A stretch of DNA of 64,000 bases from Rhodanobacter sp. C03 (lineage in GTDB: Bacteria > Pseudomonadota > Gammaproteobacteria > Xanthomonadales > Rhodanobacteraceae), in NCBI RefSeq assembly GCF_002001175.1, contig NZ_MUNT01000006.1, forward strand, positions 124,001 to 188,000. Reading direction: 5' to 3'. Position 1 is the stretch's first letter. Every line of letters starts with the position of its first letter. Both the position numbers and the translations under genes were made by a program. Positions 1 through 64,000 of this stretch are shown one piece after another. The notes beneath the pieces are model-generated. The model saw only the letters and a list, made by a program, of their open reading frames with translations. It did no database searches and had not been told where the DNA came from.

Positions 1-332
1 CACTGGCGTGGAGCCTGCGTCGGTTCGAGCGTGACCTGCTGGAGGCGATCGGCTACGGCCTGCAGCTGCAGTACGAGTCGGACACCGGCGAGCCGCTGGA
101 GCCGAATGCGCACTATCGCTATCTGGTGGAACAGGGCGCGGTGCGCTGTGCTGCCGGGCATGGGCAAGCCATGCGCGGCAGCGATTTGCTGGCGCTGGCG
201 CAGGACCAACCACCCGACAACCCAGGCCTGAAAAGTCTGCGCGACCTGATGCGCGAGGTGATCCGCTTCCATCTGGGCGGTGGCGAACTGCGCGCCTGGC
301 GGGTACTGGCGATGGCGGTGTCGCGTCGTTAG
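1..332 (+). CDS. recO: DNA repair protein RecO, C-terminal part
   Basis: The reading frame is open from base 3 and ends with TAG at 330-332. The visible 109 residues include the segment LRRFERDLLEAIGYG followed by a short helical tail (SLRDLMREVIRFHLGGGELRAW), which is typical of the RecO C-terminal helical domain. RecO works with RecR to load RecA on SSB-coated single-stranded DNA in recombinational repair. The N-terminal OB fold and the zinc-finger region lie outside the window. It converges with the REC-HPt gene on the other strand, only 6 bp away. The assignment rests on the C-terminal pattern only. Confidence 0.82.
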   Translation, partial: LAWSLRRFERDLLEAIGYGLQLQYESDTGEPLEPNAHYRYLVEQGAVRCAAGHGQAMRGSDLLALAQDQPPDNPGLKSLRDLMREVIRFHLGGGELRAWRVLAMAVSRR

Positions 333-338
333 TGTGTC

Positions 339-1079
339 TTAGCGATCCAACGCCTGCAGCGTGGCCAGCAGTGCCTTGCGGAAGCGGGCCAGTGCCGCCG
401 GGGACGGCAGATCGCGCTGCGACAGCTGTTGCTGCAACCACACGGTCTGCGTCGACAAGGCAGTTGCGCCACAGAATCCGCAGGACGAGCGCAGCCGGTG
501 CAGGCGTTCGCCGAATCCATCCGGGTCGCGACTCAGCGGCTCCAGTTCCCGTTCGAGCTGGACCAGTTCCTCGCGCAGCAATTGCCGTAACGCATGCATG
601 GTGGCGGCGTCGCCGCTGCTGGTCAGGGCAGCTTGGTCGTCGAGTACGCAGGCGTCAGTGAGCTCCGGCCGGACCAGCGCCAGCATCCGTTGCAGATCGG
701 CCAACCCACAGGGCTTCAGCAGGATCTCGCTGAAGCCGGCGGCCAACAACGACTGGCGGTCACGCGGCGCCAGTTCGGCGCTGGTGGCCACGGCGATACT
801 GTTCGCCGAGCAGGCGTGCACATCTCCACGCAGTGCGTTGAGAACCTGCAGCGCACCAGCCCCTGGCATGCGGCAATCCAGCAATAGCAGGTCGAATGAC
901 CCGGTGCGGGCGTGCGCCAGCGCGGTCGTGCCGTCGCCACAGGCCAGTGCCTGCGCGCCCAGCGAGCGCAGCCCATCGCACAGGAAACGGCAGCTGGCGG
1001 GGTCGTCGTCGGCCACCAGCACCCGTGGAGTCACGCTGTCGGCGGGGTCGATAACAGAGGCATTGGAGTGGCTGGGCAT
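339..1079 (-). CDS. Two-domain signalling protein: response receiver (REC) plus HPt phosphotransfer domain
   Basis: This 246-residue protein has a REC domain at about residues 17-135: acidic triad D24-D26, phosphoacceptor D68 in LLLLDCRMPG, switch T99/S100 and K122 in LLKPCG. A C-terminal helical segment (about 150-240) contains LHRLRSSCGFCGA, which matches the HPt pattern with H194 as the likely phosphohistidine. REC-HPt arrangements are normally the C-terminal end of hybrid histidine kinases. Here the two domains stand alone with no kinase and no DNA-binding output, so the protein probably relays phosphate between an orphan hybrid kinase and a downstream regulator. It is cytosolic, without signal peptide or membrane segments. 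Its start lies 45 bp from the divergent ydbH-like gene. The domain call is firm; the partners are unknown. Confidence 0.85.
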   Translation of the reverse strand: MPSHSNASVIDPADSVTPRVLVADDDPASCRFLCDGLRSLGAQALACGDGTTALAHARTGSFDLLLLDCRMPGAGALQVLNALRGDVHACSANSIAVATSAELAPRDRQSLLAAGFSEILLKPCGLADLQRMLALVRPELTDACVLDDQAALTSSGDAATMHALRQLLREELVQLERELEPLSRDPDGFGERLHRLRSSCGFCGATALSTQTVWLQQQLSQRDLPSPAALARFRKALLATLQALDR

Positions 1080-1124
1080 GACGAAATCCGTGTCGTTCAG
1101 CTTTATTTGGCAGAATGGCCTGAC

Positions 1125-3146
1125 ATGCGTCCCACATCAAGCCATCTTTTGCTTTGCTGCTGCCTGCTGCTGGGGATCGGCTGGGCGTTGCCTGCGCGGG
1201 CGGATGTACTGCTGACGGCCAGATCGGTCAGTGTGCCTGGTGTCCGCCTGCAGCAGGTGACTGTCAGGATCGACGAGAGCGCCACAGGCGGTCTGCATCT
1301 GCACTTGAGTGCTGCGCAGGCGGATGTGCCGGCGATGGGCTGGCAGCGCCTGGGCCTGACCCTCGACGGCAGCCTGCAGCGCGACGAGCGCCTGCACTGG
1401 ATATTCGACGGCGGTGTGCGTCTGGCGGGCGCGCCGGGTGGGGCGCTCAGCGATGCGCATGTGAACATCCAGCTGAGCGAGTCGGCGAACACCTTGCAGG
1501 TCGATATTTTGCAGGGCAAGGCGCAGGCCAGTACCGCGTTGCCGCTGGACCAGCTCAGCCATGCGCAGATCAGCCTGAAAAATCTTCCTGCCGGCTGGCT
1601 GCAGGGCCTGCTCGGCACGGTGTGGAGCGGCCGGGCCACGGCTGGCCGGCTTGATGCCGAGCTGGCACTGGATGTGCGTGATGCAGGCCTGCAGTCGTCC
1701 GGACAGTTCACGCTCAACGATGTCGGCTTCGATACCCCGACCGGCACGCTGGCCGGGCAGGGTGTGGACGGCAACGGTCGATTCAGTCTCGATACCACCG
1801 GTGGACCGGCGGCGATCGACCTGGATGCCAGCCTGCACGGTGGCGAATGGTTGCTGGGTCCGCTCTACGCGAAATTGCCGAGTCACCCGGTGCAGCTCGG
1901 CTTGCGCGCGAACGTGGAGAACGGTGTCTTCGAGCTGCACCGGCTGCGGGTGAGTGATGCCGATGCACTGCAGCTCGATGGTGCACTGGCCTTCGATGCG
2001 AAGGGCGAGCTGAAGACGCTGAAACTGGATCATCTGCATGCCAGCTTCCCGGCGGCCTACCAGCGTTACGGTCAGGCGTGGCTGAACGCATTGGGCCTGC
2101 GCGACATGAGCATCGCCGGCCAGTTGAGCGGCAGCCTGGACCTGCGCGGCGATGGCCTGCACAGCTTTGCGTTCGACACCGATGGCCTGAACCTGGCCGA
2201 TGCGAATGGCAGTGTGGCGATCGACGGTTTGCGCGGCGGCCTGGACTGGACGGCCCAGGGCGAACGCCCGGCGACCACGCTGGGCTGGCGCAGCCTGCAG
2301 TTCTACCGGATCACCAATGGTGCCGCGCTGTCGCAGTGGCAGAGCCGCAGTGGCACGCTGAGCCTGCGCCAGCCACTGGAAGTGCCGGTGCTGAAAGGCC
2401 AGCTGCGGGTGGCTGAACTGGACTGGCGCCCGGCCGCGGCGAAAGGACAACGACTGGAAACCTCACTGGTGCTGACCGGGGTCGACATGGCCGCCTTCAG
2501 CCACGCCATGGGCTGGCCGGCGTTCCCCGGCACGCTCGGCGGCGCGATCCCGTCGCTGCGCTGGGTCGATGATCGCTTCGAGCTGCAGGGCGGCCTGTCG
2601 GCCAGCCTGTTCGGCGGCTTCATCGACATCACCCGGCTCTCGCTGCAGCAACCGTTCGGTGCGAATCCGGTACTGAGCGGTGACATCGCCTTGAGTCAGC
2701 TCGATCTGGGCGCGATCACCAGCGTGTTCGATTTCGGCAGCATCACTGGCCGCATGGACGGTGCTATCGACGGCCTGCGGCTGGTCAACTGGAGTCCGGT
2801 CGCGTTCAAGGCGAGCCTGCTTGCCGGTGGTGGCGGCCGGATCAGCCAGCGCGCGGTGAACAACCTCACCACCGTCGGTGGTGGCGGCATCGCCGGCGGC
2901 TTGCAGGGCGCGGTGCTGAAACTGTTCAAGACCTTTGGCTACAAGCGCATCGGTCTCGGTTGCACGCTGCAGGGCGCGATCTGTCAGATGAGCGGACTGG
3001 AGGCCAATGGCGACGGTTACACTATCGTCGAAGGCAGCGGCTTGCCGCATCTGCAGGTGATCGGTCACCAGGCCCAGGTCGACTGGCCGACCCTGGTGCG
3101 GCGACTGCGTGATGCCATCAATGGCACGGCTCCGGAAATCCACTGA
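1125..3146 (+). CDS. ydbH: YdbH-family AsmA-like intermembrane phospholipid transport protein
   Basis: The ATG at 1125 is chosen because it begins with a hydrophobic export/anchor segment (LLLCCCLLLGIGWALPARA). The open frame extends further upstream but into the divergent promoter region. The 673-residue product consists of repeated beta-rich, glycine/leucine-rich stretches typical of AsmA-like bridge proteins. The C-terminal part (FGSITGRMDGAIDGLRL, then VNNLTTVGGGG) fits the DctA/YdbH domain. In E. coli, YdbH works redundantly with TamB and YhdP to move phospholipids between the inner and outer membranes and needs the lipoprotein YnbE. The next gene, 49 bp downstream, combines YnbE-like and YdbL-like parts, which strongly supports the call. 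Confidence 0.8.
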   Translation: MRPTSSHLLLCCCLLLGIGWALPARADVLLTARSVSVPGVRLQQVTVRIDESATGGLHLHLSAAQADVPAMGWQRLGLTLDGSLQRDERLHWIFDGGVRLAGAPGGALSDAHVNIQLSESANTLQVDILQGKAQASTALPLDQLSHAQISLKNLPAGWLQGLLGTVWSGRATAGRLDAELALDVRDAGLQSSGQFTLNDVGFDTPTGTLAGQGVDGNGRFSLDTTGGPAAIDLDASLHGGEWLLGPLYAKLPSHPVQLGLRANVENGVFELHRLRVSDADALQLDGALAFDAKGELKTLKLDHLHASFPAAYQRYGQAWLNALGLRDMSIAGQLSGSLDLRGDGLHSFAFDTDGLNLADANGSVAIDGLRGGLDWTAQGERPATTLGWRSLQFYRITNGAALSQWQSRSGTLSLRQPLEVPVLKGQLRVAELDWRPAAAKGQRLETSLVLTGVDMAAFSHAMGWPAFPGTLGGAIPSLRWVDDRFELQGGLSASLFGGFIDITRLSLQQPFGANPVLSGDIALSQLDLGAITSVFDFGSITGRMDGAIDGLRLVNWSPVAFKASLLAGGGGRISQRAVNNLTTVGGGGIAGGLQGAVLKLFKTFGYKRIGLGCTLQGAICQMSGLEANGDGYTIVEGSGLPHLQVIGHQAQVDWPTLVRRLRDAINGTAPEIH

Positions 3147-3195
3147 AGGGCCAGTTACCTGTTCTGTCCACGTGTTTTGACTGCTGGAGTCCATC

Positions 3196-3804
3196 ATGCG
3201 CAAGCTCGTCTACGTCATCCTGACCTCACTGGCCGTGGCGTTGGTCGGCTGCGTCACCATCAATGTGTATTTCCCGGAAGCGGCGGCGCAAAAAGCAGCC
3301 GACCAGTTCATCGGCAACGTGCTCGATGATGCTGGGCAAACCCCGGCGCCGAAGCCGCAGCCACAGAAACCTGCCACGGACGGCCACGGCCAGCCGCCTG
3401 CGGCGATGCTGCTCGATCTGCTGATTCCTTCGGCATACGCGGCCGATACGCCGAATCTGCGTATCCAGACCAGCACCACCGAAGCGATCAGCGAGCGCAC
3501 CCGTGAGCGCTTTCAGGGAGCTCTGGGTGCGTTGCTGGACAGTGGTGCGGTCGGCTTCACCAATGACGGCATGGTGGCCATGCGCGATGCCGCCAAGGTG
3601 CCGCTGAGCCAGCGCGCGCAGGCCAATGCCACGGTGGCTGACGAAAATCGCGACCGTACCGCGCTGTACCGCGAAATCGCCAATGCCAACAGCCATCCGG
3701 AATGGGAGCCGCAGATCCGCGCCACCTTCGCCAAGGGCTGGATCGAGAAGGCCCATGCCGGCTGGTATTACCAGGACGCCGCCGGCACCTGGCAGAAGAA
3801 ATAA
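3196..3804 (+). CDS. Lipoprotein with YnbE-like N-terminus fused to a YdbL (DUF1318) domain
   Basis: The protein has 202 residues. The N-terminus has a signal peptide with lipobox LVGC (Cys19), followed by VTINVYFPEAAAQKAADQFI, which resembles the beginning of YnbE-type outer-membrane lipoproteins. A proline-rich linker and a second hydrophobic stretch (LLDLLIPSAYAA, about 75-86) follow. The C-terminal half carries the DUF1318/YdbL signature: NRDRTALYREIANAN, then a glycine/tryptophan-rich end (AGWYYQDAAGTWQ). In E. coli ynbE and ydbL are separate genes downstream of ydbH; YnbE caps the YdbH bridge and YdbL is proposed to modulate it. Here both seem to be one polypeptide. The internal SAYAA could be a second cleavage site releasing the YdbL part; this is inference. 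Confidence 0.75.
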   Translation: MRKLVYVILTSLAVALVGCVTINVYFPEAAAQKAADQFIGNVLDDAGQTPAPKPQPQKPATDGHGQPPAAMLLDLLIPSAYAADTPNLRIQTSTTEAISERTRERFQGALGALLDSGAVGFTNDGMVAMRDAAKVPLSQRAQANATVADENRDRTALYREIANANSHPEWEPQIRATFAKGWIEKAHAGWYYQDAAGTWQKK

Positions 3805-3845
3805 ATCTGCGGCGCACCCCGCGCATCCTGATCCTGTGGGAGCGT

Positions 3846-3925
3846 GTAGGAGCGGCTTCAGCCGCGATGCTTTTCCCGCATTTGGCCAAAGAGCTAAAAA
3901 GCATCGCGGCTGAAGCCGCTCCTAC
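3846..3925. repeat. GTAG-type REP doublet (SMAG-like inverted repeat)
   Basis: Two arms of about 29 bp (3846-3874 and 3897-3925) are perfect inverted copies that start with GTAGGAGCGGCTTCAGCCGC. Each arm itself folds into a small GCGGCTTCAGCCGC hairpin preceded by GTAG. The same family recurs at 10512-10587 and 41454-41525. The GTAG foot plus hairpin is the hallmark of REP elements mobilised by RAYT transposases, as described for Stenotrophomonas SMAG repeats. It lies in the 274-bp gap between the lipoprotein gene and rlmD and may also act as a transcript-end structure. Confidence 0.8.
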
Positions 3926-4078
3926 AAAGAGCGTGCACGGAGCATTCGCGCACGACCGAAGGAAGTTCCTTGTGGACAGGGTGCGCTCCTGCATGACATC
4001 GAAGCGCTCGCGGGCGCCATCCGGGCCGATCTGGGATAATCGGCGGCCAGCCCCAGCGGCCTCAACCGTCCGAGCCTC

Positions 4079-5419
4079 ATGTCCCGATCCAACTCCGTTC
4101 CGTCGACCCCGTTCGAAGCCCACATCACCGACCTCAGCCATGACGGTCGTGGCGTAGCCCGCATCGACGGCAAAACGGTGTTCGTCAGTGGCGCGCTGTT
4201 GGGCGAACAGGTGCTGGCCAAGCTGCGCAAGCGGCATCGCCACTTCGACGAGGCCGAAGTCGTCGAGTTGATCACCCGTTCACCACATCGGGTGGAGCCG
4301 CGCTGCCGCCACTTTGGCCAGTGCAGCGGCTGCTCGCTGCAACACCTCGACGCGCCGTCGCAGATCGCGACCAAGCAGCGCGTGCTGGCGGAGAACTTCG
4401 AGCGCATCGGCAAGGTGACGCCGTCGTCATGGCTGCCGCCGCTCATCGGTGAACCCTGGGGCTACCGGCGCAAGGGCCGCCTGTCGGTGCGCAATGTGGT
4501 GAAGAAGGGCCGTGTGCTAGTGGGTTTTCGCGAAGAGGAGAACCCGCGTTTCGTCGCCGATATCCAGCAGTGCGAAGTGATGCATCCCGCGCTGGGCCCG
4601 AAAGTCGGTCTGCTCGCCGAGCTGCTCAACGGCATGGATGCGGCCAACGACATTCCACAGATCGAGTTTGCCGGTGGCGACGACACCATGGCGCTGGTGT
4701 TTCGCCATATGCAGCCGTTGAGCGAGCGCGATCTGACGGCGTTGACTGCGTTCGGTCAGCAACACGGGCTGGCGATCTACCTGCAGCCGGGCGGCAACAG
4801 CAGCGTGCATCCGCTGTGGCCGGAACAGCCGCGACTGGCGTTCCGCATTGCCAGCGGCGATGCGCATGTCGATGACGTCGAGCTGGAGTTCCTGCCGCTG
4901 GACTTCGTGCAGGTCAATGCCGACATGAACCAGCGCATGATGGCACGCACGCTCGAACTGCTCGATCCGCAGTCGACCGACCGCGTGCTCGACCTGTTCT
5001 GCGGTCTGGGCAACTTCACCTTGCCGATCGCGCGCCGCGTGGCCGAAGTGGTGGGCGTGGAAGGCGAACACGGACTGGTCGAGCGCGCTGCGCAGAACGC
5101 CGCGCGCAACGGCATTGCGAACGCGCACTTCCATGTCGCCAACCTGTTCGAGGATCAGCGCAATGCGGACTGGGCACGCCAGCCATGGGACAAGGTACTG
5201 CTCGATCCGCCGCGCGCCGGCGCCGACAAGGTGCTGGAATACCTGCCGCACAAGCAGACGCGTCGCATCGTGTACGTGTCGTGCCATCCGGCCTCGCTGG
5301 CACGCGACGCCGGCATCCTGGTCAACCAGCACGGTTTCAAGCTGAAGTCGGCCGGTGTAATGGACATGTTTCCGCATACCTCGCATGTCGAGTCGATTGC
5401 GTTGTTCGAGCGCGACTGA
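4079..5419 (+). CDS. rlmD: 23S rRNA (uracil-1939-C5)-methyltransferase RlmD
   Basis: The 446-residue protein has an N-terminal TRAM RNA-binding domain (about 10-68), then iron-sulphur ligands in CRHFGQCSGC (C76, C82, C85) with a fourth Cys in QQCEVMHP. The SAM-binding motif is VLDLFCGLGNFTLPIA. A DPPRAG loop follows, and the catalytic cysteine is in IVYVSCHPASLARD. The length matches the RlmD/RumA family (about 430-450). It methylates U1939 of 23S rRNA using SAM. It heads a compact operon; the CYTH gene begins 9 bp after its stop. RlmD is preferred over RlmC/TrmA by length and the Cys cluster. Confidence 0.94.
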   Translation: MSRSNSVPSTPFEAHITDLSHDGRGVARIDGKTVFVSGALLGEQVLAKLRKRHRHFDEAEVVELITRSPHRVEPRCRHFGQCSGCSLQHLDAPSQIATKQRVLAENFERIGKVTPSSWLPPLIGEPWGYRRKGRLSVRNVVKKGRVLVGFREEENPRFVADIQQCEVMHPALGPKVGLLAELLNGMDAANDIPQIEFAGGDDTMALVFRHMQPLSERDLTALTAFGQQHGLAIYLQPGGNSSVHPLWPEQPRLAFRIASGDAHVDDVELEFLPLDFVQVNADMNQRMMARTLELLDPQSTDRVLDLFCGLGNFTLPIARRVAEVVGVEGEHGLVERAAQNAARNGIANAHFHVANLFEDQRNADWARQPWDKVLLDPPRAGADKVLEYLPHKQTRRIVYVSCHPASLARDAGILVNQHGFKLKSAGVMDMFPHTSHVESIALFERD

Positions 5420-5428
5420 GTCGAACGC

Positions 5429-5950
5429 ATGGGCATCGAAATCGAACGCAAGTTTCTCCTCGCCAGCGACGACTGGCGTGCAGCCATCGAGCGCAGCGAG
5501 CCGATCGCGCAGGGTTATTTGGTCGGTGCGCAGGCCCTGCGCGATGGCAGTGCGCGTGCCTCGGTGCGCGCCCGGCTTGCCGGCGAACAGGCATGGTTGA
5601 ACATCAAGGCAGCGACGGCGGGTATCGCGCGTGCCGAGTTCGAATACGCGATACCGGTCGCTGATGCCAGGTCGCTGCTGGCCACGCTATGCGATGGCGT
5701 GCTGGAAAAGATCCGCCATCATGTCCATGTCGATGGCATGCTGTTCGAGATCGATGAATTTCTTGGTGACAACAGCGGATTGATCGTTGCCGAGGTCGAA
5801 TTGCCGGCCGTCGATGCGCCGTTCCCACATCCGGCGTGGCTGGGCCGTGAGGTAAGCACACTGACGCGCTACTACAACGTCAACCTGATCGCGCATCCGT
5901 ATCGGCTATGGTCGCCGGCCGAACGCGCTGCCGAGGATGTCGCATGTTGA
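5429..5950 (+). CDS. CYTH-domain protein (class IV adenylate cyclase / inorganic triphosphatase-like)
   Basis: The 173-residue protein starts MGIEIERKFLL, the ExExK signature of the CYTH triphosphate-tunnel fold. Basic and acidic tunnel residues follow: RASVRARL, LNIKAA, FEYAIP, and EKIRHHV followed by EIDEF in the second half. Family members bind triphosphates with divalent metal and act as triphosphatases (tripolyphosphate or thiamine triphosphate) or, rarely, as adenylate cyclases. The stand-alone bacterial form is usually a tripolyphosphatase, so that is the likelier activity. Its last 7 bp overlap the nagZ start, showing translational coupling. Confidence 0.85.
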   Translation: MGIEIERKFLLASDDWRAAIERSEPIAQGYLVGAQALRDGSARASVRARLAGEQAWLNIKAATAGIARAEFEYAIPVADARSLLATLCDGVLEKIRHHVHVDGMLFEIDEFLGDNSGLIVAEVELPAVDAPFPHPAWLGREVSTLTRYYNVNLIAHPYRLWSPAERAAEDVAC

Positions 5951-6960
5951 TGATCGGTGTGGCCGGGCTGCAACTGGCCGAACACGAGAAACCCTGGCTC
6001 ACAGCGTCGGGCGTCGCCGGCGTGCTGCTGTTTGCGCGCAACTACCAGTCGCGTGAGCAGTTGATTGCGCTGTGCGATGCGATCCGCGAGGTCGGTGGCG
6101 ACGAGCTGCTGATCGCGGTCGATCAGGAAGGCGGCCCGGTGCAGCGTTTCCGCGACGGCTTTACCCGACTGCCGCCGCTGGCGGCAGTCGGTGCGGTCTA
6201 CGCGCGTGACCCGATCGAAGCGGTGCGGCTGGCCGAGGAACACGCCTGGGTGATGGCCAGCGAGTTGCGTGCCAGCGGGGTCGATTTCAGTTTTGCGCCG
6301 GTGGTCGATCTGGACCGTGGCAATGCGGCGATCGGCCTGCGTGCCTTCCATGCCGATCCGGCGGTAACCGCCGAGCTGGCGCAGGCTTACGTGCGAGGCA
6401 TGCATCTGGGCGGCATGGCGGCGGTACTGAAGCATTTTCCGGGACACGGTTCGGTCGCCACCGATACACACAAGGCGCAGGCAATCGACCCGCGCAGCCT
6501 TGAGCTGATCCGCCGCGACGACCTGCTGCCGTTTGCCGAGTGCATCGAAGCGCGGGTCGAGGCAGTGATGATGGCGCACGTGATCTACCCGGCGGTGGAC
6601 AGTCAGCCGGCCGGTTACTCCAAAGTGTGGATCGAACAAATCCTGCGCGGCGAGCTGGGCTTTGCCGGCGCCGTGATCAGCGACGACATCAGCATGGCCG
6701 CCGCCGGTGCCGCCGGCAGCGTGGGTGAGCGCGTGCGTGCGCACCTGGACGCTGGCTGCGATCTGGTGCTGGCCTGTTTCCCCGACGTGGTGGACGAGGC
6801 GATCGCCGCCATGCAAGGTCGCAGCACAACACTGCCGCCGCAGCTGGCCGCGATGCGTGGCGCGCTCGGCCCCAGTTGGGCCGGTCTTACCGACAATCCG
6901 CAGCGTGACCGTTTCGTCGCGCGCATCACGGCGCTGAATGCCGAACCAGGAATCGCATGA
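5944..6960 (+). CDS. nagZ: Beta-N-acetylhexosaminidase NagZ (GH3)
   Basis: The ATG at 5944 is chosen because the protein then begins MLMIGVAGLQLAEHEKPWL, the usual NagZ start; an open frame 36 bp upstream lies inside the CYTH gene. The 338-residue GH3 enzyme shows IAVDQEGGPVQRFRDGFT, the catalytic histidine region KHFPGHGSVATDTHK (K163-H169) and the nucleophile in ISDDISM (D247). It is cytosolic with no signal peptide. NagZ removes GlcNAc from anhydro-muropeptides in peptidoglycan recycling and so also influences AmpC induction where AmpR is present. It overlaps its neighbours on both sides. Confidence 0.94.
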   Translation: MLMIGVAGLQLAEHEKPWLTASGVAGVLLFARNYQSREQLIALCDAIREVGGDELLIAVDQEGGPVQRFRDGFTRLPPLAAVGAVYARDPIEAVRLAEEHAWVMASELRASGVDFSFAPVVDLDRGNAAIGLRAFHADPAVTAELAQAYVRGMHLGGMAAVLKHFPGHGSVATDTHKAQAIDPRSLELIRRDDLLPFAECIEARVEAVMMAHVIYPAVDSQPAGYSKVWIEQILRGELGFAGAVISDDISMAAAGAAGSVGERVRAHLDAGCDLVLACFPDVVDEAIAAMQGRSTTLPPQLAAMRGALGPSWAGLTDNPQRDRFVARITALNAEPGIA

Positions 6961-7517
6961 ATACTCCAACCCCTTCGCTGACCGACGCGCTGGCACAGTC
7001 GGACCTGCTGCACGAGCGCGACGAACTGGAAACCGTGATCGCCGACATCGGCCGCCGGATCGACGCCTCGCTGGACGGCGAACGCGCTGTGTTCCTCACC
7101 GTGATGAACGGCGCACTGATCTTCGCCGGCCAGTTGGCGCTGGCGATACGCACCGATCTGGAATTCGACTACGTGCATGCGACGCGCTACCGCGGCGCCA
7201 CCTCCGGTAGCGAGTTGCACTGGCTGCGTGAACCACTCGTGCCACTGGCTGGTCGCGTGGTGCTGCTGGTCGACGACATCCTCGACGAGGGGCACACGCT
7301 CAAGGCCGTGCGTGACGATTGCTACAAGCGCGGCGCCAAGCGCGTGCTGATCGCCAGCCTGTGCACCAAGCGGCATGATCGCCTGGTCGAAGGAGTCGCC
7401 TCCGATTTCAACGGGGTCGAACTGCCGGATCGCTACGTGTTCGGTTACGGCATGGATTACTACGAACAGGGGCGCAACCTGCCGGGGATCTATGCATTGA
7501 AGGAGACCACTGCATGA
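6957..7517 (+). CDS. hpt: Hypoxanthine-guanine phosphoribosyltransferase
   Basis: The 186-residue type I PRTase has the PRPP-binding loop VLLVDDILDEGHTL, an FLTVMNGALIFAGQL segment and the hinge/base-recognition region DRYVFGYGMDYYEQGRNLPGIY. It salvages hypoxanthine and guanine to IMP and GMP using PRPP. Its ATG overlaps the nagZ stop in an ATGA, and its own stop overlaps the next start in the same way. Placement directly before a methylthioinosine-type phosphorylase makes biochemical sense: the phosphorylase would release hypoxanthine, which this enzyme recycles. The link is inferred from gene order. Confidence 0.88.
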   Translation: MNTPTPSLTDALAQSDLLHERDELETVIADIGRRIDASLDGERAVFLTVMNGALIFAGQLALAIRTDLEFDYVHATRYRGATSGSELHWLREPLVPLAGRVVLLVDDILDEGHTLKAVRDDCYKRGAKRVLIASLCTKRHDRLVEGVASDFNGVELPDRYVFGYGMDYYEQGRNLPGIYALKETTA

Positions 7518-8260
7518 GTATGATCGATCTGGCCGTGATCGGCGGCAGTGGCCTGTACAAGTTTCCCGGGCTGGAAAATGTCACGCGGCATGTGGTGGAC
7601 ACGCCCTACGGCGCTGCCTCGGGCGATGTGGTGATCGGTGACTTCACCGGCAAACGCGTGGCCTTCCTGGCCCGCCACGGTGAGAGCCACGCACTGCCGC
7701 CGCATCGCGTGAACTACCGCGCCAACCTGTGGGCGCTGCACAGCCTGGGCGTGCGCCGGGTGATCGGCGTCAATGCGGTGGGTGGCATTCGTGGCGACAT
7801 GGGGCCGCGGGTGATCGTGGTGCCGGATCAGCTGATCGACTACACCCACGGTCGCTTTACCAGCTACTGCGACGTCGACGGTGCCGAGGTGAAGCACATC
7901 GACTTCAGCGAGCCGTATACCGAGTCGCTGCGCCAGCAACTGCTGTTGGCAGCACGCGCGGCGGATATCGCGGTGATCGCTGGCGGCTGCTACGGCGCCA
8001 CCCAGGGGCCACGGCTGGAGACCCGTGCCGAGATCGCCCGCATGAAGCGTGACGGCTGCGACTTGGTCGGCATGACCGGCATGCCCGAGGCATCGCTGGC
8101 GCGCGAACTGGAACTCGAATACGCCTGTCTTGCCCTAGTCGCGAACTTCGCCGCTGGTTGTGGCGACGAGGCGGAAATCAGCATCGACGAGATCTTTGCG
8201 CATCTGGCGGCAGCCACTGCCGAGGTGCCACGCATCCTCGCGGCGATGCTGAAAAGCTGA
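7514..8260 (+). CDS. S-methyl-5'-thioinosine/thioadenosine phosphorylase (MTAP/PNP family)
   Basis: The 248-residue product begins MSMIDLAVIGGSGLYKFPG and carries FLARHGESHALPPHRVNYRAN, GVNAVGGIR, a GCYGATQGPRLET phosphate/ribose-binding segment and MTGMPEASLARELELEYA, all typical of the trimeric MTAP/PNP family. In Pseudomonas aeruginosa the gene next to nagZ (PA3004) is a methylthioinosine phosphorylase. Here the gene overlaps hpt, two genes after nagZ, so thioinosine specificity is likelier than thioadenosine. The sequence alone does not prove substrate choice. It is the last gene of the rlmD operon. Confidence 0.86.
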   Translation: MSMIDLAVIGGSGLYKFPGLENVTRHVVDTPYGAASGDVVIGDFTGKRVAFLARHGESHALPPHRVNYRANLWALHSLGVRRVIGVNAVGGIRGDMGPRVIVVPDQLIDYTHGRFTSYCDVDGAEVKHIDFSEPYTESLRQQLLLAARAADIAVIAGGCYGATQGPRLETRAEIARMKRDGCDLVGMTGMPEASLARELELEYACLALVANFAAGCGDEAEISIDEIFAHLAAATAEVPRILAAMLKS

Positions 8261-8419
8261 GCACCGCGTCAGGATTTGGGCGCCCGGTGCGCTGTTGCAT
8301 ATTGCGTTGAACCTGAACAAGTTGGTACTTTCCCCACGCCGGGACGGCGAACCAGTGGGGGATAGTGGTTCTGCAAGGGTAGCTCGGCGCACCCATTCCA
8401 TGATCCAGAGGTTCACGCA
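8261..8419 (+). promoter_or_regulatory. Promoter and 5' leader region of the cold-shock gene
   Basis: This is 159 bp without a gene, ahead of a CspA-family gene. Such genes usually have long structured 5' leaders that control translation at low temperature. The stretch contains several short complementary GC-rich segments (for example around 8336-8360), but I could not define a promoter or fold with confidence. The ribosome-binding region before ATG 8420 (GAGGTTCACGCA) gives the start. Confidence 0.35.
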
Positions 8420-8623
8420 ATGAGTTTCGGTACGGTCAAGTGGTTCAACGACGCCAAGGGTTTCGGTTTCATCTCACCCGAGGACGGCGGGGCGGACGTG
8501 TTCGTCCATTTTTCGGCGATCACCAGCAAGGGCTTTCGTAGCCTGCAGGAAGGTCAGCGCGTGCAGTTCGAAATTACCCAGGGGCCGAAGGGCGCTCAGG
8601 CTTCAGGTGTCGAAGCAGCCTGA
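8420..8623 (+). CDS. Cold-shock-domain RNA chaperone, CspA family
   Basis: The 67-residue single cold-shock domain starts [20 protein letters not shown], with RNP1 (KGFGFI) and RNP2 (VFVHFSAI) intact and the usual C-terminal GPKGAQA segment. It binds single-stranded RNA and DNA and melts mRNA secondary structure. It is a monocistronic gene with its own long leader and a strong intrinsic terminator at 8656-8684. Whether it is cold-induced or constitutive (CspD/CspE-like) cannot be read from the sequence. Confidence 0.95.
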
Positions 8624-8655
8624 TCATCCAGGCGAGCGTTGTACAGCAAGAATGA

Positions 8656-8684
8656 AACCCCGCATCCTGTGCGGGGTTTTTTGC
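8656..8684 (+). terminator. Intrinsic terminator of the cold-shock gene
   Basis: A GC-rich stem AACCCCGCA / TGCGGGGTT with a short loop is followed directly by a T tract, 33 bp after the cold-shock stop codon. This is a classic rho-independent terminator. Confidence 0.92.
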
Positions 8685-8705
8685 TTTGGTGACCTGGAGA
8701 ACGTG

Positions 8706-9755
8706 ATGACTGATCGCAGGCGTTTCCTGAAGGCCTCCGTACTGGGAGCCTCCGTTTCGATGCTGGCATGGGGCAACAAACTGATAGCCGGATCGGCGCC
8801 CCGAATACCGGCGACGACGACCGTACGGGTGGTTTCGACCTGGGATTTCGGCGTGGCTGCGAACCAGTCGGCGTGGGCCATCCTCGGCAAGGGCGGTCAT
8901 GCGCTGGATGCGGTCGAGGCCGGTGCGAGGGTGCCCGAGGCCGACCTGAAGAACCACAGCGTCGGCAGGGCCGGTTATCCGGATCGCGATGGCCACGTCA
9001 CGCTGGACGCCAGCATCATGGACGCCGACGGCAACTGCGGTGCGGTCGCCGCACTTGAACATATCGCCCATCCGATCTCGGTGGCACGCCGGGTGATGGA
9101 GCGCACGCCGCATGTCCTGCTGGTCGGCGAGGGCGCATTGCAGTTCGCGCTGGAACAGGGCTTCAAGAAAGAGAACCTGCTGACGCGGGAATCCGAGCAG
9201 GCCTGGCACGAATGGCTGAAGACGGCGAAGTACCAGCCCTCGATCAACAGCGAAGTGCATGACTACGGCAAGGACGGCAAGACAGGCATGCCCGGTGGCG
9301 CCGCCAACCACGACACCATCGGCATGCTGGCGCTGGATGCACAGGGCCGACTGGCCGGTGCCTGCACCACCAGCGGCATGGCGTGGAAGATGCGCGGCCG
9401 CGTCGGCGACAGCCCGATCATCGGCGCTGGCCTGTACGTCGATGGCGAGATCGGCGGCGCCACCTCCACCGGCGTCGGCGAGGAAGTGATCCGCAATGCC
9501 GGCAGCTTTCTCGTGGTCGAGCTGATGCGTCAGGGCCGTTCGCCGCATGAAGCCTGCAAGGAAGCAGTGATGCGCATCGTCAAGAAGCGCCGCGAAGCCT
9601 CCAAGACCCTGCAGGTCGGCTTCCTTGCGATGAACCGCGCAGGCGAAGTCGGCGCGTACGCGATCCAGCACGGCTTCTCCTACGCCGTGTGCGATGCGAA
9701 GAAACAGGATGGCTTGATCCCGTCGCAAAGCGTCTACACCACGAGCTATTCGTGA
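8706..9755 (+). CDS. Tat-exported N4-(beta-N-acetylglucosaminyl)-L-asparaginase / isoaspartyl peptidase family protein
   Basis: The start at ATG 8706 gives MTDRRRFLKASVLGAS, a twin-arginine signal that also fits the TAT_signal hydrolase pattern; GTG 8703 is an alternative. The mature part is a plant-type asparaginase (Ntn-hydrolase). It has WAILGKGGHALDAVEAG near residue 57, GNCGAVAALE, and the autoprocessing/catalytic threonine T204 in GGAANHDTIGMLALD, followed by CTTSGMAWKMRGRVGDSPIIGAGLYVD. Family members autocleave before that Thr and hydrolyse glycosylasparagine or isoaspartyl bonds; the HDTIG form points to the glycosylasparaginase branch. It is likely periplasmic. The stop overlaps the cutC start. 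Confidence 0.88.
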   Translation: MTDRRRFLKASVLGASVSMLAWGNKLIAGSAPRIPATTTVRVVSTWDFGVAANQSAWAILGKGGHALDAVEAGARVPEADLKNHSVGRAGYPDRDGHVTLDASIMDADGNCGAVAALEHIAHPISVARRVMERTPHVLLVGEGALQFALEQGFKKENLLTRESEQAWHEWLKTAKYQPSINSEVHDYGKDGKTGMPGGAANHDTIGMLALDAQGRLAGACTTSGMAWKMRGRVGDSPIIGAGLYVDGEIGGATSTGVGEEVIRNAGSFLVVELMRQGRSPHEACKEAVMRIVKKRREASKTLQVGFLAMNRAGEVGAYAIQHGFSYAVCDAKKQDGLIPSQSVYTTSYS

Positions 9756-10489
9756 TACTGGAAATCGCCGCCAACTCGGTTGCCTCCGCATTGGCCGCCC
9801 AGCAGGGCGGAGCGGGGCGGATCGAACTCTGCACCGCGCTGGAACTGGGCGGGCTGACGCCGTCGCATGCGCAGATCGCGTTGGCCCGCGAGCGTTTGCG
9901 CATCCCGCTGTACGTGCTGATCCGCCCACGCGCCGGCGATTTCCTCTACAGCCATATCGAGTGCGAGGTGATGTTGCGGGATATCGAAGCCTGCGTGGCG
10001 CTCGGCTGCGACGGCGTGGTACTCGGCGTACTCGATGCCGAGGGCAGGGTGGACATGCCACGCTGCCACGCATTGATTGCCGCGGCCGGGAAACTCGGCG
10101 TGACCTTCCATCGCGCCTTCGACCTCAGCCACGAGCCTGCACAGGCGCTGGAGGATATCGTCGCACTCGGCTGCGAACGCATCCTGACCTCGGGCGCGCA
10201 GGCCAGCGCACCGGAAGGTGCGGCGCTGATCCGCGAGCTCGTGGTGCAGGCCACGGGACGTCTCGCGGTGATGCCCGGCGCAGGCATCACCGCGCTGAAC
10301 ATCGCCGCGCTGGCCGCCACCACCGGCGCGCACGAATTCCACGCCTCGGCCAAACACCTGCTGCCATCGGGCATGCGGCACCAGCGGAATGTACTGACCG
10401 GGATGGAAGGCGGCGAACTGCGCAGTGACACCGAACAAGTGCGCTCGCTCGTTGCCGCACTGCACGCCTCGGCTCGTGAGTATCCCTGA
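9752..10489 (+). CDS. cutC: CutC family protein (copper homeostasis annotation)
   Basis: A GTG start at 9752 overlaps the TGA of the preceding gene. Translation from here gives MILEIAANSVASALAAQQGGAGRIELC, the canonical CutC N-terminus, whereas the open frame upstream is the shadow of the asparaginase. The 245-residue TIM-barrel shows LGGLTPSH, VLIRPRAGDFLYS, VLGVLDAEGRVD, FHRAFDLSHEPAQALEDI and VMPGAGI. CutC is historically linked to copper tolerance, but its biochemical role is unsettled. Close coupling with a glycosylasparaginase suggests shared expression rather than a copper context; no copper genes are adjacent. Confidence 0.9.
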   Translation: MILEIAANSVASALAAQQGGAGRIELCTALELGGLTPSHAQIALARERLRIPLYVLIRPRAGDFLYSHIECEVMLRDIEACVALGCDGVVLGVLDAEGRVDMPRCHALIAAAGKLGVTFHRAFDLSHEPAQALEDIVALGCERILTSGAQASAPEGAALIRELVVQATGRLAVMPGAGITALNIAALAATTGAHEFHASAKHLLPSGMRHQRNVLTGMEGGELRSDTEQVRSLVAALHASAREYP

Positions 10490-10511
10490 ACCCTGCAGGC
10501 AGCCAGCTTTT

Positions 10512-10587
10512 GTAGGAGCGACTTCAGTCGCGACGCTTTTGCTTCGGAACCCCCAAACAAAGCGTCGCGGCTGAAGCCGCCCCCACC
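10512..10587. repeat. GTAG-type REP doublet, second copy
   Basis: GTAGGAGCGACTTCAGTCGCGACGC and its partially diverged inverted partner (AGCGTCGCGGCTGAAGCCGCCCCCAC) are separated by a short spacer. The arms belong to the same family as 3846-3925, with compensatory changes in the small hairpin (GCGACTTCAGTCGC). It sits between cutC and fabV. Confidence 0.75.
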
Positions 10588-10704
10588 GTGGCCATCCAGC
10601 CTGCTGGACGACCCACCTGCGGCAGCATCATTCCCTACGGCAGCGCATGGCCGCCCCGCTTGGTTACTATGGCGAATTGCCGAGCCGTTCCAGGAGCCAT
10701 TGCC

Positions 10705-11907
10705 GTGATCATCAAGCCCAAAGTCCGCGGATTCATCTGCATCACCGCTCACCCGGTCGGTTGCGAACACAACGTGCTCGACCAGATCAAGGTCACCCAA
10801 GCCGCGGGCCACGCGAAAGGCAACGGCCCGAAGCGCGTGCTGGTGATCGGCGCCTCCACCGGCTACGGCCTGGCCTCGCGCATCACCGCGGCGTTCGGTT
10901 ACGGCGCGGCCACGCTCGGCGTGTTCTTCGAAAAGCCCAGTACCACGGAGAAAACCGGCACCGCCGGCTGGTACAACTCCGCCGCGTTCGACAAGGCGGC
11001 CAAGCAGGCTGGCCTGTACAGCAAGTCGATCAACGGCGACGCGTTCGCCAACGAAACCCGCGCGCGCGCGATCGAGATCATCAAGAACGAAATGGGCGGC
11101 CCGATCGACCTGGTGGTCTATTCGCTGGCCTCGCCCGTGCGCAAGCTGCCGGACACCGGCGAAGTGGTGCGCTCGGCGCTCAAGACCATCGGCCAGCCGT
11201 TCACCAACACCTCGGTCGACACCAACAAGGACACCGTGATCGAGGCCACCATCGAGCCGGCCACCGAGCAGGAAATCAAGGACACCGTCACCGTGATGGG
11301 CGGCGAGGACTGGGCGCTGTGGATCGACGCGCTGAGCGCCGCCGGCGTGCTGGCCGAACACGCCAAGACCGTCGCCTACAGCTACATCGGCACCGAAATC
11401 ACCTGGCCGATGTATTGGCACGGCACCCTGGGCCAGGCCAAGCAGCACCTCGACAACACCGCCAAGCAACTGCGCAGCCGCCACCCCGGCCTCGAAGCCT
11501 ACGTCGGCGTGATGAAGTCCGTCGTCACCCAGGCCAGCGCCGCCATCCCGGTGATCCCGCTGTACGTGTCCATCGCCTTCAAGATCATGAAGGAGAAGGG
11601 CATCCACGAAAATCCGATCGAACAGGCCAACCGCCTGTTCCACGACCGCCTCTACCGCGCCGACGGCACCGCCCCGCAAACTGACAACGAAGGCCGCTTG
11701 CGCCTCGACGATTGGGAACTGCGCGACGACGTCCAAGACGCCTGCAAAACCCTCTGGCCCACCGTCACCACCGAAAACCTCAAACAGATCACCGACTACG
11801 CCGGCTACAAGCACGAGTTCTTGCAGCTGTTCGGGTTTGATCGGGCGGATGTGGACTATGACGCTGAGGTGGAGGCGGATCGGCGGTTTGACTGTCTGGA
11901 GATTTGA
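10705..11907 (+). CDS. fabV: Trans-2-enoyl-[ACP]/CoA reductase FabV
   Basis: The frame is open from 10588, but a GTG at 10705 gives [21 protein letters not shown], the standard FabV N-terminus of a 400-residue protein. Key features are the NADH-binding [16 protein letters not shown] near residue 45, the YxxxxxxxK active-site pair in [10 protein letters not shown] and the C-terminal FAD-independent helical region ending in [13 protein letters not shown]. FabV catalyses the last step of the fatty-acid elongation cycle and is the triclosan-tolerant enoyl reductase common in Xanthomonadales. Gene order shows no fab operon. The family call is very secure; the exact start is less so. Confidence 0.94.
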
Positions 11908-11979
11908 GGAAACAGGGTGATTGGAGAGGTTGGGCAGCCTGATCTTTTTGGAAGACGGGCTTGGCTTTTTAGGGGAAGC

Positions 11980-14544
11980 ATGCCAATGGAATTGGAAGAG
12001 TGGTTCGAAGGACGGCCGAAGTGGCTGCAGACCGCTGCGGTGCTCAGGCTCGCGAAAGCAACCCTGACTGAGGCCGACTACCAGCAACTGTTCAATCTCT
12101 GCCAACAGGAATCGGAGAACATCAATCAAACGGGGTTCTCGTCGCTTTCGTCTGGCAGTCTGAATAACCCGGTGATGTCGCCTTCGGTGAGGATAGCGAC
12201 TATCCACGATCTGAAGGGCATCAATGCCCTGCGACCAGCAAGGCCGCTTGATTTCGCAGTGGGCGACAACGAACTCACTGTGGTGTATGGATTCAATGGT
12301 TCTGGCAAAAGCGGCTATTCAAGGTTGTTGAAGCATTTGTGCGGCTCCCGTTTTTGCGAAGATCTTCATCCCAATGCTTTCGATTCAGTGGTCACAGAGC
12401 AAACGGCAGGCGTCCAGATCCTTGTCAACGGTCAATCCGTGCCGCTCCAATGGCGAAAGGTTGATGGGCCGCTTGAGCCGCTTAGGCACGTACACATCTT
12501 CGACAGTGAGTGCGCGAGTAGCTACGTCAGCAAGTCGATTGAAGCGGCATTCGAGCCAGCCCCAGTAAGATTTTTGGCGGACCTGGTTGCTGACTGCGTC
12601 AAAGTTGGCCAAAAGTTTGATGACTTGATGGGCACGTACCGTTCGCGTCTTCCTCTGTTTCCACAAGAGCTTCAAGAAAGCGTTGCAGCAACGTGGTTAA
12701 AAGCACTGTCACCGACGACAACTGAGGCAGAGCTTCTTGAATGGTGCTCATGGAGCCTTGCTGAAACAACTGAGCTGGTGGGGCTGGATAGTGATTTGGC
12801 TCAGGCTGATCCTGTGTCGCTAGTCGCGGGCAAGAAACGCAAGAAGAGTGCGGCCGAACTACTCATCCTGAAATTGCATGGGTTTGAAAGTTCGTGGTCG
12901 TCAGCTGTTGCGGAGCAGATAGCAGTAGCCAGAGAACAGTTGGCTGCATGCAGACGAGTGGCTGCAGAAGCGGCTCAGCAAGTTTTTAGCGGAGCACCGC
13001 TGACAGGCATCGGTGAAGCGACGTGGCGAGCCTTGTGGGATGCCGCAAAAGTCTATTCGGAGAAAGTGGCCTATCCAGATCGCGCATTCCCTGTGCTAGA
13101 TGATGCGGTATGTGTGCTTTGCCAGCAGTCCATGTCGGCAGCAGGAAGCCAGCGCATGCAGAGCTTCAACGCGTTCGTGCAGGGTGCATTGGATGCCGCT
13201 GTGGTTGATGCCCAGGCGAGCTTGGACCGTCTTACGGTGGCGGTGGTAGATGCGCCAACTGCCGAAATACTTGCTGCTCAATTTGATGCAATTGACGTAT
13301 CGATGGATGCCGATTCTTTGCATAAGAAGCTTGGCGCGCAACGTGACGCGTTGATGAGCCATCAGTCAGGAGGATCGCTGCCGAGTCTTGATTTGACTGG
13401 TGTGATTCAGCCGATCGAGGCACATGTTGCAGAGCTCCAGATCGAAATATCGAACCTTGAGGCAACCGTCGATACCACAGAACGAGCCCGGAAACAGCAG
13501 CGCCGGAAGGGGTTGCGTGGGAAACAATGGCTGAGTCAGCAAGTAACAGCTGTACGTGAAGAGGTGCATCGACAAAAGGCTCTGGCGTCCCTTGCGACGG
13601 CGAAAAAACTCGCCAGCACCAATGCACTGACTCAAAAGAAGAATGATCTTGCTGCCGCTCTCTTGGCTACGGCGCATGCAAACCGTTTTGTCGTGGAGCT
13701 TCGTGAGTTGGGCGGAGACAAACTGCCGATCAAGATTCTTCCAACACGGGGCAGCCGAACGACACAACCAGGGTTTCAGGTTAGCCTTGAAGGTGCTTTG
13801 CGCTTGAGTCCGTCACAGGTTTTGAGCGAGGGGGAAAGCCGCATCGTTGCACTTGCTGCGTTCATGGCTGATGTGACCGCAGGGCCGGTGAACGTCCCAT
13901 TTGTCTTTGACGATCCGATTTCTTCACTCGACCAAAGGTTCGAAGAAGCGACGGCTCGCAGGTTGATACGGGAAGCGAAGGTTCGCCAGGTAATCGTGTT
14001 CACGCACCGGTTGTCGATGCTCGCGCTTCTTGACGATTTGAGCGGTGAAGAGGGCATTAAGGTTGATGTTGTGGCGCTTCGGGGTGCTCCGGAAGGGACG
14101 GGTACGCCAGGGCAGACGGCAATACGGGAGAAGAAGCCAGAGAAAGCTGTGAACAAGCTGCTGGGTGAACGTCTTCCCAAAGCTCGCAAGGCGCTCGCAG
14201 ACGGTGATCGTGAATCAGGCGAGATCCTGCTTCAATCCGTTTGCAGTGACTTCCGTGTTCTCGTTGAGCGGCTCATTGAAATGACCTTGCTGAATGGTGT
14301 AGTTCAGCGCTTTCAGAAGAACCTCACGACCAAGGACAAGCTCGCCGGCTTGGCCAAGATTCGGCCCGAAGACTGTGTGCTTCTGGAGTCGATGATGACC
14401 AAATATTCATACCAAGAGCATTCCCAGCCGCAAGAAACGCCAGTGCCGCTGCCGTCAACGGATGAGTTGGGAATCGACCTGAAGGCCGTTGTTGATTGGA
14501 TTCAGGAGTTTTCTACTCGTGGTGTGCCGTTGCCTGCGGGATGA
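11980..14544 (+). CDS. AAA_13-type ABC/SMC-like ATPase with zinc-hook CxxC (RloC/PrrC-like)
   Basis: The ATG at 11980 is preferred because AGGGG lies 5-6 nt upstream; an in-frame GTG at 11917 would add 21 residues. The 854-residue protein has Walker A GFNGSGKS (104-111), a long helical/coiled-coil middle with a Rad50-like hook CVLC (378-381), a second coiled coil, the ABC signature LSEGES (615-620), Walker B FVFDDPISSLD (D644/D645) and an H-loop H676. The C-terminal about 110 residues contain RVLVE (R759, E763) and a late YSYQEH (H814). These recall the Arg/Glu/His set of PrrC/RloC anticodon nucleases, though the spacing is longer. RloC-type proteins are DNA-damage-activated tRNA nucleases in phage exclusion. 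Base composition is visibly less GC-rich than that of its neighbours. The ATPase architecture is firm; the nuclease role is conjecture. Confidence 0.72.
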   Translation: MPMELEEWFEGRPKWLQTAAVLRLAKATLTEADYQQLFNLCQQESENINQTGFSSLSSGSLNNPVMSPSVRIATIHDLKGINALRPARPLDFAVGDNELTVVYGFNGSGKSGYSRLLKHLCGSRFCEDLHPNAFDSVVTEQTAGVQILVNGQSVPLQWRKVDGPLEPLRHVHIFDSECASSYVSKSIEAAFEPAPVRFLADLVADCVKVGQKFDDLMGTYRSRLPLFPQELQESVAATWLKALSPTTTEAELLEWCSWSLAETTELVGLDSDLAQADPVSLVAGKKRKKSAAELLILKLHGFESSWSSAVAEQIAVAREQLAACRRVAAEAAQQVFSGAPLTGIGEATWRALWDAAKVYSEKVAYPDRAFPVLDDAVCVLCQQSMSAAGSQRMQSFNAFVQGALDAAVVDAQASLDRLTVAVVDAPTAEILAAQFDAIDVSMDADSLHKKLGAQRDALMSHQSGGSLPSLDLTGVIQPIEAHVAELQIEISNLEATVDTTERARKQQRRKGLRGKQWLSQQVTAVREEVHRQKALASLATAKKLASTNALTQKKNDLAAALLATAHANRFVVELRELGGDKLPIKILPTRGSRTTQPGFQVSLEGALRLSPSQVLSEGESRIVALAAFMADVTAGPVNVPFVFDDPISSLDQRFEEATARRLIREAKVRQVIVFTHRLSMLALLDDLSGEEGIKVDVVALRGAPEGTGTPGQTAIREKKPEKAVNKLLGERLPKARKALADGDRESGEILLQSVCSDFRVLVERLIEMTLLNGVVQRFQKNLTTKDKLAGLAKIRPEDCVLLESMMTKYSYQEHSQPQETPVPLPSTDELGIDLKAVVDWIQEFSTRGVPLPAG

Positions 14545-14608
14545 ATGTTCCGACGTCTTATTGCACGCTTAAATGATGCATGCAAATGCTCCCGCGCCCT
14601 GATCGGAT

Positions 14609-15355
14609 ATGCCGATGCCACCACTGCTAGCCATTGTTGAAATATTGGAACGCAGCGACCAAGGCGTGACACGGCCGTTCCTGTGTCGCTGCGATGACGG
14701 CAATTTGTACTACGTGAAGGGTCGTGGGGCTGGACGAAGTAGCCTTCTGTGCGAGTGGTTGGCGGGACATTTGGCGCTTGCGTTTAATCTACCGATACCG
14801 CCATTCGCCGTCGTCGAAGCGCCGCAGTCGTTGGTCGAGCTTTTTCCGGAAGGAGGGGATCTCGGCGCAGGGCCAGCCTTTGGTTCGCGGGTGGTGGCGC
14901 ACACCCAAGAGTTGTCAATGTCGCATCTTGGCGACGTGCCTATGCAGCTGCAGCGCGACGTGCTGATGTTCGACTGGTGGGTCCGCAACTCGGATCGAAC
15001 GCTGACTTCACTCAGTGGCAACCCGAATCTGTTGTGGGATGCCGATGCGAAGCAGCTGGTGGTGATCGACCACAATGTGGCGTTCGATCATGACTTTAGC
15101 ATTCAGTCGTTCAGCGAAACGCATGTGTTTAGACAAGAGGTTCCGAAGGTATTTCAAGACCTTGTGGAGCGTCTGTCGTATGCCAAACGGTTGCATGCGG
15201 CGCTGGCAGCTTGGCCCGCTGCCTGCCAGAATGTCCCTGACGAGTGGTGGTTCGCAGACGAGGAACGCACGGTTCCCGCAGACTTCGACCCAGACGCCGT
15301 ACTGGCGTCATTGAACCGCTGCACGCACGAAGATTTCTGGAGGTTAGCGCCATGA
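14609..15355 (+). CDS. HipA-like kinase-fold protein (HipA_2 type)
   Basis: This 248-residue protein resembles the small HipA-like kinases rather than full-length HipA (about 440). Visible elements are an ATP-lysine segment YYVKGRGAGRSSLLCEWLAG (K37), the FDWWVRNSDRTLTS motif (D122, catalytic-loop D129) and LVVIDHNVAFD (D154, metal-binding type). There is no HipB-like antitoxin beside it. Its TGA overlaps the ATG of a DUF3037 gene, and from memory these two families often travel as a pair. Together with the upstream ATPase it forms a three-gene co-directional cassette. Serine/threonine kinase activity and targets are unproven; low GC and a repeat at the cassette end suggest transfer. Confidence 0.72.
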   Translation: MPMPPLLAIVEILERSDQGVTRPFLCRCDDGNLYYVKGRGAGRSSLLCEWLAGHLALAFNLPIPPFAVVEAPQSLVELFPEGGDLGAGPAFGSRVVAHTQELSMSHLGDVPMQLQRDVLMFDWWVRNSDRTLTSLSGNPNLLWDADAKQLVVIDHNVAFDHDFSIQSFSETHVFRQEVPKVFQDLVERLSYAKRLHAALAAWPAACQNVPDEWWFADEERTVPADFDPDAVLASLNRCTHEDFWRLAP

Positions 15356-16188
15356 ACAGGTTCGCCTGCCAATACGCGATCATCCGCTTTCTGCCCTATG
15401 CAGAAACGGGCGAGTTCGCCAATGTCGGCGTGGTGCTGGCATGCCCGGCGAGTGGTTACTTCGGTGCGAAGCTGATGCCGGTCAAGAAGACCGGTCGTAT
15501 CACCGGCTTCTTCGAGCAGTTGGACAAGCGTATCTATCGTGAGGCGATGGCTTATCTGAGAGATGAGCTGGAGCGCCTTGACGAGCTGGTATGTGAGCGG
15601 GGTGCGGGAAACCAGGGCTTCGTGCAGCAAACCTTTGCAGGGCTCACCCGGCCACGCGAGGCCTTGCTGCGCTTTGGCGAAACCCGCGTGATTCTTGCCG
15701 AGGAGCCTGCCGAGACGTTACGCAAACTGTTTGCCAATTTTGTCGAGCGGGAATTCGCTAGCAAGGAGTACCACGATCAAGTGCTCGAACGTGGTGTGCG
15801 CGAGACCTTGCGTAAAGCCAACTTGCGTGAATACTTCAAGCCGGCTGAGATTGGCAACGACAACCTGCACATCAATGTGCCGTTCGTGTATCAGCGCGAT
15901 GGGCTTGTGCAACTTGCCATCAAGCCGCTCGACTTGGCCAAGGATGAGCCTAACAACGTGTTCGACCTTGGTGGCCATTGGGTAGATCGTGTGCGGCGTT
16001 TGGGCAAGCATCAGCTCCTGCCAGAGCGGATGTTATTTGCTGTGAGATTGCCTGGTACGGCAAATGAAGGAGCGCGCAAGGCTGCCAACGAAATCATCGG
16101 CGAGCTGCGTGAGCAAAACATCGTGGTTGCTGCATCCACCGACGCGGCGGCGATCACGAAGTTTGCTGCAGGCGCCTCGATTAAGTAG
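15352..16188 (+). CDS. DUF3037 family protein
   Basis: The start at ATG 15352 overlaps the kinase stop (ATGA), which indicates translational coupling. The open frame upstream is inside the kinase gene. The 278-residue product begins MNRFACQYAIIRFLPYAETGEFANVGVVLACP, the characteristic DUF3037 N-terminus. A helical middle follows with RYXR/FVEREF-type segments, and the C-terminus has DLGGHWVDRVRRLGK. No catalytic motif or membrane segment is evident. The family has no established function. Pairing with a HipA-like kinase suggests it is a partner, target or neutralising factor; this is inference from gene order only. Confidence 0.75.
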   Translation: MNRFACQYAIIRFLPYAETGEFANVGVVLACPASGYFGAKLMPVKKTGRITGFFEQLDKRIYREAMAYLRDELERLDELVCERGAGNQGFVQQTFAGLTRPREALLRFGETRVILAEEPAETLRKLFANFVEREFASKEYHDQVLERGVRETLRKANLREYFKPAEIGNDNLHINVPFVYQRDGLVQLAIKPLDLAKDEPNNVFDLGGHWVDRVRRLGKHQLLPERMLFAVRLPGTANEGARKAANEIIGELREQNIVVAASTDAAAITKFAAGASIK

Positions 16189-16191
16189 TGT

Positions 16192-16215
16192 GGGAAAAGG
16201 TGTCAGAGACAATTT
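16192..16215 (+). repeat. Dispersed repeat GGAAAAGGTGTCAG, copy 1
   Basis: GGGAAAAGGTGTCAGAGACAATTT lies 4 bp after the DUF3037 stop. The same core recurs at 16771, 23392 and 32155. Copies 1 and 2 are direct repeats bracketing a broken LuxR gene copy. Confidence 0.8.
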
Positions 16216-16346
16216 CTGACGCGCATAGCTCTCCGTGGCCATCAACTGCCTAGGCAGAAACCCGAGTCAAAGTGCACTTCAATAAGTCGGATTCTTTGGG
16301 TGCGCTCCGGCCAAGCAGTTCCCCGAGAAGCTCTGAACTGGACCGA

Positions 16347-16380
16347 GGCCGCCCGGTGTCAAACCGGGCGGCCTTTTCTT
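16347..16380 (+). terminator. GC hairpin with T-rich tail (probable intrinsic terminator)
   Basis: The stem GGCCGCCCGGT / ACCGGGCGGCC with a 5-nt loop is followed by TTTTCTT. It lies 160 bp downstream of the DUF3037 stop and just upstream of a LuxR gene fragment. The intact LuxR copy at 23711 has a diverged version of the same stretch at 23618-23655, so the hairpin may travel with the duplicated unit. Confidence 0.6.
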
Positions 16381-16434
16381 GCCGCCCGCGCCCCAGCGCT
16401 AAGATGACCTCGTATGGGGCGAGCGGAGACGGGG

Positions 16435-16766
16435 ATGTGGAAGCGGGTGGTCGGCTACGGGGCGTTGCTGGCGGCGGGAACGCTCGCCCTGCAGTGGCTC
16501 GACTACCAGCGCCTGGCGCGGATGCATTCGGGCGACGTCTACTTGTTCCTGGTCGCGGCCGCCTTCCTGGTGCTGGGCATCGTGCTGGGCGTGCGGGTGT
16601 TCGCCGCGCCGGCGCCGGCCGCCTTCGACGGCAACCCGAAGGCGCAGGCGGCGTTGAGGCTGAGCGAGCGAGATCTGGAGGTGCTGCACGAACTGGTCGC
16701 CGGCCACTCCAACAAGGAGATCGCGGCGCACCTCCACATTTCGCCGAGAAGCTGGGCGCGAAGCGG
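16435..16766 (+). pseudogene. Broken copy 1 of the small membrane LuxR-type regulator
   Basis: It is near-identical to the intact gene at 23711-24124 through two membrane helices and the first part of the helix-turn-helix (SNKEIAAHLHISP). A 34-bp deletion then removes the recognition helix: the sequence jumps from TCGCCGA to GAAGCTGGGCGCG, with short CGA repeats at both edges of the deletion. The frame shifts, and five bases later (16771) the GGAAAAGGTGTCAG repeat begins. A functional DNA-binding domain is not encoded. Confidence 0.8.
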
Positions 16767-16770
16767 AAAC

Positions 16771-16794
16771 GGGAAAAGGTGTCAGGGACAATTT
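16771..16794 (+). repeat. Dispersed repeat GGAAAAGGTGTCAG, copy 2
   Basis: GGGAAAAGGTGTCAGGGACAAT begins five bases after the end of the recognisable LuxR fragment. It is in the same orientation as the copy at 16192, so the broken LuxR unit is flanked by direct repeats about 580 bp apart. Confidence 0.8.
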
Positions 16795-16909
16795 CCGCCT
16801 GTATTGATGTCCTGCCGCATGGCGTTTGGTGCGGCCGAATTTTCCTTGACACCATTCTTGTGCCGTTTTGGGCTTGCAAGCGGGGCGCGCTGTTACTTGC
16901 GCGGGGCCT

Positions 16910-17857
16910 TCATGTTTTTGTGCCCTTGCCCGAAAGGGGATGCGGTCTGGCTTCCTTCGGGATGCACGGAGGTTTGCCAAGAAGCTCGACCAGCCGCGAC
17001 TCGCATGGGGAGAAATCATGACCCCGTCGTTGCGAGATCACGAACGTGAGCGGACCAAGGTGCCAGGCGCGGCGTTCAAGTTCGACGAGCTCTCCCTTTG
17101 CCAGATCCTCGCCGACGAGGTGTCGCGGCAGGTGTCCCCAGCCGAGGCCGGCCTTGAGAAGGTCACGCTTGGCGCCGAGATCATTGACCAGCCACAGCCG
17201 CTTGCCGGCAACGCCCTGTTGGGTTTTCTCCGCTTCCGGTTGGTTGTCCGTCACGACGATTTGAACATGTCGACTCAACTCGTCCTGCGGGACGGGTTTC
17301 GGTAGTGAAGCGAGGGGATGGGATGGCGCACATAGCGTCACCATCTGCGCATCGCACAGCCAGTGGCGTTCGATGGCGTCCGGGTTGACTTCCGGTACGT
17401 TCTCGACCGTGATGGCCAGCGCGCACACCTTTTCCAGCACCAGTCTCTCGCCGCCCTGCATGGTCGTGATGCGCAGGTTGATCGCTGCGGTTGGGAACTC
17501 CGCTTGCAGCGTCCGCAAACCGTCAATGAGGTGTGCGCGCGGGAAGTAGACATCGACCGCCACCGAAAGCTGGGGTGCGCCGACTCGGGCGATCGAGCCG
17601 GCGCGGCTCTTCATTTCTTCCGTGCGTGAGATGACCGCCCGCGCGTCCGGCAGCAGGCTGCGTCCCGCCGCGGTGAGCTGCGCCTTGCGTGTATTGCGAT
17701 CGAACAATTCGACATCGAAGGCGCTTTCCAGCGCCTTGATCGCGTGGCTGATGGCCGACTGCGCGCGACCGAGTTGCCGTGCTGCACCCGAGAAGCTTCC
17801 CTGATCGCATACCGCAACGAACGAACGCAGTTGGTTGATGGTGACGTTGTCGAGCAT
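16910..17857 (-). CDS. LysR-family transcriptional regulator
   Basis: The start at 17857 gives MLDNVTINQLRSFVAVCDQGSFSGAARQLGRAQSAISHAI, the typical LysR winged-helix start; a further 14 codons upstream (to 17899) are unlikely. The 315-residue protein has the N-terminal HTH (about 5-65) and a C-terminal effector-binding domain in which PQLSVAVDVYFP opens subdomain 1. It is divergent from a short-chain dehydrogenase 108 bp away, the classic arrangement in which LysR controls the divergent operon. The gap holds an 11-bp palindrome (17876-17886). The ligand is unknown. Confidence 0.9.
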   Translation of the reverse strand: MLDNVTINQLRSFVAVCDQGSFSGAARQLGRAQSAISHAIKALESAFDVELFDRNTRKAQLTAAGRSLLPDARAVISRTEEMKSRAGSIARVGAPQLSVAVDVYFPRAHLIDGLRTLQAEFPTAAINLRITTMQGGERLVLEKVCALAITVENVPEVNPDAIERHWLCDAQMVTLCAPSHPLASLPKPVPQDELSRHVQIVVTDNQPEAEKTQQGVAGKRLWLVNDLGAKRDLLKAGLGWGHLPRHLVGEDLAKGELVELERRAWHLGPLTFVISQRRGHDFSPCESRLVELLGKPPCIPKEARPHPLSGKGTKT

Positions 17858-17875
17858 ACATATCCAAAAACAAGA

Positions 17876-17886
17876 TCTTATTAAGA
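17876..17886. promoter_or_regulatory. Palindrome TCTTATTAAGA, candidate LysR operator
   Basis: A perfect 11-bp dyad lies in the 108-bp divergent region between the LysR gene and the SDR operon, 19 bp from the LysR start. LysR boxes are short AT-rich dyads in this position. No footprint-type evidence is possible here. Confidence 0.4.
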
Positions 17887-17965
17887 CATATTTCGTCAAT
17901 TGTATTGATGTGTCAACAGAACCATCTTCGTCAGGACCTTAAACAAGAAACGAAGGATGCATGAC

Positions 17966-18700
17966 ATGAACAGACTGAATGGAAAGACGGCGGTGATCAC
18001 GGGCGGCGCTACCGGCATCGGACTCGCCGCAGCCAAGCGCTTCATCGAGGAGGGCGCTTTCGTCTTCATCTTCGGCCGCCGGCAGGACATGCTCGACGCC
18101 GCGGTGGCTGACCTCGGGCCCCATGCCCGCGCGGTGAAGGGCTCGGTCTCGGATGAGGCCGACCTCGACCGACTCTACGCGGCGGTGAAGGCTGAGCGCA
18201 AAACCTTGGACATCGTCTTCGCCAATGCCGGGGCGGGCAGCCCGCTTGCACTCGGCGAGATCACCGCCAGGCACATCGACGAAACCTTCGACACCAATGT
18301 GAAGGGCACGATCTTCACGGTCCAGAAGGCGCTGCCGCTGATGGGCGAGGGCGGTTCGATCATCCTGACCGGATCGAGTGCCGGCACCACGGGCGCGCCG
18401 GGATTCACTGCCTACAGCGCGAGCAAGGCGGCGGTGCGCAACCTCGCGAAGACCTGGGCGGAGGATCTGAAGGGCACCGGCATCCGGGTGAACGTGCTGT
18501 CGCCCGGAGCGACGGCGACCGAACTGGCGAAGGCGGCGTTGGGCGAAGAGGGCCAGAAGGCCTATGGCGCGATGACTCCGCTCCAGCGCATGGCCGATCC
18601 GTCGGAGATCGCGGCCGCGGCTGCCTTTCTCGCGTCGCCAGACAGCAGCTTCATGACCGCCAGCGAGCTCGCCGTCGACGGCGGCCTGGCGCAACTCTGA
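17966..18700 (+). CDS. Short-chain dehydrogenase/reductase (classical SDR) 1
   Basis: ATG 17966 is chosen because GAAGGA sits 8 nt upstream; ATG 17957 would overlap that site. The 244-residue enzyme has the NAD(P) motif TGGATGIG, NAG in FANAGAG, and the catalytic Ser with YSASK (SSAGTTGAPGFTAYSASK). FGRR after beta-2 suggests NADPH preference. The C-terminus SELAVDGGLAQL is typical of classical SDRs of about 245 residues. It is the first gene of a three-gene run under a divergent LysR gene. The substrate cannot be deduced. Confidence 0.9.
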   Translation: MNRLNGKTAVITGGATGIGLAAAKRFIEEGAFVFIFGRRQDMLDAAVADLGPHARAVKGSVSDEADLDRLYAAVKAERKTLDIVFANAGAGSPLALGEITARHIDETFDTNVKGTIFTVQKALPLMGEGGSIILTGSSAGTTGAPGFTAYSASKAAVRNLAKTWAEDLKGTGIRVNVLSPGATATELAKAALGEEGQKAYGAMTPLQRMADPSEIAAAAAFLASPDSSFMTASELAVDGGLAQL

Positions 18701-18784
18701 CGCGCTACGCCTGGGTGGTCACTCCATTCGATATCCGGAGCCCGCAGGGCGTAGTCAACAATGAAAAGCAAAAAGGAAAAGCAC

Positions 18785-19552
18785 ATGAACAACCATAGTG
18801 GACAAAAACTGGCTGGAAAAATTGCGGTCATTACAGGCGGAAGCAGCGGGATTGGCTTGGCCACAGCCAAGCGCTTCGTGGAAGAAGGTGCGCACGTCGT
18901 GATCACCGGGCGACGAGAGAAAGAGCTGAAGGAGGCCGCCGCCTCCATCGAGAGAAACGTCACGACGGTCGTGGGCGACGTGTCGCGCCTCGAAGATCTG
19001 GACCGGCTCTATGCTGTCGTGAAAGAGAAGCATGGTCACATCGACATTCTCTTCGCGAACGCGGGCGCAGGGACACTCGCACCGCTTGCGGTAGCTACTG
19101 AGGACCATTTTGATCAGACCTTCGACGTGAACGTGAAGGGCATGTTCTTTACGGTGCAGAAGGCCCTTCCCCTCTTCAAAGATGGCGGTTCGATCATCCT
19201 GACCTCTTCGGTCTCAAACGTGCTCGGGCTTCCAGGATTTACTGCTTACGCCGCGAGTAAGGCGGCTGTGCGCAACCTCGCGCGCGGCTGGGCCAAGGAA
19301 TTGATAGATCGCAAGATCCGCGTGAATTGCATGAGCCCCGGAGCAATTGATACCCCGGCCCTAGCGACGACGGCGGGCCTTACCCCTGAACAGGTCGAGC
19401 AAGCAATCGCACAGTTCACCACGCAGATCCCCATGGGCCGCAGAGGCATGCCCGAGGAAATCGCCGCAGCAGTCGTGTTCCTCGCCTCCGATGAAAGTTC
19501 TTACATCACCGGTATAGATCTTCCCGTCGATGGGGGCATGGCGCAGGGCTAA
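18785..19552 (+). CDS. Short-chain dehydrogenase/reductase (classical SDR) 2
   Basis: ATG 18785 (MNNHSGQKLAGKIAVITGG) follows an AGGAAAAGCAC leader; an in-frame ATG at 18761 would add eight lysine-rich residues. The 255-residue protein has TGGSSGIG, a TGRREKE NADPH-type acceptor, FANAGAG and YAASK. It is clearly paralogous to SDR 1, sharing the blocks VQKALPL and GFTAY(S/A)ASKAAVRNLA. Its base composition is less GC-biased than SDR 1, so the pair may not be a simple recent duplication. It probably acts with its neighbour on related substrates. Confidence 0.9.
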   Translation: MNNHSGQKLAGKIAVITGGSSGIGLATAKRFVEEGAHVVITGRREKELKEAAASIERNVTTVVGDVSRLEDLDRLYAVVKEKHGHIDILFANAGAGTLAPLAVATEDHFDQTFDVNVKGMFFTVQKALPLFKDGGSIILTSSVSNVLGLPGFTAYAASKAAVRNLARGWAKELIDRKIRVNCMSPGAIDTPALATTAGLTPEQVEQAIAQFTTQIPMGRRGMPEEIAAAVVFLASDESSYITGIDLPVDGGMAQG

Positions 19553-19606
19553 CCCTGGCGCGGTCCCCCGTACGCTCGTCGAATATCAACCGTAAAGGAG
19601 ATCCCT

Positions 19607-20239
19607 ATGTACAACCAAACCAAGCAATCCGAGTTGATCCGGTTCGCACGAGTCGAGGCGGGCTCCACCGTCATCGACGTTTACCCAGGCGATGGCGACT
19701 GGACCCGTCTCTTCTCCGACATCGTGGGACCCGAAGGACGGGTCTACAGCTTCGTGCCGGCCGAAGTCGCCCACTTCAAGAACGATCCGGTCGGCGGCAT
19801 GCGGACGCTTGCGAAGGAGCCGGGCCGAGAGAACGTCGAAGCCGTCTCGGCGGACCTCGTGGCGATGCCGGAGGTCACGCAACCAGCGGATGTGCTGTGG
19901 CTGCACCTGTTCTACCACGATCTCCACACCGCGCTTATGCAGGCCAAAGGCGCGACGGCGGCGGAGTTCAATCGAGCTGTCTACGAGCGGCTGAAGTCCG
20001 GTGGGTCCTACGTCATCGTAGACCACGCCGCCGCCGTCGGGACGGGCACGAGCGACGCCCAGTCGCTGCATCGGATTGAGCCTGCCACCGTTCGCGAGGA
20101 GGTGGAGGCGGCCGGCTTCGTACTGGATGCGGAAAGCACCATGCTCGCGAACAAGGACGATCCGCACTCGATCAAGGTGTTCGATCCCTCGATCAAGGGC
20201 GAGACCGATCGCTTCGTCTATCGGTTCGTGAAGCCCTGA
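19607..20239 (+). CDS. Class I SAM-dependent methyltransferase-like protein
   Basis: The 210-residue product starts after a good AAAGGAG site. A Rossmann-type motif I variant, VIDVYPGDGDWTRLFSDIVGPEGRVYSF, is near residue 22. An acidic motif (VLWLHLFYHDLH), GGSYVIVDHAA and a C-terminal KVFDPSIKGETDRFVYRFVKP follow. It is likely a methyltransferase of the small predicted-methyltransferase group often found with oxidoreductases. It lies 54 bp after SDR 2. The substrate is unknown. Confidence 0.75.
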   Translation: MYNQTKQSELIRFARVEAGSTVIDVYPGDGDWTRLFSDIVGPEGRVYSFVPAEVAHFKNDPVGGMRTLAKEPGRENVEAVSADLVAMPEVTQPADVLWLHLFYHDLHTALMQAKGATAAEFNRAVYERLKSGGSYVIVDHAAAVGTGTSDAQSLHRIEPATVREEVEAAGFVLDAESTMLANKDDPHSIKVFDPSIKGETDRFVYRFVKP

Positions 20240-20495
20240 CAGGTCCCGGCTTCGTGCCCACTTCGGCAAGGCGGCAACCGGGCAACCGGGACGGAGGAAG
20301 TTAAGTCGAATGGGTTGTGCGCGTTCACCTGATCGCACGTCCAAGGACCCGGCAGCACGGCGTGAGCGGGCAACGGCCCAAAAAGAATTCAGGTTGAAAT
20401 CGCGCTGAGCTGGACGAACGATGGCCGCCGATGCTGCATCGATTGTTCACGCCAGCAAAAGCACACTCGAGTTCTGATTCCCGGAATGTCTTGCC

Positions 20496-21011
20496 ATGTC
20501 CGATATCCGCCGCGACTCCCAAGCCGGGCCGACCGATACGCGCAAGCCCCGCAACCATGGGTGGCTGCGTGTCATCGCGGTATACAAGGCCGCCAAGACC
20601 ATCGGCTTGGTCCTCGTGGCGATCGCGGCCTTCCATCTGGATCGTTCGCAGAACTTCGAACATCTGGTGCACTGGCTGGAGCAGTTGTCGCTGAGTGATA
20701 GCAACGGCCTGCGCTGGAGGCTGGTGGAGAAGCTGCAGTCGATGGGCCCGAGCAAGTTCGTGGCGATCGGACTGGTCGCGCTGGCCTATGCCGCGGTCTT
20801 TGCGACCGAGGGCATTGGGCTGTGGTTGCAGAAGTACTGGGCGGAATGGTTCACGGTAGTCGCCACCGGCTCGCTGGTGCCGCTGGAAATCTACGAGGCC
20901 GTGCACCGTTTCAGCGGGTTCAAATTGGTTGCGCTGATCGCCAACATCGCGATCGTCGCGTATCTGGTACGCGTCGCCCTGCAGTCACGGCAATCGCGCT
21001 CATTGGAGTGA
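20496..21011 (+). CDS. DUF2127 family membrane protein
   Basis: The 171-residue protein has an amphipathic start with WLRVIAVYKAAKTIGLVLVAIAAF (first membrane segment), a central soluble loop, FVAIGLVALAYAAVFATEGIGLW (second), and LVPLEIYEAVHRFSGFKLVALIANIAIVAYLV (third and fourth). This matches the DUF2127 pattern of small four-helix inner-membrane proteins. No function is established. The 256 bp before it (20240-20495) show nothing recognisable beyond loosely complementary GC tracts. A truncated toxin gene follows. Confidence 0.75.
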   Translation: MSDIRRDSQAGPTDTRKPRNHGWLRVIAVYKAAKTIGLVLVAIAAFHLDRSQNFEHLVHWLEQLSLSDSNGLRWRLVEKLQSMGPSKFVAIGLVALAYAAVFATEGIGLWLQKYWAEWFTVVATGSLVPLEIYEAVHRFSGFKLVALIANIAIVAYLVRVALQSRQSRSLE

Positions 21012-21105
21012 TCGGACCCCTTCCGGGAAATGGTGGTGTACTTTTCGTTTGCTGCTGTGCTGAAAAAGCTTGAAGCACGATTGGCCAAGGCAGCGAAGCT
21101 TCGGC

Positions 21106-21186
21106 ATGACATTCAAGATCCGCTTCGCAGAGGAAGCGTTGGTCGACCTTGAACCGCTGTATGACTTTGCCTTGGCACACCAGCAT
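21106..21186 (+). pseudogene. N-terminal fragment of a ParE/RelE-family toxin
   Basis: The 27 residues MTFKIRFAEEALVDLEPLYD followed by FALAHQH match the first beta strand and helix of ParE-like toxins. Homology then stops at a TAA created where the second LuxR gene copy begins (21187). A short open frame overlapping it in another register (21030-21152, containing LKKLEARLAKAAKLRHD) could be the end of a lost antitoxin, but this is weak. The toxin cannot be functional. Confidence 0.6.
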
Positions 21187-21221
21187 TAAGATGACCTCGT
21201 ATGGGGCGAGCGGAGAAGGGG

Positions 21222-21538
21222 GTGTGGAAGCGGGTGGTCGGTTACGGGGCGCTGCTGGCGGCGGGAACGCTCGCCCTGCAGTGGCTCGACTACCAGCGCC
21301 TGGCGCGGATGCATTCGGGCGACATCTACCTGTTCCTGGTCGCGGCCGCCTTCATGGTGCTGGGCATCGTGCTGGGCGTGCGGGTGTTCGCCGCGCCGGC
21401 GCCGACGACCTTTGACGGCAACCCGAAGGCACAGGCGACGCTGGGTCTGAGCGAACGGGAGCTGGAGGTGCTGCACGAACTGGCCGCTGGCCACTCCAAC
21501 AAGGAGATCGCGGCGCGCCTCCACATTTCGCCGAAAAA
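21222..21538 (+). pseudogene. Broken copy 2 of the small membrane LuxR-type regulator
   Basis: It corresponds closely to the intact gene at 23711 from its start (here GTG instead of ATG) through SNKEIAARLHISP. It stops at TCGCCGAA, exactly where a 20-bp inverted repeat begins (21539). Homology to the duplicated unit begins on the left at 21187 (TAAGATGACCTCGTATG). The recognition helix is missing. Confidence 0.8.
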
Positions 21539-21591
21539 AGTAAGAGGCTCTGACCCAGATATTCATGTGCGAAATCAGGGCGCTTCTTGAA

Positions 21592-21633
21592 CACCAGCGC
21601 ACTCTTTGGAAAGTTTCAAAGAGTGCGCTGGTG
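21592..21633. terminator. Strong hairpin at the 3' side of the passenger gene
   Basis: A perfect 17-bp stem, CACCAGCGCACTCTTTG and its complement, with an 8-nt loop lies 14 bp past the stop of the minus-strand gene. There is no long T tract on the minus strand, so termination is plausible but not certain. It may be part of the element's end. Confidence 0.55.
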
Positions 21634-21646
21634 CTGTCTTATTGAA

Positions 21647-23272
21647 TCAATGCCTTGCTACGCCCAGCGGCGTGGCATTGTCGAAGCGGGTTTTCATGCG
21701 TTTGGCAAGATTCGGTTTGGTCGCAGCCGACATGAGGTTGCCGTCGCTGGTTGAAATGCCGTTCGAAGCACCGAGCATGAAATCGCTGCCGTCATCATTC
21801 GTGATACGGAAACCCGTGGGGCCGTAGACATCGAAGTTGTTGGAGCCGTTGCTTTCGGTGGACGTAATCGTGACATAGCCATATGCGTTGGTGGTAATGG
21901 ATGAAACATCGCCCGACGTAGATGAGCCGGCAATCGATGCATACGCCAGGTTTGATTCCCGAACTTGAATTGCAGACGCACCTTGATTGGTTCCGATATA
22001 AAGAAACCCGTTGCCGCTTGCCATAAAGGTTTGTGTGTGGCTGCCGCCAATGAGAGGCAAGGTGAGTGTCCCAGTGAGATTCATGGTGACCTTATCTTCA
22101 TCCAGGGTGAATGTATCTTTTTTCGTATATACATAGAGGGTCACGCCACTCCCGCTTCCTTCCGCATCGCCAACAACGTAAATGTTGCGCGTGACGGTAT
22201 TGCCGTTCGCCACTTCATTGCCTTCAATAGCCGCACCGATGTGACCAAATGGCTCCAGGCGACCGGCGCCATAGCAGCCATCGCTGCCATCCTGAAAGTA
22301 GCCGCACGTTACCCATTCCATCGCCGTATATGAATACAAAAAGTTGTAGGTGGTGAAAAACCCATAATCGATTGGGGTGGCGACATTGGAGGCAGCCAGA
22401 GTGTCCGACAGCGCAGTTTTTCCGAGTCGCTTTTTCATGCGTGTCGCAGGATTCGTTTCAGTTGGATACGATATGAAGTTGCCGTTGCCAGTCGAAATGC
22501 CATTCGTAGTATCGAGCATGAAATCACTGCCACCACCATCTTCAGCCAGGTGGCCAGTGGGGTCCAAGCTATAGAAGCCGCTGGAGTAGGTATTGTTGTT
22601 GTAGGAAGTAACAGTCACGTAGCCATATTTATCGGTGGTAATGGAGGAATCACCCTCAGGCGGTGAAAATCCGCCGCCCAGTCCGTTAATAAGATTGGAT
22701 TCATCGATTTGGACGTATCCATTAGTTTGGTTGTTCCCGACATAAAGCAGGCCGTTGTCACCAGCCATGTAGGTTTTCGTATTGCTGCCACCCTGGAGAG
22801 GCAGTGCAACGGATTGTGCGAGATTCACGCTGACCATATCGCCGGTTGAGGCCACTTCGTCCGTTTTCGTATAGACATAAAGAGTCACCCCGGTTCCACT
22901 ACCCGCTGCATCGTCCACGACATAGATGTCACGCGTGACCGTATTGCCGTTCGCCACCGGATTACCCTCGACAGCTGCGCCGACGTGGCCGAACGGTCCC
23001 ATGCTCCCGTAGCCATAGCAGCTGTGGGATTCCAATTGGTAGCCGCATGCAGCCCAATTCAGGTTGGTGTAGCTATTCGAGAAGGAATAGGTGGTGTAGA
23101 ACGCGGCATCAGGGAGAACATTCGGGTTCCGCGGAAGAATTCTCGGCGGAAGAATTCCGATGTTTTGCGCGCTATGGATTGTCGGGGTTTGTGCACTTAA
23201 TGGTAACGCCAGGATGCTGGCAAGCAGAAAGCCGCTGACCAGCAGCGTATGTCGGTTGCGTATGATGCGCAT
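21647..23272 (-). CDS. Secreted protein with two tandem copies of an unknown ~230-residue domain
   Basis: This is a 541-residue protein with a signal peptide (LLVSGFLLASILALPLSAQ, cleavage near residue 28). Two homologous halves are visible (about 52-285 and 300-530). Each contains an aromatic opening (AAFYTTYSFSNSYTNLNWAACGY versus a similar segment), GPFGHVGAAVEGN or EPFGHIGAAIEGN, then NGNTVTR(D/N)IYVV, GVTLYVYTK, and an ITT(D/N)(K/A)YGYVTVTS block before a GSDFMLD/GSDFMLG and NGIST end. Paired cysteines (ACGY with HSCYG) suggest a disulphide. I do not recognise the family. The gene is less GC-rich than its surroundings and is the sole cargo of the inverted-repeat-bounded segment. Confidence 0.8.
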   Translation of the reverse strand: MRIIRNRHTLLVSGFLLASILALPLSAQTPTIHSAQNIGILPPRILPRNPNVLPDAAFYTTYSFSNSYTNLNWAACGYQLESHSCYGYGSMGPFGHVGAAVEGNPVANGNTVTRDIYVVDDAAGSGTGVTLYVYTKTDEVASTGDMVSVNLAQSVALPLQGGSNTKTYMAGDNGLLYVGNNQTNGYVQIDESNLINGLGGGFSPPEGDSSITTDKYGYVTVTSYNNNTYSSGFYSLDPTGHLAEDGGGSDFMLDTTNGISTGNGNFISYPTETNPATRMKKRLGKTALSDTLAASNVATPIDYGFFTTYNFLYSYTAMEWVTCGYFQDGSDGCYGAGRLEPFGHIGAAIEGNEVANGNTVTRNIYVVGDAEGSGSGVTLYVYTKKDTFTLDEDKVTMNLTGTLTLPLIGGSHTQTFMASGNGFLYIGTNQGASAIQVRESNLAYASIAGSSTSGDVSSITTNAYGYVTITSTESNGSNNFDVYGPTGFRITNDDGSDFMLGASNGISTSDGNLMSAATKPNLAKRMKTRFDNATPLGVARH

Positions 23273-23670
23273 GTCGTTCGTTCCCCTGATTTTCAGTGTA
23301 CTAAAAACCGTTTGCGGATTTTATATCGTAGGCTCAGCGCCATTACAATGCCGCCATAGTGCGATAGGTCAAATATCGGTGGCAGGCCAAATGGGAAAAG
23401 GTGTCAGAGACAATTCCTAGCGCGTGGCCTTTCCTGCTCACTACGTCCAGACCCGTGGAACGGCGGAGGTATACCCGCTCGCAGTCCCAAAACTCCCACA
23501 AAACCGGGGTCAGTGTCGAACTAGCTGGGTCAGAGCCCGTTACTAACGAGCAGCAACGATATCGGGGGTCAGGTTCCGCTATCTGTATCTCGAAAGTGAA
23601 CCTGACACTGTTCCCGGACCGAGGCCATACGGTGTCGATCGGAGCGGCCTTTTCTTGCCGCCCACGCACC
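23273..23670. other. Gene-free stretch with a cluster of GTCAG-containing repeats
   Basis: This 398-bp gap has no supported gene. It contains the GGAAAAGGTGTCAG copy at 23392, the right inverted repeat of the mobile segment (23525-23544), and two more GTCAG motifs (GGGGTCAGTGTCG near 23507 and GGGGGTCAGGTTCC near 23566) that look like fragments of related repeat ends. Homology to the duplicated LuxR unit begins at about 23616. Confidence 0.6.
23392..23415 (+). repeat. Dispersed repeat GGAAAAGGTGTCAG, copy 3
   Basis: GGGAAAAGGTGTCAGAGACAAT, in the same orientation as copies 1 and 2, lies about 320 bp upstream of the intact LuxR gene. Confidence 0.8.
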
Positions 23671-23710
23671 GGCGCTAAGATGACCTCGTATGGAGCGAGC
23701 GGAGACGGGG

Positions 23711-24124
23711 ATGTGGAAGCGGGTGGTCGGTTACGGGGCGTTGCTGGCGGCGGGTACGCTTGGCCTGCAGTGGCTCGACTACCAGCGCCTGGCACGGATG
23801 CATTCGGGCGACATCTATCTGTTCCTGGTTGCGGCCGCCTTCCTGGTACTCGGAATCGTTCTGGGCGTGCGGGTGTTCGCCGCGTCGGCGCCCGTCGCCT
23901 TCGACGGCAACCCGAAGGCGCAGGCGGCGCTGGGCCTTAGCGGGCGGGAGCTGGAGGTGCTGCATGAACTGGCAGCGGGCCACTCCAACAAGGAGATCGC
24001 TGCGCACCTCCACGTGTCGCCGAACACGATCAAGACGCACGTGGCGCGGCTGTTCGAGAAACTGGGCGCGAAGCGGCGCACCGAGGCGATCCGCCGGGCG
24101 CGCGAGCTGGGGATCGTGCCCTGA
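23711..24124 (+). CDS. Small membrane-anchored LuxR-type transcriptional regulator (intact copy)
   Basis: ATG 23711 (GGAG about 9 nt upstream) gives a 137-residue protein; ATG 23690 is an alternative. Two hydrophobic segments (VVGYGALLAAGTLGLQWL and YLFLVAAAFLVLGIVLGVRVF) precede a LuxR-type HTH at about 78-137: LSGRELEVLHELAAGHSNKEIAAHLHVSPNTIKTHVARLFEKLGAKRRTEAIRRA, with all hallmark residues. A membrane-tethered HTH without a receiver domain could control gene expression from the membrane. It is followed after 120 bp by a DUF4199 gene, so the two probably form a unit. Two broken copies lie at 16435 and 21222. Confidence 0.88.
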   Translation: MWKRVVGYGALLAAGTLGLQWLDYQRLARMHSGDIYLFLVAAAFLVLGIVLGVRVFAASAPVAFDGNPKAQAALGLSGRELEVLHELAAGHSNKEIAAHLHVSPNTIKTHVARLFEKLGAKRRTEAIRRARELGIVP

Positions 24125-24244
24125 CGCCCGATATCCGGGGCGATATTCGGGATGAATAGGCCGAAATCACCCATTCGGGCGATTGCCGGGCGACACCGGA
24201 TCGCGGTCAATGACGGCCCTATCCACCACTCAAGGAGTCACACC

Positions 24245-24781
24245 ATGTTGCGCACCATCCTGAAATACGGCCTGATCGCGGGTCTGGTCGTCGGCGGCTT
24301 CGAGCTCGTCACCTTCGTCGCGTTCTCCGGGATGCCGCCGCTGAAGTACGGCATGGTGATCGGCTACACGACGATGCTGATCGCACTGAGCGCGGTGTTC
24401 GTGGGGATCAAGCGGCACCGGGACGTGGACCGGGGCGGGGTGATCGGGTTCTGGCCGGCACTCGGGGTTGGGCTGGGCGTCAGCTTCATCGCCGGGATCT
24501 TCTACGTGGCCGCGTGGGAAGCGGTGCAGGCGATGACGCACATGGATTTCGCCACTTCCTATGCGAACGCGATCATCGCGAGCGAAAAGGCGAAGGGCGC
24601 GAGCGCCGAAGCGCTGGCGAAGCTGAGCACCGACATGGATGCGTTCAAGGTCCAGTACGCGAACCCGATGTACCGCCTGCCGATGACGTTCGCGGAGATC
24701 TTCCCGGTCGGCGTGCTGGTGTCGCTGGTCTCGGCGGGACTGCTGCGCAACAGCCGGTTCTTGCCTGCGCGGCGGGGTTGA
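24245..24781 (+). CDS. DUF4199 family membrane protein
   Basis: The start at ATG 24245 follows AAGGAGTCACACC, a strong ribosome-binding site; the open frame upstream is not coding. The 178-residue protein has four predicted membrane helices (ILKYGLIAGLVVGGFELV; MVIGYTTMLIALSAVFVG; FWPALGVGLGVSFIAGIFYV; EIFPVGVLVSLVSAGLL) with the K/R-H-rich loop KRHRDVDRGGV typical of DUF4199. There is no known function. It is probably co-transcribed with the LuxR-type gene 120 bp upstream. The 196 bp after it hold nothing recognised. Confidence 0.8.
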   Translation: MLRTILKYGLIAGLVVGGFELVTFVAFSGMPPLKYGMVIGYTTMLIALSAVFVGIKRHRDVDRGGVIGFWPALGVGLGVSFIAGIFYVAAWEAVQAMTHMDFATSYANAIIASEKAKGASAEALAKLSTDMDAFKVQYANPMYRLPMTFAEIFPVGVLVSLVSAGLLRNSRFLPARRG

Positions 24782-24977
24782 AGCCGACTGCATCGCCCAG
24801 GCTTTCGTGGCCCACCGGCAACCCGAACTCCTCGTTCCTGCAGCAGGCTTGCCCGAAGAAATCCACTGAAGCGGCTGAAGCAGGCCCGATGCGGCGTGCA
24901 GCATCGGGAAGTGGGGTTAGAACTTATTTCCTGCCTTGATCGCAGAACTTTGGCGAGCGCCAAAACGGAGGAGTGTC

Positions 24978-25943
24978 ATGAAGCTTTGGGCGATTGCCCT
25001 GTGTCTGCTGGCCGCATGCGGAAGCGCGCATGCAGCGACGCCGGTCTGGCAGCCCACAGCGGGAAACACGCAAATACCGATCTGGCCCGGAGCGGCGCCT
25101 GACGCACAACAAGTTCCCGGTCCGGAAACTGCGAAGGTGAGCGACGAACTGTTGGCCGGCAAGCCGGTGACCGCAGTGACCAATGTGACCAGCCCCACGA
25201 TGACGGTCTATGCGCCCAAGGGGAAGAATACGGGAGCTGCGGTCGTGGTGTTTCCAGGTGGCGGTTTCCAGATCCTGGCCATGGATCTCGAAGGCACCGA
25301 AATCTGCGACTGGCTGACGTCAAGGGGCATCACCTGCGTCGTGCTGAAGTATCGCGTTCCGAGTGTGCCCTATGTCTGGAAGTGCGATTGCCGTCCGCAC
25401 AATTACCAGTTATCGGTACCTTCGTTGCAGGATGCCCAGAGAACCATGCGGCTGGTGCGCCATCACGCCGCGGAGTGGCACATCGATCCGCACAAGGTGG
25501 GTGTGATCGGGTTTTCAGCGGGTGGCTATCTGGTGGCGGAAATCAGCACGAACTTCAATCGGCGCCTGTACGCACCCGTCGACGCAGCCGACAAGGAAAG
25601 TGCGCGCCCGGATTTCGCGATGCCCATCTATCCGGGGCACCTCGCGGTCGACAACGACAGCAAGTTGAATCCGAATGTCCCGGTCTCACGTGAAACGCCA
25701 CCCACGTTTCTGGTGCAGGCAGAAGACGACAACGTGGACGGCGTCCAGCAATCCCTGGTGTATTTCACTGCTCTCAAGAAGGCCGGCGTGCCGACGGAAA
25801 TGCACCTGTATGCACACGGCGGGCATGCGTTCGGACTGAGGCCAACGTCGAATCCGATCACGCTTTGGCCAGCTCTGGCCGAGACATGGATGAGCACGAT
25901 TGGGATGATTCCCGCTGCGAATCAAAGGGTCGGAGGTCATTGA
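24978..25943 (+). CDS. Secreted alpha/beta-hydrolase (acetyl esterase type)
   Basis: ATG 24978 follows GGAGGAGTGTC. The 321-residue protein has a signal peptide (LWAIALCLLAACGSAHA; the Cys could also make it a lipoprotein). The core shows the oxyanion segment VFPGGGFQIL, the nucleophile elbow GFSAGGYL (GxSxG), acid VQAEDDNVDG and catalytic His in YAHGGHAFGL. A CDCRPHN segment is unusual for the group. Xylan/acetyl esterases of the BD-FAE/Axe2-like group have this layout. It is probably periplasmic. The substrate is unknown. Confidence 0.85.
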   Translation: MKLWAIALCLLAACGSAHAATPVWQPTAGNTQIPIWPGAAPDAQQVPGPETAKVSDELLAGKPVTAVTNVTSPTMTVYAPKGKNTGAAVVVFPGGGFQILAMDLEGTEICDWLTSRGITCVVLKYRVPSVPYVWKCDCRPHNYQLSVPSLQDAQRTMRLVRHHAAEWHIDPHKVGVIGFSAGGYLVAEISTNFNRRLYAPVDAADKESARPDFAMPIYPGHLAVDNDSKLNPNVPVSRETPPTFLVQAEDDNVDGVQQSLVYFTALKKAGVPTEMHLYAHGGHAFGLRPTSNPITLWPALAETWMSTIGMIPAANQRVGGH

Positions 25944-26111
25944 ATTCCCTTGCTGTACCCATCGACTCAGCGCCATTGAATTCGCTTTCCAACATTGACG
26001 CGGAAAATTTCGTCGCTTATGGTTCGTCCATGAACCGCACCCACAGCCAGATCTCGTTGATTATTTGCACCACACGAGAAATGGTGGGTTAGCGCATTCC
26101 GAAGCTGCTAA

Positions 26112-26139
26112 AACAACCCGCCCTCGAGGCGGGTTGTTT
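26112..26139 (+). terminator. Intrinsic terminator
   Basis: AACAACCCGCC / GGCGGGTTGTT with a CTCGA loop and trailing T residues. It lies 170 bp after the esterase stop and shortly before the small kinase gene. Confidence 0.85.
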
Positions 26140-26181
26140 GTATCCGGCTCCTGGGCATACGAAGTCAACAAGGAGCCCTTC

Positions 26182-26682
26182 ATGAATTCCGATATTTTCC
26201 AGTCGCCGGTGCTTCACTTGGTGTGCGGAAAGATCGCGGCAGGAAAATCAACGCTGACACGGCAGTTGGCCGAGCGTCCAAACACCGTGCTGATCAGCGA
26301 GGACGTCTGGTTGTCGCAGCTCTATACCGACGAGATCCATACGCTTGGTGACTACGTTCGCCGCTCGGGTCAACTGCGCAACGCACTGGCCCCGCACATC
26401 GAATCGCTGTTGCGGGTCGGGCTCTCGGTGGTGCTCGATTTCCCGGCGAATACGCTCAGCAATCGCCGCTGGATGAAAGACATCATCGATGGCGCGGGTG
26501 TCTCCCACGAGCTGCACTACCTCGATGTCTCCGACGAGGTTTGCAAGACGCGGTTACGTGAGCGCAATACCTCGGGCGCTCACCCTTTTGCGCCCAGCGA
26601 TGCCGAATTTGACGAAATCACCCGGTATCTCGTGCCACCCACCAGCGATGAAGGTTTCCACATCGTTCGTCATGAACCGTAG
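26182..26682 (+). CDS. Small P-loop kinase / zeta-toxin-like ATP-binding protein (AAA_33)
   Basis: ATG 26182 follows AAGGAGCCCTTC. The 166-residue protein has Walker A VCGKIAAGKSTLT near residue 15, an ISEDVW acidic segment, VVLDFPANT (Walker B-like) and KTRLRERN, an arginine-rich lid followed by HPFAPSDAEFDEI. This layout fits the AAA_33 kinases related to gluconate kinase, chloramphenicol phosphotransferase and zeta toxins. No epsilon-type antitoxin is beside it, so a metabolic or resistance kinase is at least as likely as a toxin. Confidence 0.8.
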   Translation: MNSDIFQSPVLHLVCGKIAAGKSTLTRQLAERPNTVLISEDVWLSQLYTDEIHTLGDYVRRSGQLRNALAPHIESLLRVGLSVVLDFPANTLSNRRWMKDIIDGAGVSHELHYLDVSDEVCKTRLRERNTSGAHPFAPSDAEFDEITRYLVPPTSDEGFHIVRHEP

Positions 26683-26744
26683 CGATTGAGGTGTCAATCA
26701 AATGGGTCGACGTAATTAAATTACCTTGACTGCCTCGGTTCCCT

Positions 26745-27800
26745 TTACCCGTTGTCCTTCGATCCAGCCGCGCTTTCCTTCAGAAGCCCAAGCTGCAGGA
26801 GGCTTTCCGCGGTGGCGACGATGGCTTCCTCACTCGAACGTGGCACCCAGCCGAGCACGCGTTGGGCTTTTTCGCTGGTGGCGTTCTTCGGCCTGCCGAG
26901 TTCGGGAAGGACCTGTTTGACCGCCGGGTCGCCTAACGCGGCGAGGCGAACCAGCCAGTTCGGCAATTGCCGGGTCGGCACCCGTTTGGCCGATGCGCCC
27001 ATGCGGTTCTTCAAGATCATGGCGATGTCGCGGATCGAGAGGAAATCGCCAGCCACGGCGAGGAATCGCTCACCCTTCGCGGCGGGATCGGTCATGGCGC
27101 GGATATGCAGGTCGGCGACGTCACGCACATCGACGACACCGAAGCTGAGCTGCGGGCAGCCGGGCATGGCGCCGTCCATCAGCCGCTGTACCAGCAGGAT
27201 CGAGGTCGAGTAGTCCGGCCCCAGCACCGGGCCGAACACGCCTACCGGATTGACCACGGCAAGTTCGAGGCTGCCGCCTTCGCGGGCGATGAAATCCCAG
27301 GCCGCGCGCTCGGCCAGGGTCTTCGATTTCGCGTAAGGCTGCACGTCTTCGCCCGCGGGATCGGTCCAGTTGCTTTCGTTGAACGGTGCCTGCTGCACTT
27401 CCTGCCCATAGCCGATCGCCGCGAACGAGGAGGTCAGCACCACGCGCTTGACGTAAGCATCGCGCGCGGCGCGCAGGACCCGCAGCGCGCCTTCGCGCGC
27501 CGGCACGATCAACTCGTCTTCGTGCTTGGGGAGGGTGGAGGGAAAAGGCGACGCGATGTGCAGCACGTAATTGCAGCCGGCGACGGCTTGCGGCCAGCCA
27601 TCTTCACTCTCGAGATCGGCGACCACAAAGGAGAGCCGTTCGTCCGACTCGGCGCCAGCTTGCTTCAGCATCGCGCGCACGTCGCCTTCGCGGTTCAGGC
27701 TGCGCACCGTGGTACGTACCAGATGGCCTGCTGCCAGAAGCTGCAGGATGGCCTGGCTGCCGATGAAGCCTGATCCGCCGGTTACCAGAACTGTGCTCAT
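26745..27800 (-). CDS. NAD-dependent epimerase / dihydroflavonol-4-reductase-like SDR
   Basis: The start at 27800 is preferred over 27806 because AGGA then lies 6 nt away. The 351-residue extended SDR has GGSGFIGSQ near the N-terminus, VLHIASPFPS, the catalytic YAKSK motif with SSFAAIGYG before it, and a C-terminal substrate domain ending in RVLGWVPRSSEEAI. It resembles the DFR-like ketoreductases that reduce aldehydes and ketones with NADPH. A frameshifted partial duplicate lies just upstream (27870-28150). Both copies are followed by ATTAAATTACCTT, so the duplication included the 3' flank. Confidence 0.88.
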   Translation of the reverse strand: MSTVLVTGGSGFIGSQAILQLLAAGHLVRTTVRSLNREGDVRAMLKQAGAESDERLSFVVADLESEDGWPQAVAGCNYVLHIASPFPSTLPKHEDELIVPAREGALRVLRAARDAYVKRVVLTSSFAAIGYGQEVQQAPFNESNWTDPAGEDVQPYAKSKTLAERAAWDFIAREGGSLELAVVNPVGVFGPVLGPDYSTSILLVQRLMDGAMPGCPQLSFGVVDVRDVADLHIRAMTDPAAKGERFLAVAGDFLSIRDIAMILKNRMGASAKRVPTRQLPNWLVRLAALGDPAVKQVLPELGRPKNATSEKAQRVLGWVPRSSEEAIVATAESLLQLGLLKESAAGSKDNG

Positions 27801-27869
27801 GGTCATTCCTGCTCGAAAGGGACAGAGGCCATTAAATTACCTTAACTACTGTGATTCCTTCGCTGTTGT

Positions 27870-28150
27870 CTATTCATCCACCCTCAAAAGTCCAAACCCG
27901 AACAGGCTTTCAGCAGAGGTGCCAATGGTTTTCGCGCGAGCGCGGGTCTCAGCCGGGCACATACTCGTTCTTCAGCTGATGGCGTTCTTCGGCCTGTCGC
28001 GTGCGGGAAGGAAATGCGTGGCAACCGGATCGAGCATCGTCGCGCGGTGCAACAGCCAGCTCGGCAGTACCGGGTGGACCCTGTCAGGGCCGCCGATGCG
28101 TTGATGCGGTGCTTCGCCGTACCGCTGAAGTTGCGTATCGAGGTGCAATC
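27870..28150 (-). pseudogene. Degenerate C-terminal duplicate of the neighbouring SDR gene
   Basis: Minus-strand translation gives LPSWLLHRATMLDPVATHFL and RPKNAIS, which align with LPNWLVRLAALGDPAVKQVL and RPKNATS of the intact gene. After a stop, another frame reads KTIGTSAESLFGFGLL against AIVATAESLLQLGLL. Frameshifts and stops rule out function. Only the last roughly 90 codons remain, between the intact SDR and yfiB. Confidence 0.8.
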
Positions 28151-28216
28151 GTCAGCCTGGCTGAAGATCTCGCGAGCGGCCACAAATAACAAGTCGCTAT
28201 AGATTCTAGCAACCCG

Positions 28217-28714
28217 TCACGGACTGCTGATGATGATTGCCACGCGGCGATTCTGCGCGCGCCCCTCGGACGTGCGGTTGCTGGTTACCGGGTTGCTTTC
28301 TCCAAAGCCCTGGATGTCCAGATCTTGCAGTCGCATGCCGGTGACCACTAGGCCGCCCGCCACCGCCTGGGCGCGCTGGCGGGAAAGCTTGAGGTTGTAG
28401 TCGGGTTGACCGGTGTTGTCGGTAAAGCCGTCGAGCTGAGCATGCTTGATGCCCACACCAAGCAAGCCGTGACCGATGCGCTCGATGATTTTCCGACCGT
28501 CCGGACTCAGTTCGGCCACATTGATGCCGAACAGTACCTTTTCGTTTCCGTCGAACTCCCATCCTGCCGGCGTTTCGTAAAACCCCTGGTGTCGCAGCTC
28601 GGCAATCTGTGACGCTGTGAAGCGGCCGCTTGCCGGTGGTCGTGTCGGGGTGTTCTGGCAAGCTGCCAGGAAGTACAACAGGGCCAGCAGAATGGAAGCG
28701 CGAAATAATTTCAT
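28217..28714 (-). CDS. yfiB: YfiB-like OmpA-domain lipoprotein
   Basis: The start at 28714 gives MKLFRASILLALLYFLAAC with a lipobox (Cys19); the upstream open frame runs into the yfiN region. The 165-residue product carries an OmpA-like peptidoglycan-binding domain: LFGINVAELSPDGRKIIERI, LDGFTDNTGQPDYNLKLSRQRAQAVAGGL and GFGESNPVTSNRTSEGRAQNRRVAI. In P. aeruginosa, YfiB binds peptidoglycan in the outer membrane and sequesters the repressor YfiR, thereby freeing the cyclase YfiN. The order yfiR-yfiN-yfiB and co-direction support the identity; the gap to yfiN is 29 bp. Confidence 0.87.
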   Translation of the reverse strand: MKLFRASILLALLYFLAACQNTPTRPPASGRFTASQIAELRHQGFYETPAGWEFDGNEKVLFGINVAELSPDGRKIIERIGHGLLGVGIKHAQLDGFTDNTGQPDYNLKLSRQRAQAVAGGLVVTGMRLQDLDIQGFGESNPVTSNRTSEGRAQNRRVAIIISSP

Positions 28715-28743
28715 CAGGTGCACTGTCTTGTATGGCGAAATGT

Positions 28744-30027
28744 TCAAGAGTGGATTGTCTCGTCGAGAGCCGGGGTGCGGACAGCCAGAGCCATCTGCCA
28801 ATCGCCGCCAAGCTGGTGCTTGGCGTGGTACATCGCTGCGTCGGCGGCCTGCATCAACGTTTCGACATCGTCGGCATGGTCGGGCAGTACGGCTATGCCG
28901 ATGCTTATGGACACCGAGATCTGCTGGCCGTCGGCTAGCGTAAAGGGAGCCTGCATGCCGGTCAGCATGCGCCGGGCTATATCGACGGCGTCGTCGACGC
29001 TGCGCAGCGATACCAGCAGCACGGCGAATTCGTCGCCACCGAGGCGGGCGGCCATGTCGCCTTCGCGCAGTTGCGCGCGGATGCGCGATGCCACGCCGAC
29101 CAGTGCGGCATCGCCTGCGGCGTGTCCGAAACTGTCGTTGATCACCTTGAACCTGTCCAGATCGATGAACAGCAAGGCGACATGCTCGTTGGGGGCGGCA
29201 TTTTCGGTTACCTGACGCAGGTAAGTGTCAAACAAGGTGCGCTTGGGCAAGGTGGTCAGGTCGTCGCGTGTCGCCTGATGGGTCAGCTCAGCGTTTTTGC
29301 GCTGCATGCCGTGCTCCCACGCCTCCAGTTCGTCCAACAGCCCGTTGAAATCATTGCCCAGTTCGTTCAATTCGATGATCCGCGTATACGGCACGCGCCG
29401 CTCGAAAGCTCGTTCCCGGCGTATCGCGTGCGTCACCTGAGCCAGCCCACGCAACGGATGGATGATTTCGCGCAGCATTTTGCGCGAAAGGTAGAGGGCA
29501 CCAAGTGCACTGACCAGGAGACAGAGCAGTATCCAGCACAGCCCGTTCAAGAGGAATTCGCTCAGGCGGCCTCCGTAGCCGACCACGCGCAGTTCGCCAA
29601 CACGAACGTGGTCGTGCATGATTGGCAGGACGATCGGCGCCGGCAGCAGCCAGCGGGTGCTCCGCACGGCAAGCGTTTGCAGTGGTGTTTCTTGCCGATC
29701 ACGGTGCCAGACGGCCATGGGTTCGCCGCGACTGTCCCTGATGACAACTTCGGCGATCTCGTTTTGTTCGTCCCCAGCCTGTCGCGTCACAGCCTGTGAA
29801 GCAGCGACAGGATCGTGGAAAACCACGGCGGCTTCGACTGTATAGCCCATCGAACGAGCGATCATGTGCAGGCTGTAGTCAGCTGAGCTGCGCAATGCCA
29901 GCATGGCAAGCACGGTCAGCGAGATACCGACAACGCTCACTGAGAACAGCGACACGCCCAGATAAGTGCGTCGCAGAACGGTGCGCAGATTGCGTCGCGC
30001 TGTGCCGGTTTCGCGTCGCTGCATCAT
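28744..30027 (-). CDS. yfiN: YfiN/TpbB-like membrane diguanylate cyclase
   Basis: The start is at the double ATG 30027/30024, overlapping the yfiR stop. The 427-residue protein has a first helix (TYLGVSLFSVSVVGISLTVLAMLAL), a periplasmic CHASE8-type domain (about 45-160), a second helix (LLNGLCWILLCLLVSALGALYL), a HAMP linker and a GGDEF domain. The active site GGDEF (330-334) is intact, and an inhibitory I-site RxxD (R321, D324) is present. It makes c-di-GMP from two GTP and is expected to be repressed by periplasmic YfiR. Output would be biofilm and exopolysaccharide control. Confidence 0.92.
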   Translation of the reverse strand: MMQRRETGTARRNLRTVLRRTYLGVSLFSVSVVGISLTVLAMLALRSSADYSLHMIARSMGYTVEAAVVFHDPVAASQAVTRQAGDEQNEIAEVVIRDSRGEPMAVWHRDRQETPLQTLAVRSTRWLLPAPIVLPIMHDHVRVGELRVVGYGGRLSEFLLNGLCWILLCLLVSALGALYLSRKMLREIIHPLRGLAQVTHAIRRERAFERRVPYTRIIELNELGNDFNGLLDELEAWEHGMQRKNAELTHQATRDDLTTLPKRTLFDTYLRQVTENAAPNEHVALLFIDLDRFKVINDSFGHAAGDAALVGVASRIRAQLREGDMAARLGGDEFAVLLVSLRSVDDAVDIARRMLTGMQAPFTLADGQQISVSISIGIAVLPDHADDVETLMQAADAAMYHAKHQLGGDWQMALAVRTPALDETIHS

Positions 30028-30629
30028 GGCTTTGATCCCGTTCCGGGATGGGACAGCAGGAGTACGTGAGGGTCCACGCGCACGCCGCTGCGCGCGACGG
30101 AATCCAGATTGGTCTTGAAACGGACCGTGTCCGTATCCTCCACGTACAGGCAGAACATGCTGCCCGCCGCGCAGACAGCATCCGCATCGCTGATGCTGAG
30201 CACGGGATGTCCGGACAGTTGCTCGAATATCTTCTGGCGCTGCGTGTCCGTGACTGCGCCGAGATAGACCACGTTGCAATCGCGGCCAAGGCGGGGATCA
30301 TCGATATCCATCTGGCGCGCGACGATCTTCAATCCCTCGGACGCCAGTGCTCCATTCAAGAGAGCACCTGCATACAACGGCTTGGCCAGCACGCACAGTT
30401 GCAACTGTGGAAGGCTGATCGGCCATTGCGTATAGCTGATGATCCCGAGCACCACTTCGGAGACGGCGTGGGTTCGACGGGCCATGAGTGGGGAAGGCGT
30501 CGCCACAGCCTGCGCAAATGCAGCGCCACTACAGCTCAGCCAGAGCAGGAACAGGCCGAGCAGGCTGACCTCCCAGTGATGCCATCTACCGAAGTATCGG
30601 GCAGTCGCAATGTGCGATGGCATCCTCAT
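30024..30629 (-). CDS. yfiR: YfiR-like periplasmic repressor of YfiN
   Basis: The 201-residue protein has a signal segment (LLGLFLLWLSCSGAAFAQ) and the YfiR/DUF4154 pattern: VVLGIISYTQWP, LCVLAKP, CNVVYLGAVT, ISDADAVCAAGSMFCLYVEDTDTVRFKTN. Four cysteines (79, 118, 153, 160) reproduce the spacing of the two disulphides known in P. aeruginosa YfiR, including the C-x6-C pair. It binds the periplasmic domain of YfiN and holds it inactive until YfiB or a redox change removes it. It is the first gene of the operon, and its stop overlaps the yfiN start. Confidence 0.88.
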   Translation of the reverse strand: MRMPSHIATARYFGRWHHWEVSLLGLFLLWLSCSGAAFAQAVATPSPLMARRTHAVSEVVLGIISYTQWPISLPQLQLCVLAKPLYAGALLNGALASEGLKIVARQMDIDDPRLGRDCNVVYLGAVTDTQRQKIFEQLSGHPVLSISDADAVCAAGSMFCLYVEDTDTVRFKTNLDSVARSGVRVDPHVLLLSHPGTGSKP

Positions 30630-30630
30630 G

Positions 30631-30651
30631 AAAGTCCGCTAAAGTGTGATC
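30631..30651. promoter_or_regulatory. Shared upstream motif, copy at yfiR
   Basis: AGTCCGCTAAAGTGTGATC lies immediately upstream of the yfiR start. A nearly identical motif (one change) lies at 56389-56409 before an ABC transporter gene, in the same orientation and at almost the same distance. It could be a promoter or operator element; TGTGATC resembles half of a CRP/Clp site. Confidence 0.4.
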
Positions 30652-31278
30652 TACATCTCATTTTAGCAAAATATTCGGTCTTGTCGGGCTTCCCAGGTTG
30701 CACACGAACGGGAGCGCGAGGGCCGGTCGAGGCCTGCGATCGGATGGAAAGCAATGCTCAAGCAGGCATTCGATAGCTTGGATCGACCGCGATGCACGTC
30801 GCCAAGCCCGGTTTCATCCATGATGACGAAGCATTACGAGGGATGATCAGCCGGGTGGTTTGACACCGGCAGAAACCACCGGATGGGCGGGTACGAACGA
30901 TGCGAAAAAGCGATCGGAAGCCGGTGCGTGAGCCACAGCCGCCCGGAGATATTGAACAGGTTCTCACGGGCGTGTGCCTCTCGTTGCCTGACATTTTCGC
31001 GTTGCTTGTGAAGTAGCGCTCCAGCTTCAATGCACGTCCCGAAAAATCGGTGCCTCCAGACTCTGGACATGGTGTAATTGACGGGCCGATCCATGCGTTC
31101 GCCGTCTCATCCGCCTGCTGATTGTCGTCGGTGACCGACATGAGCAGCTGGCTGCAACGGCAAAGTGTGAATCGGCCGACTCTGGGATCTGGTCGCTCTC
31201 CGCCATGGTTGGCCATAATTCCGGACATCATCGAAAGCGGCTGATTCACCTGTGCCGCTACAACAAGGAGTAATACAG
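30652..31278. other. Long gap between yfiR and the next gene; nothing recognised
   Basis: About 630 bp. Minus-strand open frames here (for example 30758-31249) have no domain pattern or ribosome-binding site and an unnatural composition, so they are not called. An AT-rich stretch at 30655-30690 may hold the yfiR promoter. A plausible ribosome-binding site (ACAAGGAG) precedes the gene starting at 31279. Confidence 0.4.
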
Positions 31279-32085
31279 ATGAAGTCTCGTTCCATCAGGT
31301 TCGTTGTCACCGTATCGCTGGTCATGCTGGGCGCTGTATCGCTCCCACTGCTCAGTGTTTCCAATGCTTTCGCACAGGTTTCGGATAACGCTTCGGCCGC
31401 ACCGATGACCAATGCGGATGTCGTCAAGCTGGCCAAGCTCGGTTTCGACAGCGACGTCATCAAGTCGAAAATCGACCAGTCACCCGCCGTCGATTTCAAG
31501 CTTGGGATCAATGACCTCGGGAATCTGAAGCACGCGGGGGTGCCGCAGGATGTGATTTCCGACATGCTCAAACGCGCCAGCGGTGGCGGTGCTTCTGCCG
31601 CGGGTCCGGGGAGGAGTGGTTCGATGAGCGTCGAGGGCATGGCCGCACTGAAAATGGGCGATGTCACGATGGTCACGAAGGACGGCAATGTGCACCTGCT
31701 CGGCATCAACGGCACCATCAGCACAAGGAATGCCTTCGTCACTGTTCTTGAGTTTCAAGACTATCCGGGTACTGCGGCTACCGTGCGTACGCACGATACG
31801 CGGCCGTCGTTCACCGTGTACACGACGAACAACCCGAAGGGTTCGATCTATATTGCGTCGCTCGATGTGAACAACGGCGACCAGAACCGTTCGCTGAAGA
31901 TGGGCAACAGTGGGTTCGGCAGCATCAAGAACGCAGGCGCCCCGGACAAGGACAACCAGATCCCCTATGACGCGGTTCAGATCGACAACAGCGGCCAGTG
32001 GCGGCTGACGCCGACCAAGGATCTGAAGCCCGGTGAGTATGGTGTGCTCCACGGCTCGTTGTACGACTTCGGCGTCGATCGGTGA
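31279..32085 (+). CDS. Secreted protein of unknown function
   Basis: ATG 31279 follows ACAAGGAGTAATACAG. The 268-residue product has a signal peptide (FVVTVSLVMLGAVSLPLLSVSNAFA). A short N-terminal helical module, MTNADVVKLAKLGFDSDVIKSKI, is a motif seen in many bacterial secreted or lipoprotein-like proteins; a glycine/serine linker follows. The remainder is beta-rich, with HLLGINGTISTRNAFVTVLEF and KDLKPGEYGVLHGSLYDFGVD. I do not recognise the family. It ends at a strong terminator and appears to be a single-gene unit. Confidence 0.8.
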   Translation: MKSRSIRFVVTVSLVMLGAVSLPLLSVSNAFAQVSDNASAAPMTNADVVKLAKLGFDSDVIKSKIDQSPAVDFKLGINDLGNLKHAGVPQDVISDMLKRASGGGASAAGPGRSGSMSVEGMAALKMGDVTMVTKDGNVHLLGINGTISTRNAFVTVLEFQDYPGTAATVRTHDTRPSFTVYTTNNPKGSIYIASLDVNNGDQNRSLKMGNSGFGSIKNAGAPDKDNQIPYDAVQIDNSGQWRLTPTKDLKPGEYGVLHGSLYDFGVDR

Positions 32086-32122
32086 TGCCATCGGCTGCAT
32101 AAAAAGCCGGATCGGATTGACC

Positions 32123-32152
32123 GAAAAGCCCCGCCTCGCGCGGGGCTTTTCG
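32123..32152 (+). terminator. Intrinsic terminator
   Basis: GAAAAGCCCCGC / GCGGGGCTTTTC with a short loop, 38 bp after the preceding stop; the T run is within the right arm. It is directly followed by the fourth GGAAAAGGTGTCAG repeat. Confidence 0.88.
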
Positions 32153-32154
32153 TT

Positions 32155-32178
32155 GGAAAAGGTGTCAGGGATAACTTC
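32155..32178 (+). repeat. Dispersed repeat GGAAAAGGTGTCAG, copy 4
   Basis: GGAAAAGGTGTCAGGGATAA, the same core as at 16192, 16771 and 23392, here next to a terminator. To its right, minus-strand reading (about 32170-32370) shows a protein-like stretch (GTIILPTELRWGASL and SIRTWFAAMYSDL) that may be the remains of a gene; it is not identified. Confidence 0.7.
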
Positions 32179-32368
32179 ATCTACTGTGCCGGCTCTTGGG
32201 GTAAGGCCGCGATATAGCTTGAACTGATCGTTGGGACTCAGGTCAGAGTACATGGCAGCGAACCAGGTCCTGATCGAGTACGAATTGTGCTTTTCCGATA
32301 AGGATGCGCCCCAGCGCAGTTCGGTAGGTAAGATGATAGTTCCGTCACCGCTCCGGCACTCATCAACT

Positions 32369-33574
32369 ATGTATTCCAGAATCTGCGTCGGCTTGCTTGC
32401 GGCAGCATTCGGCCTGATCTGCTCGCTGCCATCGGCGGCCAGCGAACAGAGTGCACCAGCCATCGGCCGGCAACGCGAGGCGGTACTGTTCTGGCCGCAG
32501 GCGCAACGCGAGGTGCAGTTCCGGCGGATGTATGAGCTGTTTCCCAGTGATCGGGCCGCACACGGCACGCATGTTCATGCGCTACCGCAGGGCAAGCCGC
32601 TGGCGCTGTCCGAACAGGATGGATCAGGGTTGTTGGCCAGCTACATGGACCAGCACCACCTCGCCGGCGTGATGGTGTTGCAGGGCGGTCGTATCCGCCT
32701 GCAGCGTTATGCGCTGGGCTTCGGGCCGGAGCAGCGCTGGGAATCGTTCTCGGTGGCCAAATCGGTCACTTCCGTCTTGCTGGGGATCGCGCTGCAGCGG
32801 GGTGACATCCACAGCATGGAGGACACGCTGGGTACCTACATCCCCGAGTTGCGCGACAGCGCCTACGCCAAGGTCACGGTGCAGCAGTTGCTGACGATGA
32901 CCTCCGGCGTGCACTGGAACGAGGACTACGCCGACGCCAAGTCGGACGTGGCGCAGATGTATCTCGGCACCTGCGTCGACGGGCAGGCGCACATCGTGAC
33001 GTACTTGCGCAAACAGCCGCAGCAGTGGCCAGCCGGCACGCACTGGAACTACAACACCGCGGAAACCGACCTGCTCGGCATCCTGGTGCAGCGTGCCACC
33101 CACCGTTCGCTCGCGGCGTATCTGTCGCAGACGATCTGGCGGCCGTACGGCATGGCGGCGGATGCGTACTGGATCAAGGACGAATGCGATGGCACAGACA
33201 CCGGCGGCAGCGGCCTGTCGGCCACCTTGGGCGACTACGCGCGGCTGGGGCAATTCATGCTCGACGGCGGTCGCATCGCGGGCAAGCCGGTGGTCGCCAA
33301 GGCGTGGCTCGAGGGCGCGATTCGCCACCAGGAAAACGTCGACGAACCGGGCCATGGCTACGGTTATCTGTGGTGGACGGACAGCGATGGCAGCTACGCC
33401 GCGATCGGCATCTTCGGCCAGATGGTCTACGTCGATCCCTCGCGTCAGCTGGTGATCGCCCAGGTGGGCGCGTGGCCGCATGCGACATCCGACGAACTGG
33501 TTGCCGCGCGGTGGGCATTCGTGGCGGCGGTAAAGCGCGCGGTGGATGCGGAAGGGGATCGATCGGCGCACTGA
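32369..33574 (+). CDS. Exported serine hydrolase of the beta-lactamase/PBP (class C) family
   Basis: The start at ATG 32369 gives a signal peptide (ICVGLLAAAFGLICSLPSAA); the frame is open 138 bp further upstream without a leader. The 401-residue protein has S128-V-A-K131 (SxxK), Y228-N229 (YxN-type) in HWNYNTAE, and a C-terminal GYGYLWWTDSDGSYAAIGIFGQ with the usual HxG region replaced by GIFGQ. This is the esterase/D-aminopeptidase-like branch of class C serine hydrolases. True beta-lactamase activity is unlikely without a KTG motif. It faces a convergent PepSY gene across a bidirectional terminator. Confidence 0.88.
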   Translation: MYSRICVGLLAAAFGLICSLPSAASEQSAPAIGRQREAVLFWPQAQREVQFRRMYELFPSDRAAHGTHVHALPQGKPLALSEQDGSGLLASYMDQHHLAGVMVLQGGRIRLQRYALGFGPEQRWESFSVAKSVTSVLLGIALQRGDIHSMEDTLGTYIPELRDSAYAKVTVQQLLTMTSGVHWNEDYADAKSDVAQMYLGTCVDGQAHIVTYLRKQPQQWPAGTHWNYNTAETDLLGILVQRATHRSLAAYLSQTIWRPYGMAADAYWIKDECDGTDTGGSGLSATLGDYARLGQFMLDGGRIAGKPVVAKAWLEGAIRHQENVDEPGHGYGYLWWTDSDGSYAAIGIFGQMVYVDPSRQLVIAQVGAWPHATSDELVAARWAFVAAVKRAVDAEGDRSAH

Positions 33575-33629
33575 ATCGCGTTGCGTGAGAAGAGCGGTGG
33601 TCGTGGCCGTCGGGCTTGCTCCATCAAAC

Positions 33630-33667
33630 GAAGAAGCCCGGCACCTTGATGATGCCGGGCTTCTTCG
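33630..33667. terminator. Bidirectional intrinsic terminator
   Basis: A long stem GAAGAAGCCCGGCA / TGCCGGGCTTCTTC between convergent genes, with A- and T-rich edges on both strands. Confidence 0.88.
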
Positions 33668-33687
33668 ACCATCGCAGACGCAACGAA

Positions 33688-34203
33688 TCAATCGTGCGAC
33701 TTGGCCACCACGCTGCCGTCGTCCGGATCGACCAGCAGGTCGACGTCGTCGCCATGCGGAGTCTTGGCTTCGGCGGCCCACAGGCCCTTGTCGAACTTCA
33801 CGTCCTTGACGTTCTGGTAACCGGCCGTTGCCAGCTTGGCGCTGATCTCGTCCTTGTTGAGTTTGGACGGAGCATCGGCTGCATACACCTTGCCGTTGAC
33901 CGGCCCGACCGCCAGCTTGACCCACTTCTTGTTGCCGCCGCGAGCCTCGCTGCGCCACACACCGTCCTTGAATTTCAGGCCCTTCACTTCCTTGTAACCG
34001 GCGTTGGCAATCGCGGTCTTGACGGCATCCTCGGTCGATCCGCCCGTGGGCGGCTGGGCCGGCCACGTAATCGTAGTCACCGTGGTGGTGTGGTGCGTGG
34101 TCGTGGTGCTGGTCGTCGACGCGGCGGTGGCAGGCATGTCTTGCGCGAAGGCGGCGCCGCAAATCGACAGTCCAATCAACAGGGGAAGCATGCGCTTGAT
34201 CAT
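33688..34203 (-). CDS. Exported protein with two PepSY-like domains
   Basis: The 171-residue protein has a signal peptide (LPLLIGLSICGAAFA). A threonine/histidine-rich linker (STTSTTTTHHTTTVTT) is followed by two similar repeats: TAIANAGYKEVKGLKFKDGVWRSEA and ISAKLATAGYQNVKDVKFDKGLWAAEA, each followed by a VNGKVYA or DDGSVVA end. These are PepSY_2-type modules. PepSY domains often inhibit proteases or act in envelope sensing. It is a single gene; the histidine-rich linker could bind metal, which is inference. Confidence 0.85.
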   Translation of the reverse strand: MIKRMLPLLIGLSICGAAFAQDMPATAASTTSTTTTHHTTTVTTITWPAQPPTGGSTEDAVKTAIANAGYKEVKGLKFKDGVWRSEARGGNKKWVKLAVGPVNGKVYAADAPSKLNKDEISAKLATAGYQNVKDVKFDKGLWAAEAKTPHGDDVDLLVDPDDGSVVAKSHD

Positions 34204-34647
34204 GGGAAATCCTTGGTGGTTGAAACGAGCTGTATCGCCAGCTTGCGCAGGCGTCGCTGAAAGGACTCAGCAGCGACGCCTGCTGTCTAGATGGGACCAC
34301 CATGTTCAGGACGACGGCGTGAAAGCACGCGTGACTATCAGGTGAAAGCAGGGGTGGGGTTCAGGTAGGTCAAAACGGCGTTGAGCCGGCACCCTGCGTT
34401 GGCCCGCTCGGCGTCATGCTGACCAGTGGGGGGTATGCTTTGGCATGGGGATGGATGGCGATGCAACGCCGCATGTCTCGATCGGACCTGCTCATTACCG
34501 AATCCTCACCGTCTTCTCATGACAGGGCAGCCATGCGGGGAGCATAGTCAGCCGATGCCGCGGAGCATCGATGGATGGCAGGCGGCAGGCTTGGTCGACG
34601 CAGTGATCCAGCATGGAACTTCACGTCAGCAACGTTGAATGGGGTGG
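34204..34647. other. Promoter region between divergent genes; no gene
   Basis: 444 bp between the PepSY gene (minus) and the FAD oxidoreductase (plus). An imperfect hairpin at about 34250-34280 (GCGTCGCTGA ... TCAGCAGCGACGC) is visible, without a T tract. No coding frame with plausible composition was found. Confidence 0.4.
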
Positions 34648-36036
34648 ATGATGGATGCCGAATCTGGTCATGCCGGAACGCAAACGTTGCAGCGATTGGC
34701 TGACGCCCTGCGCGGTCCGCTATTGCGCCCCGGCGATCCGGATTACGAAGAGCGCCGGCGTGTCTGGAACGGCGCCATCGATCGTCGGCCGTTGGCGATC
34801 GCACGTTGCGCGGATGCCGAAGATGTCAGCATCGCCGTCAAATTCGCAGCCAAGGAACACCTGCCGCTCACGGTACGTGGTGGCGGCCACAATGTGGCAG
34901 GTCTCGCTGTTCGCGACGGCAGCTTGATGCTGGATCTTGGCGCGCTGAATCGCGTCGAGGTCGATGCGCGGGCGCGCATCGTGCGTGTCGAAGGGGGCGC
35001 CTTGTGGCGCGACGTCGATGCAGCGACGCAGCCGCACGGTCTTGCCACCACCGGTGGCTTCGTTTCGAGCACCGGGGTAGGCGGCCTCACACTGGGCGGC
35101 GGCGTGGGCTGGCTCATGCGGCAATATGGTCTGACGATCGACAATCTGCTCTCGGCTGACGTCGTCCTTGCGGATGGCCGTTGCGTCGTCGCCAGTGCCG
35201 AGCAGCATGCCGATCTGTTCTGGGCACTGCGGGGCGGCGCTGGCGGTCTGGGTGTCGTGACGCGCTTTGCGTTTCGCCTGCATGAGGTCGGCGAAGTGCT
35301 GGCTGGTGCCGTGTTCCATCCGTTGGAGGCCGCGCCCGCGCTGCTGCGGGCGTTTCGTGCATTCGTGCCAACAGCACCGGAGCCGTGCACGTTCATGCTG
35401 GTGTTCACGGCGGCGCCACCCGCGCCGTTCCTGCCGCCACGGGTGCATGGTCAACGCGTCCTCGCACTTGCTTATTGCTGGAGCGGCGATCCGACGCAAG
35501 GCGAGCAGGCGATGGCGCCACTCACCGGCTTCGGCGAGCCACTGGGCCGAGTTGGTGGCGCGATGCCATACGCCGCTTGGCAGCAGTCCTTCGACGTGCA
35601 TGCGCCGGCAGGTGATCATTACTACTGGACCACGTCGATCCTGGATGGGCTCGACGACGGCCTGATCGATGCGCTGGTCCTGAAGGCTGCAATGGCGCCT
35701 GATCCCTTGTGCGAGGTCCATGTGCACCATCTGGGCGGAGTCGTGGCCGCGCTGCCTGCTGACGCCAGCGCCTTCGCGCATCGTGATGCGCCTTTTTTCA
35801 TCAATGCGATCGGCCACGCGCAAGGACCGGAGAAATTGACCGAGGTGCGCGAGTGGGCGCGCGAACTGCGTTCCTCGTTACTACCTTGGGCACGTGAGGG
35901 AATGCAGCCGAATTTCGCTGGCGAGGCGGCTGACTGGCAGGCGCAGACGCATGATGCCGCCACGCGTGCGCGGCTCGAAGGCATCCGCCGGAAGTACGAT
36001 CCATCGGGCTTGTTCGGGCTCGTGCGTCGCGACTAG
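34648..36036 (+). CDS. FAD-linked oxidoreductase (BBE-type, berberine-bridge-enzyme family)
   Basis: The start is uncertain among ATGs at 34639, 34648 and 34651; a GGGG lies close upstream. The roughly 462-residue enzyme has an FAD_binding_4 (PCMH/VAO) domain. RGGGHNVAG carries the histidine that is typically covalently attached to FAD, and GGFVSSTGVGGLTLGGGVGWLMRQYGL follows. The C-terminal BBE segment ends with FGLVRRD; YDPSGLF is characteristic. Such enzymes oxidise sugars, alcohols or phenolics with O2. The second flavin-linking cysteine of bicovalent members is not seen. It converges with the regulator gene, overlapping by 4 bp. Confidence 0.88.
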   Translation: MMDAESGHAGTQTLQRLADALRGPLLRPGDPDYEERRRVWNGAIDRRPLAIARCADAEDVSIAVKFAAKEHLPLTVRGGGHNVAGLAVRDGSLMLDLGALNRVEVDARARIVRVEGGALWRDVDAATQPHGLATTGGFVSSTGVGGLTLGGGVGWLMRQYGLTIDNLLSADVVLADGRCVVASAEQHADLFWALRGGAGGLGVVTRFAFRLHEVGEVLAGAVFHPLEAAPALLRAFRAFVPTAPEPCTFMLVFTAAPPAPFLPPRVHGQRVLALAYCWSGDPTQGEQAMAPLTGFGEPLGRVGGAMPYAAWQQSFDVHAPAGDHYYWTTSILDGLDDGLIDALVLKAAMAPDPLCEVHVHHLGGVVAALPADASAFAHRDAPFFINAIGHAQGPEKLTEVREWARELRSSLLPWAREGMQPNFAGEAADWQAQTHDAATRARLEGIRRKYDPSGLFGLVRRD

Positions 36037-38537
36037 GCCACGAGGTCACTCAACAGCGCTCGCGTCTGCTCGACCACGTCTTCGTATCGCGCGGCGGCAC
36101 CCCGCTTCTGGACGGCCTCGAACGCCGTGCCGAGCGTCTCACGCGCAAGGGCTTCGGCCTCGGCATGCACTGCGTGCCATTGCGGGAATATTGGCACACC
36201 GGTCAGTTCGCGCACGCGCGCGGCCGCGGCAAGCAGCCGTGCAGCGCAGTCGGCATCGCCTTGCTTGAGTACGAGATAAGCTGCGCCTTCGACGCAACCG
36301 GCCGTACCGCGCCGGTTCTGCAACCTGATGCTCAACTCGAGCATGCGCAACCAGTCCTGCGCTGCACCGCGTACATCATCGAGTTGGTACCGCTGCAAGG
36401 CGCGATTGATCACCACGTAACCGTACTGGAAGACATCGCCGTCAGGCGATGACACCAGTTCCGCGGCTTCGCTCAACCAGGTTTCGGCATCGCGGTGCTG
36501 ACCGCGCATCGCACAAGCAATGCCACGACCCAGCAGCGCCATCGAGCGTAACCAGGCTGAGCCGTGTGCTTCCGCGACGGACAATGTGGCTTCCACACAC
36601 CGTTCCGAGCCGTCTAAGTCACTGCAGATGGCAAGTACGAACGCAAGCATGCCCTGGCCTGACGCAGCGAGTACATCGTCGCCAAACTGCGCGGCCAGCG
36701 CGATGCCTTCCTGCAGCAGCACGACGGCGCGTGTGTGTAGCTGGCGATGGTGATAGACGCTGCCACTGGCGATCAGCGCGCGCGCGCGATGCAGAGTCTG
36801 GGTGTGCGATGCCTCAAGCGCCAGGTCCAGCCAACGGCATGCCTGGTAGTAATTACCTTGTACCCTGAAGTACCAGCACAGATTGGCGCAGAGCGTGATC
36901 GTGCCATCGACGAGATCGACCTGCGCCAATGCGTAATCGAATGCCGCCTGCAGGTTCGCCTGCTCCCGCAGCACCCGCTCATTCCAGAGTTGCTGGCGTT
37001 CACCACGTATTTCCGCATCCACGCGTGCCGTGAAATCGATGTAATGCGTCAAATGCGCTCGTCTGACACGCGCCTCGTCGTCGCTTTTGACAAGGCGCGC
37101 CAGTGCAAACAGTCGCACGCTGTCGAGCAGGTTGTAACGTGGTGGGTTGCTGCGGGCATCGACCGTGACCAGCGACTTGTCGACGAGTCCGCCCAGCAGA
37201 TCCAGCGTCTGTTCGTCATCGAATTCAAAAGCCGCACCGATGGCGATGGCGCCATCCAGCGTCCAGCCACCGACGAATACGCCCAAGGCGCGCAGCAGCT
37301 CCTGCTCCTTCTCCGATAGCAACGCGAAACTCCAATCGATCAGGGCCCCCAGTGTCTGGTGGTGGGCCCTTCGCCCGGCTGGCGCATCCGCCAGCCACTG
37401 GAAACGATCCTGCATGCGTAGCAGCAATTGCTCGGGGCTCAACAGGCGCAGGCGCGCTGCAGCCAGTTCCAGCGCGAGCGGCAAGCCATCCAGGCGGCGG
37501 CACAGCTCGGCTACGGCGCTGGCATTCGTCGGTGTCAGCGTGAATCCTGAAGCCAGCGAACGCGACCGTATCAGCAGTAATTGAACGGCAGGCACCACGG
37601 CCAGACGAGCGACTTCGTCCGCGGTGGCCCAGGCACCCGACGCAGGCGCTTCCAGGGGCGGCAGGGAATAAATCGTTTCGCCGGTGCAATGCAGGCACTG
37701 CTGACTGGTTACCAGCACGCGCAACTCTGCACACAGGGACAGCAAAGACGCAACGAGATGGCTGAGCGGTTCGGCCACTCGCTCGCAGTTGTCGAGCAGC
37801 AGCAGAACATTGCGCCTGCGCAGCACTTCGACCAGTCTTTCGAGCAGACCGCCCGCGCCAGGATCTTCGCGGATGCCGAAGGCATCGGCCAAGGTGTGCG
37901 CCAGCCTGTCGCCGCTCGTGTGTGTGGTGAAGTCGAACAACCAGACCCCATCCGGAAATGCCTGTGCGCACACACGCGCCGTTTCCAACGCAGTTTGCGT
38001 CTTTCCGATACCACCCGGTCCGGTCACCGTCACCAGGCGCGCACTGCCAAGCAATCCACTGAGTTCGACGATCGTCCGCTCACGCCCAATTAGTGCGCCG
38101 GTGCGCTCAGGCAGGCGTGCGTGTACGGGCGGAGCAAAACTCAACGCGAACGGTGCCGGGCTCGACGTGCTGGTCAGCGGCGCGATGAAGCGGTAACCCA
38201 AACCGTGCACGGTCTGGATGCAGCGAGGCGACTTGATGTCGTCGCCCAACGCGCGTCGCAACTGGACGACGAGGCGATTGAGTGTTGCCTGGGTGACATA
38301 GGCGTGGCCCCACACCGCATCGAGCAGCTGGTCACGGCTGAGCATTTGATCTGGATGGGCCAGAAATTCGAGCAGCACCGCGAACGCCTTGGGCTCGAGA
38401 CCGACTTCTGTCCCGGCGCGTGTCAGACGATGCGCACCGGCGTCCACCTGCACGTCGGCGAAGGAAAACACGCCGACCGGTGCCGCATGTTCTGGAGGTT
38501 TTTCCTTGCCCACCCTCGCATTATCACCCCGATTCAT
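36033..38537 (-). CDS. Winged-helix transcriptional regulator fused to NB-ARC-type ATPase and TPR-like domain
   Basis: The 834-residue protein has an N-terminal OmpR-type winged helix (about 25-118: LEPKAFAVLLEFLAHPDQMLSR, TLNRLVVQLRRALGDD, TVHGLGYRF). An NB-ARC-like ATPase follows, with P-loop TGPGGIGKT (172-180), a LLLLDNCE Walker B and a conserved LDGLPLALELAAARLRLLSPEQLL block. The C-terminal helical repeats (about 500-830) resemble TPR/MalT-like sensing arms. This is the architecture of SARP-less AfsR-type or "ATP-binding wHTH" regulators. The ligand is unknown. The gene is divergent from the secreted protein at 38691 and overlaps the FAD oxidoreductase at its 3' end. Confidence 0.9.
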   Translation of the reverse strand: MNRGDNARVGKEKPPEHAAPVGVFSFADVQVDAGAHRLTRAGTEVGLEPKAFAVLLEFLAHPDQMLSRDQLLDAVWGHAYVTQATLNRLVVQLRRALGDDIKSPRCIQTVHGLGYRFIAPLTSTSSPAPFALSFAPPVHARLPERTGALIGRERTIVELSGLLGSARLVTVTGPGGIGKTQTALETARVCAQAFPDGVWLFDFTTHTSGDRLAHTLADAFGIREDPGAGGLLERLVEVLRRRNVLLLLDNCERVAEPLSHLVASLLSLCAELRVLVTSQQCLHCTGETIYSLPPLEAPASGAWATADEVARLAVVPAVQLLLIRSRSLASGFTLTPTNASAVAELCRRLDGLPLALELAAARLRLLSPEQLLLRMQDRFQWLADAPAGRRAHHQTLGALIDWSFALLSEKEQELLRALGVFVGGWTLDGAIAIGAAFEFDDEQTLDLLGGLVDKSLVTVDARSNPPRYNLLDSVRLFALARLVKSDDEARVRRAHLTHYIDFTARVDAEIRGERQQLWNERVLREQANLQAAFDYALAQVDLVDGTITLCANLCWYFRVQGNYYQACRWLDLALEASHTQTLHRARALIASGSVYHHRQLHTRAVVLLQEGIALAAQFGDDVLAASGQGMLAFVLAICSDLDGSERCVEATLSVAEAHGSAWLRSMALLGRGIACAMRGQHRDAETWLSEAAELVSSPDGDVFQYGYVVINRALQRYQLDDVRGAAQDWLRMLELSIRLQNRRGTAGCVEGAAYLVLKQGDADCAARLLAAAARVRELTGVPIFPQWHAVHAEAEALARETLGTAFEAVQKRGAAARYEDVVEQTRALLSDLVA

Positions 38538-38690
38538 ATCGTCCGATCAAGCGGTTTTGCCGCAATGTCTCACCATTTCCCTCTCGCACCCTCATGCTCT
38601 CCGATCCGGTGAATAGCATGCTCCCTAGCGAGCCGCTGCCGGTGCGGTAAGGCCAGCACGGGTCATCAATCCTCAATAAGGAGACCTGCC

Positions 38691-39344
38691 ATGAATACCC
38701 GTTTGCATACAGCCATCGCCCTCGCTGCCTTGGGAGTGTCCGCTGCCGCGCTTTCCACCAAGGCGGATGCCTGCAGCATCACTGGCTACAGCTTCCCCAG
38801 TTCGATCCATTGGTCGTTGCCACATACCTTGTCGAGCAGTGCGGCGGCGTCGGTAGTCGAGGCTTCGGCGGCCGCCCAGGCCTCGCCAGCCTCCAATAGT
38901 GCCGCGGCAAGTGTCGTGAACCCGCTGCAATTTCTCGAGCCGATCACCGGCTTGTGGCAATTCACTTTCACGGCGAAGGGCAATAACAATCCCAAGATCC
39001 CGGACGGCGCTCCCATAGATGCGGGCTTTGTGACCTGGCACGCTGACGGCACCGAGATCATGAATTCCGGAAAGCCGCCGCCGAGCAGCAATTTCTGCAT
39101 GGGTGTTTACCGGCACACCAGCGTCTATGGCTACAAGCTCAACCACTATGCGCTGGGCTGGGACAACAGCGGGACGGTCTTCTACGGGCCGGCCAATATC
39201 CGCGAACAGATTCAACTGGATCGCGGCGGCAACACCTACTCGGGCACCTTCTCGATCACTCAGTTTGCACAAGACGGCACGACGGTAATGCAATATGTCA
39301 TCGGCACCGTCGCGGCGCAGCGCCTGACACCGGACACGAACTGA
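38691..39344 (+). CDS. Secreted protein of unknown function
   Basis: ATG 38691 follows ATAAGGAGACCTGCC. The 217-residue product has a signal peptide (AIALAALGVSAAALSTKADA) and a low-complexity Ala/Ser linker (SSAAASVVEASAAAQASPAS). A lipocalin-like or DUF-type beta domain follows, opening ITGLWQFTFTAKG with GFVTWHADGTEIMNSGKPPP, NFCMGVY and NHYALGWDNSGTV. The WHADGTE/GVW pattern is seen in small secreted SnoaL- or lipocalin-like proteins, but I cannot name the family. It is divergent from the large regulator, whose target it could be. Confidence 0.75.
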   Translation: MNTRLHTAIALAALGVSAAALSTKADACSITGYSFPSSIHWSLPHTLSSSAAASVVEASAAAQASPASNSAAASVVNPLQFLEPITGLWQFTFTAKGNNNPKIPDGAPIDAGFVTWHADGTEIMNSGKPPPSSNFCMGVYRHTSVYGYKLNHYALGWDNSGTVFYGPANIREQIQLDRGGNTYSGTFSITQFAQDGTTVMQYVIGTVAAQRLTPDTN

Positions 39345-39395
39345 CTGCGCGGGTCTTTATCCGCAGGATCAGTTTGGTCCGGCAGCAGGAACGGT

Positions 39396-39430
39396 GGCGA
39401 GGACGGCGAAAGGACATCGCCGTCCTCGCC
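39396..39430 (+). terminator. Strong hairpin after the secreted-protein gene
   Basis: A perfect 14-bp stem GGCGAGGACGGCGA / TCGCCGTCCTCGCC with a 7-nt loop, 52 bp past the stop. There is no T tract, so it is a probable but atypical terminator. Confidence 0.55.
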
Positions 39431-39526
39431 TGATCGTGGAAATGCCGAGCCCGCCGCCTCCATCGCGAAGGTGTCACCGTGCATCAGGTAGCACCTCGGC
39501 CACGTCGGTAATCTGTTGATCGCCCC

Positions 39527-41299
39527 TCAAGCCACGAACTGCAACCGCGCCAGCTCTGCATACAAGCCACCCTCAGCCAGCAGACTTTCGTGCGTGCCTT
39601 GCGCCACGATGCGACCGCCGTCCATCACCACGATGCGGTCGGCGCGCTGCACGGTGGCGAGGCGGTGGGCGATGACCAAGGTAGTGCGGCCTTTCTCCAG
39701 TCGCTCCAGCGCCTGCTGGATCGCCGCTTCGGACTGCGCATCGAGTGACGAGGTGGCTTCGTCGAGCAGCAGCAGCGGTGCGTCGCGCAGGATCGCGCGG
39801 GCGATCGCGATGCGCTGGCGCTGGCCACCGGACAGGCGCACGCCGCGTTCGCCCAGTTCGGCGGCGTAGCCGTCGTTCAGTGCGCTGATGAAGTCGTGCG
39901 CTTCAGCTGCGCGTGCGGCTTCGCGTACTTCCTCGTCGCTGGCGTCCTGTCGGCCAAAGCGGATGTTGTCGGCCGCGCTGCCGGCGAAGATCACGGTTTC
40001 CTGTGGCACCAGTGCGATCGCGCCGCGCAGGTCGGACAGAGTCGCGGCACGCAGATCGATGCCGTCGATCTCGATGCGGCCGCTCTGTGGATCGTAGAAG
40101 CGCAGCAGCAACGCGAATACCGTGCTCTTGCCGGCACCGGACGGCCCGACCAGGGCGACGGTTTCGCCAGGCTTGATGTCCAGCGTGAAGTCGTGGAGTG
40201 CTGCAGTATCCGGTCGCGTCGGGTAGTGGAAGGTCACCGCATCGAAACGCAGCGCGCCATGCATCGGCTGCGGCAGCGTCGTCGGTTGTGCGGGGTCGAC
40301 GATGTCGGCACGCTCACCGAGCAATTCACCGATGCGCTCCATCGCGCCGGCGGCACGCAGCACATCGCCCCAGACTTCGGACAATCCCGCTACCGAGCCG
40401 GCGGCGAAAATGGCATACAGCACGAACTGGCCCAGCACGCCGGGATCGAGCGTGCCGGCGAGTACGTGGCGGGCGCCGGCCCACAACACCAGGGTGATCG
40501 CGCCGAACACCAGCACGATTACCGACATGGTCAGCAGTGAACGCATGCCGATACGCCGCCGAGCCGTGGCCAGCGCGCGGATGATCGCACTGCCGTAGCG
40601 GGTGCTTTCGATGTCTTCGCGCGCATATGCCTTGACGGCGGTGGACGCGTTCAAGGTCTCGTTGGCAATCGCTGCCGCATCGGCCAGCCGATCCTGGCTT
40701 GCGCGCGACAGTTTCTGCACGCGACGACCGAACACCAGGATCGGCAGCATCACGGCCGGAATCACCAGCGCGGTCAGCCCTGCCAGCGACGGCGCGGTCC
40801 ACACCATCGCCACCGCCGCGCCGAGCAGCATCACGGCGCTGCGCAACGCCACCGAGATGCCGGAGCTGATCAGCACCTGCACCACCTCGGTATCGGCACT
40901 GAGGCGCGAGAGCAGCTCGCCGACGCGGCTGCGCTCGAAGAAACTCACATCCAGCCGGATCACGTGCGCGTAGAGCGTCTTGCGCAACGACGCCAGCGCC
41001 CGTTCGCTCAACAGGGTGATGCAGAAGTAGCGCGCGGCGGTGGCAACGGCGAGTACCAGCGCGACGCCGAACATGGCGGCGAAGGTGCGGTTGATCACCG
41101 CGTAGCTGGAATGGCCGAAGCCCTGGTCGATGATGTGGCGAAACGCCATCGGCAGCACCAGCGAAGCACCGGACGACAGTGCGAGGAACAGCAGCCAGCC
41201 GATCGCCAGAGCACGGTGCGGTTTCAGGAAAGGCCAGAGCTGGCGCAAGGCGCCGAGGCGGCGGGCAGGGCGGGGCGTGTCGCTGGTGGCGTCGCTCAT
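39527..41299 (-). CDS. MsbA-type ABC exporter (fused permease and ATPase)
   Basis: The start at 41299 (MSDATSDTPRPARRLGALRQLWPFLKPHRALAIGWLLFL) is preferred over the longer frame to 41404. The 590-residue half-transporter has six membrane helices (about 25-310), then an NBD with Walker A GPSGAGKST, Q-loop LVPQETVIF, signature LSGGQRQRIAIARAIL, Walker B LLLLDEATSSLD and H-loop IAHRLAT. This is the lipid A/multidrug exporter type. It lacks a recognisable LPS gene context, so the substrate is open. A REP doublet sits upstream at 41454-41525. Confidence 0.92.
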   Translation of the reverse strand: MSDATSDTPRPARRLGALRQLWPFLKPHRALAIGWLLFLALSSGASLVLPMAFRHIIDQGFGHSSYAVINRTFAAMFGVALVLAVATAARYFCITLLSERALASLRKTLYAHVIRLDVSFFERSRVGELLSRLSADTEVVQVLISSGISVALRSAVMLLGAAVAMVWTAPSLAGLTALVIPAVMLPILVFGRRVQKLSRASQDRLADAAAIANETLNASTAVKAYAREDIESTRYGSAIIRALATARRRIGMRSLLTMSVIVLVFGAITLVLWAGARHVLAGTLDPGVLGQFVLYAIFAAGSVAGLSEVWGDVLRAAGAMERIGELLGERADIVDPAQPTTLPQPMHGALRFDAVTFHYPTRPDTAALHDFTLDIKPGETVALVGPSGAGKSTVFALLLRFYDPQSGRIEIDGIDLRAATLSDLRGAIALVPQETVIFAGSAADNIRFGRQDASDEEVREAARAAEAHDFISALNDGYAAELGERGVRLSGGQRQRIAIARAILRDAPLLLLDEATSSLDAQSEAAIQQALERLEKGRTTLVIAHRLATVQRADRIVVMDGGRIVAQGTHESLLAEGGLYAELARLQFVA

Positions 41300-41453
41300 G
41301 AGCTCTCGCAGGATGGGTCGCAGAAGGTGCGTACAGCGGCACGCGGCTATTGAAGTGGGGTGGATCGTGGCTGATTCAATCCGCAGGCGGTGCCTTTTCA
41401 GCATTCAGCCAGCCCTTGCTGCACGCGGGAGCGCAGCAAGGGCGCGAACAAGT

Positions 41454-41525
41454 GCGGGAGCGACTTCAGTCGCGATGCTCTTGCTGGTCACCCAGAAAGC
41501 TATCGCGACTGAAGTCGCTCCCACA
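41454..41525. repeat. REP doublet, third copy (GGGAG variant)
   Basis: GGGAGCGACTTCAGTCGCGAT and its inverted partner ATCGCGACTGAAGTCGCTCCC, spaced by 24 bp. It belongs to the family at 3846 and 10512 but has GGGAG instead of GTAGGAG at the foot. It lies in the 288-bp gap between the ABC exporter and the YigZ gene; nothing else is seen there. Confidence 0.75.
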
Positions 41526-41587
41526 GGAAAAGCATCGCGCACAGAGCCTGCCCCGGACTCGATCTGGGGCAGCGCTCCTACGGGGGC

Positions 41588-42184
41588 TCAATCGAGGCGT
41601 CTCGTGGCGCTGCGGCCGCGGCTGATGTCGCTGACTCGCAACAGGGCTTCGGCCACGCGGTTTGCTGGCAGGCGCAGCTGAAACTCCACGCCATCGGCAC
41701 CGAAAACCTCATGTTCGACTTCAGCCTGCAGTTCCTTCAGCCGCGCCTTGAGCAGGGCCAGCTCGGCAAAGTCGCAATGCACGCTGAGCCGCGCCATCGC
41801 CACGATCGGCACGCGTTCGGCGCGGCGCAGGCATTCGGCGGCCGTACCGCCATAGGCGCGTACCAGGCCGCCGGCGCCGAGCTTGATGCCACCATACCAG
41901 CGCGTCACCACCACCATCACCCGATCCATCGCCTGACCTTCGATCGCCTGCAGGATCGGCCGCCCGGCGGTGCCACCGGGTTCGCCGTCGTCGTTGAAAC
42001 GGTAGTCCTGGTCGATGCGGTATGCCCAGCAGTTATGCGTGGCGGCCGGATCGCCCACTTCACGCAAAAAGGCCAGCGCCTGCGCACTCGACTCCACCGG
42101 GGCGGCCAGGGCAAGGAAACGGCTTTTGCGGATCTCTTCCTGATGCCGGCATAGGCCCGTCAGCGTGTGCAGCGATTCACTCAT
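41588..42184 (-). CDS. YigZ/IMPACT (UPF0029) family protein
   Basis: The start at 42184 gives MSESLHTLTGLCRHQEEIRKSRFLALAAPVES, the usual YigZ start. The 198-residue protein carries the UPF0029 signature GDPAATHNCWAYRI, DDGEPGGTAGRPIL and VVVTRWYGGIKLGAGGLVRAYGG, then the C-terminal DUF1949 ferredoxin-like domain. Homologues relate to eukaryotic IMPACT, a translational regulator; the bacterial role is unproven. Confidence 0.92.
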   Translation of the reverse strand: MSESLHTLTGLCRHQEEIRKSRFLALAAPVESSAQALAFLREVGDPAATHNCWAYRIDQDYRFNDDGEPGGTAGRPILQAIEGQAMDRVMVVVTRWYGGIKLGAGGLVRAYGGTAAECLRRAERVPIVAMARLSVHCDFAELALLKARLKELQAEVEHEVFGADGVEFQLRLPANRVAEALLRVSDISRGRSATRRLD

Positions 42185-42281
42185 GCGACTTAGTTTCCCA
42201 TGTCGCGCCGGGCTGTTGGCGGGTGCCCGGTTGACCGACGCGGTAGCATGGCGCCTTTCCAAGTGACTTGCCGGACCTGCC

Positions 42282-42755
42282 ATGATCAACAACGACGTAC
42301 TGCGCGCCATCCGCTACATGCTCGACCTCAGCGACGGCAAGGTGGTGGAGATCACCCATCTGGCGGACGCGAATTTCCCGATCGCGAAGGAAGATGTGCA
42401 GGCGTTCCTGAAGAAGGACGAGGAGCCGGGTTACGTCGAGTGCAGCAACAAGATGCTGGCGCATTTCCTCGACGGCCTGGTGTTTTACCGTCGTGGCCGC
42501 GACGAAAGCCTGCCGCCACGTCCGGTGGAAAAACGCGTCACCAACAACGTGGTGCTGAAGAAGCTGCGCGTGGCGTTCGAGCTGAAGGACGTGGACATGC
42601 ACCAGATCCTCGAAAGTGCCGGTTTCCCGGTCTCCAAACCCGAACTCAGTGCGCTGTTCCGTCAGCCCGACCACAAGAATTTCAAGTTGTGCGGTGACCA
42701 GCTGCTACGGAATTTCCTGAAGGGGTTGACGATGCGGGTGCGCGGCAACGGCTGA
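42282..42755 (+). CDS. DUF1456 (YehS-like) family protein
   Basis: The 157-residue product comprises two repeats of the DUF1456 motif: MINNDVLRAIRYMLDLSDGKVVEI ... FLDGLV and NNVVLKKLRVAFELKDVDMHQIL ... FLKGLTMRVRG, each with a C/SNKML or CGDQLL block. It is a small cytosolic protein of unknown function, related to E. coli YehS. Divergent from yigZ, sharing a 97-bp intergenic region. Confidence 0.92.
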   Translation: MINNDVLRAIRYMLDLSDGKVVEITHLADANFPIAKEDVQAFLKKDEEPGYVECSNKMLAHFLDGLVFYRRGRDESLPPRPVEKRVTNNVVLKKLRVAFELKDVDMHQILESAGFPVSKPELSALFRQPDHKNFKLCGDQLLRNFLKGLTMRVRGNG

Positions 42756-42805
42756 GAGAAGAGAGTGCTGCGCCACTTCTGAATTGCCTGCTTGCGGCAA
42801 CGGAT

Positions 42806-43585
42806 TCAACGTCGAAGCTCAGGCGCCACCCGCGGGCGCAGCGAGTCCGCCACGACCCAGGCGGCACCGATCAGGGCGAGATTCAGGGCGTTCTCGCTCA
42901 TGATCCAGTGGCTGGAGGGATTGGCCACCAGCATCGGCCCGTGCACCAGCACGGTGAAGGACGCATACATCGTGGTCAGCAGGATCGCGGCGAGGCGGGC
43001 CCGCACGCCCGTCAGGATCGCAAGGCCCGCCGCGATATGGCCAAGCCCGGTCGCATAAGCCCAGAACTCTTGCGAAGGCGGCAGCCAGTGGGGGACCAGT
43101 GGGGCGGTGAAGTTCATATAGACAAAATGCGCCCCGCCGAAGATCAACGCGCAAACCCCGAACGCCAGTTGGCCCAGGCGCGTGAGGCGTGCGGCCAGGG
43201 TCGCATTGATCCGGGCGTGGGCGGCGTAGACGATCAAGCCACCCGCCGCGATCGCGAGCTGCTCGGCGATGCTTTCATACGTACCGTATTCGGTGTAATG
43301 GGCGAGTACCACGCGGCCGTTCATCAGGATGACGACGATGAGCGTGTAGTAGGCGGTGAGCGCCGCAGCGCCCCAGGCCACGGTTCGACGCCATTCGACG
43401 GCTGCGCCCGCGATGAGCATGAACGCCGCAACGACATAGGCCAGGGTGGTGCGGTCGGGAAAGTCCTTGGGCACCGGCTGCCCGGTGTCGAAGGTACCCC
43501 ACGCCAGGCAGAGGATGCCCAACGCCATCACGCCCAGGCCATAGATGCGCCAGCCGAAGGAAATCGTCGTTTTTTCTGCGGTCAT
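42806..43585 (-). CDS. DoxX-like multi-helix membrane protein
   Basis: The 259-residue protein has about seven hydrophobic helices (for example IYGLGVMALGILCLAWG, TLAYVVAAFMLIAGAAVEW, FGVCALIFGGAHFVYMNFTAPLVPHWLPPSQEFWAYATGLGHIAAGLAIL). The LVPHWLPPSQEFWAYATGLGHIAAGLAILTG stretch is the DoxX/DUF417-like signature. It is an inner-membrane protein with unclear function, sometimes linked to redox stress. No operon partners are evident. Confidence 0.78.
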   Translation of the reverse strand: MTAEKTTISFGWRIYGLGVMALGILCLAWGTFDTGQPVPKDFPDRTTLAYVVAAFMLIAGAAVEWRRTVAWGAAALTAYYTLIVVILMNGRVVLAHYTEYGTYESIAEQLAIAAGGLIVYAAHARINATLAARLTRLGQLAFGVCALIFGGAHFVYMNFTAPLVPHWLPPSQEFWAYATGLGHIAAGLAILTGVRARLAAILLTTMYASFTVLVHGPMLVANPSSHWIMSENALNLALIGAAWVVADSLRPRVAPELRR

Positions 43586-43808
43586 GACTCTCCACCTTCA
43601 AGCGTGAACGCGAGGCCAGTGTGCCGTGTGCACTAGAAGCCTGTTCGAGAGACTATTCAAATTCGTGCTTTGGGATGTTCGCTTTGGGTGGCGGATACAA
43701 CGAGCTTGCTAAGCGATAGGCCTGAGCGCAAGTCTCGTGGGGTTGAGTCTAGACATCCATGCATCATCTCGCGAGTCGTGCCGCCATTGCTGCCACGCGC
43801 TGTCAGCA

Positions 43809-44780
43809 ATGACGACGACGAGACGGCCTGCATGGTGGGTTTTGGCCGGCTCTGCGGGCATCATGGGTGCACTGTTCTCCCCCGCGGCTGCGCTCATGTC
43901 ATCACGTACCACCGTTGCTCCGCTCGCGCTCGCGGTCGGCATGCTGTTGGTCAGCATGGTCTCGTACCAATGCGGCGCGTCGCTGGCCAAGCACCTGTTC
44001 CCACAGGTCGGCGCGCAGGGCGCTACCGCTTATCGGCTGGGATTCAGCGCGCTGATCCTGCTGCTGTGGCGACGGCCCTGGCGTTGGTCCGGTAGCCGGC
44101 GCGACTGGCGCGCGCTGTGGGGTTATGGCCTCTCGATGGGTGCAATGAACCTGGTGTTCTATATGTCGCTGCGCACGATCCCGCTGGGCATCGCGGTGGC
44201 GTTGGAGTTCACCGGGCCGCTGGCGCTGGCGCTGTTCGGTTCGCGTCGGCTGCTCGACTTCATCTGGATCGCGCTGGTGGTGGCCGGACTGGCCCTGTTG
44301 CTGCCGCTGCGCGGGCAGATGCAGGCGCTCGATCCGGTCGGCGTGATCTATGCGCTGGCTGCCGGCGTGGGTTGGGCGTTGTACATCGTGCTGGGAAAGA
44401 AGGCGGGCGCGGCCTACGGTGCCGATGCGGTGACGCTGGGCACCTCGATCGGTGCGTTGCTGGCGATCCCGTTCGGGATCGCGCATGCCGGCAGCGCACT
44501 GCTGTCGCCGGCGCTGTTGCCGTATGCGCTGGGCGTGGCGGTGCTCAGCTCGGCGCTGCCGTATTCGCTGGAGATGGTCGCGCTTACGCGGTTGCCGGCG
44601 CGCACGTTCAGCACCTTGTTGAGCGTGGAGCCGGCGATCGCGGCGGTGGCCGGCGTGGCATTGCTGGGCGAACAGCTCAGCCTGCTGCAGTGGCTGGCCA
44701 TCGTGACGATCATTGTGGCGGCGGCGGGTACCGCCTTGAGCGTGCGTCGGCCTGTGCTGACCGAGCCACTGGCGAACTAG
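43809..44780 (+). CDS. EamA/DMT family transporter, RhtA-like
   Basis: The start at ATG 43809 (MTTTRRPAWWVLAGSAGIMGALFSPAAA) is preferred; 24 further upstream codons are not hydrophobic. The 323-residue protein has ten membrane helices in two EamA repeats, with blocks RLGFSALILLLWRRPWRW, MSLRTIPLGIAVALEFTGPLALAL and SALPYSLEMVALTRLPARTFSTLLSVEPAIAAVAG. The AVALEFTGPLALA and LEMVALTRLPARTFSTLLSVEPA stretches are the RhtA (threonine/homoserine exporter) pattern. It probably exports amino acids or related metabolites across the inner membrane. Confidence 0.88.
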   Translation: MTTTRRPAWWVLAGSAGIMGALFSPAAALMSSRTTVAPLALAVGMLLVSMVSYQCGASLAKHLFPQVGAQGATAYRLGFSALILLLWRRPWRWSGSRRDWRALWGYGLSMGAMNLVFYMSLRTIPLGIAVALEFTGPLALALFGSRRLLDFIWIALVVAGLALLLPLRGQMQALDPVGVIYALAAGVGWALYIVLGKKAGAAYGADAVTLGTSIGALLAIPFGIAHAGSALLSPALLPYALGVAVLSSALPYSLEMVALTRLPARTFSTLLSVEPAIAAVAGVALLGEQLSLLQWLAIVTIIVAAAGTALSVRRPVLTEPLAN

Positions 44781-44795
44781 ACTCAGGGACGTCGC

Positions 44796-47700
44796 TCACG
44801 ACTTCAACTCATCGCTGGTGTTCACCGTCGCCTTGCGCTCCTGCTTGCCCCAGCCAACCGAAGGCCCGCGGATAGCCGTCCAGACGGAACGAACCACCAC
44901 GTAGTACATCAGCTGGCGGTAGCCGAAACGCTGCAGCACCAGCCACCACATCAGGCTCCACTTCTCCTTCTTCTCCATCGCGAAGGCGAGTGCGGCGGCG
45001 CCGAGATCGACTGCCATGAAGGCGGCGTAAAAGATCAGCATCTTGATCAGGTTTTCGTCGTTGAACTGACCGCGGTGCTGCAGGTAGTCCAGGCCGGTGG
45101 CGATGATCTGCCAGACCAATACCAGATCGACCAGCGGCGATACCACCGAGAACACGATCTGGAACAGCCACACCTGCGGCAGGGCGACCATGCCGAGTGC
45201 GCCATAGCGTGGGCGGAAGATCGCATCGTGATGTTTCCACAGGCATTGCAGGGTGCCGTAGGACCAGCGGAAGCGCTGACGGGCGAGTCCGCCGGCGGTA
45301 TCCGGCGCCTCGGTCCAGGCGATCGCCTCGCTGTCGAACAAGGTGTGGTAGCCAGCCTTCTGCACGGCGAGAGTGAGGTCCTGATCCTCGGCCAGCGTGT
45401 CGGCAGGGAAGCCGCCGAGTTGCTCCAGCACCTCGCGCCGCCATGCGCCGACGGCGCCTGGCACCACGGTGATTGCGCCCAGCGCAGCCAGCGCGCGGCG
45501 CTCCAGGTTCTGTGCGGTGATGTATTCCAGCGCCTGCCACAGGGTGATCAGGTTGACCCGGTTGCCGACCTTGGCGTTGCCGGCGACGGCGCCGACTTTC
45601 GGATCGGTGAACCAGCGCACCAGCCGTGGAATCGTGTCCGGCTCGAACTGGGTATCGGCATCCAGCGCCACCACCACCGCACCGTTCGATTCGTGCAGCG
45701 CGGTGTTGACCGCGTGCGCCTTGCCGCCGTTCGGGATGGTGATGAGCCGCACGCGCGGTTCGTGCGCGTAATGCTCGCCGACCACCGTCGAAGTGGCGTC
45801 GGTGGAACCGTCGTCGACGACGACGATCTCCAGGTTGCGATAGCGGCTCCGCAGGATGTGGCGGATCGAGCTGGCGATCACTTTTTCCTCGTTGTAGGCG
45901 GGAATCAGCACCGAGACCAGCGGTGGATCATCGCCGAGCACAGGCAAGCTGCGTCGCCGCTCGCGCGCCTGGTTCCACAGGGCAAGTCCGCCGAGCAGCA
46001 ACAGGCGTGCGACGCCCAGCGAGATCGCCGCAATCAAGAGCCAGCGGATGAAATGACCGAATACGCCCAGGGCAAGGAAGACCGAGCGGTCGGCCCAGCG
46101 CGACAGCGAGCCGGGCGGCAATGGCGGCATCGTCTGGTCGCGGGTGAGGCCGGCCAGGGTCGACACGGTGACGAAGTCGTAACCCTGCGCGCGCAGGCCG
46201 TCGATGATGCGCGGTAGCGCCGCCACCGTCTGCGAGCGTTCGCCGCCGCTGTCATGCAGCAACACCACCTGGCCCTTGCGGTCCGGATTGGTGGTGGCGA
46301 TCTGGGTCAGCACATTGTTGACGATCTGGTCGGTGCCGGGTCGCTGCCAGTCCTCCGAATCGATGTGCAGGCCGACCGAGAGGTAGCCCATCTTCTGCGC
46401 GATCTCGATCGGCACCAGCTCGTCGGCGGTGGTCGGTTCGGCATCGCCGAAGTAGGGCGCGCGGAACAGCCGCATCGAGTGGCCGGTCAGCGCTTCGAAC
46501 AGTCGCTGGGTGGCATTGAGTTCCAGTGCCACGATGCTGGGTGGGCTGTCACCCAGGTTGGGGTGGGTGAAGGTGTGGTTGCCGACGTCGTGACCTTCGT
46601 TGACTTCACGCTGCACCAGTTTCGGCGACATCTCGGCGTTCGCGCCGATGATGAAGAACGTCGCCGGCACATGTTTGGCCTTGAGGATGTCGAGGATCTG
46701 CGGCGTCCACTCCGGATCGGGGCCGTCGTCGAAGGTCAGCGCGATCTTGTGCGGCAAGGTGCCGGCGCGCTGGATCACATAGGAACTGGGCAGGCTGGTA
46801 TAGCTCTCGTCGTCGATGCTGCCGTCATCCTTGTCCAGCTCGATGGTGCGTGCGCCCGGTGAAGGCAGGGCGGCGATTTCGAGCACCTCGCCCGGGCCCT
46901 CGAAGTCGATGTCTTCGCCTGCGCCGATCGTGCGCAATTGCTGCGGTGCCGGTGCGCCGTAGTTGCGGCCCATCACCGACCAGATCGATGGATCCTCCGA
47001 ACCCAGCCGCCACAGCGCGTAGCCGTAGGGCTTGTAGTCGTCGGCGGCGTGGATCTGGTTGTACGCGGTGACCGCGTCGAGGAACCATGCCTGATGCGCG
47101 GTGCCGTCGTCCTCGCTGTAGGAGAACCGCGGGTTTTGCTTGTCGGGGTCGAATGTGATGTTGGCCTGCGCATCGGTGGCACGATCCATCGCGTCCTGGA
47201 AGGTGAGCGTCTCGGCGGTCTGGCCATGCGCCCAGTCGTAGCCGTAGCTGCCGATCGCCACGATGGTCTGGTCCGGGTCGAGTACCTTCATGCGCTTGTC
47301 GAGCGTGCGCTCGAACCAGTCCTGGCTGGCGATGCTGCCCGGATCCTTGCCGGCCCAGTGCTCGTCGTAGGCCATCAGCAGTTCGAAGTCGACGATGTCG
47401 GCGTAGCCCTTGTAATCCCACGAGGCATCGTCGAACGGCACGGTCAGCACGATGCCCCATCCGTGCGGGTCGAACGCGTCGTTGAGCTCATTGAGGAAGG
47501 CCTTGAGGTTCTTCTGCGCGCTCTCGGGCACTTCCTCAAAGTCCACCGTCACGCCCTGGAAATGATTCGCGTCGACGAACGCGACGATCTGCGCGATGCG
47601 TGCCTGGCGCAGCGCGGGATCCGCCAGCATGCGCGTCAGGCCCTCGCCGTCCCACTTGCTGTCCACGGCGTTCTGCAACAAAGGCAGGATCGGCGTGGTG

Positions 47701-48224
47701 GGTTTCTGCGTGCGGATCAGGTTCAGCGCCTTGGCGTCGACGCTGGTATGCAGCGCCATGTCCGCACCGCTCACGCTCATCCAGGTGGGGATCACCCAGT
47801 CCAGCGTGGGCAGCGCACGCTTCAGCGACGGATAGCTGGTGTCGTCCCAGTTGACGTAGAAGCCGATCGCCAGCGGCCGGTCGGCCGGCTTGTCCAGCGA
47901 CAGGGGCGGCGGCGTGCGTGCCGCATTGCCCTTGCCGGCATGCGTGCGCGGCGGATGCAGCAGCTTCTGTCGGGCGCGTACCTCGGCGGCCAGCTTGGCG
48001 GCCGGTTTCAGCAGTTCCGGATCAGCCGCCTTCACCCCGCTCAGCCCATGCCGGGCCTTGCCTTGTCCGCCAAGGTGAATGCCGCTCATGCTCGGCCCGA
48101 CGAACAGGCTGATCGCGCAGACCACCACGAACAGCGTGCTGACCACGCCGGCAAGCAGCGCCAGCCGCGAGACATGGCTGGCGCGTCGGCCGGTGGGGTC
48201 GAAGAAGATCGGTTTCTTTTGCAT
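44796..48224 (-). CDS. Trifunctional GH18-like / polysaccharide deacetylase / GT2 glycosyltransferase membrane protein
   Basis: This 1142-residue protein has an N-terminal membrane anchor (about 20-43). A periplasmic GH18-like domain (about 118-425) carries FQGVTVDFEEV (E230/E231 at the catalytic position). A NodB deacetylase domain (about 490-690) has the metal site D499/D500 and H550/H554 (NHTFTHP), plus FRAPYFGD and LLHDSGG. A membrane helix (715-748) leads to a processive GT2 domain (about 768-1000) with VVDDGSTD, LDADTQF (D855/D857), AEDQDLT and QRFRWSYG; several C-terminal helices follow. The set would polymerise, deacetylate and cleave an N-acetylhexosamine polymer, parallel to PgaB/PgaC. 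It is known in other genera; the substrate is not shown. It stands alone without export partners. Confidence 0.9.
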   Translation of the reverse strand: MQKKPIFFDPTGRRASHVSRLALLAGVVSTLFVVVCAISLFVGPSMSGIHLGGQGKARHGLSGVKAADPELLKPAAKLAAEVRARQKLLHPPRTHAGKGNAARTPPPLSLDKPADRPLAIGFYVNWDDTSYPSLKRALPTLDWVIPTWMSVSGADMALHTSVDAKALNLIRTQKPTTPILPLLQNAVDSKWDGEGLTRMLADPALRQARIAQIVAFVDANHFQGVTVDFEEVPESAQKNLKAFLNELNDAFDPHGWGIVLTVPFDDASWDYKGYADIVDFELLMAYDEHWAGKDPGSIASQDWFERTLDKRMKVLDPDQTIVAIGSYGYDWAHGQTAETLTFQDAMDRATDAQANITFDPDKQNPRFSYSEDDGTAHQAWFLDAVTAYNQIHAADDYKPYGYALWRLGSEDPSIWSVMGRNYGAPAPQQLRTIGAGEDIDFEGPGEVLEIAALPSPGARTIELDKDDGSIDDESYTSLPSSYVIQRAGTLPHKIALTFDDGPDPEWTPQILDILKAKHVPATFFIIGANAEMSPKLVQREVNEGHDVGNHTFTHPNLGDSPPSIVALELNATQRLFEALTGHSMRLFRAPYFGDAEPTTADELVPIEIAQKMGYLSVGLHIDSEDWQRPGTDQIVNNVLTQIATTNPDRKGQVVLLHDSGGERSQTVAALPRIIDGLRAQGYDFVTVSTLAGLTRDQTMPPLPPGSLSRWADRSVFLALGVFGHFIRWLLIAAISLGVARLLLLGGLALWNQARERRRSLPVLGDDPPLVSVLIPAYNEEKVIASSIRHILRSRYRNLEIVVVDDGSTDATSTVVGEHYAHEPRVRLITIPNGGKAHAVNTALHESNGAVVVALDADTQFEPDTIPRLVRWFTDPKVGAVAGNAKVGNRVNLITLWQALEYITAQNLERRALAALGAITVVPGAVGAWRREVLEQLGGFPADTLAEDQDLTLAVQKAGYHTLFDSEAIAWTEAPDTAGGLARQRFRWSYGTLQCLWKHHDAIFRPRYGALGMVALPQVWLFQIVFSVVSPLVDLVLVWQIIATGLDYLQHRGQFNDENLIKMLIFYAAFMAVDLGAAALAFAMEKKEKWSLMWWLVLQRFGYRQLMYYVVVRSVWTAIRGPSVGWGKQERKATVNTSDELKS

Positions 48225-48455
48225 GCCTTGACCGGGTCGACAAACGCTGCAGATCGCCTGTTGGCGAAGATCCCTGGACTACGTTGGCGCAGGTGTGCTG
48301 CCAGGAATGCGTAGTATCGCTGATCCGCATGCCTTTCCATGCGCTGGCTCTGCTGAGCCGGTCAGTCTGCGTTGTCGCACGGTTTGCGCATCGTGACAGC
48401 CGCGAAGCATGCAGTGGTCTGCCGCATCACCTGTGCGGCGCCTGCAACCAAAGCT

Positions 48456-48959
48456 TCATTCGCCCTGATAGACCCACACCGTGTCTTCGCTGCCCGTGCT
48501 GAGGATGCGGCCGTTGCGCCGAATCAGATGTTCGATCGATTGGCTGCGCGAGAGCGTCATGTTACCCAGTCGCATGGCGCTGCTGATTTCGACGGTTGCC
48601 GATTTGTGATTGGGTGTCAGCGTGATGGACTTGATCTCGAAGTCGAAGTCCGGTTCCAGCATGCCGCCGGTTCGTTCGCTGAGCAGCTTGAGCCGATGCA
48701 TGGCCTTGGTCCATGTCGCGCATGCGGCAGCTTTGCCATGCGTTTTCTGCGGCGTGCTGTCCGACCCGCGCACGGTTACGCTGGCCGTATAGCTGTCGTC
48801 CATGGCGGTGCAGATCGGTTCGGCATCGAACTGGCCGAGTGCGTCGATCTGGGCCTGGTAGCTTGCGCGGATCGAGGCATCGGTCATCCTGCGACTGAAG
48901 TCGAAGTACCACACCGCGGCGGCGATCACGAGCACAAGCAGAATCACTTTCGTCATCAT
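48456..48959 (-). CDS. Small membrane-anchored protein of unknown function
   Basis: The start at 48959 (MMTKVILLVLVIAAAVWYFDFSRRM) gives a single N-terminal anchor; the longer frame to 49088 lacks a leader. The 167-residue product has a periplasmic beta-rich domain with SMDDSYTASVTVRG-like strands, Cys pairs (AEPICTAMDD and AAACATWTKAM) and a terminal NGRILSTGSEDTVWVYQGE. I do not recognise the family. A 231-bp gap separates it from the trifunctional gene, and nothing is seen there. Confidence 0.7.
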   Translation of the reverse strand: MMTKVILLVLVIAAAVWYFDFSRRMTDASIRASYQAQIDALGQFDAEPICTAMDDSYTASVTVRGSDSTPQKTHGKAAACATWTKAMHRLKLLSERTGGMLEPDFDFEIKSITLTPNHKSATVEISSAMRLGNMTLSRSQSIEHLIRRNGRILSTGSEDTVWVYQGE

Positions 48960-49111
48960 TTCTTCCCTGATTCGAGTCGTCGATTTCCTTGCTGGCCGGC
49001 TTCCGATGATCTGAACTTCGGGGCGGCGGATGGACGGTATCGTAACTTCTTGCGAGCAGGAGGCGCCAGCACAAACACGCGTATTCACTCCTGTGGACGT
49101 GTCGACAAGCG

Positions 49112-50545
49112 TCAGCCGATCACGGTGCCCACCACCGGCTGGCTGAAATCCTCCGGGGCCAGGTTTTGAGTCAGCCGAAAGACGCCTTCGTGGAGCTTGC
49201 GCGGCAGTACCACGTCGAGCACGGTGGTCTGGTGCGGGCCGAGCATGCCGAACAGGTCATCGCTGGCCGCGCTTTTCGCCAGCGCATGATGGACCAGGCC
49301 GTCGAGGTCGGCGGGTTGCACGCAGGCACCGTAGGGCCGATGGCTGGGGACGGCGTTGCGCAGTGTCTTGCGGGTGTTGCCGGGATCGGCGACGCGGGCA
49401 TCGCCGGCGAGCAGGGCGTAGTTGAGGAACAGCGACACCGTCGTACGACTTTTCGAGTTGGCCTGACGGTCGAGCATGAAGTCGTCGGGCATCAGGTCGG
49501 GGCTGGCTGGCGTTCCGGCGGTGAGCAGATAGCCGGCGCCGGCGAGCGGCTCGCCGGCCTCGTCGGTGAGTCGCACGATCAGCAGGCTGCGCGGATCGTG
49601 GATGTGTACGCGCGGGCCGAACAAGCCGGGATCCAGTTCCACCTTGTCCGCGTCGCGCTGGACGTTCTCACGATCGAAGGCATTGCACAGGTTGCCGTAG
49701 TCGGCGGCGCTGCGCACCTGCAGGCAACGCAGGATCGCGTCGATCGTGGTGGCTGCGGCGCTTTGCAGGATGCCGTGCGCACTGCCCGAATGGGCAGCAT
49801 CGGCGATCAGCTTGAACGCGCAGCGTGGCCCCTGCTGCTGGTTGAGCGCCAGCGTATCCGCCGTGCCGCCGGCGTTCGGTATCGCCAGCACGGCATGCCG
49901 CGCGTTGAGATTGGCGGCGGCGATGCGTACCACGCCGTCGGAGCCATCCTCGCCGGTGTAGCTGTTGAGGTGGTCGTAGAGCGAACGATCCGGACGGTCA
50001 CCGGCGAGCACGAACAGATAGTGGCCGCTGGCCGTGGGGTCGGCGCCGTGGATGTGATCGAGGTTGAGCGAGAGCGATTCGGTGCTGCCCAGCTCCAGCC
50101 AGTCGAGGATGCGCTGGCCGGGTTGCACGCCATCGAACCACGACTTGAGCCGGCCCAGGACGCCCTTGCCGAGTTGCGCCAGCGCCGAGCCGAAGTTCGC
50201 CGGCGCCAGCATCACCAGATGGCTGAGCTTGATCGTGCTGGTGCTGCCGGGCTTGTCGCGTTGTGCGCGCAGCCATTCGCGTACCACCGGCCCGCCGGTG
50301 GAGTGGGTAATGCAGGCGAAGCTGGCGTCGAGCAGGTGCAGGTCGCGCAGCGCGTGATCGAACGCGCGCACCAGGTCGGGCATGGTCACGGCATCGTCGA
50401 AGCTGACGTACTCGGACAGCCACACGTCGGCCAGGGTCAACGGCAGGCCTGCCGCAGCGGCGCGCAGCTGCAGTTGCTGTGGCATCTGGCCGTAGGTTGA
50501 GGTGTTGCTGACACTCCAGCCGTGAACGAACACCAGCGTGGTCAT
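49112..50545 (-). CDS. Lipase/esterase-like alpha/beta-hydrolase with C-terminal extension
   Basis: The 477-residue protein has no signal peptide. It opens MTTLVFVHGWSVS (oxyanion HG). The nucleophile elbow is THSTGGPVVREWL (S82; first Gly of GxSxG replaced by Thr), with LVMLAPANFGSALAQLGKG after it, as in lipase-like PGAP1/triacylglycerol lipases. A candidate acid/His pair lies in AGDRPDRSLYDHLNSYTGEDGSDGVV and ADAAHSGSAHGI. The last 200 residues form a separate beta-rich domain (VHIHDPRSLLIVRLTDEAGEPLAGAGYLLTAG) ending in a compact module. It is probably cytosolic or secreted by a non-Sec route. The substrate is unknown; an effector-like role is possible but no secretion genes are near. Confidence 0.75.
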   Translation of the reverse strand: MTTLVFVHGWSVSNTSTYGQMPQQLQLRAAAAGLPLTLADVWLSEYVSFDDAVTMPDLVRAFDHALRDLHLLDASFACITHSTGGPVVREWLRAQRDKPGSTSTIKLSHLVMLAPANFGSALAQLGKGVLGRLKSWFDGVQPGQRILDWLELGSTESLSLNLDHIHGADPTASGHYLFVLAGDRPDRSLYDHLNSYTGEDGSDGVVRIAAANLNARHAVLAIPNAGGTADTLALNQQQGPRCAFKLIADAAHSGSAHGILQSAAATTIDAILRCLQVRSAADYGNLCNAFDRENVQRDADKVELDPGLFGPRVHIHDPRSLLIVRLTDEAGEPLAGAGYLLTAGTPASPDLMPDDFMLDRQANSKSRTTVSLFLNYALLAGDARVADPGNTRKTLRNAVPSHRPYGACVQPADLDGLVHHALAKSAASDDLFGMLGPHQTTVLDVVLPRKLHEGVFRLTQNLAPEDFSQPVVGTVIG

Positions 50546-50720
50546 GGCTCAACTCCGCGAGGCGGGACCTGCGCATGATGCAGGATCATGCCGCGGCGAA
50601 ATACTGGCCCATCGGAATAGGCCTGAGCATGTAAGCGCCGCGCCGGCGCCCCGTGTGCCTGCGTGCGGCTGACATGTCGGCTGCGTTACGCTGCAGATTG
50701 TTTCCACGGAACCTGTCGTC

Positions 50721-51491
50721 ATGACGTTGATCGTACTTGTGCTGCTGTTGCTGCTGGCGTTCATGGCCAGCTGGCGCAAGCGGTGTTGGCTGGCACGCAG
50801 TCTTGTCGTGCTGGCCCTGCTGCTGTTTCTGGCGATGGGCTGCGGCCTGTTGCCGCGCTGGCTGCTGTCCCGGCTGGAAGCGCCATACGCGCTGCAGCCT
50901 GCGCTGCAATGGGCACCCAACAATGCGATCGTGCTGCTGACCGGTGACGCCCTGCACGTTCCGGGCAGCGCGGTCGAACCCAGTCTCGGCGCCTACGGCC
51001 GGATCACGCAGGCGGCCATGCTGTACAACGACTGCAAGCACGCCGGCATGGGTTGCAAGTTGCTGGTCAGCGGTGGCGATCCTTCGCATCTGGGCACGTC
51101 GCTGGCGGCTTCCTATGGCGCGGTGTTGCGCCGGCTCGGCGTGCCGGCGGAGGATCTGATCCTCGAATCGCGCAGCAACACCACCTGGCAGAACGCGCAA
51201 TTCAGTCGTCCACTGCTGGACGCCCTCGGGGTGCAGCGGATCTGGCTGGTGAGCTCGGCATACCACCTGCAGCGCAGCCTGCTGTACTTCGCGCATTTCG
51301 GCATCAGCGTCACGCCGGTGCGCGGGGATTATCTGAAAGCAGAGTTCAGCGCCTGGCCGAGCTGGTCGAATCTCAGCCTGGGCGAAGTCGCCTCGCATGA
51401 GTACGTGGGCATCGCCCGCTATCACGTCTACAACGCGATGGGCTGGAATGCGCCGCAGATGCCGCCGCTGGTGCTGGCGCCGGCGCGCTAG
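50721..51491 (+). CDS. YdcF family (DUF218) inner-membrane protein
   Basis: The 256-residue protein has two N-terminal membrane helices (LIVLVLLLLLAFMASW; LARSLVVLALLLFLAMGCGLLPRWLL). A DUF218 domain follows with AIVLLTGDALHVPG, a SGGDPSHLGTSLAASYGAVLRRLGVPAEDLILESRSNTTWQNA block and VSSAYHLQRSLLYF. This matches the ElyC/SanA/YdcF type; ElyC acts in envelope and peptidoglycan precursor homeostasis in E. coli. It converges with the aldehyde dehydrogenase (30 bp gap). Confidence 0.9.
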   Translation: MTLIVLVLLLLLAFMASWRKRCWLARSLVVLALLLFLAMGCGLLPRWLLSRLEAPYALQPALQWAPNNAIVLLTGDALHVPGSAVEPSLGAYGRITQAAMLYNDCKHAGMGCKLLVSGGDPSHLGTSLAASYGAVLRRLGVPAEDLILESRSNTTWQNAQFSRPLLDALGVQRIWLVSSAYHLQRSLLYFAHFGISVTPVRGDYLKAEFSAWPSWSNLSLGEVASHEYVGIARYHVYNAMGWNAPQMPPLVLAPAR

Positions 51492-51521
51492 TTAGTCGAC
51501 GTTAGCGTTCGCGCTTCGCGA

Positions 51522-52964
51522 TCAGGCCACGCGCATCACCATCAAACGGACTTCGGTCATGTCCTCGATCGCGTAGCGCACGCCCTCGCGACCGAGACCG
51601 GACAATTTGACGCCGCCGTACGGCATGTTGTCGACGCGGAAGCTGGGGATGTCGTTGACGATCACGCCGCCTTGTTCCAGCTCGTTCCACGCGCGCATCG
51701 CGTGGTCGAGGCTGTCGGTGAAGATGCCAGCCTGCAAGCCGTAGTCGGAATCGTTGACCAGCGCGATCGCGTCGCTGAACTGCTTGAACGGGGCGAGCAG
51801 GGCGAATGGGCCGAACGCTTCCATGCGATTGGCCTTGGCATCGCTTGGCACGTTTTCCATCAAGGTCGCATCCAGCATGTTGCCGTTGCGCTTGCCGCCG
51901 CACAGGATCTTGCCGCCGGCCTGCTGCGCTTCAACGATCCAGCCGTGCAGGCGTTCGGCAGCGGCTTCGTCGATCATCGGGCCGAGGAAGACATCCTTCT
52001 GTTTCGGATCGCCAGCCTTGAGCTTCTTCGTGGCCGCGACGAGTTTCTTCTTCAGCGCGTCATAGACGTCGGCATGCGCGTAGATGCGTTGCACGCCGAT
52101 GCAGCTCTGGCCGGACTGGTAGAACGCGCCGAAGATCAGCCGTTCGACCACGCGGTCGAGGTGCGCGCCCTGATCCGCATCGACGATGCAGGGGGCATTG
52201 CCGCCGAGTTCCAGTACAACCTTCTTGCGACCGGCGCGCGCTTTCAACTCCCAGCCGACCTGGCCGCCGGTGAACGAGAGCAGCTTGAAGCGCTCGTCCT
52301 CGACCAACGGGCCGGCATGCTTGCCGTCCAGCGTGAGGATCGAGAACGCGCCTTTCGGCAAGTCGGTCTCGGCCAGCACTTCGCCGATGATCAGCGCGCC
52401 GATCGGTGTCTTCTCCGACGGTTTCAGCACGAACGGACAGCCCGCGGCGATCGCCGGCGCCACCTTGTGTGCGACCAGGTTCAGCGGAAAGTTGAACGGA
52501 GTGATGAACGACACCGGCCCCAGCGGTACGCGTTTGGTATAGCCGTGATAGCCATCCAGACGCGAGGCCAGTTCCAGGTTCAGCGTCTCGCCGTTGCTGC
52601 GCACGGCTTCCTCGGCGGCGATCCGGAACGTCTCGATCAGCCGGGTTACTTCACCAGCGGCATCCTTGATCGGCTTGCCGGCCTCGATACATAGCGCCTC
52701 GGCCAGCTCGTCGCGGCGTTCGGCGAAACGCTGCGCGCAATGCTGCAGCACGGCTTGCCGCGCCCATGGCTTGAATTCACGCATCGGTGTGGCGGCCTTC
52801 ACGGCGGCGGCGATCGCCTTTTCGGTGGCCTTCGCATCCGGCACCGCCACCTGCGTGGCGAGCTTGCCGCTGTACTTGTCCAGCACATCCAGCATGACCT
52901 TGGACGTCTGCGGCTGGTTGGCGAGGTAGTAGGGATAGGTTTTCTTGAGCATCGTCATGACCAT
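51522..52964 (-). CDS. NAD(P)-dependent aldehyde dehydrogenase
   Basis: The start is chosen among ATGs at 52964, 52958 and 52952; the upstream frame to 53105 is not typical. The 480-residue enzyme has N158 in TPFNFP, K181 in LKPSEKTP, the E252 LELGGN motif and catalytic C288 in FYQSGQSCIGVQR. These are the complete ALDH machinery. The order fits succinate-semialdehyde/lactaldehyde/glyceraldehyde-3-phosphate type groups; the exact substrate cannot be read. It is divergent from the slipin gene. No operon partners. Confidence 0.9.
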   Translation of the reverse strand: MVMTMLKKTYPYYLANQPQTSKVMLDVLDKYSGKLATQVAVPDAKATEKAIAAAVKAATPMREFKPWARQAVLQHCAQRFAERRDELAEALCIEAGKPIKDAAGEVTRLIETFRIAAEEAVRSNGETLNLELASRLDGYHGYTKRVPLGPVSFITPFNFPLNLVAHKVAPAIAAGCPFVLKPSEKTPIGALIIGEVLAETDLPKGAFSILTLDGKHAGPLVEDERFKLLSFTGGQVGWELKARAGRKKVVLELGGNAPCIVDADQGAHLDRVVERLIFGAFYQSGQSCIGVQRIYAHADVYDALKKKLVAATKKLKAGDPKQKDVFLGPMIDEAAAERLHGWIVEAQQAGGKILCGGKRNGNMLDATLMENVPSDAKANRMEAFGPFALLAPFKQFSDAIALVNDSDYGLQAGIFTDSLDHAMRAWNELEQGGVIVNDIPSFRVDNMPYGGVKLSGLGREGVRYAIEDMTEVRLMVMRVA

Positions 52965-53119
52965 CGAAAAGCAGGTTGCCGGACAGCATAGACGGGCGGC
53001 ATGTTCAGCATTCGTGACAAGCTGTCGTGCAGGATTCCGCGTGGAAAATAAGGGTGCTGCATGACGCAGACACGCGCGTACACTGATGACCTCGGCTCGA
53101 TCCACTCTGGGTGATTTCC

Positions 53120-53890
53120 ATGCCTCTATTCGGTTTCATTGTCGTAGTGATTTTTCTCGGCCTCAGTGGCCTGCGTGTGCTGCAGCAGTATCAGCGCGGC
53201 CTGGTGTTCCGGCTGGGTCGCTACAGCGCTACCCGCGAGCCGGGCCTGACCTGGATCATCCCCGTGATCGAACGGATGCAGGTAGTCGACGTGCGCGTGA
53301 TGACCCAGGACATCGAACCGCAGGAAACCATGACCAATGACAACGTGCCGGTGAAGGTGCGTGCGGTGGTCTGGTACAAGGTGATCAACCCGGAGCGGGC
53401 GATCGTGCAGGTGGCGAATTTCGAGGACGCAGTGCGCCAGACCGCGCTGACCAGCCTGCGCAGCGTGATGGGCCAGCATTCGCTGGACGAGTTGCTGAAG
53501 GAACAGGAGAAGCTGTCCAGCATGCTCGGCGAGATCATCGACAAGGTCACCGAGCCGTGGGGCGTCGAAGTCGATCGCGTGCAGATCAAGGATGTGGAGA
53601 TCCCGCAGTCCATGCAGCGCGCAATGGCGCAGGAAGCCGAAGCACACCGCGAGAAGCGTGCCCGCATCATCAAGGCTGAAGCCGAACACGATGCTGCGCT
53701 GAAGCTCACCGAAGCGGCCGCCAAGATGGCGCACATGCCGATGGCGATGGAACTGCGCCGGATGCAGATGCTGACCGAGGTCGGTGCGGAACAGAACACG
53801 ATGACCATCGTGATGATGCCATCGGAGTTCGTCAGCGCAGCCAGTGCCTTGGTGCGTCTGGCCGACAAGGCGACGGGCGGCAGCGATTGA
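53120..53890 (+). CDS. Slipin (SPFH/stomatin-like membrane protein)
   Basis: ATG 53120 (MPLFGFIVVVIFLGLSGLRVL) is preferred over GTG 53111. The 256-residue protein has a single N-terminal membrane hairpin/helix, then a band-7 domain: YQRGLVFRLGRYSATREPGLTWIIPVIERM, VDVRVMTQDIEPQETMTNDNVPVKVRAVVWYKV, and an alpha-helical tail (ALKLTEAAAKMAHMPMAMELRRMQML). The bacterial slipin usually partners with an NfeD-type protease gene; none is adjacent here. It probably organises membrane microdomains. Confidence 0.92.
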   Translation: MPLFGFIVVVIFLGLSGLRVLQQYQRGLVFRLGRYSATREPGLTWIIPVIERMQVVDVRVMTQDIEPQETMTNDNVPVKVRAVVWYKVINPERAIVQVANFEDAVRQTALTSLRSVMGQHSLDELLKEQEKLSSMLGEIIDKVTEPWGVEVDRVQIKDVEIPQSMQRAMAQEAEAHREKRARIIKAEAEHDAALKLTEAAAKMAHMPMAMELRRMQMLTEVGAEQNTMTIVMMPSEFVSAASALVRLADKATGGSD

Positions 53891-53977
53891 GCGGATGAAT
53901 TCAGGTAATTCCTGAACTTTCCGGAGCATCTTTGGCATTTGCGCGTGTTCTGCACGCTTCGTGCGGCACATGCATCG

Positions 53978-54745
53978 CTACGAATAATCCCGGCGCTTGG
54001 TGATTTGAACCGCCAGGAAGATCAACATGCCTGCGATCGCCATCATTGAAACCAGTAGCGCCCAAGGCGGCGCCCCCACCAGCTGTGCGGTATGCGCATC
54101 GAAATACGGCATCGCCAATCCGGACATGATGTGGTGAATATTCAACGGATACCGGTTCAACGGAGGAAAGAGCACCGTAATGGGATAGAAGATCATGAAA
54201 ACAAATGAAACCGCCAGCGCCGTATATTCGCTACGGAACAACGTCGCCGACAGAAAGGCCACGGCGAAGAACACCGCACCACCGACGAACCACAACAAGC
54301 CGAAGCGTGCCATCTGCTCCAAGGGATACGACACGTGTGCCAGCTGCGAGCACGCGGTCAGCAATAGCAGAGGCAGCACCGACAGCACCGCGATCTGTCC
54401 CAAGCCGAGCAACGCCTGCATCCATACCAGCCGCGCACGGTCCACAGGCAGCGCCAGGGTGAATCCCACGGTCCGGTGCAAGCGTTCGCGCTGCAGGCCA
54501 CCCAGCGCAAGCACCATGGTCATGATGGTGAACAGGCCGCGTGCCGGGCCGCCGTAGACCAGCCGGTAGATGTAAGCGACATAGGAGTCGCCGACAAACG
54601 GTCCGTTTGGCACGAGTACCTTCATCAGGCTGGCGCGGCACAACACGCCAAACACGCAGATGGCTGCCAGCAGCGTGGCGCTCAGCAGAAACCGTCCCCG
54701 GCTCTCGCGCCAGGCCTTGAGCAGCAATGGCGTCACGACGCTCAT
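53978..54745 (-). CDS. ABC-2 type transporter permease B
   Basis: The start at 54745 overlaps the stop of the upstream permease gene (ATGA). The 255-residue protein has six predicted membrane helices, including RFLLSATLLAAICVFGVLC, LFTIMTMVLALGGLQRERLHRTVGFTLALPVDRARLVW and IAVLSVLPLLLLTACSQLA. The LGGLQRERLHRTVGFTLALPV block matches LGGVLQERAQGTVGFTLSLPV of the partner, showing that the two permeases are paralogues. It is the third gene of an ATPase-permease-permease operon. Confidence 0.87.
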   Translation of the reverse strand: MSVVTPLLLKAWRESRGRFLLSATLLAAICVFGVLCRASLMKVLVPNGPFVGDSYVAYIYRLVYGGPARGLFTIMTMVLALGGLQRERLHRTVGFTLALPVDRARLVWMQALLGLGQIAVLSVLPLLLLTACSQLAHVSYPLEQMARFGLLWFVGGAVFFAVAFLSATLFRSEYTALAVSFVFMIFYPITVLFPPLNRYPLNIHHIMSGLAMPYFDAHTAQLVGAPPWALLVSMMAIAGMLIFLAVQITKRRDYS

Positions 54746-55488
54746 GAAAAGTCCCGTTGCGCGGTGATACTGCCGGCCGCCCCCACCAGGCACAGCGCCA
54801 CCAGCGTGTACAGGCCCAACGACAGCCAGGGCAGCGGAACAGCGAAGGCGGCCAGCGACGTCTCGCCATGGACGGTCGAAAGCTGCGCGCCGTGTATGGT
54901 CTCAAGCAAATCGAACGCGGAATGGCCCTGAAACGGCGGCAGCTTGGCGAGGACCGAGCATACGATCAACCCGGCTACGGAGGCGATTGCTGGCGAGTAA
55001 GCCCCCGGCAAAACGACTGAAAAGAAAAACGTCAGTGCAAAAATCACCATGCCACAGGCCGCCCACAACACGCTGAATTGCAAGGCACGCACGAACGGAA
55101 AGGATTCTCCAAAAAAGGGCGACAGTAACGGGATCAATAGCGCGGGCAGCAGCGCCAAGATCGCAACTTGCACGAATCCCATGGTCGCCCTGGCGTAGGT
55201 CAGCTGCCACCGGCTCACCGGCAGCGACAGCGTGAAGCCCACCGTGCCCTGAGCGCGTTCCTGCAGCACGCCGCCGAGCCCGAGCACGATCACGAGCAGG
55301 ATGTACATGTCCAGGACATTGGCCTTGTAAACCGCGCTCCAGATGTAGTGCGCGTAACTCAGCGGCTCATCGGCATGGGCGCGCACTTGCTGTTGCAGCA
55401 ACACCACGGCACCGCACATCCACAACAGAGCCACGGCACTGATGGCGAAGCGGATCCAGCTCTCCCACCACATCTTGTACCAGAGCAT
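54742..55488 (-). CDS. ABC-2 type transporter permease A
   Basis: The 248-residue protein has six membrane helices and the GGVLQERAQGTVGFTLSLPVSRWQLTYARA motif that defines the family in this operon. Its ATG shares a base with the ATPase stop (55488), and its own stop overlaps the next permease start. The heterodimer with permease B probably forms the channel. A PF12679/ABC2-type export function, such as lipid, peptide or antibiotic efflux, is likely; the substrate is unknown. Confidence 0.87.
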   Translation of the reverse strand: MLWYKMWWESWIRFAISAVALLWMCGAVVLLQQQVRAHADEPLSYAHYIWSAVYKANVLDMYILLVIVLGLGGVLQERAQGTVGFTLSLPVSRWQLTYARATMGFVQVAILALLPALLIPLLSPFFGESFPFVRALQFSVLWAACGMVIFALTFFFSVVLPGAYSPAIASVAGLIVCSVLAKLPPFQGHSAFDLLETIHGAQLSTVHGETSLAAFAVPLPWLSLGLYTLVALCLVGAAGSITAQRDFS

Positions 55489-56381
55489 CAGGGCGCTTCC
55501 CTGACGATGTCGAGAAAGACATCGCGCAGATTCACTGGTGTCACCTGCACGATGGCATCGAGCGAGCGCGCATGGGCCACGATGCCTTCGATATTGGAGC
55601 TGGCGAGTACCCAGGCCTGGCGTCCCCTGATACGAGTCCGCTCGACGCCGGCAAGATCGAGCGCCGGCACCGGGCCCTGTGCAGCGAATTCCATGTTGAT
55701 GTTGCGGTAATTGTTCAGCAGGTCGCCGAGCAGGGTGTTCATGACCAGCTGTCCGTGATCGATCATCAGCACCCGGTCGGCAATCCGCTCCACCTCACTC
55801 AATTGATGCGAGGAAAAGAAGACGCTGGTACCGGCGGCACGCACCTCCTGCAAGGTCTGCAGCAGCTCTTCGGTGGACACCGGATCGAGTCCTTCCGAAG
55901 GCTCATCGAGAATGAGGAGTTCGGGCCGCCTCGCCAGCGCCAGCAGCAGCGCCAACTTGGTGCGCATGCCCTTGGAAAGGGCCTTGACCTTGCGACCGAG
56001 CGGCAATTGGTACTCCCGGAGCAGGCGCGCCTCGATTTGCGACTGCCAGTCCGGATAGAAAGAGCGGGTAAAACGAATGAGGTCGGCGACGGTCATGTAG
56101 CCGTACAAACCTTTGTCTTCGCCCACGTACGCGATGCGCCGACGAATCTCCAGACTCTGTGCGGGATCGGTGATGTCGTATCCCAGCACCCGGCCGACAC
56201 CGGCGGTAGGGCGAATCATGCCAAGCAGCATCTTGATCGTGGTGCTCTTGCCGGCGCCGTTGCGCCCGAGGAATCCCGTGATGCAATGGCGCTCCACCGT
56301 CAGGCTCAGGTCACACACCGCCTCGACAGTGCCGTAGCGCCTGCTGAGGCCGTGAGTTTCAATGACCAGTTCGTGAGTCAT
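55488..56381 (-). CDS. ABC transporter ATP-binding protein
   Basis: The 297-residue ATPase has Walker A GRNGAGKST (near 39-47), signature ALSKGMRTKLALLLALARRPELLILDEPSEGLDPVS with Walker B LLILDEP, H-loop FFSSHQLSEVE, and the MI-DHGQ DRVLMIDHGQLV end of ABC-2 ATPases. It drives the two paralogous permeases downstream. The C-terminal about 80 residues (MEFAAQGPVPALDLAGVERTRI...) are the DUF4162-type extension of such exporters. It carries the motif shared with yfiR just upstream. Confidence 0.93.
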   Translation of the reverse strand: MTHELVIETHGLSRRYGTVEAVCDLSLTVERHCITGFLGRNGAGKSTTIKMLLGMIRPTAGVGRVLGYDITDPAQSLEIRRRIAYVGEDKGLYGYMTVADLIRFTRSFYPDWQSQIEARLLREYQLPLGRKVKALSKGMRTKLALLLALARRPELLILDEPSEGLDPVSTEELLQTLQEVRAAGTSVFFSSHQLSEVERIADRVLMIDHGQLVMNTLLGDLLNNYRNINMEFAAQGPVPALDLAGVERTRIRGRQAWVLASSNIEGIVAHARSLDAIVQVTPVNLRDVFLDIVREAP

Positions 56382-56388
56382 GTGTGCC

Positions 56389-56409
56389 GAAGTCCGCCAA
56401 AGTGTGATC
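56389..56409. promoter_or_regulatory. Shared upstream motif, copy at the ABC transporter operon
   Basis: AGTCCGCCAAAGTGTGATC lies a few bases from the ABC ATPase start. It matches the motif before yfiR (30631-30651) in all but one position, with the same orientation relative to the gene. Confidence 0.4.
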
Positions 56410-56435
56410 GTCCACTGACGCCATCCCCACGCCGG

Positions 56436-57785
56436 TTACTTGCCAAGCACCTGCAGACTGAGTTCGCCATCGCTCACGCGGGCATTGACGGTATCGCCTT
56501 CGCTGACAGCGACGACAGAGCGCACGACCTGTCCCGCCTCGTCAAACAGGATCGCGTAGCCACGCTCCAGCGTGGCCAGCGGACTCACCGCGTGCAGCGC
56601 GTGGCCGGCATGACGCAGGCCGGTCTGCCGGCGTTCGAGGATGTGCGCGATCGCGCGACGCAGGCGCTGATCCTGTTCGGCCAGCCGGCGCGCCAGCAAC
56701 GGTAGCTGTGCGCGCGGATGCTGGGTCAGCAGGCGTGCATGCAGCCGTTCCAGCCGGGTATGCCTGAGCTGGCTCTGTTCGCGCAGCACGACGCCGAGGC
56801 GGTGTTGCAGGTGCTGCAGTCGTTCGCGATCGTGCGCCAGTCGCGCTTGCGGTCGCTGCGTCTGCAACCGAACCAGCAGGTGGTCAACTCGTTGCGCCTG
56901 CGCCTGCAGCTGACGTTGCTGCAGGGTGACCAGGCGCTGTTGCAGTTGCTGCAGATGCCGGTCGACCGCGACCGCATCGGGCACCAGCAATTCAGCCGCC
57001 GCCGAGGGCGTGGGCGCGCGCAGGTCGGCGACGAAGTCGGCGATGCTGAAGTCGATCTCGTGGCCGACCGCGGAAACCACCGGTACCGCGCTGGCGTGGA
57101 TCGCCCGCGCAACAGCCTCGTCGTTGAACGCCCACAGGTCTTCCAGCGAGCCACCACCGCGGGTCAGCAGCAGCACATCGTAACGACCGCTGGCCGAGGC
57201 CTTGCGCAGCATGCTCACGATGGCCGGCGGCGCTTCGCGGCCCTGCACCGGCACCGGCAATACTTCGACATCAGCCAGCGGCCAGCGTCGGCCCAGCACG
57301 CTCAGTACGTCACGTACGGCAGCGCCGGTGGCCGAGGTGATCACGGCGATGCGCCGGGCGTACCGGGGCAGGGCGCGTTTGCGCGTGGGCTCGAACAAGC
57401 CTTCGGCATCGAGTCGCGCCTTGAGCTGTTCGAACTCGCGTTGCAGCGCGCCTTCGCCGGCCGGCTCCATGTATTCGGCAACCAGCTGGAATTCGCCGCG
57501 CGGTTCGTACAGGCCGACCTTGGCGCGCAACAGCACCTGCATGCCATCGGCTGTACGAAAGCGCAGTGCAGCGGCTTTCGGCTTGAACATCGCACAGCGC
57601 ACCTGGGCGCCGCTGTCCTTCAGGGTGAAGTACAGATGCCCCGACGCCGGCTTGGCCACGTTCGACAGTTCGCCTTCGATCCACACCTGCGGAAACACAT
57701 CGCCCAGCAGGTCGCGCACCAGCCGGTTGAGCGAGCTGGGGGTCAGGATGTGGCGTGGCGTGGTGTCGTCGGACGGCGCTGGCAT
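56436..57785 (-). CDS. xseA: Exodeoxyribonuclease VII large subunit
   Basis: The 449-residue protein starts with an OB fold: ILTPSSLNRLVRDLLGDVFPQVWIEGELSNVAKPASGHLYFTLKDSGAQVRCAMFK. The catalytic core follows with RIAVITSATGAAVRDVLSVL, LLTRGGGSLEDLWAFNDEAVARAIHAS and PVVSAVGHEIDFSIADFVADLRAPTPSAAAEL, then a long coiled coil of Arg/Gln/Leu repeats. It degrades single-stranded DNA with XseB in mismatch and other repair. The small subunit gene is not adjacent. Confidence 0.95.
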   Translation of the reverse strand: MPAPSDDTTPRHILTPSSLNRLVRDLLGDVFPQVWIEGELSNVAKPASGHLYFTLKDSGAQVRCAMFKPKAAALRFRTADGMQVLLRAKVGLYEPRGEFQLVAEYMEPAGEGALQREFEQLKARLDAEGLFEPTRKRALPRYARRIAVITSATGAAVRDVLSVLGRRWPLADVEVLPVPVQGREAPPAIVSMLRKASASGRYDVLLLTRGGGSLEDLWAFNDEAVARAIHASAVPVVSAVGHEIDFSIADFVADLRAPTPSAAAELLVPDAVAVDRHLQQLQQRLVTLQQRQLQAQAQRVDHLLVRLQTQRPQARLAHDRERLQHLQHRLGVVLREQSQLRHTRLERLHARLLTQHPRAQLPLLARRLAEQDQRLRRAIAHILERRQTGLRHAGHALHAVSPLATLERGYAILFDEAGQVVRSVVAVSEGDTVNARVSDGELSLQVLGK

Positions 57786-57886
57786 AAGGGCAACGAGCCT
57801 AGCATGGCCAAAGTATCAAGTCGTGAGAAAACATCCGCTTGACGTCAAAAGCGCAGGAAACGCATCAAGCTATGGAATGGCGACGA

Positions 57887-59341
57887 TCAGTCGTCGGCTG
57901 CTTCGTTCAGTGCGTGCCAGCGTCGCTTGCGCAAACGCCAGCCGCGAATGCCCAGGTTCAGCGCGAACCAGCCGGCCAGCACGCCGAACGGCCAGCCGAT
58001 CCACGCCGGCCACAGAATCGCGATGACCGCCAGCGCGGCCAGCGTCAGGGTGCCGATGAGCAGCGGGCCGCTGGAGTTGTCGTCGAGTACGCGTCGATTG
58101 GTCAGGGCAGCACCCACGCTGTTGGCAATGCGCAGGGCGCCGGCGGCGGCGCGGCCGGAACTGCCGCCACCATGGCGCACCCGCGTCGGTCGCGTTGCGC
58201 TGCTGCGCACCTGCTCGCTGCTGCCATGACGGCGGCGACGGGTGGCAAGCACGATCTCGGTGGCGTTGGCCAGATCCTTTTCATATTGCGCGGCGAGCTG
58301 GCCGGCGAAACCGGCATCCTCGACCGCCACGTCGAGCTCCTGGTTGCCGAGCCAGCTGGCGATGTTGAGGTTGGACGAACCGACCCGCGCCCATTGCCCA
58401 TCGGCGACCGCGGTCTTGGCGTGCAGCATCGAGCCGTTCCACTCGAACACGCGGATGCCGGCCTTCAACAACGGCCGATAACCCGAGCGCGACATGCTCG
58501 CCACGGCCGGAATGTCGCTGCTGCCGGGCACCAGCAAGCGCACGTCGACACCATCGCGCGCGGCGGCGAGCAGCGCCTGCACATACGGCGCCAGACCGAC
58601 GAAGTAGGCATCGGTGAGCCATAGCGTCTTGCGCGCCATCGAGGCGATCAGCTGATCGAGCCGATACATGCCGGCGGTCGCCGGCTGGGTGGCGATCAAG
58701 CGCAAGCAGACGTCGCCTGCGGGTGCGGCAGGTTCCGCAACAGGCGGCAGTGGTGCCAGCGGCGCACCGGTCTCGCTCCAGCTTTGCGCAAACGCCGCTT
58801 CCAGTTCCGCCACCGCTGGACCGCGCAGCGCCACGCCGGTGTCGCGCCAGGGCGGTACATCGTGTTTGGGATCGCCCAGCCATTTCGCACTGATGCACAC
58901 GCCGGACAGAAAGCCGAGTACGCCGTCGACCACCAGCAGCTTGCGGTGGTCGCGGCTGATCCAGCCGAACGGCTGGCCCAGCTGCGGCGGATTGAAGATG
59001 CGGACTTGACCACCAGCTGCCCGCAGCGGTGTCCACAAGGCGTTGCGCGACTGGCCGAAGCAGCCTACCCAGTCGACCACCACCGCGACGAACACACCGG
59101 CTTGTGCACGCTCGACCAGCGCATCGCGGAACGCGCGGCCGACCTCGTCGTCGCGGACGATGTAGTTCTCCAGCAGTACGCGCTGTTGCGCGCCGCGGAT
59201 TGCCGCCAGCCACGCTTCGTAATGCGCGGCCGCGTCGATCAGCAGTTCCACGGCGTTGCCGCCGAGCAGCGGTGCACCGGCGGTGCGGCTGAGCGCCTGC
59301 TCGGCCAGCAGGCGGTTGGGCGTGTCGGTGATGACTGGCAT
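57887..59341 (-). CDS. Cardiolipin synthase-like phospholipase D family protein
   Basis: The start at 59341 gives MPVITDTPNRLLAEQALSRTAGAPLL; the much longer upstream frame is a shadow of the convergent gene. The 484-residue protein has both HKD motifs intact: H132-x-K134-x4-D139 in SRDHRKLLVVDG and H307-x-K309-x4-D314 in LHAKTAVADG, with GSSNLNIASWLGNQELDV after the second. It lacks the two N-terminal helices of ClsA, as in ClsB/ClsC. Two C-terminal helices (LLIGTLTLAALAVIAILWP; IGWPFGVLAGWFALNLG) add membrane anchoring. It probably makes cardiolipin or related transphosphatidylation products. Confidence 0.88.
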   Translation of the reverse strand: MPVITDTPNRLLAEQALSRTAGAPLLGGNAVELLIDAAAHYEAWLAAIRGAQQRVLLENYIVRDDEVGRAFRDALVERAQAGVFVAVVVDWVGCFGQSRNALWTPLRAAGGQVRIFNPPQLGQPFGWISRDHRKLLVVDGVLGFLSGVCISAKWLGDPKHDVPPWRDTGVALRGPAVAELEAAFAQSWSETGAPLAPLPPVAEPAAPAGDVCLRLIATQPATAGMYRLDQLIASMARKTLWLTDAYFVGLAPYVQALLAAARDGVDVRLLVPGSSDIPAVASMSRSGYRPLLKAGIRVFEWNGSMLHAKTAVADGQWARVGSSNLNIASWLGNQELDVAVEDAGFAGQLAAQYEKDLANATEIVLATRRRRHGSSEQVRSSATRPTRVRHGGGSSGRAAAGALRIANSVGAALTNRRVLDDNSSGPLLIGTLTLAALAVIAILWPAWIGWPFGVLAGWFALNLGIRGWRLRKRRWHALNEAADD

Positions 59342-59407
59342 GGGTCGAGTGTAGGTGATGGTCTGTCGGCTCACCGTCATTGCGGGCCTTCTGGCATGAT
59401 CTGGCGC

Positions 59408-61360
59408 ATGCCGATCGAGCACCGCTACAGCGACATCGAGGCCTGTGCGCAATACCTCGCCGACGAGCTGGGTCCGGATCTGCGCATTGCCGCGCCGTTG
59501 GGGCTGGGCAAGCCGCATGGACTGCTCAATGCGCTGTATCGACGCACCGCGAGCGACCCGACCCGCTCGTTGCGCCTGTACACCGCGCTGTCGCTGACCC
59601 GGCCGCAGCCGGCGCCGGGATTGGAGCAGCGTTTCCTCGGGCCGTTCCTGGAACGGCATTTCGGTGCCGACCAAGTCGATCCGCAATACGCGCTGGACCA
59701 GGTGCGCGGCACGTTGCCGTCGAATGTCGAGGTGCACGAGTTCTATCTGCAGTCCGGCGCGCTGCTGCATTCGGACAGCGCCCAGCGCAACTACATCAGC
59801 CAGAACTACACCCATGTCGCGCGTGATCTGGCAGTGCAGGACATCAACCTGCTGGTGCAGCTGGTGGCGCGCCGCGAGGGACCGGACGGCGTGCATTACA
59901 GCCTGTCGTGCAACCCGGACCTCACCCTGGATTTCCTCAGCCAGGTGCTGGCTGCGGGTCGGCAGCGGCCGCTGTGCGTGGCGGTGGTGCATCCGGACCT
60001 GCCATACATCGGCGGCGATGCCGAGGTGGCCGCAGCGTATTTCGACGTGGAGTTGCGCCCGGAAACATTGCCACGGCTGTTTGCGCTGCCGCGGTTGCCG
60101 GTCGACCTCACTGAATATGCGTTGGGCCTGCATGCCAGTGCGCTGGTCAGGGATGGTGGCTGCCTGCAGATCGGCATCGGCGCGTTGTCCGATGCCCTGG
60201 TCAAGGCACTGCTGATGCGCCAGCAGGACAACACGCAATGGCGGCGTGCCTTGGTGGCGCTGGACCCGACCGGCGCCACCCACGCACTGGCTGGCCGGTT
60301 GGGTGGCCTGGCGCCGCTCCAGAGCGGCCTGTATGGCGCCAGCGAGATGGTGATGGACGGTTTCATGCACCTGCAGCGCGGCGGCATTCTCAAGCGGCGC
60401 AGCTGGGACAGCCTCGCACTGGAACGTGCTTCCGCCAGCGGCCGGCTGAGTCCGGCCACACCAGGCGGCCACTATCTGCGCGGCGCGTTCTTCCTCGGTT
60501 CGCGAGACCTGTACGAGTGGCTCGATGCCACCGAAGCGGCCGACCCGGATGCGATCGACATGTGCGCGGTCTCCAACGTCAACCAGCTCTATGGGGATCA
60601 CCAGGCGCTGGCGGTGCTGCAGCGGCGCGGCGCGCGTTTCTTCAACACCTGCATGATGGCGACCCTGCTTGGTGCGGCGGTGTCCGACACGCTGGACGAT
60701 GGTGCGGTCGTCAGCGGCGTCGGCGGCCAGTACAACTTCGTCGCGATGGCGCATGAACTGCCGGATGGCCGCTCGGCGTTGCTGCTGCGCTCGACCCGCA
60801 GCAGTCGTGGCGGGATCGAGAGCAATATCCGCTGGAACTACGGCCAGACCACGATCCCGCGGCATCTGCGCGACCTCGTCATCACCGAGTACGGTGTGGC
60901 CGACCTGCGCGGCAAGAGCGACAGCGAGTGCGTCGAGGCCATGCTGTCGATCAGCGATGCGCGTTTTCTCGATGCGTTGTGCGCGGAAGCGAAATCGCAC
61001 GGAAAGCTCGCGGCGGATTTCCGGATACCCGAGGCCTGGCGCCGGCATCGCCCGCGCCCTCTGCACGAGGCACTGGCGCCGTTCCGGCAAAAGGGCCTGT
61101 TGCCACAGTTTCCGTTCGGCAGCGATTTCAGCGAGGTCGAGCAGCGCCTGCTGCCTGCACTGACCTGGCTGAAGTCGGCGCAGGGCAGCTGGCGCGGCAA
61201 GTGGCAGTTGCTGCGCAGGCTGCTGAATCCCGGCAAGCCGGTAGTCGAAGAGCCGGCAGCGCTGGCACGGATGAAACTCGAACAGCCGCATGGCCTGACC
61301 GAGCGGATCGAACAACGGCTGCTGCAGGCGGCATTGCGCCGAACCGCCTCGCCGGACTGA
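59408..61360 (+). CDS. Acetyl-CoA hydrolase/transferase family protein, long form
   Basis: ATG 59408 starts MPIEHRYSDIEACAQYLADELG; the open frame to 58784 is only the shadow of the PLD gene. The 650-residue protein has an acetyl-CoA hydrolase/transferase N domain and C domain with DMCAVSNVNQLYGD, GVGGQYNFVAMAHELPDGRSALLLRSTR and IRWNYGQTTIPRHLRDLVITEYGVADLRGKSDSECVEAMLSI. Acetate/succinate CoA-transferases are about 500 residues, so the extra N- and C-terminal parts (to LRRTASPD) are notable. It is the neighbour of a convergent histidine kinase; its 3' end lies 20 bp from it. Confidence 0.88.
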   Translation: MPIEHRYSDIEACAQYLADELGPDLRIAAPLGLGKPHGLLNALYRRTASDPTRSLRLYTALSLTRPQPAPGLEQRFLGPFLERHFGADQVDPQYALDQVRGTLPSNVEVHEFYLQSGALLHSDSAQRNYISQNYTHVARDLAVQDINLLVQLVARREGPDGVHYSLSCNPDLTLDFLSQVLAAGRQRPLCVAVVHPDLPYIGGDAEVAAAYFDVELRPETLPRLFALPRLPVDLTEYALGLHASALVRDGGCLQIGIGALSDALVKALLMRQQDNTQWRRALVALDPTGATHALAGRLGGLAPLQSGLYGASEMVMDGFMHLQRGGILKRRSWDSLALERASASGRLSPATPGGHYLRGAFFLGSRDLYEWLDATEAADPDAIDMCAVSNVNQLYGDHQALAVLQRRGARFFNTCMMATLLGAAVSDTLDDGAVVSGVGGQYNFVAMAHELPDGRSALLLRSTRSSRGGIESNIRWNYGQTTIPRHLRDLVITEYGVADLRGKSDSECVEAMLSISDARFLDALCAEAKSHGKLAADFRIPEAWRRHRPRPLHEALAPFRQKGLLPQFPFGSDFSEVEQRLLPALTWLKSAQGSWRGKWQLLRRLLNPGKPVVEEPAALARMKLEQPHGLTERIEQRLLQAALRRTASPD

Positions 61361-61380
61361 GTCCGACGTGTGTGGAAGCA

Positions 61381-62589
61381 TCAGGCTCTTTGCAGCTCGA
61401 CCGAAAAGCGGCTGCCATGACCGAGTTTCGAACGCACATGCAACGGATGCCCCAGTGATTCGGCGGTACCGCGCACGATCCACAGCCCCAGACCCAGGCC
61501 TTCACTGTGTGGATTGACCTGATGGAATGCGCTGAACAATTCATCCGAATTCGCACTATCCATGCCCATGCCGGTGTCGATGATCTCGACCACGACATTC
61601 GTGCCGCGACGCCGGCAGCCGATCAGTACCGAGCCATGTTCGGTGTACTTGACGGCGTTGCCCAGCAGATTGCCAAGCAAAGTGGTCAGCAGGGCCGGGT
61701 GACTGCGCACACGTAGCCGCGTAGCTACGCTGCGCAATTGCAGCCCCTTGTTGAGAGCCGGCTGCTGCCAGTTCGTCACGATCGTTCCCAGCACATCGGC
61801 GAGATCGAACTCGAACAGGTCGGGAGTAGTTGCGACGCCCTCGATCCCGGCCATCGCGGCCAGCTGGGTGAACTCGCGATCGATCGTGGCCAGCGCCTCG
61901 GTGACCACGGTCAGTCCCGCTGCCTGCTCAGCACTCAGGCTGCGCTGCACCTTGCGGATCGCATAGGACGCGGTGCGCACCGGTGTCTTCAAGTCATGCC
62001 CGGCGATCGCCATCAGCCGTCGGCGATAATGGTTGGACTCCTGCGCCTGCGCCAGCAGCCGGCGCAATTCGATCTGCGCCATGGCTTGTCGGGCGAGCGC
62101 CCGCAGTGCTTCGATTTGTTCGGGACGAAGCTGGCGCGGTTGCCTGTCCAGCACGCAGACCGTGCCGAGCGGCAGGCCATCAGGCGTTCGCAGCGACGCG
62201 CCGGCATAGAACCGCAGATGTGGGTCGCCGGTGACCAGCGGATTGTCAAGAAAGCGGGTGTCCTGCAGCGTGTCCGGGACCACGAATACGTCCGACTGCA
62301 GGATCGCGTGGGCGCAGATGGAACTGCCGATCGGTGTCTCGCTGGCACCCAGGCCCAGTTCACTCTTGAACCACTGGCGATTGCGGTCGACCAGGCTGAT
62401 CAGCGCGATCGGCGCTTCGCAGATCAAGGCGGCGAGTCGGGTGATGTCGTCGAATCCGGCTTCCGGTGGCGTATCCAGGATGCCGTATGCGTACAGCGCA
62501 TCCAGCCGGAGTGTTTCGCTGGTGGGTTCTGTAGAGCAGCTGATTCGTGCTGGCTCGGGCAGCGTGGACGGCATGATCTGGTTTGTCAT
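61381..62589 (-). CDS. GAF-domain sensor histidine kinase
   Basis: The start at 62589 (or Met at residue 6) gives a 402-residue protein. A GAF domain (about 40-176: RLAALICEAPIALISLVDRNRQWFKSELG, CAHAIL, FYAGASLRTPDGLPLGTVCVLDRQPR) is followed by a HisKA-type dimerisation domain with phosphoacceptor H198 in IAGHDLKTPVR. The ATPase domain has LLGNLLGNAVKYT (N box), DTGMGMD and GLGLGLWIV. It is soluble, so it senses a cytosolic signal. No response regulator is adjacent. Confidence 0.9.
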   Translation of the reverse strand: MTNQIMPSTLPEPARISCSTEPTSETLRLDALYAYGILDTPPEAGFDDITRLAALICEAPIALISLVDRNRQWFKSELGLGASETPIGSSICAHAILQSDVFVVPDTLQDTRFLDNPLVTGDPHLRFYAGASLRTPDGLPLGTVCVLDRQPRQLRPEQIEALRALARQAMAQIELRRLLAQAQESNHYRRRLMAIAGHDLKTPVRTASYAIRKVQRSLSAEQAAGLTVVTEALATIDREFTQLAAMAGIEGVATTPDLFEFDLADVLGTIVTNWQQPALNKGLQLRSVATRLRVRSHPALLTTLLGNLLGNAVKYTEHGSVLIGCRRRGTNVVVEIIDTGMGMDSANSDELFSAFHQVNPHSEGLGLGLWIVRGTAESLGHPLHVRSKLGHGSRFSVELQRA

Positions 62590-62774
62590 CGGAGCTGGGA
62601 GCCTGAAGCGCAGGAAAGTGAGGTTCGATACCGGACAGCATAGGTTAGTGCGGCAATCCCTGCGCGTTCCTGATGACGGCAGCCGGCACGGCCTGTCTCG
62701 GTAGGCAAACAGCATCGGGTATCCTTTACGCAACGCCGCGCCAAGTTGTGATCGGCACTTTTCGACTATTCATC

Positions 62775-64000
<1,226 letters not shown>

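Follow-up and report, generated by a model that had tools for sequence, protein, structure and literature searches.

A predicted RloC-class nuclease gene and a HipAD pair look like two known kinds of defence side by side in Rhodanobacter sp. C03

The genes that follow a fabV-like gene in Rhodanobacter sp. C03 raise the question of whether they make up a single immune system. In the analysed window, which is the whole stretch of 64,000 nucleotides, three co-directional open reading frames encode an ATPase, a HipA_2 kinase and a DUF3037 protein (Table 1). A sequence-only reading had placed the three genes here, had remarked on their lower GC content and had proposed that they form one uncharacterised module. 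The frames are real, and their GC content is indeed low (0.54-0.57, compared with 0.62-0.67 upstream). The module itself is not supported, and the window looks like two known kinds of system side by side, not one new immune system.

The upstream gene, presumably fabV as the sequence-only reading also named it, has its stop at 11907, and an alternative in-frame GTG of the ATPase frame at 11917 is likewise open. Within 11800-16400, a promoter scan gave no sigma-70-like site (1.5 expected) and a terminator scan gave three terminator-like sites (5.9 expected). No type I restriction query matched in positions 4001-26000 of the window. The description of the downstream region as full of repeats is right only in part: the 25-nt repeat recurs, with a weaker copy at 32154, and a LuxR-type gene is present in copies within the repeat-bearing region.

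Table 1. Features of the locus, in window positions.
Feature	Positions	Strand	Remarks
Left edge of variable region	11894..11931		Congener fabV-locus homology ends here
Zinc-hook ABC ATPase, RloC-class, with a predicted RNase domain at its C terminus; PADLOC PDC-S06	11980..14544	+	854 aa, ATG start
ATPase C-terminal domain (predicted RNase), mostly helical, R-X3-E-X50-H triad	14122..14541	+	
Gap between ATPase and kinase, 64 bp	14545..14608		HipAD homology to relatives begins at or just past its right edge
HipA_2 kinase (HipAD toxin)	14609..15355	+	248 aa; conserved N127, D129, R130, N140, D154 present
DUF3037 protein (HipD, putative antitoxin)	15352..16188	+	278 aa; 4-nt ATGA overlap with kinase stop
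25-nt repeat GGGAAAAGGTGTCAGAGACAATTTC	16192..16216	+	Just past DUF3037 stop; more copies at 16771, 23393

Together, the kinase and the DUF3037 protein make up HipAD (DS-6, PDC-M66), which has been published as a toxin-antitoxin defence against phage. The family matches of all three proteins are far above chance, and the domains assigned from the letters alone are correct: the ATPase matches AAA_13 (E 4.5e-13, Pfam profile search), the kinase HipA_2 (PF20613, 316.9 bits) and the third protein PF11236 (85.7 bits). The PADLOC PDC-M66 models matched the pair weakly, with 52 bits for the kinase and 61 bits for the DUF3037 protein. Residues N127, D129, R130 and N140 are identical in all 40 aligned kinases and D154 in 39 of them, the low-scoring L062 and L087-L089 being left out of the alignment; we take these five residues, by comparison with HipA, to be the kinase active site. 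HipA adjoins DUF3037 in 43/44 loci, and the 20 plasmid records with a kinase relative are the same 20 as those with a DUF3037 relative. Single-protein scans of viral contigs gave no relative of either protein, and neither had a match at E <= 0.1 in a sequence search of the PDB. Only DUF3037, and no DUF1829, was found by Pfam in the second protein at E <= 0.01. Brenes and Laub 2025 is said to be a further source on HipAD.

The suspicion that these parts belong to defence agrees with print, where phage defence by such pairs has been validated (PMC12548924, PMC13092281). In Retron-Sda1, deletion of the kinase abolishes defence and deletion of DUF3037 is toxic (PMC12548924); in DS-6/HipAD, a kinase mutation leads to loss of defence (PMC13092281). 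By analogy with these relatives, the window HipD would be an antitoxin that neutralises the HipA_2 kinase, and the pair would protect against phage, infection freeing the kinase and causing growth arrest.

The partners upstream of HipAD differ among related species. Homology of the window HipAD to L062, L063 and L191 begins at or just past the kinase start codon, and other sequence lies upstream in each. In the host's order, type I restriction genes accompany HipAD in six clear and one probable of 11 long-type loci. The pair directly follows hsdS in three loci (G945, G943, G797); in G886 it follows hsdR, in G012 a Schlafen/AlbA_2 gene that closes an hsdRMS series, and in G010 it has hsdRMS next to it. 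Outside these loci, it follows S24/cI-type repressors (L004, L087, L095) and a retron (PMC12548924). In these arrangements, HipAD resembles a docked cassette whose upstream defence genes change from locus to locus, which would be a mild novelty. Among the papers listed by a search of the open-access literature, none was on HipAD inside type I operons as judged from title and abstract start, and the term HipAD gave no title on a system of the window type among the matches listed. Such embedding may already have been described, since a bioRxiv preprint on embedded defences exists and is cited.

A tentative idea, of rather low probability, is that HipAD moves as an add-on and has docked time and again immediately behind hsdS, hsdR, Schlafen/AlbA_2, RloC, retron and phage-repressor genes, as a second translation-arresting stage that would fire on inhibition or loss of the upstream system. 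In the window, RloC would then replace the type I operon of related species, giving two layered translation stops in one transcript. Improbable, too, is the reading of HipAD as a portable back-up cassette at the 3' end of defence genes, which would read the state of its upstream partner through co-transcription or antitoxin turnover and would here make the trio a two-stage unit with RloC. The type I linkage in the order, the repressor and retron loci, and the co-directional window genes with their short gap are consistent with it. However, type I matches occur within the fetched stretch of just 7 of all 44 HipAD loci, and the HipAD of Retron-Sda1 protects without its RT or ncRNA (PMC12548924). 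Moreover, close HipAD relatives, such as those of the window and G012 (79% DNA identity), have different partners, which argues against a specific coupling. Should the docking prove functional, natural partner swaps would allow direct tests of toxin-antitoxin pairs as guards of other immune systems.

The ATPase matches PADLOC PDC-S06 with 909.6 bits (model PDLC04893, residues 3-847); the PDC-S06 models are its best in PADLOC, and all 17 members of the ATPase set A2 match four of them. The PADLOC PrrC model reaches 16.5 bits, over residues 641-681 only. The zinc hook proposed earlier is borne out: of the 58 ATPases in the alignment, 57, that of the window among them, have the CxxC (C378/C381), and the remaining one is without that part. 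In the structure model, long helices flank this CX2C on both sides. The ABC motifs checked were Walker A, signature, Walker B/D-loop and switch His; Walker A G104/K110 is conserved in 56/58 sequences, S616, D644/D645 and H676 in 57/58, and G618 in 53/58. The AlphaFold head resembles SMC and Rad50 heads (Z ~19 over 69-722), and the PDB sequence search returned SMC, Rad50, AriA and ABC-transporter heads (best E 0.0004).

The resemblance to RloC, which the sequence-only reading had mentioned, is strengthened by a conserved triad in the C-terminal domain, Arg759-X3-Glu763-X50-His814. R759 and E763 are kept in 57/58 aligned ATPases and H814 in 56/58; the exceptions, L148 and L151, have gaps there and genes spread over several frames. 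The Glu-His spacing is 48-52 in 56/56 rows. Across 17 sequences, of which viral contigs supplied 14, no column of the domain other than R, E, R and H is invariant. The fold of the domain alone is a helical bundle with HEPN chains among its top matches, all of them weak (best Foldseek E 0.57). Since these matches tie with unrelated helical bundles (VIA Z 8.6 for HEPN toxins, 9.2 for ferlin bundles), we do not claim a HEPN fold. A fold search with the whole ATPase picked out the head; no chain named PrrC or RloC was among the matches listed, which carries no weight.

From these motifs, the ATPase is best read as a predicted RloC-class tRNase. A role as an SMC/Rad50-like protein of repair or of plasmids, with no nuclease function, is quite unlikely. 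Its head is of that kind, and relatives are found on numerous plasmids (265 records of one collection at E <= 1e-5, 118 of them covering >=80% of the query), but the triad is kept at RloC spacing wherever the aligned residue is present, and Rad50, SbcC and T4 gp46 are described as lacking such a C-terminal region in the available text of PMC2610378. A viral-contig scan with an alignment of ATPases yielded 17 loci; phage records gave no ATPase match at E <= 1e-5.

The ATPase and the pair have no conserved linkage. In the DNA covered, which has short flanks at some loci, 58 of the 60 ATPase loci show neither kinase nor DUF3037, and the single locus with an intact HipAD beside the ATPase is the window itself. 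Conversely, the ATPase is absent from every other intact-HipAD locus. The single three-gene module was rejected on these counts, the outcome that the sequence-only reading had said would refute it. The trio as core genome, the second refuting condition named there, was rejected as well: the ATPase query matches 6/100 relatives (own genome and one weak match counted), DUF3037 is present in 15/100, and congener homology stops after the fabV-like gene. Six genomes carry both families, compared with 1.7 expected (P 0.004; order sample, phylogeny ignored), a figure that assumes that both scans sampled the same 398 genomes and that depends on the query, as DUF3037 of G080 was found by the Pfam model and falls below the cut-off in the order scan. 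This excess would be compatible with a loose functional link. A dedicated system, rare and not yet described, with the ATPase as sensor and HipAD as executor is hardly credible, despite the tight co-directional arrangement and a HipD remnant upstream of an RloC-type ATPase in G762, as the neighbourhoods largely refute it, the remnant is on the opposite strand, kinase-less and reduced to its C-terminal half, and the ATPase comes with a predicted effector domain of its own.

Congener homology ends where the fabV-like gene ends in 29/29 loci, and beyond this gene at least 4 of 9 sampled congeners have other genes matching PADLOC defence models; together these make the region look like a defence hotspot. 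Very probably, then, two independent, already known translation-arresting kinds of defence, an RloC-class nuclease and HipAD, are juxtaposed in a hotspot. The Rad50/SMC-like head and zinc-hook coiled coil of the ATPase would detect damaged or foreign DNA and keep the C-terminal RNase silent until triggered; the ATPase would then cut tRNA and stop translation. Both trigger and cleavage are proposed from work on relatives.

The pair shares a HipA-type kinase toxin with HipBA, and differs from it in gene order, as the toxin gene comes first in the window. The partner also differs, DUF3037 being described as without similarity to HipB in the available part of PMC13092281. As in HipAD/DS-6/PDC-M66, a HipA_2 kinase with conserved residues is followed by an overlapping DUF3037 gene (PMC13092281, PMC12548924). 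DUF1829 accompanies DUF3037 in the second protein of DS-6B (PMC13092281), but the available part of PMC12548924 does not name it for Sda1, hence it is not taken as defining. The window differs in having an RloC-class gene upstream.

With PrrC, the ATPase shares an ABC ATPase and an R-E-H anticodon nuclease domain, whereas PrrC, in the available description, has half the size and no zinc-hook insert, and its gene goes together with type I restriction genes (PMC2610378). RloC, a wobble-nucleotide-excising anticodon nuclease, is defined by 658-897 aa, ABC motifs, CX2C and Arg-X3-Glu-X36-52-His (PMC2610378). Judged against this published definition, the window ATPase agrees in size, in its Rad50-like head split by a coiled coil with the hook, and in its triad. 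Linkage to type I restriction is uncommon here (6/56 ATPase loci), as for RloC with type I or III (8/73; PMC2610378). Ser often, not obligatorily, precedes the triad His in RloC (PMC2610378); this residue is Glu in the window, and Ser occurs in 1/56 rows. The PADLOC library gives no description for PDC-S06, and the RloC reading added here proposes RloC-class tRNA cleavage as the likely mechanism of this candidate. Pseudomonas aeruginosa PA14 has two PDC-S06 according to PADLOC (PMC11878078), and two RloC orthologues were reported in it in 2008 (PMC2610378).

Three open reading frames were found at 11980-16188, as the sequence-only reading had it, and a profile search with Pfam recovered the AAA_13, HipA_2 and DUF3037 domains. 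The kinase and DUF3037 genes overlap by ATGA, and the low GC also holds (0.54-0.57 in the trio versus 0.62-0.67 upstream). With PADLOC, the ATPase matches PDC-S06, and the kinase and DUF3037 protein match PDC-M66A and PDC-M66B, both weakly; each unit is therefore already a separate PADLOC candidate.

Features of the window and of compared loci (L numbers); positions without a prefix are window positions
Feature	Position	Strand	Matches
ATPase (P0001)	11980-14544	+	Pfam AAA_13; PADLOC PDC-S06, 909.6 bits
HipA_2 kinase	14609-15355	+	Pfam HipA_2; PADLOC PDC-M66, weak
DUF3037 protein	15352-16188	+	Pfam DUF3037; PADLOC PDC-M66, weak
LuxR-type regulator gene, first copy	16414-17049		GerE model, positions 3-32 only
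LuxR-type regulator gene, second copy	21201-21590		
LuxR-type regulator gene, third copy	23690-24124		GerE model, full length
25-nt repeat GGGAAAAGGTGTCAGRGACAATTYC	16192, 16771, 23393, 32154		
541-aa ORF in a low-GC stretch	21647-23272		
RloC-type gene and divergent C-terminal HipD remnant, without kinase	L190:8660-11826		
One kinase, then tandem DUF3037 genes	L064:8933-10785		
PDC-S06 protein of another subfamily and type IIG restriction enzyme (genome G042)	L129:14442-16673 and L129:16774-19818		PDC-S06 protein, 946 bits

The proposal that the trio forms a single defence-type module was not supported by a comparison of loci. Relatives of the ATPase were drawn from plasmids (six places examined from 265 records found), genus-to-class relatives, two metagenome-assembled genomes and viral contigs; from the order sample, 25 of 31 rows were examined, the window among them, leaving out six weaker ones. 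Each locus was checked for the kinase or DUF3037 within the available flanking DNA, which is short in L029, L033, L035, L145, L153 and L215. The pair was present in the window alone among the 39 loci of a first set. One of 21 further loci (L190, in genome G762) carries a C-terminal HipD remnant, on the opposite strand to the ATPase and without the kinase. The 60 loci, of which L033 and L035 are pieces of one genome and L038 and L039 look very similar, comprise one intact pair, one remnant and 58 with neither. Among 398 genomes sampled from the order, 30 have the ATPase and 23 have DUF3037; six genomes have both, versus 1.7 expected, and the two lie close together in two of the six. Both families share genomes slightly above chance, with no fixed linkage.

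The kinase/DUF3037 pair is already published as a phage defence. According to PMC12548924, deletion of the HipA kinase of Retron-Sda1 abolishes Bas51 defence, removal of DUF3037 is toxic, and the RT and ncRNA are not needed for defence. DS-6 is the same kind of pair, renamed HipAD, and a catalytic kinase mutation eliminates its defence (PMC13092281). One phage record labels the pair HipA toxin and HipD antitoxin, next to cI. The kinase adjoins DUF3037 in 43/44 DUF3037 loci (34/34 in one set, 9/10 in another), a subset including 7 of 20 plasmid records, one of three phage records and 10 of 24 order-sample rows. An extra locus, L087, gives a weak Pfam DUF3037 match missed by the purpose-built model, and has the kinase too. 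Kinase residues N127, D129, R130 and N140 are identical in all 40 aligned kinases (low-scoring L062 and L087-L089 excluded). In L062 and L079, DUF3037 is open and the kinase frame broken, and in L190 the DUF3037 remnant alone is left; loss of toxin before antitoxin is the pattern expected of a toxin-antitoxin pair, although three cases are few. At L064, the second of the tandem DUF3037 genes is split over two frames. A short-type pair, kinase then DUF3037 protein, was also seen (L052-L060, L078, L196-L199); its DUF3037 protein matches only the first half of the long-type model, and it is frequent in one family (f2) of the host's order.

The upstream partners of HipAD change between relatives. 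DNA homology of the window's HipAD to genomes G012, G041 and G945 begins at or just past the kinase start (14609-14636) and extends over the greater part of the two genes, with identities of 79%, 75% and 73%, respectively; upstream, each differs from the window. Partners were found by ORF search and Pfam scans, and then by using the proteins that these turned up as queries. An hsdS gene lies directly upstream in G945, G943 and G797, hsdR in G886, and hsdRMS adjoins the kinase in G010. In G012, a Schlafen/AlbA_2 gene intervenes behind hsdR-hsdM-hsdS; G041, where Schlafen is in fragments and the match resembling hsdS has no Pfam check behind it, was counted as probable. Type I restriction genes thus accompany six clear and one probable of the 11 known long-type HipAD loci in the order (G000, G010, G012, G019, G041, G050, G797, G831, G886, G943, G945; the G762 remnant excluded). 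A search for them found none in G019, G050 and G831. Window 4001-26000 has no match to those restriction proteins, and an RloC-class gene stands in their place. Type I matches occur at 7 of all 44 HipAD loci, compared with 6/56 ATPase loci. Other upstream genes encode an S24 peptidase-type protein (L087, L095) or are annotated cI (L004). On a different contig, the host genome has a single gene with two HsdS specificity domains.

The fabV-like protein upstream of the ATPase was matched in 40/45 genus genomes, with 30 loci listed, the host's own among them. At 29/29 congener loci, homology to window 8501-22000 stops at 11894-11931, where the fabV-like gene ends, as judged within at most 1.5 kb of congener DNA past it. 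In longer stretches from ten congeners, parts of window 16338-42185 reappear some way off in several. The next 9 kb of nine congeners (L134, 2.9 kb, excluded) contain 68 ORFs of at least 150 aa, to which 167 PADLOC models matched at E <= 1e-10; among the 25 models listed, each matches one or two ORFs. When 20 of the 68 ORFs were scanned singly, G042 yielded a type IIG restriction enzyme along with another PDC-S06 protein, G021 bSEFIR, G016 an OLD/AriA-like ATPase and G014 a partial match to PDC-S73; a kinase in G022 matched PD-T4-6, a model that covers kinases broadly. Defence models were thereby placed in 4/9 congeners without this broad model and 5/9 with it. A Drt2-type match among the 68 ORFs was not assigned to a congener. 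Because of this variety of models at one site, the region looks like a defence hotspot.

Beyond the trio, the second LuxR-type copy seems, by eye, cut at the same spot as the first, and congeners also carry DNA pieces of these copies. The 25-nt repeat has seven genome matches at <=3 mismatches, every one forward on its contig; its reversed-sequence control had none. The 541-aa ORF appears internally duplicated by eye and had no Pfam match at E <= 0.001.

The RloC-class unit and HipAD most likely work separately. Phage attack or DNA damage would lead the ATPase to cleave tRNA, loss of HipD would release the HipA kinase, and each activity would halt translation. The activities of all three genes are predictions, going beyond the architecture, motifs, kinase/DUF3037 pairing, absent linkage and variable site observed directly. 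The locus is ordinary in kind, but two by-products are of use: PDC-S06 gains a likely mechanism, and HipAD is seen with varying partners.

RloC was described as a protein of 658-897 aa with ABC motifs, a coiled-coil insert bearing a CX2C zinc hook, and a near-C-terminal Arg-X3-Glu-X36-52-His, in which mutating any of the three residues abolished the nuclease (PMC2610378). This triad is invariant across 20 aligned sequences, the window counted, and likewise in a further alignment of 17 (14 of them new viral-contig sequences). In the combined 58, it is kept wherever the residues are present, with Glu-His spacings of 48-52 and gaps only in L148 and L151, whose genes lie in several frames. The AlphaFold model of the ATPase (mean pLDDT 83.5, pTM 0.55) has a Rad50/SMC-like head; the C-terminal domain modelled alone is helical (mean pLDDT 83). 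Since its fold matches to HEPN proteins are weak, a HEPN fold is proposed from the motif and the assignment of RloC and PrrC nucleases to HEPN (PMC3710099). Pseudomonas aeruginosa PA14 has two PDC-S06 by PADLOC (PMC11878078) and two RloC orthologues counted in 2008 (PMC2610378); the matching counts suggest, without proving, that RloC falls within PDC-S06. In A. baylyi, DNA breaks activate RloC, and tRNA-Glu and tRNA-Gln are disrupted (PMC3874168). Against the RloC reading, no Ser precedes the His in P0001, and only 1/56 aligned sequences has one there; with 854 aa, C378/C381 and R759-X3-E763-X50-H814, P0001 possesses all published defining features.
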